A stretch of DNA of 64,000 bases from Halichondria panicea (Eukaryota > Porifera > Demospongiae > Suberitida > Halichondriidae). Where the stretch lies: assembly GCF_963675165.1 (NCBI RefSeq), contig NC_087393.1, positions 4,469,502 through 4,533,501 on the forward strand, in the 5' to 3' direction. Shown in pieces: positions 1-64,000 of this stretch. A program made the translations under genes and the position numbers. The first letter of the stretch is position 1, and every line of letters starts with the position of its first letter. The notes under the pieces are model-generated. The model was not told where the DNA came from, searched no databases, and saw only the letters and a program-made list of their open reading frames with translations.

Positions 1-984
1 GGCTGCTCTTGTAAAAAGCCCATTCAGTGCAATCGCAAACTAGTGAACTTTGAAGCTATGTCTCTGCACGTGCATGGCAGCCATATTGATACTGGTATAC
101 AGTAGCAGCTAGCTAGGTAGCAGCTTGTGTTAGTACTTTTCTCATTGCAGAGTTCGAGTTTGTACAGGTAATAATAACTTTTGATAACAAACTAAAGGTT
201 GTTGGGCCGGCAAATAAACGGCTCTCTCCTCAGCCAGCAAATAGTAGCCGCGGCTTCTGATCAAGCACTTCACATGCATTTATTCACCCACATTTTAATT
301 CTGCTAGCTACGTGTATACTAAATAGTGAGTTGCATGCATGCAATGTTTGTACCTGACGGCTGGCTACATACTTGGTGGTCTAGATTGAAATTGATCCCT
401 TTAGAGGGTTGGGACATTGTTTGACAAAAAGGAGGACAGGTATACATATATGGCCATGAAAGCAATCTCCTGCTGATCTATAATCAGCTCTTCTGTTCTT
501 GCACCAATTGGTGAGCGTATAGAACTCCAGCAATAATCAGGTTCATAATAAAAATGGCGACGCTAGTGATTGGTACAGAGCAAAGCTTGTTGTATTATCC
601 ATGGTACATGCATGCAGTGAAGAAAATGATTTGCTATAGGTGCTTGCCTTATACTTATATATATATGCTGAGTAATATGAGGCATTTGTGTGTCAGAATG
701 AGCAAAAGTATACACGAGAAAAAAGTTGAGAATATGCAGATGATAGACCTGAGCACGCTTGCATGGTGTGTCAACTTGCTAACTATACTAAGTATATATA
801 GCAACTCTAATACAGGGTTGGAGCAAAATTTGATACATAATGCTGACCTATTTTAGTGCAAGTAATAAAGTGCAGCCAATCCACAAGTTATTGCCCCAGA
901 CGAAAGGTATATATTAGTGAGCAAAGAGCCATGATTATGTTCCATCGTAACTGGTACGTGTAAGCAAGCACTTTGACAAATAGC
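1..984. other. Intergenic, no gene seen
   Basis: AT-rich sequence with short chance ORFs only. The longest open frame (about 554-856) has no recognisable domain, no splice context and low-complexity composition. I see no RNA gene or clear transposon end here. Confidence 0.6.
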
Positions 985-1440
985 AATCATACTGAGTGGT
1001 CCTGGTGGTGTTGGCAAATCTCATGTGAGCTTGTACAGCAGACACTTTGAGACTAATCAAACATAGGAAGAGATGATGTTCTAGTATTGCTAACTGTATG
1101 CATTCCATGTGAACGGTATAATTATGACACTATACATTCAGCTGCGGCAACCACTAAGTTATGACCAAGCTCGTGTTGTTATTATGGATGAAGTATAGGC
1201 GCAAACATGTTGATATACACAAAAGGCTACAGCAGATCAAATCAGTGCTACTTCATGCATGTTTGGCTGTGCATGGGTGACTTGTATCAATTGCCTCCAG
1301 TTGCTCAGCTTATGCTATTCAGTATACATCAGTTGGTGATAGTTATGCACAGTCAAGTCATGCAGTTGTTGTACAAATCTGGTTCATTGTGGCAAGTTGA
1401 GTTTGAAATGCTATGGGTTTTATGATAAAACCATGCTGCA
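985..1440 (+). pseudogene. Decayed Helitron/Pif1-type helicase fragment
   Basis: Helicase motifs survive in the right order but in different reading frames. LSGPGGVGKSHV at 990-1026 is a Walker A loop. DTIHSAA near 1127-1150 matches the TIHSA motif that follows it in Pif1-like helicases. VVIMDEV near 1175-1196 is the Walker B/DE box. HKRLQQIKS lies near 1219-1247. MGDLYQLPPVAQ near 1273-1310 is the motif III stretch typical of Helitron helicases. Frameshifts and stops separate these blocks, and no Rep domain is seen. The motifs are seen in the sequence; assignment to a Helitron rather than a host PIF1 gene rests on the QLPPV and TIHSA flavour, the decay and the repeat-rich setting. It cannot make an enzyme. 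Confidence 0.75.
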
Positions 1441-2564
1441 TGTGTTTATTAAAGTGCACGGTAATTATATAGTTAGTTCTTGACCAAAAACAAAAAGTAA
1501 AATAATTTGACAGTTGGGTTCTACTGTTCATTTGTTTAGTAACGAAATTACAAAAAGCACTAACCCTTATACGGATGCGTAAGTAAAGCTGTGTTTGTGA
1601 GAAAGTAAATAATTTAACAAAGTATTTGCTGTGATAGTGATTAAAACTGAAAGTATGAAGTGTAAAATAAGCTGTGTTTGTGATTTACAAACTATCTAGG
1701 CTAGCTACAAGATTAAGTGTGACTGGACTAACAAGTTAGTTTCTTTGTTATTATTCATTCATATTACTTGCGTCATACATGCAGAGGGGAAAGGGGCCTC
1801 CTGGCTCAAATGTCCCCCCCCTAAGACTTTCATTCAGGTGCTAGTTGTATGACTGTGAGTACAAAATTATGCAAAGGCAACCACAAAACCCACCAGAATT
1901 CACCTAAGACAATGCTTAACAAAAAACCCAGGAATTTCTTGAATCGGTAATTAACCGCACATGACGTGCATCAGCCATGGATGTAATTATATCTAACAAT
2001 AGAAATCAAATTCACGGTCGATCACTATATAGATGAGATAATGCGTCAGAGGGGGGACAGCATTTGCTGAGTTACTGTGTAGAGTGGGAACAGACAGTTG
2101 TAATGATGATGACATAATTATAGCAACATGCACTTGAGTCCGGAGTGACTAAACCCAACAGTCCTGGTTATTATAGTGAAGTATTGCTGCACGTGTACAG
2201 GCTTATAATGTACTTGATGAGTGTATTGAACCAGTATAATTATAGTCTCCCATGCAGTATCAGATCAAAGCTAAAATTAGATTCAATGACTAGTCAAACA
2301 AGCACATCGATATATGTCTGCATTACATGGTGTGCTTAAGATAGCATGTTCATAGTGCCAGAGTTATGCTAGGGTGAAGTTGTTCACATTCACTAACAGG
2401 AACAACAAAGTGACCACGGTGCTAGTACTTTTACACTAACTGTATAGCGTTCTTGAAGCCTATACGAAAAGGTGCTATGTTGTAAAAGACAGTGTAGTAG
2501 ACCTCAGCTAGAGACTATGGTAGATAAAAAAATACACCTCTCTAATAATAGTGAATCTCATGCC
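1441..2564. other. Intergenic, no gene seen
   Basis: AT-rich DNA with only short chance ORFs, no recognised protein motif and no clear inverted repeat. Confidence 0.55.
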
Positions 2565-2860
2565 CTCTCTTACTGGTGGCCAGTGAGTAAAGCACTCTGC
2601 TTAAGATCGGAAGGTTGAGAGTTCGAGCCCCATCAGTAGCAGAAACTTTCTAAGGAGTTCACTCAGCTTTACCCTGAGAAGGTGCTCATCACTGTCCAGC
2701 CCCATCAGTAGCAGAAACATTTTCTAAGGAGTTCACTCAGCTTTACCCTGAGAAGGTGCTCATCACTGTCCATCACATCCTGACGGATGGGATGCAAAGC
2801 CGGAGGTCCCGGGAATCTTCCTTCAGACCCTCGTCAGTAAAACCCGAAAAAATACTGCCT
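2565..2860 (+). repeat. tRNA-derived SINE with internal duplication
   Basis: The segment 2575-2645 resembles a degraded tRNA-Leu gene. It has an A-box-like TGGCCAGTGAGTAAAG, an anticodon-arm-like CTTAAGAT and a B box GAGTTCGAGCCC: the internal RNA polymerase III promoter of a tRNA-derived SINE. A non-tRNA body follows. A block of about 72 bp, from the B-box end (AGCCCCATCAGTAGCAGAAA) to ATCACTGTCC, is directly duplicated at about 2627-2698 and 2699-2771. The tRNA part lacks good acceptor-stem pairing, so I do not call it a tRNA gene. The 3' end is only approximate. Confidence 0.65.
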
Positions 2861-3051
2861 GACTACGAGCTTACTCTAAGTTCTATATAATTATATAGCG
2901 GGTAATTGTAAAACTTTTACAGTAATTTTCGTGAGTAAAAATACTGCATTTCGTGCACTTCATTTCATGCGTTCCGGTAAACCCACGCCTATAGGCTTTT
3001 TGAAATAGCGAATTTTTAGTGGTAAAAATTACCTACTACCAATCGCTACTA

Positions 3052-3350
3052 CAGTAGAACCTCGATTATCCGGACACCTTGGTTCCAGAAGCAGGCCGGA
3101 TAAGTGAATATGCCGGATAATCGAATAGATAAACCACGCCTTGATCCACCCACTTTATTGATGAACAGCAGTGCCACATGTTGTCTGCGCATGCGCAAAA
3201 GAAAAGCAGGCATGTCTCCATGGTAACAGCTGCAACGCGCATGTGCATTTGAGGGACACGCCCATTTTCTGAATTATGTAATCAGAAAACTGCCAAGCCG
3301 GATAATCGAGGTTCCGGATAATCGAGGGCCGGATAATCGAGGTTCTACTG
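3052..3350. mobile_element. Pogo/Tigger-like MITE (299 bp)
   Basis: The terminal inverted repeats begin CAGTAGAACCTCGATTATCC and end with the reverse complement, and the element is flanked by TA on both sides (3050-3051 and 3351-3352). TIRs of this form with a TA target site are typical of pogo/Tigger-type elements of the Tc1/mariner superfamily. Extra copies of the GGATAATCGAG motif sit just inside the right end. The interior has no transposase, so it must have been moved in trans. Short ORFs here are shadows. Confidence 0.85.
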
Positions 3351-3352
3351 TA

Positions 3353-4914
3353 CAAAGAAACAGTCCAAGTACAACTTAAATTTCCATCGCTTACTCAATC
3401 GTGTGCATTATGCACAACTGTCTCTATGACATGAAATCCAAGTTTTAAAATTGCGCACACTCATCCCAAACAGGTACCTCGTGCATGCTACATATTAAAC
3501 CAGATTTTATCATGCATGACTATACATAATTGTCAAGAATTAGCTATACATTATTGTCTGATGCAGTCATACCATACCTCTAATGAAGAGGCTGTGGAAC
3601 TGTAGAACTGTGAAGGAACTAGCTGATCAGAGCTCGAGACAGTAGATAGATCTATAGGTAACAGCAGGTCCGTTGCCAATTACTGTCGTTTGTACCAATT
3701 GCGCAGGGAATAAGTGCCCATACAAGCCCATAGCTGCTTTATGCCTTGGTGCGCATGCGCAAGCTAGCGAGGTAGTATTGCAGTAGCCTCGATTCCAGGC
3801 CGATCAAAATACGTATTTTAATCGGCCTGATAAATTATGCTTGAAATTTAGCATAAAACAAGGCCGTAGAAAGCGATCAGGCTGGTCAGGCTGACGACTT
3901 TTGTAGCTGAGTAGGTAATGGTCGTCATTAAAAATTTGCATGATCGTTTCCTGGTAATGGTCGGTAATATTGTGAGTGATAATGTATGTATGAGCCCGCT
4001 TAGATATTGCAGCAGGATATCTACCTAGGAGTCAATCTCCCCAATGGAGAGGTATTAAAGATCTTATCTGATATCTGAGATAACTTTTGGGAAGAGATCG
4101 GAACCACGCATTTTTCGACATAAGGGTGTTCAGCCCTTTCGCACTGAAAAAATGTAAAATTTACGCCATAATACAATTAAGATAATTATGGTGATCAGGT
4201 TATCTTTTAAAAATTTAAAGAATTATGGGAAGCATTTTATCAAAGAGACCCATAATACCCCCTGACTCATAATACAGGTATCTACCTTACTTACGTGGTT
4301 TCAGAAAAATGTATATATGAAGTCTCATGAAGTGATGACCTTTTTTTAGTCACCGCTAGCGCGCTGTATGCGAAAGTTCCAAGACGAGTTGACCTTTAAT
4401 TAAGTGTAAGTTGGCCAGACCACTTTAAACTTGTTTGGTACTGACTACGCTCCTCCTGGATTAATAGGGGGCTAAGGAATAAATTGGGAATAGTAGGCAT
4501 CAATGTCCATTTTGATAATCTCATAATTATACGATAATTATACAATCATGCGTAATTTATTACTTTCTTGGATCCACTTTACATGAGACGTTAACCCCAA
4601 CATTAAGTTTTGCATAACGACGTTTTCATGGCAAAAAAGGTTGAAGGGAATATTATGGCTCAGTTCAAGTTAAGTCGAGTTAACAAGATAATACTGAGAA
4701 TCATTAATAATTATGATGTCTACATTGTTCCACAATTTCTTTATTTCTGTCTTCCCCACCCCTTTTCTAGAATTGAATCTCTCTGGCCGGTATTGCTCAG
4801 CCTCTGACTGATTGTTATCTTGGTTCCATGACGACATGCAGTCTAACAAGCAAGTGGCGAAGCTGTGGATCACTAATTCCACCGAGAGCAAAGCGGAAGT
4901 GTATAATCATTGTA
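3353..4914. other. Intergenic with a transposon-end fragment
   Basis: No gene seen. Near 3785-3830 there is an end of the TAGCCTCGATTCCAGGCC family (intact copies at 14553, 50445 and 5118), followed by a short self-complementary stretch (ATACGTATTTTAATCGGCC). The rest is unassigned AT-rich DNA. Confidence 0.55.
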
Positions 4915-5075
4915 TACCGTATAGCGGGAAATTTTCGCAGGTGCACATTTTTGCTGGCGCTATTTGGCTTCAGAGCCCTCAGCAGAAATTTTCGTGGGTT
5001 CTAATATTTCTTAACTACTCTGCCCTCGAAAAACACGAAATTTTTCACCCCACGAAAATTTCCCGCTATACGGTA
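4915..5075. mobile_element. TACCGTATAGCGGG-family MITE (161 bp)
   Basis: A short element with inverted ends TACCGTATAGCGGGAAATTT and its reverse complement. The interior repeats CGAAAATT/AATTTTCG words. Relatives with the same ends occur at 20405-20595, 48103-48322, 51868-52065, 57564-57769 and, more distantly, 28203-28932. There is no coding capacity, and the open frame across it is a by-product. Confidence 0.8.
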
Positions 5076-5117
5076 TACTCTATCATACGTAGTTTGGACC
5101 CTTGCATGCAAATATGC

Positions 5118-5346
5118 TAGCCTCTACACATGCAGGCTCTCTTTTTTCTTTGTTCTTTATCACAATCGTTCAATTACTGTATTAATCGTTCAATGAGATA
5201 AAATACGGTATTAATTGGAGGAATAAAGAAAGAAATAGCTTACTTTTTCTTAACTGTACGCCCATTTCTTTCTTTGCTGCCTCACTATGTCTTTCTGGAT
5301 GAACAGTGACAACAGCAAGGAAAAGTAAGGCCTGGGAACGAGGCTA
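5118..5346. mobile_element. MULE-like TAGCCTC element (229 bp)
   Basis: The element begins TAGCCTCTACACATGCAGGC and ends GGCCTGGGAACGAGGCTA. The flanking 9-mers CAAATATGC (5109-5117) and CAAATATGT (5347-5355) match at 8 of 9 positions, which supports a 9-bp target-site duplication. It belongs to the same family as 14553-15578, 50445-51033 and 57615-57653. It is non-autonomous, with no ORF. Confidence 0.65.
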
Positions 5347-5700
5347 CAAATATGTAGCAATGTGATTGTTGTTGTGATTTGATTTGAGCATAACGCACTT
5401 CATTCAATGAGTGTAATTGAACGATTTAGAAATGTGTCTGAATTATCATAGGGATGGAGCTCAGGGTACTATTCTCTGTACACAAAGACATAATTATAGT
5501 ACAATGCAATGATATATGTGCATAGCAACATTAATGTTTATGCTGAGAAAATTTTTGTCATCACAACATAATGTATAATAAAATTATTTACATGATTAAT
5601 GTACTGTATACAATCTGAGAATGTTGTAATGCTAAGAAATGTTCAATAGGGTAATGATAAAATGTTCAACTACTCCGCTTCAGTATAATTACATGTATGT

Positions 5701-5767
5701 AATGATGAATATGTAATGATGAATATGTAATGATGAATATGTAATGATGAATATGTAATGATGAATA
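5701..5767. repeat. 14-bp tandem repeat
   Basis: About 4.8 copies of AATGATGAATATGT in tandem, just downstream of the stop codon of the Reeler gene on the minus strand. It lies in that gene's probable 3' UTR or flank. Confidence 0.9.
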
Positions 5768-5804
5768 TTCAACTACTCAGTTGCAGTATACGTACTACTC
5801 CAGT

Positions 5805-8800
5805 TCAGAACGGCTTGAGTGCAGCAATGAGTGCGATTCCAATGGCCCAGATGGTCACTGAAGCAGTGAGGCCAGCTGTGTGTGGGTGTGAGGGAGGGCA
5901 TATCCAGTGTAAGTGGGAACAAAAAATTATCATCACATTTCTAATAATTATACACAAGTGCTGTGCTTGTTAATTGTCTATTATAAATTGCACGGGGGGG
6001 GGGCTGTTTTTGAATAACGGCCGTGACTGAATTAAACTGCATCATGACGATTAGAAAAATTACTCGCAATAAGGGATTAATGGCACTCATAACAAGCACT
6101 GGCAAGGTAAATAGCACTAGGCTATGCCTCGTGCAATTAGAAGCCTTGCCATTGCTTGTTACTCGTGTTATTAATCCCACAAAATTAATTATTGCACTCT
6201 TAATCATACTATTGTTATACTATATCAACAGCAGGATGTCATGCAGGATTTTGAAGTAGGAGGGGGAGGGGGGGAGTCACCATACAAAAAAGGTCAACTT
6301 GTACTTCAATACCCTGTCAGCATTTAACACCACGGTGGGGTTTGGGGTTGCCTTGCATATACTCCGTCATACAACTGGTACCTGAAGGCACGTTTTAGTG
6401 GGGGATATCCCCCTTTCCCCCTGTATGACACCCTGAACTGATACAGCAAACAGACATTGCATCCATGGATAAACTAACCAGCGTTGTTGTCTGAATCAGT
6501 TACCGGTGGACCAGAATCAGTTGCACTAATTACCGATGGACCGGTTTCAGTTGTCGGTGGATTGGTAGGAGGCAGAGTGGTAGGAGGTAGAGTGGTAGGA
6601 GGTAGAGTAGGAGGAGGAGGAGGATTCTATAATTATGTAATAAGTAAAAATTAATAATACGGTAGAAACAATTTGCACGCGTATTCAGGCTTTGATGTGT
6701 ACACTGAGCCATGGGAATTATATAGAGGTCAACCTATACTCCTACCTGGGTTCTCAATAACTAAGAAACCTAGCTACTATAATAATATACACCTTTAGTC
6801 TGGGGGCCAGACCTAATAGCTCGGGGACAAAATCAAGAGAGCTAGGATTAGGTCTGGAGACTCTTGCAGCATTTCCGTGTGCTCTAGCGGAATGTGGCCA
6901 GAGCCAATGAAAATAATGCATATCCTATGTCATGTGATTTTTAATGCGAGTATTGCCTTTGTGGAATTTGGATTACAGCCAATGGAATTTAGATACAGCC
7001 AATGAAATGAGAGTATTGCTACATCTACTCCTTCTTTATAACCTCCAATATCACAGTCTCCTCCCTATTGACATTCCAAGAGCACGTGGAAGTGCTGCAA
7101 GAGTCTCCAGACCTCTTTCTCTCTTCCCCCTCCCCCCTCGGAGAAAAAGGTCTGGCCCCCAGACTAATACACCTTACATAATCACACTATTGACCTGTGC
7201 CAGACACAGTAAAAACTATCAAGGCTATGCTATCTCTGTAGTACTGTAGCCTGGCACATGATTACACAGACTGAGCCTGCAAAACAATGCAGTGACCCCT
7301 GAACCTGAATTGTATGCACCAGCCTACTTTATATTGAAGCCACCACCCTCCTACATTGACAGTAGACAAGTATATGTACAGTGTATGCTAGCTGACTCAC
7401 TCCAACAGGTCCTCTCACAGGGAAAAAATGAGCACGATGCTGCTGAACAATTGTATACCTGCACATGAATGGAACATTTTAAGAAAGTACAAGAAATTAT
7501 GGAAAGCATAACTATTACACACTACCGTATAGTGCGAAATTTTCGAGGCACTTATATACAGCTGAATACAGGCCGGAATACAGGCCTGTATGCGGATGTA
7601 ATTGCCCACGACCTGCTTACATCCTGGAACCACAGGGCCCGTTAGAGCATGTACATCCACGCCTGAATACAGCCCGTAATTAGCGGGCCTGTTTTAGCCT
7701 GTACCACCCACGTCCTGCTTACAACCCGTACAGCTAGTGTATGCACATGCGCAGAGAGAGTCACCTAGCTACGAAATCCACCAAGAGACTGAAGGTGTGC
7801 TTATGTGGTCATATAAATAATTAAGTTCACAGAGTTATTCTGTTGCAGATCTGGTTGCCTCTGACGCCACGTTGTAAGTGAGTACGGTCCATATGCTGCT
7901 GTATAGGAATACACATCTATACCACGACTACTAAAAACGTGAGTACAAAAGGATGGTATAAAATGCATGCCTGAAAAACACAACTGCTAATATCCACAAG
8001 AACACTCACTGACCAGAACACAACGGTGACTGCGTCATCTTGTTTGACAGGTGATACCCAGTAGAGAAGCACCTCATTGTCTCCCATTATATCAGCAATG
8101 TCCATAGATAGCCTTTGAGTAGCCGAGTTCTGAAGGCAAAAATTATGATTAACGCAATTGACATCTGCAGCTTAATTGTACGACTTATATACAAGTAATA
8201 CTTTGTACATTGGATTCATGAAGCTACAAGTCTTGTAAGCTCACAGGATAAAGCATAGATGTATCGGCCACGGATTTGCCACAGTTCAGTGGTCTATAAT
8301 ATAGCATTGTATCGTCCTCCCACGTCCCGTGTATGGAGGATTCAGGGACAAACATGTCTGTGTAATTACGAGCTTGAACCAGGAACCCTACAAAGCCGTT
8401 CGTTTGCTGACCACCCGCCAACATGATTATCCTCAACGAAACTGTGTGTGTGTGTGTGTGTGTGTGTAGGGGGGGGGGGAGGGCTAATAATGGGCGGCAT
8501 ATACATTACACGCATGTAAACTTTAATAAGCACATTGAAAATATACCTCTACTGACAATGCCGGTCTAGAAATCCGTGCGAGGGGGGTTATGGTTCTGGT
8601 CTGCTATATTATACAAAACTACGTACAATTGCACAGTCGATTCATGTCTATACGCTAAAATACAAGCTATATACATGTATTATAGTGTGATAAACGCTAT
8701 AGTGTAAACACGAACTAATTGCAATTTGCCATTTGAGCAGTCACGTATATATGTGTGGGGGGGGGCTAGTACTAAATGGGGGCATATACATTACACATGC

Positions 8801-9139
8801 ACACATGTAAACTTTAATAAGAGCAGTCCTGTTATACACAATAAAAAACTCACATTGATAAGTGGTGTTCAGCTTGTACTCAAAACTTGTTGTCGTACTC
8901 GTTTCATATTCTATCAGAGTTCCATTTTCTGCTCGTTCCCCAACAACATATAGTTGGTAGCCACAGGGGGTGTTACAGACTGTACTTGGATCATTTATAA
9001 CTTCACCCCCCCCTAAATCTACAGTGTGAATAATGCTGTGGTCGTAACAAGACTCTTCACGAGCTCCATCAAGGTACGCAGAAGAGGTAGCAAACAACGA
9101 GAGGAGCAGCAGTGCCGGCACTAACAGGTTGTTATTCAT
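5805..9139 (-). CDS. Reeler-domain surface protein, 6 exons
   Basis: I do not recognise a named orthologue. Proposed minus-strand exons: 9139-8854, 8441-8245, 8129-8014, 7458-7401, 6626-6479, 5875-5805. All junctions are GT-AG, phases agree, and the model gives 291 residues. It opens with a signal peptide (MNNNLLVPALLLLSLFATSS). The next ~160 residues resemble a Reeler domain: paired cysteines in exon 1, GFVGFLVQAR in exon 2 and the LLYWVSP...VTVVFWYTIV stretch across exons 3-4, where family members have a WxAP...VTF pattern. A Pro/Thr linker (repeated LPPTT) follows, then a short hydrophobic C-terminus ending ALKPF, which may be a GPI-attachment signal or a membrane anchor. Exon 2 has a CACACACAG acceptor. 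Introns hold two mobile elements (6796-7166 and 7523-7963) and a fold-back. The Reeler fold is established knowledge; the exact exon set, especially exons 4-6, is inference. Confidence 0.7.
6073..6179. repeat. Fold-back inverted repeat
   Basis: Arms of roughly 48 bp face each other, starting GGGATTAATGGCACTC and ending GAGTGT-like TTATTAATCCC with a few mismatches. The segment could form a long hairpin. It lies in the last intron of the Reeler gene. There is no ORF of interest, although the hairpin opens overlapping frames on both strands. Confidence 0.7.
6796..7166. mobile_element. TIR element with 9-bp TSD (371 bp)
   Basis: The ends are TAGTCTGGGGGCCAGACC and GGTCTGGCCCCCAGACTA. Flanking 9-mers are identical: ATACACCTT at 6787-6795 and at 7167-7175. 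A 9-bp duplication suggests a Mutator-like (MULE) mechanism. The interior is non-coding and includes short direct repeats of GGAATTT/AGCCAATG. It is inserted in an intron of the Reeler gene. Confidence 0.85.
7523..7963. repeat. Partial copy A of the ACACAGCC element
   Basis: Sequence from about 7555 to 7963 matches the left part of the full element at 9396-11459: the GGCCTGTATGCGGATGTAAT arm, the ATGCGCAGAGAGA block, the TGCAGATCTGGTTGCC block and the TAGGAATACACATCT block. The first bases (TACCGTATAGTGCGAAATTT) look like one end of a TACCGTATAG MITE. Both termini of the larger element are missing. It lies in an intron of the Reeler gene. Confidence 0.7.
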
Positions 9140-9395
9140 TTTTTCTGGAATGAAATAAAATGCATAGGTATAATTATGAGTAATGAAGTGCATGCATACA
9201 CATCTCTTACTTAGCGTGATTATACTGACGTCTCAAACAAGAAATTGCGAAGGGGCAATAAGTAGCAGCTAAATAGTAATACTCAGAGGCGAGTACGAGC
9301 TAGTTAGTTTGTCTTTTACTGATTTACTTCGTATCCAAGGTGATGTGCAGTGATTATAATTATTACATCACTAATGGCCCCAGGCACTATTCTTA
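9140..9395. other. Upstream flank of the Reeler gene
   Basis: Probable promoter/5' UTR region of the minus-strand Reeler gene. I see no definite regulatory motif. Confidence 0.4.
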
Positions 9396-11459
9396 TACAC
9401 AGCCAAAAATCCACGGGCCTGAAAGAAAATCAGTTGAATACAGGCCGGAATACGGGCCTGTATGCGGATGTAATCGCCCACGGCCCGCTTACATCCTGGA
9501 ACCACAGGCCTGTTACAGCACGTACATCCTGTCCTGAATACGCCGTAAATAACAGGCCTGTTTCAGCCTGTGCAGCCAGTGTATGCGCATGCGCAGAGAG
9601 AAAGTTGCTTAGCTACGAAATCCACCAAGAGACTGAAAAGGTGCTTCAGTTTGATGTTCTCGTTCAGTTGCAGCTTTAAAGGATGGATGGAGTAATTATA
9701 TTATTTATGGAGCTGACTGCCAAGGCCAGCTAGCAAGAAAAGAGAGAGAGAGGAAGTAAGTAGAGTCTAAATAAGGAGCTAGTATAGTAGGTCTAATTAA
9801 TACTCACTTCTGTCCATTTGTCAGCTGCTAGATGTCTCTGCAATTATTCTTTCACTGTCTCTAGGAGTCTAGCTCTATAGGCTACAAGGTGTGCTTATGT
9901 GGTAATGTATAAATAATTATGTTGACGGAGTTATTTCGTATTGCAGATCTGGTTGCCTCTGACGCAGGTTGTTGACTTCTTCTACAACGTTTAATATAAG
10001 TGAGTGCTCAGCTGGTTTTTAAAATGTTGGTCAATATGCTGCTTATGTATAGGAATACACATCTAAAAAGGACCTCTACAACGACTACTATATAAGTGAG
10101 TATGAGGTATATAAAATGTATACCTATGATATTGTGTCATCATTACTTTACGAGCTCGAGATTCAGGTTCTATTATTGACTCACTTACTCGAACTCGTTT
10201 ACATATGCACACACAGATGTACCTGTGTCTATGTCATCATTACTGTACTGATTGAGCTCGAGATTGAGGTTCCTTGTCACACTACTTGAGAATGTGAGCC
10301 AATTAATAATTATTTAACTCACTTTAAACTCGTGTACTGATGCACACATACAGATGTACATATATAAATTGGAATGCTCATGCCATCAATGATTTCAACC
10401 CATCATGACCAGAAGGTATTTTACAATAATAATTATTGTCGTTTACATTGGTTGGTCTAATTACAGCATCGTGGACACACCTATACTTTAGGAACTATCA
10501 GAATTTGGCAGGTAAGCAATCATTCATAATAATTATAAAAACTTTGTTTGTGTTTTGCTTTAGTTAAGTTACTGGCTGTGGACATGGCTGGTCTGTGACA
10601 GTACAAACAGTCAAACAAAAAATGTATAATGGTAAGAAACATTATTTTCTTTGCAACCATATTCACTATATACACAGTGACAGAGGACATGGCTGGTCTG
10701 TGGACAGTACGAACAGTCGAACAACACATTATATTGGTAAGAAACATTATTTTCTTTGCAACGATATTCACTATATACACAGTGACAGAGGACATGGCTG
10801 GTCTGTGGACAGTACGAACAGTCGAACAACACATTATATTGGTAAGAAACATTATTTTCTTTGCAACGATATTCACTATATACACAGTGACAGAGGACAT
10901 GGCTGGTCTGTGGACAGTACGAACAGTCGAACAACACATTATATTGGTAAGAAACATTATTTTCTTTGCAACGATATTCACATGTCTTCTTTATACACAC
11001 AGTGTGACAGAGGACATGGCTGGTAGTACAAACAGTCAAACAGAAAATTTATAAATGTAAGAAACATTATTTTCTTTCCAACCATTATTCACGTGTCTTC
11101 TTTATACACACAGTGACACACTCGAGCAGCACAAGCACTAGAAGAAACATTCCTATTAGTGTTGTAAACTGTCGAACTGTCTGGCTATGTTTGTTTCTTA
11201 AAAATTTTAACACTTCGTTGAATTATTCATGCCAAACTCAGCTTTTAACTGTATAAAAGCAAACCGGAACTAACTGAGAACATAGGGCTGCTTACAGGCC
11301 GTGCTCAGGCTGCTTACAGCCGTTCCACGGCTGATTACATGCTGAAATCCACAGGCTGCTAAACAGTACCTAACCAAACAGTTGAATACACCACGTGGAT
11401 TTATACCTGTAACGGGCCCGTAACAGGCATGAAACGGCCCGTGGATTTTTGGCTGTGTA
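9396..11459. mobile_element. Full-length ACACAGCC TIR element (~2.06 kb)
   Basis: The left end reads TACACAGCCAAAAATCCACG and the right end is its reverse complement, finishing at 11459. Subterminal arms carry many short inverted and direct copies of GGCCTGTA, GCTTACA and GGCCCGT words. Internal blocks are shared with 7555-7963 and 12347-13786. The middle contains a 105-bp tandem repeat. No transposase-like protein is visible, so it is probably non-autonomous. I found no convincing target-site duplication next to the ends. Open frames at 10520-11054 on both strands come from the 105-bp period (divisible by 3), not from selection for protein. Confidence 0.75.
10577..11035. repeat. 105-bp tandem repeat, about 4 copies
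   Basis: Starts of GACATGGCTGGTCTGTG occur at about 10581, 10686, 10791, 10896 and 11013, so the three central units are exactly 105 bp and nearly identical. Each unit also has GGTAAGAAACATT and TATACACAGTGACAG, which resemble a splice donor and acceptor. The second element copy at 12347-13786 has only one unit, so the expansion is specific to this copy. Confidence 0.9.
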
Positions 11460-11888
11460 AGTCTTACTTCCTACAGGAGCTAGGCGGCAGGCTAGGCTAG
11501 GCTAGCTAGGCGCTAATAGGTGGGGGGGGGGGGGGGGGGGCTCACTATTCCGCATCTTGACAATGTGTACACAGCAAAATAGTAGTACAGACACATATTA
11601 TTGAACTGAGCTAGCTAGCTACTTATTTATACTGATATACATGTTCAAGAGGCCATGCCACGCGCCAGCAGTTAAATTCTTGCTCTGTGCTTTTTAGTCA
11701 TGGCTGTGGCTCAGAGGTAGAGGAGTACAGGTAGTGTTGTTTACATTTAATAATAGCTAGCTCACTGCCTTAGCTAGCTAGCTCTGAACTGTAATAAATG
11801 TAGCTAGATTAGCTAGCTAGAATAAAAACCTCAGAAAAACTGCAGCTGCTGTGATTGGTGGGCGGGTCTGGTCAAAGTTAAGTTTATG

Positions 11889-11931
11889 GCTTCCAGCAGT
11901 AGTTGGAACTTCTCCAACTACTGCTGGAAGC
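11889..11931. repeat. Perfect 19-bp hairpin
   Basis: GCTTCCAGCAGTAGTTGGA is followed by the loop ACTTC and the exact reverse complement. The flanks are ordinary AT-rich DNA. Its function is unknown. Confidence 0.9.
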
Positions 11932-12065
11932 TGTAACTGGTCTAACTGCATAGTCTGAGGCAGAAGGGGCTGTGAGAGAAAGCTTTACTGTCTCCATTGA
12001 TGTTCAAATTGCTCAGTGTTTTGCTATTTTTTGCAAATCAGTTGTTGACTGGTGGCCTAGTGATT

Positions 12066-12190
12066 ATGCACAGGATGTAAGCAGGCCGTGGGCAATTACA
12101 TCCGCATACAGGTTTATATTCCGGCCCGTATTCAACTGATTCCCCCCCACGGCCTGAAATAGGCCCGTGGATTATTGGCTGTATACCAAT
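12066..12190. repeat. Inverted fragment of the ACACAGCC element
   Basis: This matches the left terminal arm of the 9396-11459 element in opposite orientation, ending GGCCCGTGGATTATTGGCTG. It sits just before copy C, so copy C appears rearranged at its left end. Confidence 0.7.
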
Positions 12191-12218
12191 CACAATTATA
12201 ACACTCATACTATAATTA

Positions 12219-12310
12219 TTGATAGGGATTTATGGTAACGTAAACCACACCTCGCCCTCGGGCTACGCCCTTGTGCTTAGTGGGTTTACTGGCATAAATT
12301 CCTAGAACCA
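12219..12310. repeat. Short imperfect palindrome
   Basis: GGGATTTATGGTAACGTAAACC at the left pairs imperfectly with GGGTTTACTGGCATAAATTCC at the right, around a CG-rich centre. It separates the inverted terminal fragment from copy C and may be a small fold-back insertion. Confidence 0.55.
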
Positions 12311-12346
12311 TAGTATAACTATAATGTATGTAAAGATCCTTCATAA

Positions 12347-13786
12347 TTATCCCGTTAGAGCACGTACATCCACGTCCTGAATACAGCCCGTAAATAACGG
12401 GTCGTTTCAGCCTGTACCACCCACGTCCTGCTTACAGCCCCGTGCAGCTAGTGTATGCGCATGCGCAGAGAGAGTCGCTTATAGCTACGAAATCCACCAA
12501 GAGACTGAAAAAGTCCTTCAGTTGGTCTTCTCGTTCAGTTGCAGCTTTAAAGGATGAATAGAGAGAGGAGAGAGAGGAGGGAGAGAGGGAGAGGGAGAGG
12601 GAGAGAGGGAGAGAGGGAGGAAGTAAGTAGAGTCTAAATAATGAGCTACACGTACCTGCACTGCATGTAGCTGTACTAGTAGGTCTAATTACTTTTGTCC
12701 ATTTATCAGAATAAATAATATGTCTCTGCAATTCTTCTCTCACTGTCTCTAGGAGTCTAGCTCTATAGACTACAAAGTGTGCTTATGTGCATGGTGACGT
12801 ATACTTGAGTTATTTTGTGTTGCAGATCTGGTTGCCTCTGACGCCGGCTGTTGAATGAATGAATGAATGATATTTATCCAGCAAGGGTTTCTGTTAACAT
12901 ACTTCTGTAAGTGAGTACTTTGCTGGTTTTAAAACTGTTGGTCCATAATTATGCTGCTTATGTATAGGAATACACATCCGGATATGCACTTATATAACGA
13001 TCGACTACTAAACAGGTGAGTAACAGGGTGGTATAAAATTTATACACGCCTATTATCTCTATTATAGTATATACCTACAGGTGTCTGTGTCATCATTACT
13101 TGACGAGCTCGAGTTTCAGGTTCTTTGTCACACTACCGAGAATGTGAGCCAATTATACACTGTTATAATAATGAATTGACTCACTTCTTCGTTTACAGAT
13201 GTACTTATTTGTATGTCATCATTACTAATTGATGAGCTCGAGATTGAGGTTCTAACCGTGGACACACATGCACCTATACTTTAGGAACTATTAGAATTGG
13301 CAGGTAAGCTTATATAATTACAACAATGAACAACATTTGCTTTAGCTACTGGTTGAGGACGTGGCTGGTCTGTGACAGTGTACAAACAGTCGAATAATGA
13401 TAATGGTAAGAAACGCTATTTTCTTTGCAACAATATTCACATGTCTTCTTTATACACACAGTGACACACTTGAGCAGCACAAGCACTAGAATTCTATTAG
13501 CTAGTGTTGTAAACTGTCTGGCTATGTTTGTTTCTTCAAAATTTTAACACTGTTGAATTTTTCATGTAATTTCAGCTTTAAACTGTATAAAGTAAATCGG
13601 AACTAACTGAGAACATAGGGCTGCTTACAGGCCGTGCTCAGACTGCTTACAGCCCGTTCCACAGCCGCTTACATGCTGAAATTCACAGGCTGCTAAGCAG
13701 TACCTATCCAAACAGTTGAATACACCACGTGGTTTCATGCCTGTTACGGGCCCGTAACAGGCATGAAACGGCCCGTGGATTATTCT
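12347..13786. repeat. Copy C of the ACACAGCC element
   Basis: This is collinear with most of 9396-11459: the CGTACATCC arm, the ATGCGCAGAGAGA block, the TGCAGATCTGGTTGCCTCTG block, TAGGAATACACATC, the GACGAGCTCGAG blocks, a single 105-bp-type unit near 13340-13465, and the right arm ending GGCCCGTGGATTATT. The left terminus is displaced (see 12066-12190), and the last bases of the right TIR are diverged. Confidence 0.75.
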
Positions 13787-14432
13787 ATAATTGCGCATCC
13801 TCTACACTATGCAAGGTAACTCACGTTCAAACTATCAGAAAGTAAAAAGAAAGCATTGTGGAAAAGCTTGCTCTGTCCATAGATAGTGTAGAAAGAGGGA
13901 TTGGAAACAGGATCACGTGGGCTTATCAAGTGTGTGCTGGGAAAACATGGGAAAACTACCAGTACATGTGATTGACGTTGTAACGGATTGGAGTTATGCT
14001 CTCGTCTGATTTCTTGTTCCCACGCTTTTTTGTTTTTTGAATCCTAGCAATTTTTCACATTGCAAATGTTTTTCTAGTCGGATCTCACTATAATGCTGAA
14101 TAGTAGACAAACATGCAGTAATCAACCTAGCCTCTAGCTAGCTTACCGAGATATAGGCAGCTTATACTTTCGCACCACTCTCCTCCACAACTGTCTATAT
14201 CCTAGTAGACTTCCTGAACCCTGCAACTCTTTCTGTGAATGTGATATTGAAGGTCAATAAAAATAAATAAATTATGACGTGAAGAATAAGCGTGGTCTCA
14301 AAGTCCGGTCTCAAATAATTCTTGCTACGCTTTGCGCCCGTTTATTGTCTCTGAGCACCCCTTTCCCAAAATTCCTGGCAACACTGTACCTATAGCATAC
14401 AATTAAAACTGAAACTGTTTTCACAATACAAT
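13787..14432. other. Intergenic, no gene seen
   Basis: Unassigned DNA between two mobile elements. No ORF with recognisable protein motifs. Confidence 0.5.
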
Positions 14433-15812
14433 CAGTGGCGGATCTAGGATTCTTGTCAGGGGGGTTCCAGTGGCAAGGCAGGGCTCAAGCGGGACGGACT
14501 CTGCATTCTTAAAAAAAGGTTGTCACTTCTATGAAACAGTCAGCATGCGCAATAGCCTCGATCCCAGGCCAAGTTTTCGCTTTTATAACGGTCAGGCGAA
14601 CAACTAGGCCTGGTACTAGTTCTGCGCATGCGTCAACCAATTAGCCCATTTCTGGCTATTAGTATATTCTCGTTCACTTTTGTGACATTTATATTCGTGT
14701 ACTATCGTACTAGAAGTCAGTTCCCGTTTTATCATTATTTGGAATGGCTCTTAGCTGAAGCTTCTGTCTTCTCTGAAGCTTAGAAAACATTATTCTGAAG
14801 ACTGAACAACAAGGGAAGAGGTATAAAGCTTTGTCAAGCCAGATATTTTTGTGTGCCCTATGCTATCAAGTCTTGTTCATGTTTGGCAACATCTAGGTAG
14901 ACTATATATTAATATGGTGGATCAAGTGAAGAGTGTGAGCTAGAGAACTTGGTGCTGCCATCATCAGCTCGTTGACAATGGCACTATAACCTGTTTAATA
15001 CGATAAATTTAATATGTATATAGATCTACACGTATTTAGAATGTCAACTTCTCTGTACAGGAGCAATGGCTACTATCCAGCTATCCCAACAGTGCTCCTC
15101 TTGGATATACTAACGGACGAGACTGGACAGTTTGAGGTAAGGGTTTAACCGTCTTTGGTTTCTTTTAATATTGTCCTATACTCACAGGACTGGAGTATGA
15201 CCTGCTCGTTCGAGCGTTACTGGGTATCTCAGAGGCATCAAGAGAATCTACGTTTTCTCAAGCAAAATTTAATTGAGTCACTATAGAATCAGAGAAGTCC
15301 AGCAGCCTGCTAAATCTTTTTGAAACGTAATTTGAAGGCATTCAATCATCCTGAAGTTGCCCTGGGTCACTGTAATCGTGCTGCAGCACAACTGGCAACT
15401 CCCCAGGCCTTTGTGAAGCAGCTCCATATGTGCATCTTTTGTGTACTCACTCTGTGCATTTTCATTTCAAATATTTTTGCCGACCAAAATACAATGAAAA
15501 TTTGACGCATGCGCAGACAACTAGTACCAGGCTTAGTTGTTCGCCTAAAAGCGAAAACTCGGCCTGGGATCGAGGCTACATGCGCAATAGAACATTAGAT
15601 TTTGCCTAAAAAAAGGTCAGATTCCTTAGAGACGGCAGCATGCGCAGAGAATAGAACTGCACAAACAGAGCTTCGCAGGACTTAGGAGAACTAAAAGTAA
15701 GTATGGTAAGTGAATATGCAAGCGTGAAACAAGCTTGAAACTTGCTAGCTAGCTGCATAAGCCTCCAGGGGGGTACTTGAGCACCCTCTGCTACCTGCTA
15801 GATCAGCCCCTG
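14433..15812. mobile_element. hAT-like element carrying a nested insertion
   Basis: The left end, CAGTGGCGGATCTAG, and the right end, whose reverse complement is CAGGGGCTGATCTAG, are typical of hAT transposon termini. Most of the span is a second element (14553-15578) inserted inside it. Outside that insertion only about 120 bp and 230 bp remain, with no transposase. I could not see a convincing 8-bp target duplication, so the boundaries are moderately certain. Confidence 0.6.
14553..15578. mobile_element. MULE-like TAGCCTCG element (1026 bp)
   Basis: TIRs of about 75 bp start TAGCCTCGATCCCAGGCC and run through GTTTTCGCTTT and GCGAACAACTA to ACTAGT and GCGCATGCGTCA. The right arm is the near-exact reverse complement. 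The flanking 9-mers CATGCGCAA (14544-14552 and 15579-15587) are identical. Long TIRs with a 9-bp target duplication indicate a Mutator-like element. The interior has no clear transposase; a 61-residue frame near 15320 is unremarkable. Confidence 0.85.
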
Positions 15813-16576
15813 ACAATAGTCAATAGTGCATGTATGCCTCAGACATCAGGCTAGCAAGGGTGGTTAATGATATGAGATGGTGAGAACTTCACAACCAAAC
15901 TAGGATTTTGTGGTCTACATTTCCAGTTGAGTTTTCATGAATTGTGAGTGAAAAGAGTTGGGTCACCTTCCTGACATATCCACTGTCCACAATCCTCCCC
16001 TCCTGATCGAGTAGATCTGTGTGTGATCACTCGTAGCTCTTGTTCATCGACGTCATTACTCGAATTGTGGTCTCCCTCTTCGAGTTAGTGTGTTGAACGC
16101 TTTATCAATGAATGACTTGACTGTTGTGGCCATGTTCATCTGGAGGTTAGTAACCAATCTCAGTGAAGCTCTGCAGAGAGTATCAAAACCTCATACTAGA
16201 TATATCGTATAGGTACTAGCGTACGAATAACTACCGTCTACCTGTTGTATCAATTGTAATACACATTTGCTCCTCTTCTTAATATGTTGGTGGTACATTT
16301 AATAGATCTAGTATAGATCTATTCTGCAGAGGAACTCTTTTTCCTAGTATCCTGTACACATTTGTCTAGTCTGTGGTGCAGTGCAGTGCAGTGTCTTTGT
16401 AATTGTCTGTCCGGTGTTGTATGTGTAAAATTATTACAAAGACCCCGACAACTAAGTCACACCCACAGACACCTGCCCACATGCAGTTGAGAGAGAGCTA
16501 CTGCAAACAAGGGTGTGTTGGATCTGAGATCGATCGCTCATTAGCTCTACATACCGTCTGACTGAAGGCTACCAAA
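15813..16576 (+). promoter_or_regulatory. Upstream flank of LLGL
   Basis: Non-coding DNA before the LLGL start codon, presumably holding its promoter and 5' UTR. I see no TATA box that I would defend. The start codon context is ACCAAAATGC. Confidence 0.35.
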
Positions 16577-19205
16577 ATGCCCAAGAGCAAGAGGCGAGGA
16601 CAAGCAAAGCTAGAAGAGCTGTCACAGGAGCACTTCACCTACAGAAAGGTAGCTTGCACTCTGTAGCCAGCTAGCTGTATATTAAAAGGTCAAGCTGAGA
16701 CCAGCCACGTACATGCACCTGCATGTCTGTATCTCTAGCTATGCTGCCCTACTAGTTAATGTGTATCTGAGGTGTACAATGAACTAGTTTATACAGTGCA
16801 TTCGCACACAATGAGTCCTGTATAATCATACCAATTCCTTAATCTATGGCAAACACACTATGATTTCGGCATTTCTAGCTGGTGTACTAGTATTGATTGT
16901 TTTTGTTATACGTTTCTCATAAGAATATCGTATACAATGGCAGTTAAATTGCTCGTGTATGTTGTACGTACGTGTAGTGTCCCCTCAGGCAGTATTACAA
17001 ATATTTTATTTTTGTGGATCAATGATCAACATGTAGTGTGTCACTATAATGACAGAATATTTGTGGACATGCTTCCCGATTGAACCTTCACCTGTGTTGA
17101 TATTGTGGTTAGTGCTCCAATGGAGTGGGAGTTGAGTGCCCAGTAGACCTTATCCCTAGCGTCTCATTTTACGCACTCGCCGACATCACTGTTGTGTAAG
17201 TAGTGTCTCACCAGAATAGTTGCAACTTGTTTTGTGGGATAGCTGTTAGCTGTTGTAACAATGCTTTACTCACCATGCAGTAGAAAACCAAACATTTTCG
17301 TATCAACACATATATAGGAGTTTCAGTTAAAAGGTAACCAAGAAACCAGCTATTTTATATACATGTAGGTTACTGTAGTTACTCTGCTTTGATATCCATG
17401 CCTTTAGGTGAGGATTACATAATTATGTGTCTTGCATCTGTCTCTCATGGTCTATGAATTGGCTATGAAAGCACTTGAGATACTCAATGTATCTACTGCA
17501 ACATTATCCGTACTAATCCCGATTGTCCATGAATACTAATAGCAAGTTATGTATTTCCTTTTTGCCTGCACATCCATTGTGCGTTAATTTATATTTATGT
17601 TCAACTGCCTCTTTGGTACATGTATTGATTTGAAAGCAGCCGCTCGTTACATTTTGCTGCCACAAACAGTGGAACCCCTAAACGTGGGCTCCCTGAAATA
17701 AGGGCCACCTCAGTACAAAACCCCACCCAAATCTCAACTCAATAGAGGCACGTAGAAGTGTTAACCTGTGCAGGACACAGTTATATTATTTTGTATTGGA
17801 TGGCCCCAAAAGTGTTTGTGTGTGTATGTACGAGAGGTTCCACTGTTAGAACTTACAGTACTGTATGTAGCCAGAGGCCAAATTTAATCAGTGTGTGAAG
17901 CTCCACTCGTAGATGGAGGTGGTCTCACTGGCTTCTTGAGGCTGACCACTGGTATGGTGTATGGCACATATCGCAGGTTTCTTCCGGCTCATAACATACT
18001 GACCTGTGGTTTGCCTGTTAGCACATTTCTAACAGCTTTGTGGTGTCACTGTTTACACACTGACTTGTAATCCAAAACCTTTGCACCAGATTAGGTGACC
18101 ATCACTGTGTAGCTGCTTCCACATTGCTACAAAACACACTATTTTAGAACCCAGTGTGTGTTTTTAGCAGGGAGTTATAAGCCATTTTGGGACACTATAA
18201 TACTACATACTGTAGATACATCATGCCAATGATCAGAGTCTTATATCAAGTACATGTACCAACCTAATGTGTCTAGTATAATGATAGTCACATACCTCAA
18301 GTGTGTGTAGCCCATGTAGGTACCCTCTGGAATGTTATGTGAGGGCTCTAACAATACAACAAGAAAGGCACCGTGGAAACCAAATAGTGTAACTCCCACC
18401 TTCTTAAAGGTTGTGAGATATCTCATAAGTTGATTTAGTATTGTTTGTCTACAAGCAATGCTGTGTGCTTATAATCATTGAGGCGTAACTCCCTGTTTAA
18501 TAGGGTCTAGAATTATGTCAACTGCACCTTGATCGTTTCAAGCAATTAACGACAACCCCATTGCAACACGTATTGTGCCCACATGTATAGTGTCCACCAG
18601 CTTGCTCTGATATTCCATTGAGAATGTTTTTCTGGAAGTTAGTGAATTTAATGCATGTATGTATAGTTCAACTGTTTATAGTCAGTGATGTCCTGCTAAC
18701 ACAGGTTATGGAGACCTATAGTCAGTGATGTCCTGCTAACACAGGTTATGGAGACCTTGTCTACTACCTAACTTGGCTGTATGAGTAGCGACAGGTTTCA
18801 CTGTACTAGCATACATAGAAAGTAATTATGAGCTAAATAAGTTTTATCAGTAGTGGTAGTGGGGGGGACTGCAAGGTCACTATAATTATTTGAGATATTG
18901 TATATAGGTATGTCACCCATTCATGAATAATTAAAGGTGAAATGCTTGTGGTCAGAGGTGCTCTCCCTGTCAACAACCATGTAGATGGTACGTGTGATAG
19001 TTAGTTTGTTGAGTACTGAGAAGCTTTTGTAGTTGAAGAGGTTAATGTTAGTTTAACGAGGTGAATGTGTGTTTTCTGCCAATTATCAGAGACAGCTGGC
19101 TCAATGGCTGCCTTAATGTGTACTTAATGTGTGTGATTTGATTTTGCAGGTGTTAATTGAATTTTATTATCCACACACGCACACACACACACACACGCAC
19201 ACCCC

Positions 19206-19249
<44 letters not shown>

Positions 19250-22200
19250 ACACGCATACCCCACACACACTCACACCCCTCACACACACACACAGTCTGG
19301 CTACCTTGGGTTTCCAAACTCCCCAACGGCCTTCAGTTACGAGCCCGATTCTCAACTACTGGCCATTGGAACCAAATATGGAGAACTTAGAATCTATGGT
19401 CGTCCAGGAGTAGAATTCAAATCGAAACTGCTTGATAGAGTGGCTATCACAGAGATATTCACATTCAGTAGTTTGCACCTGTTCATTACGGTCTCCGAGG
19501 ACAACAGTGTGGTGCTGTGGGAGATAGACGCTGACGGGCAGGGGGAGCTCCAGGTATCCAAGGAGTTTAAACTGGACTCAGACGGGTGAGTTATAGAACC
19601 AAGTATTGCAGACTGAAATTATTATATACATATATGGACGCCAGCTAGTACAGTAAAAGCCAGCGGCTAAGTCTCTTTTTATGAATGATAGGATATCAGT
19701 GTTTCATCTAGGATTAACAATTTTGGGGGGAAGCTGGGCTCTTTGGGGGGGAGGTTCACCCATGCCCCCTCCCCCCACTAGATGAAACCCCGGGTATTAT
19801 ATAATAGTTAGACACTGTTTTGGAGGTGTCTATGGGATTTAGAAACCCAAAGGCACTGATTAGTATCCCGAGCGTAGCGAGGGTACTAAAGTGGCTGAGG
19901 GCTTCTAAATCACATGGACACCGACAAAACAGTGTCTAACTCATTTAGATATTAGTGCACATGCGCAAATCGCTTGACTACAATACAATTACTTGACAAC
20001 GGAATACTAGGTATACTAAGTAAATTTGCAGGTATACTAAGTCCCATAGTATACCTGCTCTGAGGCACTTTTCCCATGTACTTCCCATGTAGATCTTATC
20101 AACTAGTGTCTAATATACGCTAACCAAATGTTAAAGCTGAATTGTACTACATGTGTTTATGGATACCAGCTAGTACACTTAGGCTAGGCTAGCAGTAAAA
20201 TCTACACATGTATGTGTGTAGCTGTGGAGGTGTTCGGTGTAATTAAAATATGAACATGTCTTAAAACAGTTACTCATGTAGGTAGGTTGCTGCTCTGATA
20301 ACACCCCCACACACACGCCCTCACAGCAACATATTGAGCCACGTTGGAATGTAAACTATATGCACTAGAGGAAATGTTTTGATGGCTAATGACTGCAAAT
20401 CAGATACCATATAGCGAGTAATTTTCGTGGTGTAAAAAATTCGTGGGCAAACTGACTTTGACAAAACGAAAACCTTTAGGTGTGGTTTACCGGAATGCAG
20501 GCATACAGTGCACGTGATGAACTCATAAATCAGCAAACGAATTTTTATCTCGTTCAAATTTTTTCATCCCACGAAAATCACCAGCAGATACGGTATGCAT
20601 GCACTGTACACAATTAATACAGAGGTGCACTTTTAGAGGTGAAGATGAATGATACAGGGATTAATATAATACCCTCTCCTCTCACACACACAGGGGCAAG
20701 AAGATCACTAAGTGCTGCCTCTCCCAACACAGCGGCCATTTCTTCATTGGCACAGAGGGTGGCAATGTGTTCATCCTCGATGTCAAACACTTCCAACTCA
20801 CTTCTGATATCATCTACTGGAACCAAGCCACTGCACTGTGAGCACCTACCTGTACCCTAGCTATGGTAGCCTCTATGCCACTGCACTGTGATCCACATGC
20901 CTGTACTCAGCTATGGTTGCCCCCAGGCCCTTAGCCTCTATGCCACTGCATTGTGAGCACCTGCCTGTACTCTAGCTATCCAATGGGCATTATTGTTTTT
21001 GAAAGAACCGTTGCTCTATGCTACTGCATTGTGCTGCCCTAGCTACATGTACAGTTGTATGGTGGCCCCCAGGCTATAATTATGCTACAAGGGATTGGCA
21101 TACACTGCATGCACTTAAGAGTCTGTTACGGTTTTTCTTATCGTATTTCAACTTTTTGATGCGCATTAAAGGCCCCAATTTTAGTAACGACACTCAACTT
21201 CTGGAGGGTGTCCAAAGCAATTATACATGAAGTACTGTATAAGGTTCAGTTCTCACAGATACAAATATTGGGAATTTTTAGCACTTATATTTTGCTGTCC
21301 CACATGATTAGTAGTTCCTGTGTGAACGACTGTTGTGTGTTTGGGAATGTGCATCAAAGTCTTAGCTGAGAGTGTGTGTACACTAGAGAAGCTGCTCAAT
21401 CTCGTGCCCTTACACTCCACACTGCAAACACTCTAATCTGTACATGTAGTATAATCCAATCTCTGGGGACTTTTGTGACATGTACACCTAGGAAACTATA
21501 GCACACTGTTATGTACAGACTGTACAGACTATACAGTACACTAAATGCCCTCTAATAGCCTCTCTACCTTCAACACTGCGTCACCGTAACATGAGCATGA
21601 AATGAATTGAAAGCTAGCTGGCATAAACAACAGTCTACTATCACTTTCTAGGACAGTGATACTTGAATGATTAATATCATGTTACAAAATCTCTTTCTCT
21701 CCTAGCATTCGATAGACTAACCTGACTTATTTGCTTGGTCTTTGGTTTTTATAACACTTAATTGTGTAAATTTATATATAAAAAAAAAACCTATCTATAT
21801 ACACTGTACCTAACAGCAGCGGTTCAGCTCACATCACCACATCAAAGGGTATTCCTTGTACTGTTCCTTTGATCTCTTGTAGGGTCCAGCCCACATCAAA
21901 GAACAACCCGGGGATGGTCAAGTGCCTGGAGCTGTCTCCGCTTGACCAGAACTTAATTCTGATTGGCTACGAGAAAGCTGTGATTGTGCTGTGGGATCTC
22001 GACCGCTGTATGCCCAGTAAGAACTACCCTACCAGTATACAGGATGCTCAGCTGGTAAGGGAGGTACGGCTCACACTAGTCTAGTTCTCATTTCAGTCTC
22101 ATAGTATATTGTGCCTCGAGGCGTAGCCGTACGAGGAATACAGTAATTTAAAGCTAACTTTGTCACTGTGTGTCTGTCTGTTTGTCTGTCTATTCCAGCT

Positions 22201-23351
22201 GTATTATAGCTGCTCAACAGTTGCAATGCGACGAAAACTAATAGCTAGCTTCTATAGGCTTCTAGCCACGAAAACAAAGCTAAATAGCTAGTGTACTACA
22301 ATGTAGGTCGAAACTGTATTGGTTTTGTGTAGCTTCGTTTCCTTGTTCGCTATAATTATAATAGCTGAAATAATGATTGGGCCCATCCTTGACTTACCAC
22401 GGTTGTGTAGGCTACAGTAATAATGGCCCTTGATCGAGTTTAGACATTGCCTAGGAGTTTTAATGAATTAGTATGACGAGAATGTAGCTTTGAAATAATG
22501 ATGTACCGACCATGACCATGACTACTGCATCTGCATCAGCATAAAGTGTTAGCAACTACACTAGCAACTAGTCTACGCTAACAAACTTCTGCTCTCTATC
22601 TCCATGGCTACATGTTTGTACAGCTGTACTTGTTTCCCCGTGTAGCCATTGGAGAGTCTCTGTTGGCAGAACGATGGAGTCAAGTTCATCACCTCCCACT
22701 CTGACTCGAGTCTATACTACTGGAGCATAACCAACAGCACAGCTCACGAGGGACCCACCAAGTACTATGGTGAGTGATGACAGAGTCTGTATGCTCAAGC
22801 TACAATATAGCTATAATTATAGTGTGTAAATAAAGCCACTAGCAGAGTACCTACACTGTCTATGCACAGTGGCACACATGGCCTATAGAATGTCATTGGC
22901 TCCAGTTGAATGGTGCACGTAGCTATATGAAGTCTGTATGCTATGCTCAAGCTATGGCTACATGTATATAAAGAGTACGGTTATGGACACATGGTCTATA
23001 GAACAGCATTGGCTCTAGTCGAATAGTGCACGTAGTTATAATTATGCTATGCTCAAGCTATGGTATATAGTGTGTAAACAAAGCCACTAGCGGAGTACAG
23101 TATATGCCCGCACACATGGTGTATAGAACGTCATTGGGTCTAGTTGAATGGTGCACGTACATGTGTAGAGGTCAGCATGTTAACCTCGGGGGGGGGGGGG
23201 GGGGGCTCCATGGATATATGATGTTGCTAGGGAGCATAGTGATGCAGTTCTGTAGCTGTAGAGTCGCTGTAACGGTTGTATTATCGTGCAAAATATCGTT
23301 AGACTAGTGTTTACACACAGCTGCTATACACAATGCTCATGTACCACCCCG

Positions 23352-23386
<35 letters not shown>

Positions 23387-26300
23387 CCCGGTGATGGTAA
23401 CTGCAACCCTGTGACCAAGGTCAGGTGGCTCAACACGGATGCCAACCCACTCATTATCTGTGCAGGGGGCCTCCCCACAGAGCAGGACGATGAACATCAC
23501 ACCGTTACCGTGGTGCACGGGGCGGATCATGTGGCACTCGACTTCTCGTCACCTGTTGTTGACTTTATTCCCATCGTGGGTAAGTACAGGTGACATGTGA
23601 CATGTAGAATACAGCTGCTACCAATGTGAATATCATCGTCACTGTGACATAATAATAATTATTATTACTCTTCACATTTTAGTTTTGCTGTACATACACG
23701 TAGATATAACTCTACCCCCCTCACACGTGTACACACTTCACACTCACACACGCTCACCTACACACACACTCCACACACACTCCACACACACACACACACC
23801 CCACACACACACACATATAGATCCAACCACTCAGCGAGGCAGGTCTCTCCTGGTGCTGTGTGAACAGGAGCTTCTGGCCTTTGACCTGGAGGCACCAAAG
23901 TATGACATGTCGTTATAAACCGTTACCACCCAGCCATTACTTAGAAGCCTTCTAGAACTAGAATTAGATTTTCCTCATGTGAAGTGCTAATTTTTACTTC
24001 AGAGCCTTTCCCCGAGCTTGATCACTACAGAGCAATGTACGTACACACACGTTGCAACAACATGCCATGAAAATATGTATGGTAATATTTCATAAATCTT
24101 CTATTCCTATTCCACCAGGTGTCCTCAGATTCGTAAGCCGTATCTCTTCAGTCTCCATGCCTCCCCGGTCACATGTATTCGTCTCTATGACAACTGCTCT
24201 AAGGAGATATTCGAGGCTCTCCACGAGGTCTCTATTACTAGCCCCCCTCCACACGAGCACTTCAGCACGATGGAGTGGCCGGCCATGGGAGGGTGTGTGC
24301 GAGACTCTGAGCCAGAGACATTTGATATCGCCATCACCGGGTGAGTGGGTACACACACATACATGTACCTACATAATTTATTGAGCTTCTAAATAAAGGA
24401 TGCTTTGGGAGCAGCGAGCATTCAACCTTACCTCACCACCAAGAAATAAGAAATCGGTTATCATAATTATACTGGGGCTTTGCGAATGCATAGTTATATA
24501 AATTGTGAATAATTTTTGTACAAACCTGATTTCACTATTGTGGGCTGCATTATAAGCATGAGAAATATTGCTCAGTGCCTATGTGTTTATACACACTTAA
24601 TCGTTTCAATTATTGTGAGAAAGTACATAAGCGTATACTCTCTTCTTTGCGAGTCTTTCGTTTGCAATCTAACGAAAAATCGCACTTTGCAATCAAAAGA
24701 TTTTCGCATTCGATACAGTAACTAGAATGATTATTGTGTACGTGTCATACGACTACCTCACTGCAGCCACGAGAATGGGTCTGTCAAGTTTTGGGACGTC
24801 ACGTGCGGCTCAATGAGGATGGTCCACGAACTAAAGACGGCCATTTTGTTCGTCGGGCAAGAACCGGATACGGACGCCATGAACGAAGAGTTCTCTGACT
24901 ATAATTGGCCACCATATCGGAAGGTGTCCAGTTACGATCCATTTGAAGATGACCAGCGGTTGGCCGTCAGGTTTGTCGAGTTTTCCGCCCACTCCAAGAC
25001 CCTCTGTGTCGGTGGTAACGGTGGTCAGGTGATCACCTTCTCACTCAACTCCCTGCCCTCCGAGATACACCTGGAGGTGAGTGTTGAACCTGCTCAGTGT
25101 ATACCACCTGTGTATGATATACAGTGAGATGTACATGTACATGTATGTATGCATGTATGTACATGTATGTATGCATGTATGTACACTCACTATTTGTAGG
25201 TTCCTCAAAATTAGTACACAGCATAATTAGGAAGCTCCAAAACACATTCTTTACAGAAATTCAGTGAATTTACAGTACTGTACATGTATATGTATTGTAT
25301 TGTACATGTTACTATCATTATGTGCCCATCATTTGTACTTGAAATGTGTATAATTATACTACTGTAATGTTTCTGCCTGCTCAGTGTGATGCATGTATTC
25401 CCCTCGTGATACATGCCCCCCTGTTAGTGTGTGATACATGCCCCCCCCCCCTATTAGTGTGTGATATGTGATACATGCCCCCCTGTTAGTGTGTGATACA
25501 TGCCCCCCCCCCCTGTTAGTGTGTGATACATGCCCCCTATTAGTGTGTGATATGTGATACATGCCCCCCTGTTAGTGTGTGATACATGCCCCCCCCCCTA
25601 TTAGTGTGTGATATGTGATACATGCCCCCCTGTTAGTGTGTGATACATGCCCCCCCCCTGTTAGTGTGTGATACATGCCCCTATTAGTGTGTGATACATG
25701 CCCCCCTGTTAGTGTGTGATATGTGATACATGCCCCCCTGTTAGTGTGTGATACATGCCCCCCTATTAGCGTGTGATATGTGATACATGCCCCCCCCTAT
25801 TAGTGTGTGAAGGCTGAGATCTTCCTCGGTCCTGACTCCCCTCAAAGCAGACGCAGTGGAGGACTGAGGTCAACCAACGCTCTAGAGTGCAAAACAGACC
25901 CCATACAAGTGCCAGCTGGTTTCCAGGCCAACTTCTGCCTCCAGTGTGTGCCTGCCTCGCAGATTACATCCATTGCATTCCGGCCCTCTTGGGGACTGTG
26001 AGTGTGTGTGTGTGTGTGTGGGGGGGTGTGGGTGGGGTGGGTGAACTGTGAGTGTGTGTGTGTGGGGTAGAATGAGGGGTTGTGTATGGATATCCAGACT
26101 TACCATTTTGTGGGACTCAGCTCTGTGTACAACACGTGTACAAATTTTTTTTACAAACTTTGTTCATGCTAGAGAAGCTCAGTCCTGTGTACAGTATAAG
26201 AGAACACACTTGTTCCGTATGCAGGGTGGCAGCTGGTGTGGGGAAGGGTTTTGCTGTGGCCAACTTCCTGGTCAAGAGGTTGGTGCTGGTCCACGCCACC

Positions 26301-29300
26301 GTGCAGCCAGACGGTCAAGGTGCAAGGTCATTCAACAGGTACAGTGTAACACCCAGCTCATTGCTCTACCCTGGTCTTATAGAGCTACGTGTATATAATA
26401 TTGCAGATTCAATGTGCGTGTCATATCTCACATACAGTATGCGTGGATGTGGCAGTTGAAACAATGAATTCTATTGGCAATTTTACCTGTATTATTAGTG
26501 ACAGCTGTTGGACATTTTATTCACGCACACACACTCCTACAGAATGCAGTCATTCCGTCGCTCTGTTCGTCAGTCGTTTCGTCGCCGTACCGGTACCTCG
26601 GTTACCCTTGACGACCGCAAGAAAATCGCGACCTCTCTAAATTTGGAGGATGGGAACAAGGTCAAAGGTCACAGGAAACGTGCCGCTACCGAACCAGCCT
26701 CTGATCTCAGTCCAGCACATGCAGGGGGACTACAGGTAAGGGATTATAACGTGCACGAATACTTTACCGATTATAATTATAGTGTCATTTTTAATGGTTT
26801 ATGTATACAAATATGCCCTCTCCACTGTCATGGTAACGCTTGTTTTTTCACACCCAGGTTCAACCTGACCAGGCTGGCTTCGTGACTCATATTTGTTTTG
26901 CGGAGACCCATGTGACAGGGGGTGGTCCCCAGGCGAGTTTGTGGGTGTCGACAAAGGGATCCTCGGTGATCCGCTACTCCCTCACCATTCCTGAGCCAGC
27001 AGAGAGACTCTCTCAGATCAACAGGGCACTTGTCGCAGGTACGTGCATTCGTTGTTTTCGTAGAGTTACACTAGCAGTCATCTTGTCTCTTTCATGTATC
27101 TTCATAGTCATGTCATTCTTAAACAAAATCGAGCCTTTTTTCATAATAATTATAGGCAGTGAGTTTCCTACATGTATATCAGGAGGTACGACAATCGTGC
27201 GCCTGAAGCTGCTCTTTAGAGTATGCTGACTCAGCAAAATTCAGTGATACTTTAGGCGTACGCACGTCATACCTCCTCTGGTACTATATCTGTTACCCAT
27301 GGATTTACTGATCTTTACCAAACCAACTATTCCCCCTCTTGCAGGCAAGGACTACTCCTTGCTGCATGCTGCCCCTATAGTGGGCGTGTTCCTGCTGGAT
27401 CATGAGGGGATTCCCCTCCCAGACCCATACGAGGTGGAAGCGCGGTCGATTCCCATGCCGGACATGCGCCACCCTCACTTTGCCGTCATTGTCTCCCAGG
27501 AACAGATCAAGATTGTGGGTCTCCCCGGAATGAGACAAAAGAAGAAAGAAAAGGTGAGAATTGAAGTACATACATGTAGCTAGTAAGAATACATAAGTAT
27601 ACCAATTTTCAAGCAAAATCTATATCTTTGTGCCCCCCCCCCCCCCAAGGTGTATTTTAACCTGTCACAAAAGCATACCGTGTGATAGACATCCCTAGGA
27701 GTTGCTGATTGTAGCATTGCCGTTTGAAATTGGGTGATGCAAACTTGCAAACTAAGTTACGAGCCATCAAAGACAGAGCCCTTGAACATCGCTAAAACCT
27801 TAAAGAAGGCCTGCCCCAAAATGTTGTCATACTTGTACCATTTAATAGACCCATTTACTTAACGGATACCCTGTCTGGTCTCCCAGGTAACGGACCGTAT
27901 GAACGAGCGAATCAGTCGAGCGTGGTTGTTGAGGGTGAAAGTGGCAGCTGCTCCGGTTGGTGTACATCGAGACTGGAACCCCGCCCTAGCCGTCCTCACG
28001 TCTGCAGGGGACCTCTTTATCTACTCTCTCCCAGACCTCACTCTGTGCTTCAGAGAGGAAGACTTCATTCCCGCCTCTGACCAAAAGTGAGCAATTAAAG
28101 AAGCAATTTGAACTTCTATTCGCATTTTAGCTGCATGAAAAAAGTGTAAATTTAACAGAGTTAGTAACTCTGTTAAATTATTATCCATAAACTGGTCTGC
28201 TATACCGTATTACTAGAATGTTGTGCTGGTGAAAAACCTTTGCGAATGAGCCAAATCAGCAGAAAACATGACCCTTTGCGATCTAACTATTGCGTTCTGG
28301 CAAGGATTGTGTGTATTTACTAGTAATAATTATGCCTCGGTGCGCATGCGCAAGCAAGGTATACAGTAGTGTGTTTGTGTGTGTCTGTGTAGACTGCTAC
28401 AGCTGCTCAAGGATCAATGAAGTGCAAGTAAGAGTTTCTATAGGCTTCTAGTCATGTTTTCTTGGATTTTGATTCATGGATTTGCAAAATAATGCTTCGT
28501 TCTCGAGTTTTGCTTACTTGGAATGCCATTGCAGCCTTATCAGAAGAGCACGTAGCCAAACTTGTTTACCGAGTGTTGCTACTCTACTTAGTACACTAGA
28601 ACGCTAGCTATTGGTAAGTGAGAAGAGAGCTGCAAGGCTCTGCTGATGGCAGCCATTAATTTTAGACTTGAGCTTTTTGCATCAATCGTTTTTAACAACA
28701 ATCATGGTCGATCATTACCCACTCTTTGAGTTTGCATGCAGCAAATTAAAAATGTTCATCATGTGTATAAAATTAAACTATTAGTAGCTTTATGTTATGT
28801 AGATTTGGCATCTCCACCGAGGCATCAGCACCTGCGGTGCTTCATTTATTTTGCGGATTTTATTATTACGAATTGATCAACCATCGCAAAGTTCGCAAAT
28901 GTTTGATGCTCGCAAAACCTAGTAATACGGTATAACAGATAAATATGTCTCCTGTAAAGCATTTGAGCACACTCATTAAAATTTTCACCTTGCATTTCCT
29001 AGTCGGCCATTTAACCCCTCCCCCTCCCTCCACCCACTCATTTAACTCCTTCACCCACTTCAGGGCCCTCCATTCTGCCACCATGTCGTTAAGCGGTGAA
29101 GCACTCCACTTAAAGTCATTCTCTGAGCTCGAGAGGTCTCTGCTCTGCTCCTATGGATTGTGAGTGACCTCCTTGCACTGTACACATGTGTCATGCATTG
29201 TGTATTGTGTGCATGTGTGCACTGTACTAGTATACCGGTGTATTTGCATGTGCACTGTACACACGTGTGCATGCACTCTCTGCATGTAGTATTGGAGACG

Positions 29301-32300
29301 TGTGTGTAGTGTGACATCTGTGCCCAATGCATGTACGTACTGACTACTGTAATTCACATGGGGACTCTTCATACTGCTGTAAATAAAGATTTACCTTTTA
29401 TGGTCCGAGTAGAAACAAAATATGTAACCTTTTGGGACTAAAAATGATTATTCCCAGGAATACGTTTGTTGTGTACATGCTGCGTTGCTCTGGTTTCACA
29501 TAAGATTACAAATGTGCTGTTAATATGGAAATACATGCATTGTGCAATATAGCTATCTACTGTATCTAGCTGTGCTCTATATAGCTAGACTAGCGTTCCT
29601 TTGGCTGGGTTTATCTGCCTTGTACCCACTGACTCCGCCCTCCTCGATCCTCCACCCTCCACCCACTCGGATACACTCTGCAGATGCTTTCTCTTGGGTA
29701 GCTCAATGTACGTATATTCATGTTTGTCCAGGTCCGCCGCTAGCGAGGTGGTATTTCTCGAGTATTTGAAGTTGGAGTGCAGTGTTTGCATATTGAATGC
29801 ACTTGCACTGGGGTATGGGATTCTTGGTAGTGACTGTCTCCCAGGACGGTACATGTCACCATGGTAACTTAGGGGGGAAGGCTTACCTCTTCTCTGTGTG
29901 TATGCTGAATTTGATCTTGTTGATACATCGTCAATACTGAACGAGTGACCGACTTGTTGCCTGTGTAGGTTACTACGTCTGTTTGTGAAGAACCTCATAT
30001 CCACGTGATAATCCTCGTGACTATCATCAGCTCTAGAGGTACTGCCATCTTGAGACAAGCTCGCTTCTTCGTGAACTTGTTGACTTCCTCGACTGGTACT
30101 TAGTAATCTGCTCTGGTTAAGACTTTCCATGATAAAATAGCCATCATCGTCTTCCGAGTCTGTTCGTGACAGAACCTTCTCCTCGCTTGGTTTAGCAATC
30201 GGACCTAGCCCTTCATTGACATAATCGTCTTCATCTATACTTTCTCCACTTTTAGTTTCTATATTCGTCTCGTGTGTTGGTAGCGCTTGATTGAATGTGC
30301 TAGCTTTAGCTTGAAGACGCTCGCCTGACAACTTGCTACTCACTGGACCAAGACCTTCGTTCACGTAATCCTCTTCGCTCTCACTCAAAGCTTTGCTTGT
30401 CTCTGGAAGGACTACTCCAGTTGGTCTAGGAAGGTTCCACTCCTCCCATAGGCAGTACCCTTCATCGTCAGATGTGTCATTAGTTGGTGGTTTCTTTGCA
30501 CTATTAGTAGGAGCTTCTGTAGCCAGAGTGCTTTCAGTTATTTCGTCTTTTTTAGTGTTTGTTTTTGATGCACTGTGTGATGAAAGATGTGCTGTAGCGG
30601 AAGACTCCTCATTTGCTGTAGCGGAAGACTCCTCATTTGCTGTAGTCTCTGTCGTCACTGGTTGACTATATAAATTCTTCATCAATGAAATATGATCGTC
30701 TGTTAGAGCATGTAGTTTCAATTTAGGGACCCATTCTTGCGGTGTGTAGTTATGGTCTTCACTATCAGCATCACTGTAGTCTCTGCTCACCACATCTTCG
30801 TACTCCATTGCCTTCAGTCGAGGATTGGTCGTATCCAAACTGGTTCTGGTACGCACAAGCTCTATAGCTATTGGTCGGCTTGTCTTCTTGTACCCTGTGA
30901 GTCTGGGTCCAGTTAGAGTAGCAACGTTGTGTGAGGTGTGGTCTAAAGTGGGACGGGTCACGGGTAGGCTGTACGGCAGGGAAGTGGGCGGGGCTGTCCT
31001 GTCGGGGAGTGAGGTAATGCTTTCGTAGACCTGACTAGTTGTTGTCGCAGAAGTTTTTTGACCCTCTGTAGGAACACAGTTTTATAATCAATATAGTGCA
31101 CCTGATCTAGTGTAGAGCATAATCATGTACTGCTAAAATTATTGCATGTGAGTATCTTAGTAGGATTTTAGTTTGACAGTAACTGTGCAATTTGTGTATG
31201 CTAGCTAGTACTCATTTATTAGTGGAGTTTGAAATTAAGTATGTACACTCAATTTATGCCTGTATCTCTAAGTTTTTGTGTAGTACATTTATCTACAAAG
31301 TAAATTTATCGAGAGTCTTTACTTGTCGTCATTTCCTTGATTAACTGAAAGTCTATAATTATTTCTAAAGCGGTGTGTACATTACACTTGCCTGTATCTC
31401 TAGTCCTCCTTGAGAGTCGGTTGCTCCTTTTCGTAGTCATCACACACACTATGATAGTAATGATGACTATCACTATGACCACCCCTGGGGCAAGGGAGAC
31501 TGCGGCCAGTCCTACAGCTAGTCCCACGATGGACTCATCGCTGGGAGTCTGGGTAGTTATCATCTCACTGGTGGCCATCTCTGTAGTAGCCATTCTAGAA
31601 ACAACGTTATTAGTGTAATTTGAGCATTACGCACTGCACTGTTACGTGCATCACTTGATGACTTAAACTTTAATGAGTTTGTTTAACAATTAACAGGAAA
31701 AATGAAGTATTTCATGAAATACATGACGAGCACCGCATGCATACACTATCTGTGTTATTGTTGTGTAATTTCTCACTTGTATCATAAACTCGGAGTTGAT
31801 AACTTTCGGTTTGCTACTAAGAGATGCAGTCCTGCGTGGATAAGAGTAGTTGTTGTTTTGTGTGAGTTAAGCGAGAATTTGTCCCATCTGATATTGTCAG
31901 TTTAGAAAGCTGAATTCCCAGTACAACATTCGACTAGTGACCGTGCACATGTTGATTCAGGTGTATACCATTTTCAGATTCATCAATAATTCGGACCCAA
32001 ACATTCTGTTTTTGAATGAAAATCATGACTTAATTAATATTATACCCCACTTGGGGTCTGTATCATAGCAACTGGGTGGGGTTTAGCTACCATAAACTCT
32101 GCATTCCTCATAAACTCCCTTGCCTTGACGGCGCGCACTGATTTTATACTACATGTAGATCTACACAGCCAAAAGAGAGCTAGACATTAATTGTTGGCAA
32201 GGGTAGGACAGATGGGTGAGGCTCGCTAAACACCAGGAAGACTGGAGAAACGGTGGGGCTCACTGCTTAGACATGGACAAGTTAGTGCGTGGAGCTAGAA

Positions 32301-35300
32301 GCTTAGCATTGGCTACAAGCTATACGCACAAGCTTTTTGTTAGTTTTTGAGACTGTTAGCTAGTTTTATCCAGGGTAAGGTAGCTTAGTAGCAAGTATTT
32401 TTCATTCTAGTGGGTATATAACATTTATTGTCCACTACATTTGAATTTACGGCAACGTAAACCATCCTTGGCTTCTATTGAAGGGTGTGTTTAAATCAAC
32501 AATCACAATTACACCTACTGACACACTTACTGACCCAAAATACCTGCTACCCACAATTACTACGATTTGTCATTAGACACCTATAATTTCATGCTAACTT
32601 GTCTTTAGACTTTAGACACAAATGGATGCCTCTAACTCTCCCACCCCACACACACACACACACACACACAGCTCATTCCACACGGCCATGCTGCCCAGTC
32701 TATTCCAGTTCGAGGGCTCCACCATACCAGTGCACTCTACCCGAAGGTCCAGCACTCGAGGCAGGGGACAGGTAAAGCATTTCAGTGCATGTACAACACA
32801 GATATAACTGCAGTACCCAACACATTGATCATTCCTGTGCTGAACATTCTCCATATAGCAAGCTTAAATGTCCGACCTTGCATTTTCTCAGAACAACCAT
32901 TAAATTATATTTTAAAGGATTACCTAATTGTTAATGTTCGAGAACAGTACATTGTACATGCGTATGAGAGAGTACCCCCTCACCCCCAACAGGTTGTCGT
33001 GGCAGAGGTGGCTCCCTCTGATGAGCCAGCTGGAGATGAGGAGGGGAGGTCGACCACACCCAAACAGGAAGGACCTGAAGGTGTGTTGCTGCTCATGTAG
33101 TGTGTGGGTGGGAAATTATAATATGTGTTTGCATGCTATGGCATCACTAGCTTGTTGCCATGGCACCACCTCCAACTGCACCCCTCCCTTTGGCAAGTGG
33201 TCCACTTGACACTGTGGCCCGGTCCTCACTATGAATTAATGCAATTTTAAGCTCATACAACTTTCCACTCTCATCTCTCTTTAGGTGGGGCTGACATAGA
33301 TGCGTTGTTAATTGTCTGTGAGGTTTCTTACTCTCACAGAGCTTTGAATATAGCATTGTACATATTCAGTTTACATTGATGTAGACTGTAATACGCATGT
33401 TTTGCTTAAAATCACATTAATTTATAGAACAGGTGTGTGTATTCTTTAATTGTTTAAAATTAGTCCCATTCGCTATCTCTAGTAAACATTAGCTCACATC
33501 CCGTACATCTCAACTCTATCCTAGATCCACACAATGGTGATTTCTCCTTTGCCCTTTTGTCGTCGCGGCTAGTCATGTTTGTTGTGTCTTGAGGTCGTCC
33601 AAACACGCACCTCATCCTGTTGGTCCTGTCTTTGTGTACGGGCAGTACCTATAGTCATTGTATGCATTCTTGCGTCTACGTGTCATCCAAACCTTACTTT
33701 GTTGTGTGTGTACACTAGCTGTGGATAAACTGACTCCATGTTGAATAACAATGAGTTGTTGATATGAGCAGTATTGAATGTAGCGCCTACAGCTGCTCTT
33801 ATAAAGCTTAGCTCTGCCAGTTTAGCTCATTTGAGAAGTTAGGATTGGAATTTTGTTTGGCTACTAGTAAAAACAAAGCTGAAAAGGAAGAATGAGTGTG
33901 GCTTTCTGTAAGTTGAAGTTATACATGTATCATATAATGCTTAGTGTGTACTGGTCTACAGCTTAGCTAGCTTACATATTCATACTTTAATATATATATA
34001 TGTTTTGATTATTTTGTTGGCTGGTGTACGTGTTAACAGTTCATATAAGAGTTTGTGTTACTTTTGCTACTGCTTTGAAGTTACCCTCCCTAGCTTAACT
34101 TGTGTTGTGGGTGGGAGGCCATTACCCTGAGTACTGCCACCCACACAGAGAGTTGCATCTTCTCTTGTAACTTATCGTAGCGTATGTTGAGTATTTTGGA
34201 GCTGTGCAAACGCTTACCTGTATATATATGCACAACAGAAAGTTCTCTATAAATTATAGAGAACTTTTTGTAATCGATCTAGGTATAGACTCACTCAGAC
34301 TAAAAGTACTTTATATATATCGGACTTATATAGCGTTACATAGACAATCATTGAATGGCCATAACTTTAGTTCTTTAGTTTCGTTTGTTCAATAACGTTA
34401 ATTTAGAGAAAGGCCTTTTAGATAATGTGTTAAAATCAAAAGTCTATTTTTGGCCTGTTTTGATATAGCCCATGATATAGCCCATGATAAAAAAAATTAT
34501 TGCCTGTTCCAAATTTGGTATTACCATCTGAAGGGGCTCCTCCTAAGCTTTCAGAAAATCATAAAATCGTTGAATTTGGATCACCAGAACTCTAGTTACA
34601 GAGCTGATTCTATTACTTTCAAAATGAAAGGGATCGAATTGTGTCTATATATCCCATCTACACCTTTCATGCATAATTAACCTATCATTGTGTCATTGTA
34701 TCAAAGTGCACCATAATCATTGTTAATGAGATTTGTTATCTAGCTCCCTCCCTTAAACCTTTTGGCTGGTACTGTCCGTGTGTGTAGTACTTGTGCTACG
34801 AGTCTCATTGTGTGGGTGCATGTGTAGCATTGTCATAGCCAAATGCCTCTCCTTTTATAACACACACCATTATGCATTTCAATAGCTTGTCTGTGTTCAA
34901 TGCATTCTAAAAGTGAGAAAGTTGCTTCAGTACTAGTTACACATTGCAACACACCTAGTAAGCCTGAGAGATTACCTGCTGCTGGTAGCTAGCCAGAGAG
35001 TGTCTTCCTGTTGTGTTGAATAGCTCTACAGTAGTTAGTTAGTTAGTTAGTTAGTGTGTGGTGCTGCCTCATAAGCAGCTGCATCAGTTAACATCTGTGC
35101 TGAGTGTCAGTATTGATAGTATGTTTTCGTATCTTTCTTGCTGCTGTGGGGGATCTAAAGGTAGAGTTATGTCTACTCTGTGATTTTCAGAACACTTAGT
35201 TTTGTTGAAGTATGTCTGTATCTCTGTTTAGTTGACTGGAATGCCCCTACCTGTACAGTACCTACCTGTACAATATCATCATCCTTGCCTCATTGCATTC

Positions 35301-35325
35301 ACCACTAGCTCTCTAACTATCCCCC

Positions 35326-35415
<90 letters not shown>

Positions 35416-35956
35416 TGCACCAGTAGAGAAGCTGGCAGAATCTCCAGTGAGTGCCCCGCCCCCAGTGAGTGCCGCGCCCACTGCTCAACCATCCAATGGG
35501 GTGGTAGTCGATCTCGTTGATAGTGGGGTCAAGTCAGAAAGGTCAAAGTCCAAATCCAAGACCCCTGAGAGGGAGTCCACTAGATCAGCGTCGATTGGAG
35601 TGAACAGCAAGAGCTCTCGGTAAGTAGTCACCTTATATACATGCACAGCACTCTCCATTGGTCATAACTTGTATATAGTTGCTCTAGGAGCTACAAGTAT
35701 GATTGCCCCAGAGTCAGGTGATTATTCTCGGGCCTAAAATCAAGTTTATTTGACCTGTCCTATTTATTGAAAATAGGTCAGATCAAACGTTGTGAGGTGA
35801 TCACATGTTTGTGCATAATGATAGCTGCATGCTTATATTATTATGCATGGTTATATTGAGCCTTCCGATTTATTATTGTACACTACTTATGAACGCTACC
35901 TGTCAGTTACTCGCATTGTTGCTACACTGTACCTGCACACACCACACACACACACA

Positions 35957-36019
<63 letters not shown>

Positions 36020-36466
36020 TAAGTCAGGTGGCTCCAGCTCTAACTCAGATGACTCGAGCAGTGATAGTGACAGTGACGAGAGCTCTGACGATGACGACCT
36101 GCCCACCCCCAGGAAGGGGGAGGAGACTACATTCGGGAACCAGCTAGCCCTACATGTAGAGGTGAGTGACTGATCCAGCTAACACATTGTCCTGTAATAG
36201 TTGTGTCATGTGATGCTGTACTATACAATCCCCCATCATGCACACGCACACATTTTCCCATATACATCCACCCACTCAACCCCCGCCCCCACACACACAC
36301 ACATTCCCACCGTCCACCCACTTAACCCCCATCCCCCCACACACAAACACAGGACATTGGAGGTGGCAAAGAGCTGGACAACATCATTGCTTCGTCACTA
36401 CAGCAACTAGAGAGTGCTCGAGCTTTTTATGAACAAATGCAGGCTAGGGTTAAGAACACTGACTAA
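16577..36466 (+). CDS. LLGL: Lethal giant larvae homologue, 21 exons
   Basis: Cell-polarity scaffold of the basolateral cortex, antagonised by aPKC phosphorylation. Exons: 16577-16648, 19296-19585, 20694-20837, 21883-22054, 22646-22769, 23385-23579, 23821-23899, 24119-24340, 24767-25076, 25813-25997, 26225-26338, 26543-26735, 26858-27038, 27345-27553, 27887-28086, 29064-29159, 32672-32771, 32993-33080, 35415-35619, 36017-36161, 36353-36466. All phases agree, giving 1145 residues (human LLGL1 is about 1064). The N-terminus matches the family (GFPNSPTAFSYEPD, AIGTKYGEL, YGRPGVEF), as do repeated WD-like blades. Exon 12 carries the polybasic aPKC-site loop (SFRRSVRQSFRRR), and exon 14 has PIVGVFLLDHEGIPLPDPYE. 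Exon 20 encodes a Ser/Asp run. No C-terminal SNARE motif is seen, which argues against tomosyn. Eight acceptors abut CA-rich tracts. One intron hosts a gene on the other strand. Confidence 0.93.
17667..17845. mobile_element. Pogo-type MITE in LLGL intron 1
   Basis: Ends CAGTGGAACCCCT and AGAGGTTCCACTG resemble those of the element at 37193-37368. The TA flank is clear only on the right. Non-coding. Confidence 0.6.
18679..18759. repeat. Two-copy 40-bp tandem repeat
   Basis: GTCAGTGATGTCCTGCTAAC starts at 18681 and again at 18721, each followed by ACAGGTTATGGAGACCT. It lies in LLGL intron 1. Confidence 0.9.
19166..19295. repeat. (CA)n tract forming an LLGL acceptor
   Basis: A long, slightly interrupted CA microsatellite runs up to the acceptor CACAG of LLGL exon 2 at 19296. 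ORFs over it are repeat artefacts. Confidence 0.9.
19808..19939. repeat. TTAGACACTG fold-back, copy in LLGL intron 2
   Basis: A palindromic element starting TTAGACACTGTTTTGG and ending CAAAACAGTGTCTAA, with a GCGTAGCGAGGGTACT-like centre. It is related to 45800-45932 and 58936-59060. Confidence 0.75.
20405..20595. mobile_element. TACCGTATAGCGGG-family MITE
   Basis: Left end TACCATATAGCGAGTAATTT, right end finishing GATACGGTA. CACGAAAAT words lie inside both ends. It lies in LLGL intron 2, just upstream of exon 3. Confidence 0.7.
20828..20985. repeat. Repeats copying the exon 3 splice donor
   Basis: The end of LLGL exon 3 with its donor (GCCACTGCACTGTGAGCACC) recurs with changes at about 20877 and 20940, along with the following CCTGTACTCTAGCTATGG-like bases. 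These are about three direct copies spaced roughly 50-65 bp, of which the second has lost the GTGAG donor. Confidence 0.8.
22780..23160. repeat. Three-copy degenerate tandem repeat
   Basis: About three diverged copies, each containing GCTCAAGCTA, ACACATGG and ATTGGCTCTAGT-like blocks and ending GTGCACGTA. They lie in LLGL intron 5. Confidence 0.75.
25395..25812. repeat. C-rich minisatellite abutting LLGL exon 10
   Basis: Many copies of a 25-35 bp unit, TTAGTGTGTGATACATG followed by a run of 5-12 C, some with an extra ATATGTGATACATG half-unit. The last unit reads TTAGTGTGTGAAG, and its AG is the best acceptor for exon 10 at 25813. It is not a CRISPR array: units are directly contiguous, with no unique spacers. 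Confidence 0.9.
28149..28179. repeat. Perfect 15-bp-arm palindrome
   Basis: AATTTAACAGAGTTA, one spacer base, then the exact reverse complement. It lies in the LLGL intron after exon 15. No known role. Confidence 0.9.
28203..28932. mobile_element. TACCGTATTACTAG TIR element (730 bp)
   Basis: Begins TACCGTATTACTAG and ends CTAGTAATACGGTA. Subterminal TTTGCGA/CGCAAA words are inverted relative to each other. It is likely related to the smaller TACCGTATAG elements. It fills most of the LLGL intron between exons 15 and 16. No transposase seen. Confidence 0.7.
29585..31594 (-). CDS. Single-pass membrane protein nested in LLGL intron
   Basis: No orthologue recognised. Minus-strand exons 31594-31392 and 31065-29585 give about 560 residues from the ATG at 31593. 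After a short Thr-rich N-terminus there is a transmembrane segment (GVVIVIVIITIIVCVM) followed by basic residues (TKRSNRLSRR). The remaining ~490 residues are a charged, Ser-rich cytoplasmic tail. It contains DYVNEGLGP twice, plus DDEGYCLWEEW and DDGYFIMESL, a repeated NEESSATA and a late YTYIELP. YVN fits a Grb2-type SH2 ligand (pYxN), and YVNEG recurs in the receptor at 46678-49064. The intron uses a GC donor (CAG/GCAAGT). The acceptor-like TTTCTAG just before the first ATG suggests missing upstream exons (signal peptide, ectodomain), which I could not find, so the model is probably 5'-incomplete. Confidence 0.72.
32646..32671. repeat. (CA)n tract at LLGL exon 17 acceptor
   Basis: The CA microsatellite runs directly into the AG of the exon 17 acceptor. 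Confidence 0.85.
35331..35414. repeat. (CA)n tract at LLGL exon 19 acceptor
   Basis: About 40 uninterrupted CA units ending in ACAG, immediately before exon 19 (35415). ORFs on both strands over it are artefacts. Confidence 0.95.
35938..36016. repeat. (CA)n tract at LLGL exon 20 acceptor
   Basis: CA microsatellite ending in CACAG right before exon 20 at 36017. Confidence 0.95.
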
Positions 36467-36875
36467 TACTATTCGATTTTGTTACTGATACATTGTAGCA
36501 TTAGCTGAACATGTATACTGTTACTTTTTTATCCATTTCTCCCCTAAAAGCCACTCAAAACAATTAAATTAAGTAGATAATTATTTTAATTACGCATGCA
36601 TGCATGTACAGTACTATTTGTTTGTATTGTCGTGCTTATTATATTGTATAATATTGTGTTGCATTGTTTGTGAAGATATAAATTATATTCTTCTTTATTA
36701 ATGATCAACGATCGACTAGATTAATTTGCATACCATTGTATACATGTCAACAATAATTATAGTCATTGCAGCTGCATAATTATATAGTATACTTGTGAAA
36801 ATTAATGACGACATGCATGACTGACTTTGTACATTTTAATTAATAATTTAATAACTGCAAGTGGTTTCTGTGATT

Positions 36876-38824
36876 TTAATTCGTGTGTGTCTTGTTGCCA
36901 TAGAGATATTCTTTGCAACCTCGCACTCCGAGGGGGGGTGGTCCTCTGTGACCCCCCGTCAAGGTGAGGTACGAAAAATAAATAAGATAACCGAGAAATT
37001 GGATAAACGAGACAACGGAAATGAGTAGAGGGAAGATGTGAGGGAGTGAAGGTGGTGGGCGGAGGAGGTGTGATAGTGTGCAGAGTGTGAGGAGTGTGGA
37101 GAGCAGGAAGAGGACCTGTAGGAGGGGGAGGGGCAATTAATGTCATGTGATTAATATAGCAGCAAGGCAAATCCGAAAACAATAGAGAAATACAGTGGAA
37201 CCTCTCTATAACGGACACCTTTGGGAGCAATGTTCTGGCCTTTATACAGAGGTGGCCTTTGTTGAGAGGTTGTTTTGTACACAAACTGTTCATTTAGGAC
37301 CTGGGTGCCTGGCCGTTATATAGCAGCTGGCCTTTATTCAGTGGTGACTGTTAACAGAGGTTCCACTGTACTAGCCAAAGAACCTCTTACAATCGTCACA
37401 CACATAAATTAAGTGCATAGGAGAATTATGAAAAATAGCAAACAATTGAAAACATTGTATTTCCATAAGTACACTACTCGTATTCCTGTACAAACATATG
37501 TATTCACTCACCAACACTTTCACTTTCGATTCCATTAGAGGCATCTCCGTGTTGGTCCTATCCAGGAACAGGACGGAGAGGAGAGAGTAGAGACAACAGA
37601 GTGCCCACACGGCTAAGCACAGCTGGTCCTGAGTCAACAGCGGGTACATGCTGAAGGCAGCTGTCAGTTGGAAGGTGGTCGCTAGGAAAGGGTGGTGTGC
37701 TGTGAGCAGGCTCATAGGGAGGCAGGCCAACAGGATCGACTTCTCGTGGACTTGGAACGAAAAGAGGAAGAATGAAAGGGAGGAGGTCACCTGACGACGT
37801 GTGTGTGGGGGAGGGGGGGTCGTGTTTGGTTATAGCTCCATGTGGGAATAGTGTAAGCCATGAACACATGCACTCAATGCTACTGCTATCATAACTAAAT
37901 CTACAGTGTACATGCAAGTACACACGACTACAGATGTGTGTGTTGATAATCCTTACGTCCTGAATGCTTTCTTAACCGTATGATATTATACATTCACTTT
38001 ATAAAACAACACACACTCACACAACACACACTCCACACTCACACACACACTCACACACACTCACACACCCCACACTCACACACACACACTCCACACACAC
38101 TCACACACCCACACACTCCACACTCACACACACACTCCACACACTCCACACACTCACTCAGTCACTCACCCACTCACTCACTCAGTCACTTACCAGTGCT
38201 AATAGGAAGTTATAGGCACGAGGATACCACAGAAGATATAAAGACGATGGAAGGGCAGCCATTAAAGTCAAACCACCACTGACAAAAACCAGAGTTCCTT
38301 GAGAGATCTTCTGCCTCACTTTGACTAAAACTGAAACCGAGCACCAGAAATTGGCAACTTTGTCTTCAAACAGTCCTCTGTTGAATGGAAACAGTCTTCG
38401 AGCCACTTGTAGTACGCCTTCAATGCCTCGAGCTTGGAAGAACGGAAACCACAATACAGCAAACGTCAGTAAAACAACAAAACCAATTTTTAGCACATTA
38501 AACACTCCTCTCAAAGAAATGGTTGTTTTAGATCTCCTCTCTTTTTCGTGTTTAGTCTGGCCTTGAAACGACTTTCCGAGCAAGTAAAAGAAAAATGGCA
38601 GCGCGTGATAGAGTTCCATCTGCTTGTAGTTGAGGGCAAGAGAGAAAGCTATTGAGCCGAGCAAGTTATGGTCCGTAATGACACCGACGATGCCCCACAA
38701 GACGAGCCCCAGGCTGGCAGCGTTGTACTGGAAGTGACCGTAGTCTATGAGCAGGAGGCCAGGTTGAAGGAGAATCAAAAGTGCCAGCTTGGAGTTGAGA
38801 ATGCTCTGTGACTCCTGTGTGTGT

Positions 38825-38897
<73 letters not shown>

Positions 38898-40061
38898 TTT
38901 ACATGAAGGTGTGGCTTATACGACAGACTACATACTGATACTGATTGCTATAGCTACCCTAACACGCACTCATAGTTTTAGACTGCGGTTTCAAAAGGAA
39001 AGGTTGCTTCCTGTATATAACTCTCAAGATATAATGACCATTCTACAGTTGTCTGTATATACAATTGACATAATAATTATGCTTATAATTATTATGTAAT
39101 TATGTATATAGGTTTTGACAGTTGATTCACCTTGTCAACCTTCTGCTTTCTCTGACCCAGGAACAGACTAAACAGTGCTCTCACAAAGAGGGCCACTCCA
39201 CTGAAGAACACGAGTACATCCACCATCAGTACGGAGTACCTCATGAACAGTTTGTGCTCTGAACTCTCGTGACCTCGGGAGGTAGTCAGAGCCACCCAGG
39301 CGGAGTTGATGCGATTAGCAACGGCCCCGCACAGCCAGCTGTGATAGGCAGTGAGTGGGGGGTAGTCCAGGCCCCAGTACAGCAGGTTGTTGCCGGGTGT
39401 GTCGTGGTACCTGCATAAAGGAGGAAGGAGGAGTAGCAATTACCTGCCAGAGAATTACTACATAAGTCTGTTCACAAACAAAAATCTAATCGCAGCATCG
39501 AATTCAAATCTGAATGTAACCGTTGAAACAGATTACAAAACACCTGAATGTTATATGCAACTACTGACCCCCGGACGCAATGAATCATTATTATGCATAA
39601 TTTGGGGTAAATGTTAATGGCAAATCATAGACGGACATGTACGTATGTAGAAACGAAAATGAAGAGCTAGGGAAATTTTTTTCCTACTACCAGCCACACC
39701 CACCATTGACTGAGGGGTGTATTGAACGTGATCTCCATCCAGTGCCTCTGGGCCTCATAGTCACCGTACAGCGGAGGCTTGCCCGCACCTGCACACACAC
39801 ACACATACACATGGCATTTGAGTGACACCCATAACGCTCAACAAGTAGGAACTTTTTGTACTGAGATAATAATGCTATAGCCAGGACAGTGACGTAGCCA
39901 GTTAAGTTATAGGGATTAATTTTGTAAGCATACACTCCACTGTAGCTATTGCAGTGTTTGGCTCTGAGCTTAATCTCACCAGAATATGGGTGCAGAGAGA
40001 TAGCCAGTCTCAGAAACACGGCTACTGACACCACTAGTAGTCCCAGCAGCACGCCATTCAT
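36876..40061 (-). CDS. ALG6: ALG6 alpha-1,3-glucosyltransferase, 6 exons
   Basis: ER multipass enzyme that adds the first glucose from dolichyl-P-glucose to the Man9GlcNAc2-PP-dolichol precursor. Exons: 40061-39980, 39788-39704, 39410-39131, 38814-38194, 37790-37512, 37115-36876. Phases agree and the model gives 528 residues (human ALG6 is 507). The family signature is strong: [90 protein letters not shown] and [21 protein letters not shown] and [10 protein letters not shown] favour ALG6 over ALG8. Hydrophobic segments alternate throughout. Introns carry (CA)n or (GT)n tracts that form the acceptors of exons 2 and 4. Its start codon is 113 bp from the divergent BTB locus. It is convergent with LLGL, 409 bp apart, and TTTATT at 36694-36699 could be its poly(A) signal. 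Confidence 0.95.
37193..37368. mobile_element. Pogo-type MITE in ALG6 intron (176 bp)
   Basis: Ends CAGTGGAACCTCTCTATAAC and AGAGGTTCCACTG, with TA on both sides (37191-37192 and 37369-37370). The interior has repeated GGCCTTTAT words and is non-coding. Confidence 0.8.
38000..38190. repeat. (CA)n/(CACT)n-rich tract
   Basis: Degenerate CACACA/CACTCA simple repeat in the ALG6 intron between exons 4 and 5. Confidence 0.9.
38817..38893. repeat. (GT)n tract at ALG6 exon 4 acceptor
   Basis: On the coding (minus) strand this is a long (CA)n run ending ACACACAG next to exon 4 at 38814. Confidence 0.95.
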
Positions 40062-40174
40062 TTTGATCTAACAGCAATCCTAGCCTTGTGAAAGTAGGGA
40101 AAAAGTCGAGGGGAAAAGGTCGTCTGTAGGAATAAGCTCTGCCCTCACTGGATCTACATTGGTGGGTGTGTCAA
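40062..40174. promoter_or_regulatory. Possible bidirectional promoter
   Basis: A gap of 113 bp between the ALG6 start codon (minus) and the first ATG of the MATH/BTB locus (plus). The position implies shared 5' regulation; I see no specific element that proves it. Confidence 0.35.
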
Positions 40175-41222
40175 AATGGCTGAGCCAGACAGCTTGAAGA
40201 AGTCTAAAATTTGTCACTACTCTTATCATTGGTCAGGTTTGACTTTAAAAAAGACATTTTTCAGCACTGATTCCAAGTAGCAAGTCAGCTGGTGCTCAAC
40301 TGAAATTTTGTGTCGAATTTTTGGAAGCGTCTACGTCTACGTCTACGTCTGTCGCATATAGTCCGAGGCTATCTAGATCTGGTCGACAAAGAGCCACTGC
40401 CAGAATTAAACTTGTCAATGGTGCCAAAAAGGTTAAATTTGTTTATCATGTAGGTGGAAAGGTAGGTGAAGATAAGATAGATGGCTCTAGAATGGAAATC
40501 GAATTAGGACTAGGGCAATGTCACAGCATAGATATCTATGGTAATCAAACTATCACTCCCACTATATTTAGTAGTGGGCAGCAAGTCAGGCTAGATGATC
40601 TAGCTGAAATTAAATTGGAACTATTTGTTTTAAATGAAGTCCCTCTCGTTAAAGTATTTCCTCCTGACATATCTTCTGATCTGGAAACCTCACTCGGCAT
40701 GAATGATTCGATGAAGGATGTTACCATATTTGCTGGGCCCGACTGTGTAGAGATCATGCTCGATCCACATACTTCGATAGCATGTTTCGTACTGAAATGA
40801 AAGAAAAGGCAACAAACTGTGTCAAACTCTCATTTGAGCCGGACATTTGTCAAGAAGTTATCTCTTATATCCATACTGATGAAACACCAAATATCATGGA
40901 TCCGGGAATGGCAGAGAAACTGTGGTATGCAGCTCACATGTATGAGCTACCCGGCCTTCAAGCTCGTTGCGAGAATGCTCTTGCAATGCAAATCACAGAA
41001 GAAAATGCTGCTCATCTTTTGGCGTTTACGAGCTTGATAGAGTACGCTGAGCCGCTTGAAGAGTTGAGGGAGTATGTGCTTGAGTTTATCACCAAAGGAA
41101 ATGGTATTTGTAACAAGGTAATGATGAGTGAAGGTTGGTCTGAAATCAAATCCAACCTGGATATTGTACATGCAGTGCTAGAACAACTAGCATGTGATGG
41201 TAAACCCCCACCAAGAAAGTAA
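40175..41222 (+). pseudogene. Intronless MATH/BTB (SPOP-like) gene, two frameshifts
   Basis: The locus resembles SPOP-type adaptors, which bind substrates by a MATH domain and dimerise and bind CUL3 by a BTB domain. The ATG at 40175 opens MAEPDSLKKSKICHYSYHW, similar to the start of a MATH domain, and meets a stop at about 40277. Coding resumes in another frame (SKSAGAQLKF...) through a diverged MATH-like region to DVTIFAGPDCVEI, the start of a BTB fold. It shifts again at about 40775-40785 to MFRTEMKEKATNCVKLSF, the rest of the BTB and a BACK-like helical end (YAAHMYELPGLQARCENAL, SGW-like SEGWSEI) finishing CDGKPPPRK. Each break needs only a 1-nt change. No introns are seen, unlike every neighbour, so a retrocopy is likely. 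The surrounding genes are clean, so I favour real lesions over sequencing error, though error is possible. Confidence 0.7.
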
Positions 41223-41810
41223 CAAAAGACTTGAACAACTATATACGATTAACAAAGCCAACTAGTATATAATTTTATGCCGTCAATAGCTTGCATGGCT
41301 GAACTGGTACATAATGTGCTTATACATGTATACTGACTTGTAGGCGATTTGCTTTTCTTTTCTTTTTTGCGTATTTGTATGCATATATACTTTGTAGCAT
41401 ATCTCATATGTATAGTATGTAAGGCTACCAAAAATATTTTTTCACTTTATACAAAAACTACACAGTGCATATAAATACTAATTGAAGGTGCAGGGTTGTT
41501 GTACAAACTACAAAACCTCTGCACTGGTTAGAATGGGTTGGTCACTTTTAGACTTGCAAGCCAACTAGGGGAAAGGTCGTTTTATTGAAAATAGGGGAAA
41601 GATCGTCGTTGTTGAAGCGTTTTGGATCTAGCTTAGTTAAGGATCTTTACCAAATCTTGAAGAAGTTTAGCAAGCAGCAAGCAATAATATCTTCACATCC
41701 CCCATAGCGCATATATATATATATATAAATATCTTCACATCATAGGTAATCTATCTATAAACTTTAATTGTGTCCCTCCTTCTTTCATTCTTTGAATGCA
41801 GGTATTGTCC
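41223..41810. other. Gap between BTB locus and KHK
   Basis: Non-coding, with a short (AT)n run near 41711. Probably holds the KHK promoter and a 5' UTR intron whose acceptor would be TGAATGCAG just before 41802. Confidence 0.4.
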
Positions 41811-43492
41811 ATGTCACTCGTAGTCTCCCCTGCCAGCCCCTGTCCGATACTGTGTGTTGGTCTGGCATGCCTGGATATCGTCAACTATTGTGACTACTAC
41901 CCGCAGGAGGACAGTGATGTAAGAGCTCGAGACCAGAAGTGGTGCTCCGGGGGAAATGCCCTAAATACGTGTAAGGTCCTCTCTCTGATTGGACGCCACT
42001 GTGAGCTGGTGACCACGCTAGGAGAAGGGATGGAGACTGAGTGAGAGACCACCATCTCATGAAGTTAACATTATAAGTGCTATTTTATATTTTAGTAGTG
42101 GTAGAAGGAAAGAACCATCTTCTAACAGAATAGCATTACATTATTGCTATTTTCAAATGCTGTTTGATATCTCCCTCTCACACACACACACACACCAGTT
42201 TTATAGTCTCTGAGATGGACAGATATGGCGTCCCCCACAGCTGCTGTGTTCCCTATCCTCAGTGCCGACTGCCCACCTCCTACATTGTGCTCAACACAAC
42301 TAATGGATCCAGAACCATAGTCCACTATCGGTAAGCTTGGAGCTCCCCTTATTAACACTTTTTGTAAATGGCTGCACAAAAATGTGAATTCTCACAATTT
42401 GTTTTACAGAAACCTTCCCGAGTTGACTTGTGAGGACTTTCTGAAGGTGGACATTTCACCATTTTCTTGGATTCATTTTGAGGTAATCACTATACAGTGG
42501 AATATCAGGCTAGCTCACCTTTGCTGCACAATCCTCCACAGGGAAGATGCCCAGATGTATACTCAAAGCTGGTTTCTAGAGTACAAGAACATAATCAGAC
42601 AGCTGAGAACAAAATCATCATCTCAATCGAAGTCGAGAAAACAAAGATTCAATTTTCTGTTCTAATTCCACTGGCAGACGTTGTAAGTGGAAATATTTCG
42701 CTAAATTACTATGTTTTAATCGTTTAAAAAACGCACAGCTTATCGTTGGTAAAGATGTCGCCCAGTACCTTGGATACCAGACCATGGAAGAGGCAGTTGT
42801 CAAGTTAAGGGAAACGGCCAAACACAGGTGAACACTTACTGGAAATGTATCGCAGTGGCTGTCATTATAATAAACAAATATTGTGTGTATATTGTAGAAA
42901 AGTATTATGTTTCAGTGTGTACATTTATAGCTTCTTTTTGCAGTGCTATAGTTGTTTGCCCTTGGGGCGATAAAGGAGCGGCTGCCTCTGATAAAGACGG
43001 AAAGGTAAATTTCCCTGTTCTTCCCCACTCCCCCCCTCCTTTCTTCCCACTATCCCCCACTACCTCCCACTCTTTCCTCCTCTTCCCTCACTCTCTCTTC
43101 TTTCTTCTCCACTATCCACAACTGTTTCCCTTTCTATCCCCCTAAGATGCCCTAACGATAACACACCCTCAAAATTTAGACCAGTCCACCATTAGAGATA
43201 CCTTAAACACATGTGCCGTACAAACCTTGTTATTATGTATGCGGCAGTTTAAAATTCAGCAAAATCGTACGTAGCTATTGATCACCTTCTGTACATGCAG
43301 GTGTACCAATGCCCTGCCACACCACCTGCGAGACTAGTGGATACACTGGGTGCAGGTGACACGTTCAACGCTGGTCTCATCCACAGTCTGTCTCTGGAGA
43401 AAGGTGTGGAGAAATCTCTACAGTTCGCCTGCGATTTAGCCGGAGCTAAGTGCGGTATGGCTGGGTTTGATGGACTGAAATCGTTTTGTTAA
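41811..43492 (+). CDS. KHK: Ketohexokinase (fructokinase), 7 exons
   Basis: Cytosolic pfkB-family sugar kinase that converts fructose to fructose-1-phosphate with ATP. Exons: 41811-42040, 42199-42330, 42410-42482, 42542-42682, 42739-42827, 42944-43004, 43301-43492. The phases fit exactly and give 305 residues (human 298). Matches include [36 protein letters not shown] with the GGN substrate loop, [29 protein letters not shown] and [12 protein letters not shown]. The C-terminal signature [12 protein letters not shown] contains the catalytic Asp and the ATP-binding GAGD anion hole. I chose the ATG at 41811 because an acceptor precedes it; an in-frame ATG at 41796 would add five residues. The exon 2 acceptor is CA-rich. 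It is convergent with the first receptor gene, 233 bp apart. Confidence 0.95.
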
Positions 43493-43725
43493 TTTTGGCC
43501 CCAGGGTATTATTCGTATCATTTTGTGCCTCCAATTTTTCATTAAGCTTTCCTTAATTCAATACTGTATTCTTACGATAAGTGTGTCTGTTCATTCAAGC
43601 ATCTTAAAAAAATCGTTTAATAATTATGTACATGTATAGTTTTTCCTTTGGCGTGAGCATGTAACTCTACAAAGTACAGTAACATAATCTATATAATGAA
43701 GTTATTAACAATGTAGTTTTAGTTT

Positions 43726-45396
43726 TTAGGGTAAGCATTCGTAAGTGTTTTCAATTTCCTCTCTTTCAGTGTCAGCAGTCACACTAGTGTATACCTCATT
43801 CTCTGTGGTGGGTATTGAGGGGTCATTGTCAGAACTCGACTGTCTCACTCCAACATTTGTAATAGTCACATAGTCATAATTTCCTTCATCCTGAGCAGCC
43901 ACATTAACATTATCATACAACTCATCTTCTATGGTGGGTACTGAAAGATGGTTGATATTGCCATAGGCTTTATTTTGGGTCAGTTTCATTTCCACTTCTC
44001 CCTCGTTATTGTCATAGTAATCGTTTTCTTGAGCCAAGTTTTGTTTAGCTTCAGTATGAATGTGATCAATTTTTTCGTAAGTATCTTCCCCAGCTGTGTC
44101 ATAATCAGTGCGTTGGATAGTAGCTTTCTTATTTGTGGTTGTGGGTTTGTTAAGAGCTGAAAAATGTATAGCGTGCACATGACATACTGTTCGTAATAAT
44201 ATTGCATAAATGGTTACCTATATTAACTCTAGTTGCAGCAATGTATACAATAGCCGCCTACGGACGTACCTAGTGTCACAGTGGAGGTCTTTCTCTTCCA
44301 CTTGACAATAGCACAACACACAACACATACAAACAGAATGATGAGCATCACCACACCGGTAACACCTACGGCCACTCCTATACTCAGCATTTGTACTCCA
44401 GCATTCATTTCTGTCATATTGGGAAGTACAGAGTTAGTTGGCTTTGGAATCAGCTTTGTTGTAGTAGCAGAAGATTCCCTATTAAGTTGCATGGAAGTGT
44501 GTGTCGTAGCACTTTCCAATGATGCTGTTGAACGTTGGGTGGTTATTTCCGAGTTCTTTGCCGGGAAAGTCGATGATAGTTGAGGTGCTGAGGTTCTTGT
44601 GGTTTCGATGCATTTTGTAGGCACTAATATTGTGCAGTGGTCACATATAAACAGATGCATAAGCGCTCGGTGTACTTACTTACTACTCACCCCTTGTTTA
44701 GTTACTTGTATAGCTCTTATATAGCTTACCTATTATAGCTGTAATCAAAGGAGCACTATTTGTAGAGCGGAATTGCTCTGCATTGCACAGTGAAGTTGGT
44801 TCAATTCTGTCGCTGTTAATTGAATACAACACAGATTCATTAGTGTAGAGTTCATCACGACTGAAAAGTATTCCATTGTCATCATCAGTGCTAGTGAGAT
44901 TTAATCCGACCACGTCTCCTGGCTCCACTGATATCCATTCACTCTCTGGTACTGTCACGTTGATTAGACCTCTTTGAGGATCCAGAGAGCTTAATCCCCC
45001 CAGGCACATGTCTTGTAAGTAGTTTGCTCCAATCTTGCTATAACAGTTGTCTCCTAAAGATGAGTTGACTCTCCACACCTCAAAAGAAATAGAGTAGCAG
45101 TCTCGACCACTAGCTCTTTCCACAAAGGTTCTCCACTCAGTCACCACTCCACAGCAGTTGAACCTGTAGCTAGTGATGATAGCTTGGATGGGATTATCGC
45201 GAAATCGAGGTATTCTATCTTCTGTCCTCACAAAGTTTGGTAGAGGTAGTCTTCCATTACTTGCTTGAATACACCCATATGGTGTCAATTGTCCTATATA
45301 TACGTATATTAATTATACACAAGCTTATAATTATGCCTTACCATTACCCTTTCCCTGGAATATAGTCACAAGGCTTAGTACATATAGTAGCTTCAT
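43726..45396 (-). CDS. Tyr-tailed receptor R1, 4 exons
   Basis: No named family recognised. Exons 45396-45342, 45293-44730, 44623-44270 and 44156-43726 are all joined in phase 1, giving 467 residues. A signal peptide (MKLLYVLSLVTIFQ) leads into a ~190-residue ectodomain encoded by one exon. Its landmarks are ITSYRFNCCGVVTEWRTFVE, YSISFEVWRV and VEPGDVVGLNL, with several NxS/T sites, shared with the other receptors of the cluster. A Ser/Thr stalk and a transmembrane segment (VAVGVTGVVMLIILFVCVVC, ~290-315) follow, with basic WKRK just inside. The ~145-residue tail has YYDNNEG, AYGNINH, LYDNVNV, YDYVTI, VYTSV and TYECLP. Three of these are YxN, the Grb2-type SH2 consensus. A surface receptor with phosphotyrosine signalling is inferred. 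Part of the tail (VGVRQSSSDN, SIPTTENE) is shared with the receptor at 55499-58879. Confidence 0.82.
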
Positions 45397-46677
45397 TTCT
45401 TGAGCACCAATTAAAATTAGCCTGCTAATCTCTAAACTTAAAGAGAATGCACATACACAACGTATAAGGTACTGCCAAGGTTTCTGTTGTCTGCTTCAAA
45501 TAAATTAAACAGGTTACATGACATGACATCATTGCAAGAACTTTAACAAGTGCTTAATGTTCAGAATGAGAGGTTTCATATACACAAAACTGTGCCTGAG
45601 GGAGCTACGTGTATTTAGATCATGTTTGTCATAAATACTGCAATCTGATTGGTTAGAGGAAATGTTCTATCCAATTTAGAAAATCATGTACTTCAATAGA
45701 AAATCATGTACTTCACTTAGAAAATCATGTAGCAAAGATTAGATAAGAACATTCAAATCTGATTGGCTAAATACTCATGGTTGCTATGATCTAAAATGCT
45801 TAGACACTGTTTAGGAAGTTTCCACATGATTTAGAAGTCCTCAGGGCTAGTAGAACCCTCACTGCGTTCGGGATACTACAACCAGCCCTTTGGGCTTCTA
45901 AATCATGTAGAAACTTCCTAAACAGTGTCTAACTATTATATAGTGTACATAATTATAGTGTAACCGTAAAATGTTTGTACATGTAGACTGCTCATCTGCA
46001 TTGAAAGCACGAGCACAAATATTGACAAGAGGATAGCGATGCAATGTGGTTTCTTTGATCTTTGCTCAAGCAAGCAATGTCTGTCGGTTGTTTACTATAC
46101 ATTGAAAGTTTGTAGTGACCTTAATTGAGACTGTCATCAGTTTTTTCTTCTACAACACTCGCTCTACACAGTTACAATGTTGTTTTAGTTTGTAACGAAA
46201 TCTGCAGCTTTCTTACCATTATTTCTTTCAAAATTAACCAATATAGAGCCACAAAGATAGCTAGTGCAGTTTCATTCTTAGCCGATAATAATTATATTCT
46301 GTGCATGCTTTCATAAATGTACTGTACGTACTATGCTTACTGCTATGGACTGCTATGAACTGTTATGGTTTTTGTTTCTGTTTATAACACGTCATCAACT
46401 AACAGCGTATACTAATGATACCCGTGTCAACTATTGTTTCTTTGATGTATCACATATATGCTTTCGTAAAGCCTTTTAATAAGTATGTAGGTTTCAGAAG
46501 GAAAGATACACAAACACAATTTTGTAACTACACCATCACCCCACCCTCTCCAGCTGACAATAACGCTGAATTCAACAGCGTATGTATAATTATGGCTGAT
46601 GCATCCACACGTACACAATGACTGTTGTCAAAATCTATATATACACACACATTTTAGTGAACTTTATACTGTCATAA
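45397..46677. other. Intergenic between R1 and R2, with a fold-back element
   Basis: Contains the fold-back element at 45624-45936 and otherwise AT-rich DNA without recognisable genes. Short ORFs near 46125 and 46415 have no domain or splice support. Confidence 0.5.
45624..45936. mobile_element. TTAGACACTG fold-back element (~313 bp)
   Basis: The element runs from GTTTGTCATAAA through a CTGATTGG-containing arm to a 133-bp palindrome (45800-45932, TTAGACACTGTTTAGGAAGT and reverse complement) and ends TAACTAT. A close relative in opposite orientation lies at 58931-59239, where an empty site can be compared. No ORF. Confidence 0.75.
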
Positions 46678-49064
46678 TCATTTATCTACAGCATTCGCAC
46701 TAGACACTTGATGTGTGTATGTATATATGTACGTCTCATCTTCTGCAATGGGTTCCAAATGTTGAAGCTCTCTTGTTTTAGTGTAGGCTTTGTTTTCTGT
46801 CATTCTCATTACTGCTGGCCCTCCCATCCCCTCGTTTACATAGTAGTCAGGGCAACTCAGCCTCGGATAATCATACTCCACAATGAACGGGTTGCTAGGG
46901 TAACTGTAGATCTCACTCTGACGAGAGGTGTCAATTACTTGTCCGTATGATACGTTTTGTTCTGTTTGTGGATCTGTGCTTAAATCTATTGTGCTATATC
47001 GGTCTTGGATTGTAGTACTTGTTCTCTGATCGGATGTATTCAGGTTGACTCCTGGAATGGAATCAAAACACACACATCTAAGTGGAATCCAAACACACAC
47101 ATCTAAGTTCATATTGTTTTGCTTCCGCAATGTATACATTGTTATTGTGTAAACGGATGTAATTGTATAGCTCTTTTATGTATTCACTCCATAAGGTATT
47201 TCACCTCCTTTTGGTATGTTTCCTCTTTTCTTCATCACAATGCACACCAAAATAACCGCCAGCGTTACTAGTAGTGCTAGCACCAGCATTGCCACAGTCA
47301 TACCAACATGCAATCCTACGTTCACGTTTTGATTTGGCAAGGTAGGAAGTGCAATAGGTGTAGCTAGTAGGTTCTTTGAAGTCATGATAGGATGGTTAGA
47401 AGACTCGATAAATACTGTTAGTGGTGTGGTGTGTGTTTCCGTAGGCATTTCCCGTGTTGCAAGTAAAGTTGATAGCATGGTCTCCATAGATACTGGTGTA
47501 GACTTTATCCCTATATAATGTTGCACCTGATTATTAAGAGTGAATCATGGTCCAACTTACCTGTGTTTGTGGTAGTAGGTTTAGGGATTCTTGATGTTGA
47601 AAATGCAGTTGATATCTGGCCAAGTAAAGTTGGTAGCATGGTCTCCATAGATACTGGTGTAGACTTTATCCCTATATAATGTTGCACCTGATTATTAAGA
47701 GTGAATCATGGTCCAACTTACCTGTGTTTGTGGTAGTAGGTTTAGGGATTTTTGATGTTGAAAATGCAGTTGATATCTGGCCTAGAGTCTCCATAGATAC
47801 TGATGTAGAGCTTATTTCTAATGCTGCACCTGAAACCATTATACGTACAGTAGTACTGACAATACACATGTGTGAATGTTACAACTTACCTGTGTGTATG
47901 GTAGTAGTATAAGTAGTGGTGAGGAAAATAGAGGATGAGGTCGATGTTGGGCAGACCAGCGTGGATGTGAATGTAGAGGGGCAGTTACCGTTCACCGTAG
48001 TAGCTGTAGGTGACATTGAGATACTAGTAGTAGCATCGCGACCATTATACGTTACTATGTTGAAATTGACATCGTTTACTGCATGATGTCTGATCTAATT
48101 TGCGTATAGCGGGTAATTTTCGTGGGACAAAATTTTCGTGGTTGGAGGTCTGACCACGAATATTTTACCCACGAATGAAGCGACCTTGCCTACCTTTACC
48201 TGCAGTGCAAGTAGCAACCACGAAAATATTATCCCCACGAAATGACTAAAATAATATTGCTCAACCACGAATATTAAATTTTTGCCCCCCCAAAAGTTAC
48301 CCGCTATCAGACATGTACGGTATGCGTATGTGTACTAACTTCAGTAATTATGTATTTTGTAGTTACTGTATCGTTGCTTACCCAAGGACACTGAGATGAT
48401 TGGTCCAAGGCTTGTAGACATGCTGAGGTCCCCTGCATTGCCCACTTCCAGTAAGCACTCATTTTGTAGTTCAGAGTTACCAGTCGCATACCATAGCTCC
48501 TCAAGATTGAAGTCCCGGCTATCAAACTTCAGTCCTACATTAGTGCCGCCATCCTCCTGTTCAAGATAGTATCCAACCACATCTCCTGGTTGGAAGTCAA
48601 GTTGCTCACTGTTGGCTGGTATTTTTTCAATGTCACTGTTGGTATTAGGATTATTAGCGAAGGTAAGTAAAGGAAAAGAGTTCTCTCCAATTTTAACAAA
48701 TCTGTTGCTACTCATAGGCCTCCATATCTGGAACTTTATTGAGTACACTTCACCACCACTAGCCTCCAAAAAAGCTGACCAACCGCCGACTTTCCCACAG
48801 CAGTGGAACTTGTAACTTTTGATGATGACTTGGATCGGATTCACCTCAATTCGAGGGGCATTTCTTCCCGGGTTTTGGAATCTAGGCAAACTGTCTGCAG
48901 AGTTAGCCCTAAGGCATTCTCGAGCTTTTGACATAATATGTAAATTAGATAGTAAATACTGTGAGCAGGCTATGTGCGTACAGTTACATGTCATTCTCAC
49001 CTTTACAATAATCTACTGTGGTTATTAGCATAATTGTGACAACTGTCCTTAGTGAAATGTTCAT
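46678..49064 (-). CDS. Tyr-tailed receptor R2 with YVNEG motif
   Basis: Same architecture as the other cluster members. Exons used: 49064-49001, 48924-48382, 48054-47890, 47829-47722, 47510-47205 and 47051-46678, all in phase 1, giving 519 residues. The signal peptide is MNISLRTVVTIMLITTVDYC. The ectodomain has IIKSYKFHCCGKVGGWSAFLE, YSIKFQIWRPM, FVKIGENSF, LDFQPGDVVGYYL, EELWYATGN and GNAGDLSMS. Thr/Ser stalk exons (one with CPSTFTSTLVC) precede a transmembrane segment (VAMLVLALLVTLAVILVCIV) and KKRG. The tail includes YGQV, EIYSYPSN, EYDYPR, YYVNEGMGG, NKAYTKT and YIYTYTHQ. YVN fits a Grb2-type SH2 ligand. A further stalk exon copy at 47561-47672 is frameshifted and must be skipped. A TACCGTATAG MITE occupies intron 2. 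Confidence 0.8.
47479..47830 (-). repeat. Tandem duplicated stalk exons (162-bp period)
   Basis: The block with TCTCCATAGATACTGGTGTA recurs at 47481 and 47643 (162 bp), with a more diverged third copy near 47787. Each unit holds a stalk exon with its acceptor and donor. The middle unit has four T where its neighbour has three (AGGTTTTAGGG against AGGTTTAGGG), so that exon is out of frame. Confidence 0.88.
48103..48322. mobile_element. TACCGTATAGCGGG-family MITE in R2 intron
   Basis: Left GCGTATAGCGGGTAATTTTC, right GGGTAACTTT-like arm closing with ACCCGCTA and TACGGTA-type bases, with multiple internal CACGAAT/ATTCGTG inverted words. Confidence 0.7.
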
Positions 49065-49867
49065 TCTTGAAGAGAGCCAGATGGTTCAAGATTAGCTATA
49101 ATTATAGCTGGTGTTTATAGCATATGCTTTATATATGGTCATTGATTCAGAGCATTATTCATCAGCTGACAAAGTGATGAATTGTGTACATGGCATATTA
49201 GAGTAAATGAGAGACCGTTAATAATGGATGCCTTCCTTATTATAGTAAACATGCTACAAGTTAATTGTTATAGCCATCGCGTGAGCACTGGCAGCCAATG
49301 CATTAATTGCATACCATTCTTTTAGCTTCGTGCAGAATTATCTATAAAGCGTGCCGTTGAATATTTACATGCACACAACATTGGTGATTGATAGTTTGAT
49401 TGATAGTAACATGATTACTAAATAATTAAGCCGTGTGGAAAGTATAATGTATATTCACGGTTTAGTGTAAGTACGTTGTACTGACTTTTACATTGCTAAT
49501 TTAATATCTAACATACATAATCATAAGCACTCATGCAGTGCGCTAGTGTTAGCGGTCACACTAGTGTGTGCCTCATTCTCTGTGGTGGGTATTGAGGGAT
49601 CATGCTTTTGTTATGTATTAAACATTTAATGTGATGGTAAGCCATGCATGAAATATGTACGTAATACCGTATTTATACTTATAATAAGTACATTACTGTA
49701 TAACAATACACTGTATGAGATAATACCCAACACACAGCACATTCTCTAAGGATGCTAGACCTATAGTAAATGTATTGCCTATAACATAATCTTCAGTCTC
49801 AGTTTTAGCAGTCACACATTACTAGATCAGAGTCCCATGCATGTGTCTCTGTGCATATGCAGCTCCA
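49065..49867. other. Intergenic between R2 and R3
   Basis: AT-rich. The only recognisable content is a short tail-exon relic at 49540-49602 (separate entry). Confidence 0.5.
49540..49602 (-). pseudogene. Relic of a receptor tail exon
   Basis: About 60 bp closely match the tail-exon segment of R1 and R5 that encodes PTTENE and YTSVTA, then similarity stops. This suggests a deleted receptor copy stood here. Confidence 0.7.
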
Positions 49868-50444
49868 TCATATACATGCTTCGCTCAATACATCAATGCA
49901 TTGGTCATCATTTGCTACCGTGACAACCAATCCGCTATCTGACATAACATGGTTTGAAACACTTGATTCTTGTATTTGTGAAATTTCACCAGAGTTGCCT
50001 AATCTTCCATAAGCTTCGTTCTTGCTAATTACTGGATCTGGCCCTGCTTTGTTCAATGTACCAATGCAGTGGTCATCATTTGCTACCGTGACAACCAATC
50101 CGGCCCTATCTGATATACGGAACTTTAATCCTTGTGTTTGTGAAATCTCACTAGAGTTGCCCAATCTTCCATAAGCTTCATTCTCAGTGCCAATTATTAG
50201 ATCTAATCTCTGTGGTGGATGTGGAGGGGGCGTTGTCAGAGCTTGGCTGTCTAACTCTCGTCTCATTTCTTGTGGGTGACCATTTGTATTAATGTCACCC
50301 GGATCAGTATCGATGTAGTCGTACATAGGTTCTGTATTATGTTCTTCAATTCTCTCTGTGTGATAAGAAACATGGAGTATAATAGCTGTATACATACTTG
50401 TTGCATTTTGAGTGGGCAGATCAAATGAAACACTGTGCCAATAT

Positions 50445-51033
50445 TAGCCTCGATTCAAGGCCGATTAAAATACGGCCTGGTACTTATTGCAGGGGTGATA
50501 GTGCGCATGCGCTTCAAATTACCCAGAATATGGATAATCGTACCACGAACGTAAAACCTTAGTAAATTATCCGGAAATTAGTCCGTTTACTAAGAATATG
50601 TTCCGTAATACTTATCTCAAAGACTGAGTTCTGTGAAGCTGTGGCTTATGCCGTCTATTGCGTTGGTCTAGAAGGCTTAAACACTAGTTTTAAGACAGAA
50701 GAGGCTCTCATCTACGTCTAGGATGGTCCTATAGCCGGGTTGTCTTTGCAAGTGGCAGTTTGAGGCACCATACACTTCTCATATAGCCTGTACAGATCCA
50801 AGGTAAGACATCCTGACCATACAACCGTCATAGAGGTAGATGAGAACCTCTTCTGGCTTCAGACTAGTGTGAAACAACGCAATAGAGAGCTAAGCTGATG
50901 TTACAAAGATAGAAAATAGATGAAGGAAGAAAAAGGGGATTCCCCAGATTCTGGTGAATAAACTAACGCATGCGCACTATCACCCCTGCAATAGGTACCA
51001 GGCCGTATTTTAATCGGCCTTGAATCGAGGCTA
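50445..51033. mobile_element. MULE-like TAGCCTCG element (589 bp)
   Basis: Ends TAGCCTCGATTCAAGGCCGA and reverse complement, with identical 9-bp flanks TGCCAATAT at 50436-50444 and 51034-51042. Inner arms are also inverted (GGGGTGATAGTGCGCATGCG; a second layer around AGACAGAAGAGGCTCTCATC), so the whole element can fold back on itself. It is inserted in the R3 intron before the tail exon. No transposase. Confidence 0.9.
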
Positions 51034-51085
51034 TGCCAATATCTGCCATATGGCACAGGTCAAACGGTGAACTGTGCCATACTAT

Positions 51086-51178
51086 GGCATGGGTGAAGTT
51101 ACCTAAAGCCCACCCTCCATCTAGATACTGGCATAGTATGGCTGAAGTTACCTAAAGCCGACCCTCCACCCAGTAACC
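51086..51178. repeat. Two-copy direct repeat
   Basis: A unit of about 45-50 bp with TGAAGTTACCTAAAGCC and GACCCTCCA-like blocks is repeated once. It lies in the R3 intron. Confidence 0.8.
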
Positions 51179-51867
51179 TGAAACGGTCCCTTTTATAGTA
51201 TAACACTGTCAACAGATTCAGTGGTAGGCAGAAAACGTTTTTCATGCGGCTGGTGCATTCCACAGCCGACTACAAATAGTTGCAAACTATAGTTGTCCTA
51301 TAAAAGGAGTGATGTGTACACGGAAAGGAATGCAACAAGGAATGCAACAAATCAGTTGTTACACAGCTATAGATCTACTGCATACTAATTGCACTAAGTA
51401 CATGGGATTTAAGCAAAGAGACTTCTGAATCATCATTGTTGACTCATGTATATACGTCATACACACTTACCCATGCAGCCATGCCTTTTTATGCATATCA
51501 AGGTAGAAATAGATATGATTATGGCTACTACAACCACCAGTTGAAACTACACCAGCAATAACAAACACAGTCGTATCGGCAGTAGACATGGTGTTGTTGG
51601 TGGGTAATGTGGTCTGAGTAGGTTGAATCTGTGTCGTGGTAGTAGCAGGTTCAGCAGTAGTACCAGGTGCAGCAGTAGTAGTAGTAACTATTGTACTTGG
51701 AGCCTGCTGAACCACTCCCGTTCGCTGATTGGCCCAGTAGGTCATCCGTGTTTCAACTACAGCAAATCTGCAGTGTGTAAACAATGTGACATAATAAATA
51801 ACAGATAACAGTAGCTACTGAAAGACTAAAACACACTATTGAAGGTGTTTTAGGTGTGGGGGGACTA

Positions 51868-52065
51868 TAACCATATCGCAGGTTATTTTGAGGGACTAAA
51901 TGTTCGCGAAATGCTCAAACTAAACATTTTGCGGATTATGTTTTCGAGGATAGAGGTTCAAACGACCACACCCCTACAGTAGAGAAGTTCCGGAAGTAAA
52001 CCAATTTTGAGGTTCGAGGTCAAACCTTGAAATTTAGTGCCTCAAAAATAACCAGCTGTACGGTA
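51868..52065. mobile_element. TACCGTATAG-related MITE
   Basis: Left ACCATATCGCAGGTTATTTT, right AAAATAACCAGCTGTACGGT, with CCTCAAA/TTTGAGG words inverted. It lies in the R3 intron between exons 3 and 4. Confidence 0.65.
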
Positions 52066-52853
52066 CTATGCATATTTACTCAAGCGTAATAGGTTCCAAA
52101 CTCACCCAAATCTGATATCTCCAGTGTTACCCATAGGAGCTGTCCAAGTGAAATAAATGATGTCTTTATCAGCAGGTGAGTTGTGGGTGACTCCATCCTG
52201 AAAGGAAAAGTGGTTAGAGTGCAAATACAAACCAACATTTTGGTCTCAGTTTTGAACCAAGGATCATAATAAAATATGCAACTTAGCTTATTAGACCAAA
52301 GCTCCTACTGATATAAGCTAGGCCATGCATCAACGGTTAGCTAAACTGCAGATCTGCTTACCGTGTTAATAGGACAGCTGCTGAGTCTGCTTTGGTCTGC
52401 CAATGGCCCTGTTGGAGCGAAGACTCCAGCACGAGTGGTATCATCGTTCATCAGCCTTGCTTGCACGAAAAATCCTCTGAAAGTGCCTCCAACAGTTGCG
52501 TTAGCAATCGACACTACAAAAAAGCAAAAGTGGAAGCTTTTTCAGATACCTAACAAGAGCCTTCAGGTAGAATTGATTAAGCAGAACATGCAGCGCTGCA
52601 CCATACTGCAATGCAATATTATAATTCTCAACGTACAGGTGTAGGTTCTTCCAAGGTAGAATGTAAAAGAGTTGTCACTAGCATTATAGAAGGGCATGAG
52701 ACTAATAGCGTAGGGGACATCACTGGCCTGTGGCTGGGCTAAATGAATGGGGGAGAGGCTATCACAGGCACCAGCAGGTGCACCACTTGAATAACCCTCC
52801 ACAAGCAGTCCTATGGAGGACATCACCAAGGAGACACCGATAAGCAGCTTCAT

Positions 52854-53552
52854 ACTCACAACAGGCTATTGAGACAATCTGCAAAGGAAAGAAAGTAACT
52901 CAAAGATTTCCAGGAAAATGTTCACATTAATTTATAGAGAGCTACACTTATTTTATCTATATATGTGACTATGCTTGGTCTATGTATACTCATGCACCTA
53001 AAATGCAATACAGCAGAAGCTCTTTACTCACCACTCAGTCTGATCTGCACAGACGTACTGAATATTTGTAGGTTAAGGGTGCCCGCACATAGTGACATAA
53101 TTTAACCACAAAAATGCAACGTTTAGATCACGTGTGCAATTTGAAACTTGCACTTGCAATATTTAATTTCAATGCGTGCGCTAGAGTATAAAGTATCAAT
53201 TGTCAGACAGAACATATAATCAGACAGCTGCCAGAGGAGAACGGATGGGCGAAACAAGCTGATTTTTCACCTGACAATAGATCTACCTATAAACAATGTA
53301 ACCTCCAAAAATATACACCAAAATGTGGTGTGTCTGATAAATTGATTAATCAGACAAAATAAACATAATATCGGACACAGGAACCAACGAATCACTAAAG
53401 AGGCAGAGCCACAAGATTTAATAGCCCAACATATCACAAAACAAAAGAGCTACATGTACCCTACACATGACAGCAGCAGTTACAAAACCACTAACTGCAC
53501 TGCACATAGACTATATTATAGCTGTTACAAAGTGCACATAGATTGATACTCA
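52854..53552. other. Intergenic upstream of R3
   Basis: No gene seen. Likely includes the R3 promoter. Confidence 0.4.
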
Positions 53553-54231
53553 CTCGAGATGATTGGTCCAAGGTTTGTAGACATGCTGAGGTCCCCTGCA
53601 TTGCTCTTCCAACAAGCACTCATTTTGTAGGTCAGAGTTACCAGTCGTATACCATAGCTCTTCAACATTGAAGTTACTATCAAACAATTAACAGACCTCC
53701 GTTATTGTCACCAGCCTGCTCGAGATTGTAACCAACCACATCTCCTGGTTGGAAGTCAAGTTAATGGCTTTGGCTATGAGACTAGCATCAGCCAGTGTAG
53801 GAAATGAGTTCTCTCCGATTTTAACAAATCTGTTATCCCCCATAGACCTCCATATCTGGAACTTTATTGAGTACACCTCAGTATGAGCACCACCACCAGC
53901 GTCTACATACGCAGCCTAACCAGCAACTCTCCCATAGCAGTATATATAGAACTCGTAGCTTTTAATAATGGCTTGGATCGGATTCACAGCCATTTGAGGG
54001 GCACGGTTTCCTGGGTCTCCAAAGCTATATAGGCAGACTGTCTGCTCCATCAGAGTTAGCACGGACACAATCCTGAGCTGTATACAATCATAAACAAAGC
54101 TATGAAATTATCTGTAGATAGCTAGTATGACACTGACACTGACATTGTCATTGTGCACCTCTGTACATGCACTTACCTGTAACATGACTAGCAATTAGTA
54201 CCAGTGCTAGTGAAATAGTGATTAGTGTCAT
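53553..54231 (-). pseudogene. Receptor pseudogene R4 (5' half only)
   Basis: A signal-peptide exon (54231-54177, MTLITISLALVLIASHVT, good donor) and an ectodomain exon (about 54079-53553) closely follow the receptor at 55499-58879. The ectodomain has in-frame stops (for example in the LPI-stop-LWRP and VAG-stop-AAY regions) and small deletions after FQPGDVVGY-like sequence. No stalk, membrane or tail exons follow before the next gene. It is a truncated, non-functional duplicate. Confidence 0.85.
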
Positions 54232-54809
54232 TCCTATTGTATTAGATCTAGGGTGCATGCGTAGATCTATATAGACGTCTATATGTGTTTCCTGGTGATC
54301 AAACTTGATTGTGGTCATATTGTTGTATGCTTGAAGGGTTTCTCTTATTTGAAACCAAAAATATCCACATACACAACTAACACGCATGTACGAGCAAGCA
54401 TATACAAAGTTCGGTTTCTTTATAGGTGGAATTTCCTTCGACATGTGTCCATCAATCAGTTTGTAATCAGTAATCACAACATTGTAATACTGTAGTTCAT
54501 ACTTACCGCTTTACAATGAACCCTAATAAGTTTTCTAATAGCAGCACTATTATGCAGCTTCACATTACACACCACTATAGATCATGCAGTACCACACCGA
54601 CCTTATCAGATGCACTCTCCGTATTTAGAGTTGAATGTGGATTTTTGCAACAAGCGTATAGTTGAGTGAACCTTGGACCCAGTTCCTGTAGTCCCACTTG
54701 TTTAGAATTCCTGAAAACGTACCTACACAAGAACAACAAAACTGTCCTCACAACTATCACAACAGATCTACATGCATGAATGCACAAATTAACGACTAAT
54801 TACCCAGTG

Positions 54810-54966
54810 GAACATCAAGGTGCCACTTCGGCTGTAGTTTGAGCTGCTACTGACTGAGCAGCACACAAGACACTATTATTATGCAGTACAGGATTGTGTT
54901 TATTTCAACTTACCTGATAAGCTGAAAACAACTAGTATTAGCATAAACATGTTAATTCTTCCCATC
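54810..54966 (-). pseudogene. Truncated 5' copy of R6
   Basis: The signal-peptide exon MGRINMFMLILVVFSLS (54966-54915, GTAAGT donor) and the beginning of the next exon (CAGCTCAAACTACAGCCG) are near copies of R6 at 62251-62085. Similarity ends after about 30 bp of the second exon. The upstream flank to about 55345 is also duplicated from the R6 upstream region. Confidence 0.8.
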
Positions 54967-55498
54967 TTGACAGTCCAGAGTCCTGGTCTCTTAATTACAT
55001 ACAATAAATTATTCTGGTGCTTGTGAACTTTGTTTGCATGTACTCTCGGTTTACTTTAAGCATCCCATTATTTTTTAACCACGCTCAATTTAATGGTGCA
55101 TGGGTAACCCGAAACTTATATTGCATTTTCATTGATCCAAGAACCTTGCAACAATGCAATTAAGAGCAGACCATCCTTTTCATATAAAAGCCATGCAATA
55201 TAATAATGTCGCCTATTGTGTGTTTATTGCCACTGTACACTTTTTAACCCACAAAACACATGTATTTACTATTATGGCTTCAAGCCAAACTTTATACAAC
55301 AACAATCACAGCATGCAGCTGTTGTGGAAACTCAAAATCAGAAGCTTTTTGCATAAACTATAAGATACACTCTCTGAAAACATTCCATCGCAGGACCATA
55401 CAAATTATTGCTGTAGTTTTACTCTACCATAGGCTATATAGACATTATATGTGAAGTTTTGTGGAACTCTGAGAGGGTCACCCGTTAGGTTTTGTTCA
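54967..55498. repeat. Duplicated R6 upstream region
   Basis: Sequence from 54967 to about 55345 matches 62252 to about 62635 with scattered differences (shared words ACAATAAATTATTCTGGTGC, GTGACCCGAAACTTA-type and CATTGATCCAAGAACC). This is a segmental copy of the promoter side of R6. Confidence 0.75.
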
Positions 55499-58400
55499 TT
55501 ACACAACATAGTCATAATATTCTTCAGCCTCGGTGTTAGCAGTGACACTAGTGTATGCCTCATTCTCTGTGGTGGGTATTGAGGGGCCATTGTCAGAACT
55601 CGACTGTCTTACTCCAACGTAGGCTTCATTTCTTATCATTGCCACTTCTGCTGTGACATATATAAATAGTATACATGTATATTTATAGTGCATATAGGTT
55701 TGAACATACCTCTTTGTCGTTTGTTTTCCCTCTTCTTTGTCACCACACAAGCCAAAAGCATCACTGCAGTCAGTATGACCAACAGCACTAGTACTGCAAC
55801 AGACACTGCGATTCCAGCAAACAGTCCCACGTTCACTTCTTGAGGTTGTGTTGTAGTAACTGCTGGTGTGACTTGAGGAGAGTTCATGGGAGAACTGCTT
55901 GGTTGTGGTAGACCAGTGGTTGTTATAGGTGCTGACACAGAGCTAGACTCAGCTTGAAGTCCGAAGTCACTACTAGAGGGTAATATTGTCATTCCAATAT
56001 TGTCTAGAGTAGCACTGCTTGGTTGTGGTAGACCAATGGTGGTTATAGGTGCTGACACAGAGCTAGACTCGGCTTGAAGTCCGAAGTCACTACTAGAGGG
56101 CAGTATTGTCTCAGAGGATATTCCAATCTTGCCTTGAGTAGCACTTACTGCTATGGTTGTTGGTTCTGTAATTATTGTGTACATGACGAAAATACATAAT
56201 ATTATACCTTCAGTCTGTTGTCTATTATGTAGTTTGTATAAGGTAACAGGGCGTGTGCATGTCCTTTCTATTACATGGTCGTTTTATGCAATATATATAT
56301 ACAAGCAACTAGCTCGCCCTCATACTTGTGCCTGTCTATTTCAGTCATTATGCTATACACACAGAGGAGGTTCGACACGGTCAAAAGGTCATTAATGAAT
56401 TAATCACTTGCTCTATGTTTCTAATGGAGATTCAACTTGATGCTGATTCATCGATGTACCCCAGATCTCTCATCATTTTCTCTTGATTCTTCAAACAAAA
56501 TAATAACAATCAATCCAATGTACCCCTCAGGTACATCAGTAGGAAGCGAGAAATTCTAGCTTAACCTTTTGAACTCTACACCACCCCAATTTTCACCAAC
56601 GCTTTGGAAACGCAAGAAAAATACAAGCATTGGCAGCCTTCAAAGACGTCGCTTAGACTATAATTATAAGCTTAGTTCTTTTACATCAAAAAAAGGTATT
56701 AATGTGCCTTCAAACGATTAAAGTACAGTTTGCGTTATATGCGTGTTAAGCATTGAATCCAAAGGTCAGGAATGCAATACGCTAGTGTTGTTATCCTTGA
56801 CCTTTTGACCTTGTCGAACCTTCTCTGTATTACACATGCATAACTCACCATTAACAGTTAATGGGGTCACAGTGGCCACATAGGTGGGGTTTAGGACCAT
56901 GGTCGAGGTGGAGGGACAGTCCACAGTGGTTGCTATAGTGTACATTAATAATTGAATTAAAACTATGCATGCAGCAATAACCTATCAGTTGGATATGTAT
57001 ACCATGCTGAAAGTAATGCTTGCATGGTTCTCGATGTTATGTCTACGTAGTTCGGTTACTTGTTGCAGCCTTTTCATAAAAGTGCATAGCAAAACTTATC
57101 CATGAAGTGTTGCTACTCTACTTAGTAGTTAGCTCTGTACTTAGAACGCTATAGCTATATATACAGACAAAATCAAATTGCACTGGAAGCCTTAACATCC
57201 TAGTATGTATATATAACACCGACAAAATCAATCACTACCGCCCGCATCAGTTTATTCTTCTCATTATTTCTACTACGCATGCATGTGGCACAAAATAGTG
57301 TGCAAATATGACATAATGACAAAAGCTGCCCACCCGCATGCAATTAGAAAAACTTCTGTACGAGAAACCAGAGTATCCTTGGAGTGGCCTTATATAGGTA
57401 GGAGGGAACAGCTGCAAGTTGACATATCAATACCATGACAAGAGGCCCAAAAATGTGTTACCATGGCTATGACATCATCACATTGCGGAACTGACTTCTA
57501 CCTTAGCATGCCTAGCCTCGTTCCCAGGCCTTCCTTTTTCTTGCTGCATCATAGCATCATAGATACCATATAGCGAGACGATATAAATGTTTGTGGTTTT
57601 CGCTGATTAAGCATTAGCCTTGATTTATTTTAATAGGCCTTGAATCGAGGCTTATTAAGCATGTACCGCAAACATTTATAATCCAGGATGACTTTATTAC
57701 CATGCGTGCATGCCGCTGCAAAATGTTTTTCCGCGAATATTTATACCCTCGAGCTCGAATAATACGGTATCTCAACATAAATAGAAGGCAGCAAAAACAA
57801 AAAGACGAAATGAGGCAGCAAAGAAAGACATGAGCGTATTTTTTCTATATAGTTCTTATGAACGATTGTGACAAAGAACAGAAAAGGAAGAGCCTGTGTA
57901 GAGGCATGCATACAGTAGAATCTCGCTATACCGGTATTCCGGTTCTCTGAAGTATGCCGCCTCGGTATACGGGCCATTTGGTACGAATTAATTGCTAGCT
58001 AGATGTTACTGCACAAAACTTGCCCTGAAATGCGGCCCCTTTGATGTGATCTGCCAGTATGCTATAAGACGAGAACTGACATCTATAGAATTCATGAAAA
58101 ACTCCAATGGGGGCCAGGTGTATATTTTCCATTTTTACTTGAGTGTTCTGACAAAATAACATAGATTGATACTCACTAATTGATATTGAGATGATTGGTC
58201 CAAGGCTTGCAGACATGCTGAGGTCCCCTGCATTGCCCACTTCCAGTGAGTTGTCATTTTGTAGGCCAGAGTTACCAGTCGCATACCATAGCTCTTCAGA
58301 AGTGAACCCAGCATCAAACTGCAGACCTCCATTAGTGCCACCATCCTGCTGGAGATAATATCCAACCACATCTCCTGGTTGGAAGTCAAGTTGTTGGCTG

Positions 58401-58879
58401 GGAAGTGGTGTTGCAGCAATGTAGCTGTTAGTAAGAGTAGCAGGGAAAAAGGAATTCTCTCCAATTTTTATGCAACTTGCACTATTCTCACTCGTTGGTC
58501 TCCATATCTGGAACTTTATGGAGTACGCATTAGTATGACTATTGCCACCAGGCTCCACATACGCAGCCCAACCACCAACTTTCCCACAGCAGTGGAACTC
58601 GTAGCTTTTAATGATGACTTGTATCGGATTCACACGAACTATAGAGTTCCAATTATTTGGGTCTAAGAAGCTAGGCAGACTGTCTGCTCCATCAGAGTTA
58701 CCACGGACACATTCTTGAGCTGTACAACAATCATAAGCAAAGCTATGAAATTATCTCAGTACTATAGCCAGTATACACTATAATACATGACACTGTCATT
58801 GTGCACCTCTGTACATGCACTTACCTGTAACGTGATTAGCAATTAGTACCAGTGCTAGTGAAATAGTGATTAGTGCCAT
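55499..58879 (-). CDS. Tyr-tailed receptor R5, 5 exons
   Basis: Exons 58879-58825, 58719-58177, 56932-56849, 56165-55710 and 55650-55499 are all phase 1 and give 429 residues. The signal peptide is MALITISLALVLIANHVT. The ectodomain shares the cluster pattern: IIKSYEFHCCGKVGGWAAYVE, YSIKFQIWRP, IKIGENSFF, LDFQPGDVVGYYL, SEELWYATGN and GNAGDLSMSASLG. A short stalk exon (VDCPSTSTMV) and a longer one follow. The longer one holds a tandem duplication of about 40 residues (ILPSSSDFGLQAESSSVSAP twice). Then comes a transmembrane segment (VAVLVLLVILTAVMLLACVV) and KKRENKRQR. The short tail has RNEAYVGV, NEAYTSV and EYYDYVV. The large intron holds MITEs at 57564-57769 and the 39-bp element at 57615. 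Its role is unproven; it is the best-preserved relative of the R4 and R8 pseudogenes. Confidence 0.8.
57564..57769. mobile_element. TACCGTATAG-family MITE with nested micro-element
   Basis: Left TACCATATAGCGAGACGATA, right ATAATACGGTA, with internal ATAAATGTTTGTGG and CGCAAACATTTAT arms. It contains the 39-bp insertion at 57615-57653. Confidence 0.7.
57615..57653. mobile_element. 39-bp minimal TAGCCT element
   Basis: Starts TAGCCTTGATTTATTTTAAT and ends CTTGAATCGAGGCTT. It is flanked by identical 9-mers ATTAAGCAT at 57606-57614 and 57654-57662. Apart from its size it fits the MULE-like TAGCCTCG family. It is inserted inside the 57564-57769 MITE. Confidence 0.7.
57911..57990. repeat. Single end of a pogo-type element
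   Basis: TACAGTAGAATCTCGCTATA resembles the 3052-3350 TIR, followed by GGTATTCCGG and GGTATACGGG words. The other end is not seen. Confidence 0.5.
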
Positions 58880-58930
58880 TTCTATTGTAGCTACAATCTG
58901 TAGTCTAGCTGCGGTGCATAGATCTATATA

Positions 58931-59239
58931 ATAGTTATAGACACTGTTTAGGAAGTTTATCCTGGTTTAGAAGCCCAAAGGGCTGGTTGTAGTATCCCGA
59001 ACCTAGTGAGGGTTCTACTAGCCCTGAGGGCTTCTAAATCATGTCGTAAACAGTGTCTAGATCATAGCAATTATTCAAGTCTCTAGCCAATCAGACTTGT
59101 CTAAACTTTGCTACATGATTGTCTAAGTGTTGTCTAAGTGAATTACATGATTGTCTAAGTATAAGTATATTACATGATTTTCTAAGTTAGATAGAGCACT
59201 TCCTCTAACCAGGCAATCAGATTGCAGTTTATGACAAAC
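58931..59239. mobile_element. TTAGACACTG fold-back inserted upstream of R5
   Basis: An inverted relative of 45624-45936. The palindromic core spans about 58936-59060. It is bracketed by ATCTATATA (58922-58930 and 59240-59248). The homologous flank of pseudogene R4 (GTAGATCTATATAGACGTCT, 54261-54280) lacks the insert, giving an empty-site comparison. Confidence 0.75.
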
Positions 59240-59384
59240 ATCTATATATATAGACGTCTATTTACAGTGTCCTGATGACCAGACTTTGTGGCCATATTAG
59301 GTTGCCTGAAGGGTTTCTCTACTATAATTATACTGAACCACATACATACAACTAACACATCAGGAAACAGCTTGTTTGACACTA

Positions 59385-59745
59385 ATACTCACTGTCTAAT
59401 TTACCCAAGGAGAAAAGTCTTCCACTTCTCACCACACTGGAAGTAAAAAAATCAACTGGAGCTGATGGTATCTCGGCTCTAAATGCCAAAAAAACACAGC
59501 ACATTCTATAGTACCCAGCCTCTCTGGTAAGGTTCCCAGAGACTGAAAGTTTGTTCGAGTGACTCAAATTCCAAATTCTGGTGACAGAGAAAATCCTGCT
59601 AACTACGGACCAATACCTGTTATCAGTGGAAAGGCACATACTGAGTGTCATGGCAACCCATGCACCTCCATGCAAACTCTCTCCTTGTCTACTCACCAAT
59701 GGGGCTTCACTGCAGGGAACAGCACAACTTCTTATCTTTTTCACA
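59385..59745 (+). pseudogene. LINE-type reverse transcriptase relic
   Basis: Motifs of a non-LTR retrotransposon reverse transcriptase remain in shifted frames. KKSTGADGISALNAK near 59447-59490 matches the K-x-x-G-PDGI block. TQIPNSGDRENPANYGPIPV near 59560-59620 matches the VxxIPKxGD...NYRPIxL block. HQWGFTAGNSTTS near 59695-59735 matches the QFGFRxGxST block. Frameshifts and stops between blocks show decay. The downstream catalytic YxDD part is absent. Confidence 0.75.
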
Positions 59746-59869
59746 AGACTTCCTCGAATTCACTTTTCATAATTGGGCTAAGCCTATACTGTAGATCCAT
59801 GCACTTTTTGCACAAATTCAATTTTATAGTGGTCGTTTCTACTATGCCACTACTTAAATCCCGATTAGA

Positions 59870-60085
59870 TTATGTCAGCCTGCAATCTGATTGGTTAGAG
59901 GTAGTGTTCCTTTCAACTTTAAAAATTATGTGTATACTTCACTTTAATCATGTAGCCTGATTGGCTAGATATTCGTGGTTGCTATAATACATGATCTAAG
60001 CTTAGACACTATTTAGGAAGTTTTCGCGTGATTTAGAAGCACTAATGGCTTAGTGGAACCCTCACATACGTTCGGGATACTTGCA
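59870..60085. repeat. Partial TTAGACACTG fold-back
   Basis: Matches one arm and half of the core of the 45624-45936 element (CTGATTGGTTAGAGG to GTTCGGGATACT); the second half is missing. Confidence 0.65.
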
Positions 60086-60342
60086 ATTAGAGAGCTTAAA
60101 TTGTTTGTTGCAGGTATATGCATGTGGAGCTAATAAATAGCTTCAGACTAACTATAGTTTATTCGTATACAGGAGCAACGTGATCGAGTGTTCAGAACTT
60201 CTTCAGCATGAGTAAAACTTGGCAATGGCAAGAAATATTAAGCGATTTAAAAAGACAATGCTTTTGCCTGAGGCAGTAGCATGCATTACTGCCTGACATC
60301 TCTTTAACTAGGGAGGGGGCTAAACATCGAGGCAAGCGTCCT

Positions 60343-60406
60343 ATAGCAATCGTGTGGGCCCAGTGAAATATCTAGCAATCGTGTGGGCCCAGTGAAATCT
60401 CTGCAT
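60343..60406. repeat. Two-copy 30-bp direct repeat
   Basis: AGCAATCGTGTGGGCCCAGT occurs twice in direct succession, each time followed by GAAAT. Confidence 0.9.
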
Positions 60407-60712
60407 GCCATGTCTTTGTGCAACTATACACATGCACTTGAAATCTCAAAAAGAGTAATAAAAACATTCAAAGCACTGTTGTTCATCAGCTGCACAACAA
60501 AACTGTTGAATGTGCATAGCATATACTTTTAAACATAAAATTATAATTATAATGTTATAGCCATACAAAAATAGTTTACCGATAATTATAATGTGTACTG
60601 TCAAGCATTTGCCATGCAGAGAATGTTATTATGCTACACAATTAACACAGGATGCTATAAGCCTTATGTAGCTAATGCTATATAATCTTCATGCATGCAG
60701 ACAGTTTAGCAG

Positions 60713-62251
60713 TCATGTGTATATATTGTCTACTGCTCCTCTCATTCCCTCGTTCATGTGGTCATCACTTGTCGTGGCAACTTCCTCATAGGTTGGGTTC
60801 CCATTTGTTAAGATGTCACCTGGATCAGTATCAATGTAGTCGTACATAGGTTCTGTATTATGTTCTTCAATTCTCTCTGTGTGATAAGAAACATGGAGTG
60901 TATACATAACTTTATTGCTTTTTAAAAACTCGTTTGTGCCTATAGTAACTGTCACTCGTGCCTTGCAGGCACTCGTGCAGTTACTGGCCACACTTGTGAT
61001 AAATCTTCAATATCTATAGGATAATATCATAGTATATAAATACCGATGCATAGTCAATACATGGTCAATTAAACAACCAATTAGTAGGAAGCTATGCAGT
61101 ACAATACTATTGGAAGTAGGAGACCCTGAATCATTGTTGTGGTATGCAACTCATGTATATTGTCATGCACACTTACCCATGCAGCCATGCCTTTTTATGC
61201 ATATCAAGGTAGAAATAGATATGATTATGGCTACTACAAGCAGCCCACCAGTTGAAACTACACCAGCAATAACAAACACAGTCGTATCGGCAGTAGACAT
61301 GGTGTTGTTGGTGGGTAATGTGGTTTGAGTAGGTTGAATCTGTGTTGTAGATTCTAGACACGATAACGGAAGATTTTGTGGAGTGCATATTCCGTTAGCC
61401 AAAACAGTGCCTAAAGTTGCAGCTGTAGTTTCTGTAGGAGATAGTTAAACAATGTGTCATTTTTGTGCATGCAGTCTGATTCTATATATACAAATGTATG
61501 GACTTGTGTAGCGCTGCATATTATTCTTGATGTATATAACTCACCGTACTGCAGAGTAATGAGCGGGAGAGAGGATTGTTTTTGGACTTCTTTGTCGCAC
61601 GTATACAGCTCACAGGGATCGCTTGACGACACTTTGATAAGTAGTTCTGAGCTCAAGTCGGTGCTATACAAAGCTACACCAAAACCTCGTGTAAGTCCTT
61701 GTGATGGTGGACTGTACCAGCCCAGTACATCATCTGGTTGGAAATGAATTCGTTTGTTTTCAGAAATTTGACTAGTGAGCGTTGCGAATGTGATGTTGGA
61801 ATTATCAAGTGTCACTGTTTCAGTTCGAGGGCGATAAGTTAATAGGTTAGATCCAACTAGATCGAATTTTTCATCAAAATCTTGACTTGGCCTCCAAACT
61901 TGGAGATATAATAGGTGGGTAAGTCTTAGACCAGTCTCTTGATCTTTGACAGTGACTAGAGCTCTCCATTCTGTGATTTGTCCATGGCACTCAAACTTGA
62001 TCCCGGGAGTGATAACTTGTATATTCCTGAAATCCGGAGCTATCTCAGTGAGATCTGCACTCGGTTGGAGAGAGTCAACGGCTGGAAACCCAGTGCCACA
62101 TTGAGGAACCACTTCAGTTGTAGTTTGAGCTGCTACTGAGCAGCATATAGACACTATAGTATAATGCAGTACATCAGGATTGTGTTTGTTTCAACTTACC
62201 TGATAAGCTGAAAACAACTGGTATTAGCATAAACATGTTAATTCTTCCCAT
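60713..62251 (-). CDS. Tyr-tailed receptor R6, 4 exons
   Basis: Exons 62251-62200, 62132-61545, 61431-61177 and 60876-60713 are all phase 1, giving 352 residues. The signal peptide is MGRINMFMLIPVVFSLS. The exon 2 acceptor has two tandem AGs 3 bp apart (start 62135 or 62132), which would add or drop one residue. The ectodomain is a diverged version of the cluster module: IKFECHGQITEWRALV, LLYLQVWRPSQD, FDLVGSNLLTY and IHFQPDDVLGWYSP. After a Thr-rich stalk comes a transmembrane segment (AGVVSTGGLLVVAIIISIST) with KRHG inside. The 54-residue tail has MYDYIDTD, TYEEVATT, HMNEGMRG and a final IYT. HMNEGMRG aligns with the YVNEGMGG motif of R2 but has His in place of Tyr. The membrane and tail exons are near-identical to those of the Reeler-type R3, whose ectodomain is unrelated. 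Confidence 0.82.
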
Positions 62252-62609
62252 CTTTGACAGTCCAGAGTCCTGATCTCTTAATTACACACAATAAATTATT
62301 CTGGTGCATGTGAACTGTGTTTGTACTCTCGGTTTACTTTAGGCATTCCATTAACCACGCTCAATTTAATGGTGCATGGGTGACCCGAAACTTACTGCAT
62401 GTTCATTGATCCAAGAACCTTATTGTATATCTGGATATTTAGGTTGCAGACAATCCTTTTATTGTAAAGCACTATACGTTGTGTTGCCTATTGCGTGCAT
62501 ATTGCTATATATACTACACACTTTTTACCCCACAAAACACATTCATAATTATATGACTTCATGCAACAACAATCACAGCATGCAGCATACAGTTGTTGCC
62601 AATAAATTT
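62252..62609. promoter_or_regulatory. Upstream flank of R6 (duplicated block)
   Basis: Non-coding upstream region of R6. A diverged copy sits at 54967-55345 in front of the truncated R6 pseudogene. No specific promoter motif asserted. Confidence 0.45.
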
Positions 62610-64000
62610 TTCAATGAATAGAAGCCTTTTGCAGTCATGGAGCTGAAATCACCAGCCGAATACACACAAGGTGAGTCGAGTGCAAAACAACGAGTAGAAT
62701 CGAACCAAACATTATAAGAATTGTCTCCAGCAAACTGGATACCATCATCATCATTATACTACTCTCCAGATAGAACCCGACCACATCTCCTGATTGGACC
62801 TCAATCCTCTCACTCTCTAGTGGTACCCCAGTCACTATTCCTCTGTCAGTGTTAGGATCAGCCAGTGGAATAGGTGAGAATTCAACAATAGTGTATTGGC
62901 CATCAGGAGGAGAGTTTGGTCTCCACACTTGGAATGAAACGGAATAAGGTTGATCATCAAAATTTACAGGGCCTCTTCTCTCCACAAATGCTCTCCACTC
63001 AGTAATTTGCCCATAACAATTGAACTTGTAGCTAGGTATAATGACCTGTACTGGGCCCCCACCACCGGGTCTGACAAAGTTTGGTAGAGGACAGGTACCA
63101 TCCGTTGCCATCAGAGAGTCTGCAAAACAGTCAACCGGTTAATATAGCCACACTATTGTAATGAGAAGGAACTTCAATGTTGAAGCACTAATACACACAC
63201 TGTCTGAAGATGACCACACAGCTATTTTATGAGTACGTTCTCAACTCACTGTCTACAACAACTGGAGTACCAGGTCCAGTGGTGATGGGGGTGGGTGTGG
63301 GGGTGGGGGTGGGGCAGAACATGGTTGAGGTGAAGGTAGAGGGCCAGTTATATAGCCATATGCAGAGGTAATTGCTATAGTGAGGGAAGTATGAGTATAA
63401 AAGCAGTAACATTTGATCACACATATAATTATGTGTAATACTTTTACAGGAAACACATCATGTTCACACTCACTAAGTGATATGGAGAGGATTGGTCCAA
63501 GGTTTGACTGAGTCAAACCTTGTCAGTTTGTAAACATGCTGAGGTCCCCTGCATTGCCCACTTCCAACAAGTTGTCATTTTGTAGGTCAGGGTTACCAGT
63601 CGCATACCATAGCTCTTCAGAAGTGAAGCCACTATCAAACTGCAGACCTCCATTTTGGTTTATGTTGTCTTCTAGATAATATCCAACCACATCTCCTGGT
63701 TGGAAGTTAAGCTGCTCACTGTTGGCTGGTATTTCTTCAATGAGTCTAGTCAGTATAAGTGAAGGAAATGAGTTCTCTCCAATTTTGTTATCCCCCATAG
63801 GCCTCCATATCTGGAACTTTATCGAGTATAAGCATTTATAGTATGACCACTGCCACCAGGCTCCACATACGCAGCCCAACCATCAACTCTCCCACAACAG
63901 TGGAACTTGTAACTTTTAATGATGACAAGGATCGGATTCATTTCAATTCGAGGGGCTCCATTCCCTGGGTCTCCAAAGCTAGGCAGACTGTCCGCTCCAT
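62610..64000 (-). pseudogene. Receptor R8, two ectodomains, multiply broken
   Basis: The locus runs off the right window edge. Three receptor-like exons occur in order on the minus strand. An R5-like ectodomain exon (edge to about 63473) has YSIKFQIWRPM, LNFQPGDVVGYYL, EELWYATGN and GNAGDLSM. A stalk exon (about 63363-63250) has WPSTFTSTMFC and a TPTP run. An R1-like ectodomain exon (about 63117-62610) has CPLPNFVRPGG, YKFNCYGQITEWRAFVE, YSVSFQVWRP and VQSGDVVGFYL. Lesions: a frameshift at NAYT/YSIKF near 63830, a small insertion giving a stop after DLSM near 63525, a shifted stalk frame, and a 1-nt shift at an ATGATG run near 62757. No membrane or tail exon follows. A double-ectodomain arrangement is not seen in the intact copies, so this may be two fused remnants. 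Confidence 0.75.

Follow-up and report, generated by a model that had tools for sequence, protein, structure and literature searches.

A tandem cluster of putative modular receptor genes with an unassigned ectodomain and tyrosine-containing tails in the sponge Halichondria panicea

The window analysed here is a stretch of 64,000 nucleotides of the sponge Halichondria panicea (NC_087393.1, positions 4,469,502 to 4,533,501), and the repeated exons between its positions 43726 and 64000 raise the question of whether they form one family of receptor genes and what such receptors may recognize. One ectodomain exon occurs there in seven head-to-tail copies on the minus strand, which also carries all genes and gene fragments of the window described below. 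Four of the seven copies sit in complete, stop-free gene models (A, B, D and E), each of which begins with a signal exon and an ectodomain exon and continues through a stalk rich in Ser/Thr and a hydrophobic membrane segment to a tail that contains Tyr. In these models, which were built from splice signals and conservation, the length of every internal coding exon is a multiple of three, the borders are GT-AG and every joint is in phase 1; the type I topology is predicted.

Gene A (43726-45396, 467 aa) has four exons, encoding the signal (45396-45342), the ectodomain (45293-44730), the stalk and membrane segment (44623-44270) and the Tyr tail (44156-43726). Gene B (46678-49064, 556 aa) has seven, with the signal at 49064-49001, the ectodomain at 48924-48382, three stalk exons (48054-47890, 47829-47722 and 47671-47561), a stalk and membrane exon at 47510-47205 and the Tyr tail at 47051-46678; a 161-bp stalk-exon unit is duplicated in this gene with 99% identity. 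The five exons of gene D (55499-58879, 429 aa) encode the signal (58879-58825), the ectodomain (58719-58177), a stalk (56932-56849), the stalk and membrane segment (56165-55710) and the Tyr tail (55650-55499). Gene E (60713-62251, 353 aa) has four exons, namely signal (62251-62200), a divergent ectodomain (62135-61545), stalk and membrane (61431-61177) and Tyr tail (60876-60713). The ectodomains of genes D and E were used as search queries. Only D and E passed the cut-off of an N-terminal hydropathy scan; hydrophobic stretches at the N-termini of A and B were judged by eye, for B from the first and highest windows only.

The gene D ectodomain copy matched those of genes B, A and E with E-values of 9.3e-65, 2.7e-15 and 8.9e-5, respectively. 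In addition, a GTRAGY donor in phase 1 lies at most 12 bases from the aligned domain end in 27 of 32 near-full-length family copies, suggesting, together with these E-values, that the shared ectodomain exon is more than chance. Genome searches with the ectodomain queries gave 44-53 overlapping matches each, nearly all on contig C17. The blocks examined on that contig hold 48 open-frame ectodomain matches. Sixteen of them, shorter than 140 profile columns, were left out of the alignment and the divergence tests; the other 32 are near full length, and since two of these are identical, one was dropped and 31 were aligned. The array runs on beyond the window end, and the one-strand tandem cluster described in an earlier sequence-only reading was borne out as larger than first claimed. 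Segment 53591-59737 recurs at C17:4542846-4549032 (92.7% over 6279 columns); judged by sequence, this repeat is a recent segmental duplication, and further duplicated and inverted family blocks are present on the same contig.

Several copies are broken. Copy C (53556-54231) retains a signal exon (54231-54175) and an ectodomain with in-frame stops (about 54088-53556); up to the next gene, the membrane and tail exon queries had no match. An orphan signal exon at 54909-54965 matches that of gene E at 95%, and a tail-module remnant at 49524-49604 matches the tails of genes A and D within a short open frame of 29 aa with one stop. At the end of the array, two frame-broken ectodomains, at 62638-63138 and 63486-64000, flank an approximate linker (63230-63457, likeness judged by eye); the frame of the latter, which comes first in the direction of reading, extends about 43 bases beyond the window end. 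The whole segment 62633-64000, linker included, aligns continuously to C17:5591153-5589722 (74.8%, 1499 columns), where both ectodomains are open. Therefore, the two end copies probably belong to one two-ectodomain gene, here called F. The sequence-only reading had counted at least seven loci, four intact and the rest broken, all with every exon. The four complete models and the broken copies stand; however, the two end copies are probably one gene, the locus at 52853-49871 is a Reeler gene, and the attribution of every exon to all loci is wrong because broken copies, such as copy C, lack parts.

This Reeler gene, R (49871-52853), carries a signal and Reeler domain at about 52853-51700, a stalk and membrane exon reaching 51471 and a tail at 50356-49871. 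Its joined exon translations matched Pfam family PF02014 with an E-value of 1.3e-21, passing the cut-off. No other copy in the cluster has a Reeler domain, and in gene R it precedes a membrane-plus-tail cassette of the gene E type: pieces of 104 nt and 81 nt in the stalk and membrane region are 98% identical to gene E, and 109 nt of the tail are 92% identical. Compared with gene E, the membrane exon is five bases short and does not keep the frame, so gene R is frame-broken. A related cassette, of the type found in gene D and in the plus-strand arm, also adjoins three sushi domains on contig C11, where the membrane exon, intron and tail are 77% identical to C17 over 730 columns; the match ends close to where the membrane open frame begins, and the sushi and membrane exons were joined by proximity only. 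Thus, two related membrane-plus-tail cassettes are each reused with another ectodomain class. The C11 locus also has a Calx-beta-like end, below the Pfam cut-off, and a match of its tail to PF18597 (SH3_19; E-value 0.00098, under the cut-off) was taken as chance.

The ectodomain had been left unassigned, with a profile search set beforehand as the possible refutation; searches of Pfam and PDB sequences gave no non-receptor family. Pfam gave no relative for the 31 members, and their hits at E-values up to 1 include no Ig family; SRCR, Calx-beta, CBM32 and the F5/8 type C jelly-roll modules were likewise unmatched. Single-sequence PDB searches and a Pfam search with two distant members gained nothing. 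No description of the family was recognized in the literature, most subscription papers lying beyond the search. A prokaryotic or viral origin was rejected, as no relative was confirmed among 221 and 152 pattern matches in the two collections scanned. The structure prediction proposed earlier (AlphaFold, with 31 paralogues as input) yielded an all-beta domain with a pLDDT of 78.9, the other four models reaching only 61-65; a prediction from four sequences had given 48. The model has no significant PDB match, and Foldseek returned none with an E-value up to 0.001. None of the 50 listed of 1325 Foldseek matches is described as immunoglobulin, and the Ig superfamily was rejected on this and the Pfam result. 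The fold weakly resembles jelly-roll and carbohydrate-binding modules, with a best TM-score by query length of 0.53 among the 50 listed.

Predicted strands are conserved in two subfamilies, with ratios of 0.23 and 0.29 against 0.79 and 0.72 outside the strands; circular shifts of the strand mask reached this difference in 0 and 6 of 178 cases, respectively. Variability is among the highest in both subfamilies at about 22-30, 60-64 and 126-130, and the D-type set has several variable residues inside predicted strands as well. The ectodomain core is under purifying selection, and the median whole-domain dN/dS of 0.51 (151 close pairs of 495) does not show positive selection. Ratios above 1 occurred in 3 of the 69 listed (70 of the 151 close pairs are listed), and the local values that exceed 1 depend on low synonymous values, for which gene conversion could be responsible. 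Synonymous divergence was lower in the tail module than in the ectodomain in all 53 pairs with divergent ectodomains (mean 0.20 versus 0.68), the two ectodomains of one gene being counted apart and values near 0.7 being close to saturation. In seven of these pairs gene B had been matched to the tail of gene A by nearest distance, and without them the result was still 46 of 46. Five pairs that include copy 4608346 run the other way, with more divergence in the tail than in the ectodomain.

In nine hand-chosen tails of 26, YxxPhi motifs, often as N-x-A-Y-x-x-V, occur 41 times against 12.7 expected, a count reached by none of 2000 shuffles. Strict ITIMs ([SIVL]xYxx[IVL]) number 6 against 2.8 and are not clearly enriched, 126 of 2000 shuffles reaching that count; all 26 related tails hold 14 against 7.2, with a shuffle maximum of 16. 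Because the tail copies are related to one another, their motif counts cannot be treated as independent.

Receptor architecture, high copy number, pseudogenes and exon sharing, as first read, are all supported, and we consider the cluster likely to be a birth-and-death family of modular type I recognition receptors signalling through phosphotyrosine. This reading is supported by the freer loops on a conserved framework and by the cassettes reused with other ectodomains. The product of each intact gene would start with a secreted beta-sandwich domain of roughly 180 residues, present twice in some genes, and continue with a stalk rich in Ser/Thr, a single membrane helix and a cytoplasmic tail that carries YxxPhi motifs. 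The diverse ligand that the variable loops may bind could sit on another cell or on a microbe; the receptors would then cluster, Src-type kinases would phosphorylate the tail tyrosines, and SH2 proteins docking on the phosphorylated tails would switch the response of the cell. We infer that the exons are spliced, that the products reach the cell surface, bind ligand and become phosphorylated, and that they act in recognition, for which an immune or self/non-self (allorecognition) role is plausible.

What such receptors sense could be pathogens or symbionts, their diversity following microbes rather than self markers. Copy-number expansion, pseudogenes, freer loops and the weak likeness to carbohydrate-binding and jelly-roll modules fit this, as does the SRCR receptor gene expansion reported for a sponge in the accessible part of PMC10855680, and we hold it quite possible, if short of probable, given that no fold match is significant. 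An allorecognition receptor complex, telling individuals apart as self or non-self by its polymorphic loops, seems rather unlikely. A similar combination of clustering, type I build (predicted here) and YxxPhi tails is seen in the Botryllus fester co-receptors (FcoR) as outlined in the available part of PMC12065747, and the inverted and duplicated blocks on one contig agree with such a complex; however, the words receptor and transmembrane are absent from the main text of the Amphimedon grafting transcriptome (PMC5450542).

Neutral tandem duplication of ordinary adhesion or developmental receptors, with loop variation as relaxed constraint, would account for the median dN/dS, and greater variation in loops than in strands is usual for protein domains. 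However, two subfamilies share overlapping variable loop stretches, with strands remaining at 0.23-0.29, and cassettes are reused with different ectodomains, so that we regard this as unlikely. That exons of unrelated or mostly dead genes were joined into chimaeras is very improbable: several copies are broken, but the window has four complete models, donor position and phase are kept in 27 of 32 copies, and the core is under purifying selection.

Under the recognition-receptor reading, we suggest, tentatively and aware that this may well not hold, that an early-branching animal has here a variable-receptor system not built on immunoglobulin domains. Its beta-sandwich with hypervariable loops and its interchangeable phosphotyrosine cassettes on several ectodomain classes would make up the receptor arm of recognition in sponges, directed at self and non-self or at microbes. 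For work on sponge allorecognition, the cluster provides loci, loops and tail motifs that can be genotyped and tested, and it illustrates the reuse of signalling cassettes with different receptor ectodomains and on different chromosomes.

Vertebrate NITR, KIR, LILR and CEACAM genes form tandem clusters in which diverged ectodomains stand over few signalling modules, and the sponge cluster is built alike. The vertebrate receptors differ in having Ig-superfamily ectodomains and canonical ITIM/ITAM, and no sequence relation was found in Pfam or PDB-sequence searches. Hydractinia Alr genes are also clustered, type I and accompanied by pseudogenes; in contrast to their Ig-like ectodomains, that of the cluster has no Ig match by Pfam or among the Foldseek matches listed. 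Sponge aggregation factors are Calx-beta proteins. The sponge genome has at least 151 Calx-beta matches (150 of 645 candidates scored); none of those listed is on C17, on which ground simple linkage to Calx-beta genes was rejected, and the Pfam results of the 31 ectodomains contain none. According to the available part of PMC12065747, candidate allorecognition proteins are not conserved across sponges, cnidarians and ascidians, mechanisms are a "complete mystery", and Hydractinia candidates bear ITAM and ITIM motifs. The same part describes FcoR as type I receptors lying together in the fuhc locus; their ectodomains consist of Ig and sushi domains, the long tail can contain Y-x-x-I/L/V, and ITIMs and hemITAMs can be present. 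In the cluster, by contrast, the ectodomain shows no match to Ig, and the tails show no clear enrichment of strict ITIMs. As far as that description goes, the sushi-bearing locus on C11 is nearer to FcoR in its parts than the cluster genes are.

Minus-strand frames and exon modelling yielded four complete receptor genes in the window, A, B, D and E (467, 556, 429 and 353 residues; window 43726-62251), in agreement with the four intact loci of the sequence-only reading. Their internal coding exons have GT-AG borders and phase 1 at both ends. According to hydropathy, each gene encodes a hydrophobic membrane segment, and an N-terminal signal exceeds the cut-off in D and E; the hydrophobic starts of A and B were recognized by eye. 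In gene B, a 161-bp stalk-exon unit has a tandem duplicate at 99% identity (window 47460-47781); therefore, the stalk may differ in length with the number of exon copies. Copy C, an ectodomain copy at window 53556-54231 (-), contains in-frame stops. Two more ectodomains at window 62.6-64.0 kb are both frame-broken, and they are read as one probable gene, F (window 62638-64000), because this stretch aligns continuously (74.8% over 1499 columns) with C17:5591153-5589722 (C17, contig NC_087393.1), where two open ectodomains follow one another. In addition, an interspersed element, possibly a small transposon, occurs at window 45612-45942 and 58922-59252, the copies being 80% and 76% identical to C17:5596165-5596463. 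Elsewhere in the window, 29585-31626 (-) holds a membrane exon together with an open frame of 498 aa that contains Tyr motifs; the frame has two YVNEGLG resembling YVNEGMG of the gene B tail, and no recognisable ectodomain was found upstream. Another open frame, at 8741-9232 (-), has a signal-like start and a Cys-containing body.

The ectodomain had been described as unassigned, and the profile searches uphold this: 31 members matched no Pfam family (best E 0.12), and no relative was found among solved structures. Scans of bacterial, archaeal and viral collections confirmed no relative of the ectodomain either. AlphaFold2 with 31 paralogues predicted an all-beta domain (pLDDT 78.9, pTM 0.80; pLDDT was only 61-65 in the four other models). 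Foldseek with this model gave no match at E <=0.001 (best 0.0022), and in the 50 matches listed, fibre and capsid proteins of phages and carbohydrate-binding modules come first; TM-scores by query length across the 50 do not exceed 0.53. We infer from the model a jelly-roll-like sandwich without known family.

The genome, 131.5 Mb in 39 contigs and with the window at C17:4469502-4533501, was searched with four ectodomains, whose match sets overlap and each include the query itself. Gene D gave 49 matches (47 on C17), gene E 44 (all on C17), a 5.22-Mb copy 51 (48 on C17) and a plus-arm copy 53 (52 on C17); weaker, distant matches lie on C5, C6, C10 and C16. On C17, the copies at 4.51-4.57 Mb (minus) and at 4.60-4.64 Mb (plus) make up two inverted arms; others are clustered at 5.22 Mb and at 5.58-5.60 Mb or lie scattered. 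In the C17 blocks examined, which leave out 4.570-4.606 Mb, 48 open-frame hits were counted, 32 of them near full length. Several tree branches are represented in the 5.58-5.60 Mb cluster, as block duplication would give, and window 53591-59737 shares 92.7% identity with C17:4542846-4549032.

Comparison of the copies shows that the ectodomain has a constrained framework and freer loops. The replacement/silent ratio is 0.23 in predicted strands and 0.79 outside them for 12 plus-type copies, and 0.29 versus 0.72 for eight D-type copies; circular shifts of the strand mask reached the observed difference in 0 of 178 and 6 of 178 cases, respectively. In both sets, some of the greatest variability falls at about 22-30, 60-64 and 126-130, and the predicted strands of the D-type set also hold several variable residues. 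Some local segments exceed a ratio of 1 (maximum 1.77), resting on low silent counts, and whole-domain dN/dS has a median of 0.51 over 151 close pairs (0.36 to 1.12 among values listed); positive selection is not proven by these ratios.

In the case of the tails, nine selected sequences contain 41 YxxPhi motifs versus 12.7 in shuffles, a count reached in none of 2000, and 11 N-x-[AVT]-Y-x-x-Phi versus 0.3. Strict ITIMs number six versus 2.8, and 126 of 2000 shuffles reach that count. Across 26 tails, which are related, YxxPhi occurs 107 times versus 32.4. At 5.22 Mb, the genes have different Tyr tails, containing repeats of NNAYDV or of YSQL/YSHL.

The membrane-plus-tail exons (the cassette) are reused. 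Over 33 codons, silent-site divergence of the tail module is below that of the ectodomain in all 53 pairs of genes with divergent ectodomains, and in 46 of 46 after removal of the mispaired gene B; copy 4608346 shows the reverse in five pairings with close relatives, where the tail is the more diverged. Ectodomain values near 0.7 are close to saturation. Three copies of the Tyr tail lie on C11 (4886032, 4925786 and 4959937), where searches with the four ectodomain queries found no ectodomain of the family. Three sushi exons adjoin the first copy (Pfam E 1.7e-11, 3e-11 and 2.8e-9), at the one C11 locus examined, which also has a Calx-beta-like end below the Pfam cut-off. They are followed by a membrane exon, an intron and the tail, 77% identical to C17 over 730 columns, the match stopping close to where the membrane open frame begins; order and strand suggest that the sushi and membrane exons are spliced together. 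Meanwhile, gene R (window 49871-52853), unlike the other loci of the cluster, carries a Reeler domain. Its stalk/membrane region has 104- and 81-nt pieces 98% identical to gene E, and its membrane exon is 5 bases shorter than that of gene E and out of frame. The cassettes fall into two related types. The D/plus-arm type accompanies the orphan ectodomain and also lies next to sushi domains; the gene-E type likewise accompanies the orphan ectodomain, and it also follows the Reeler domain in the broken gene R.

On the genes, architecture, framework/loop contrast, motif excess and cassette reuse established here, a working may be proposed from general knowledge of tyrosine-motif receptors: the loops would bind ligand, the receptors would cluster, Src-type kinases would phosphorylate the tails, and SH2 domains would dock on them. 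The input to such receptors may be either microbial or self/non-self. Closest in apparent working are the Botryllus fester co-receptors, type I proteins from one locus whose tails can carry ITIM, hemITAM or core YxxPhi motifs (PMC12065747). Membership in an Ig receptor family does not fit the ectodomain, which shows no Ig match in the Pfam search or among the 50 Foldseek matches listed. Diversified clustered receptors with tyrosine tails are already known; we rate the variable domain here as non-Ig and unassigned.

Among other observations, the genome has seven Reeler matches, four on C17 (one at C17:4436921-4437187); this search misses split domains, since the exon-split gene R is absent from the seven. 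Calx-beta matches number at least 151, an abundance compatible with a sponge host, and one at C6:2382998-2383231 lies within a 10,065-aa open frame. Finally, C17:4716053-4768517 has eight matches to an arbitrary pattern, several kb apart, and the one unit examined, at C17:4727500-4731500, resembles, by eye, a seven-membrane adhesion-GPCR gene.
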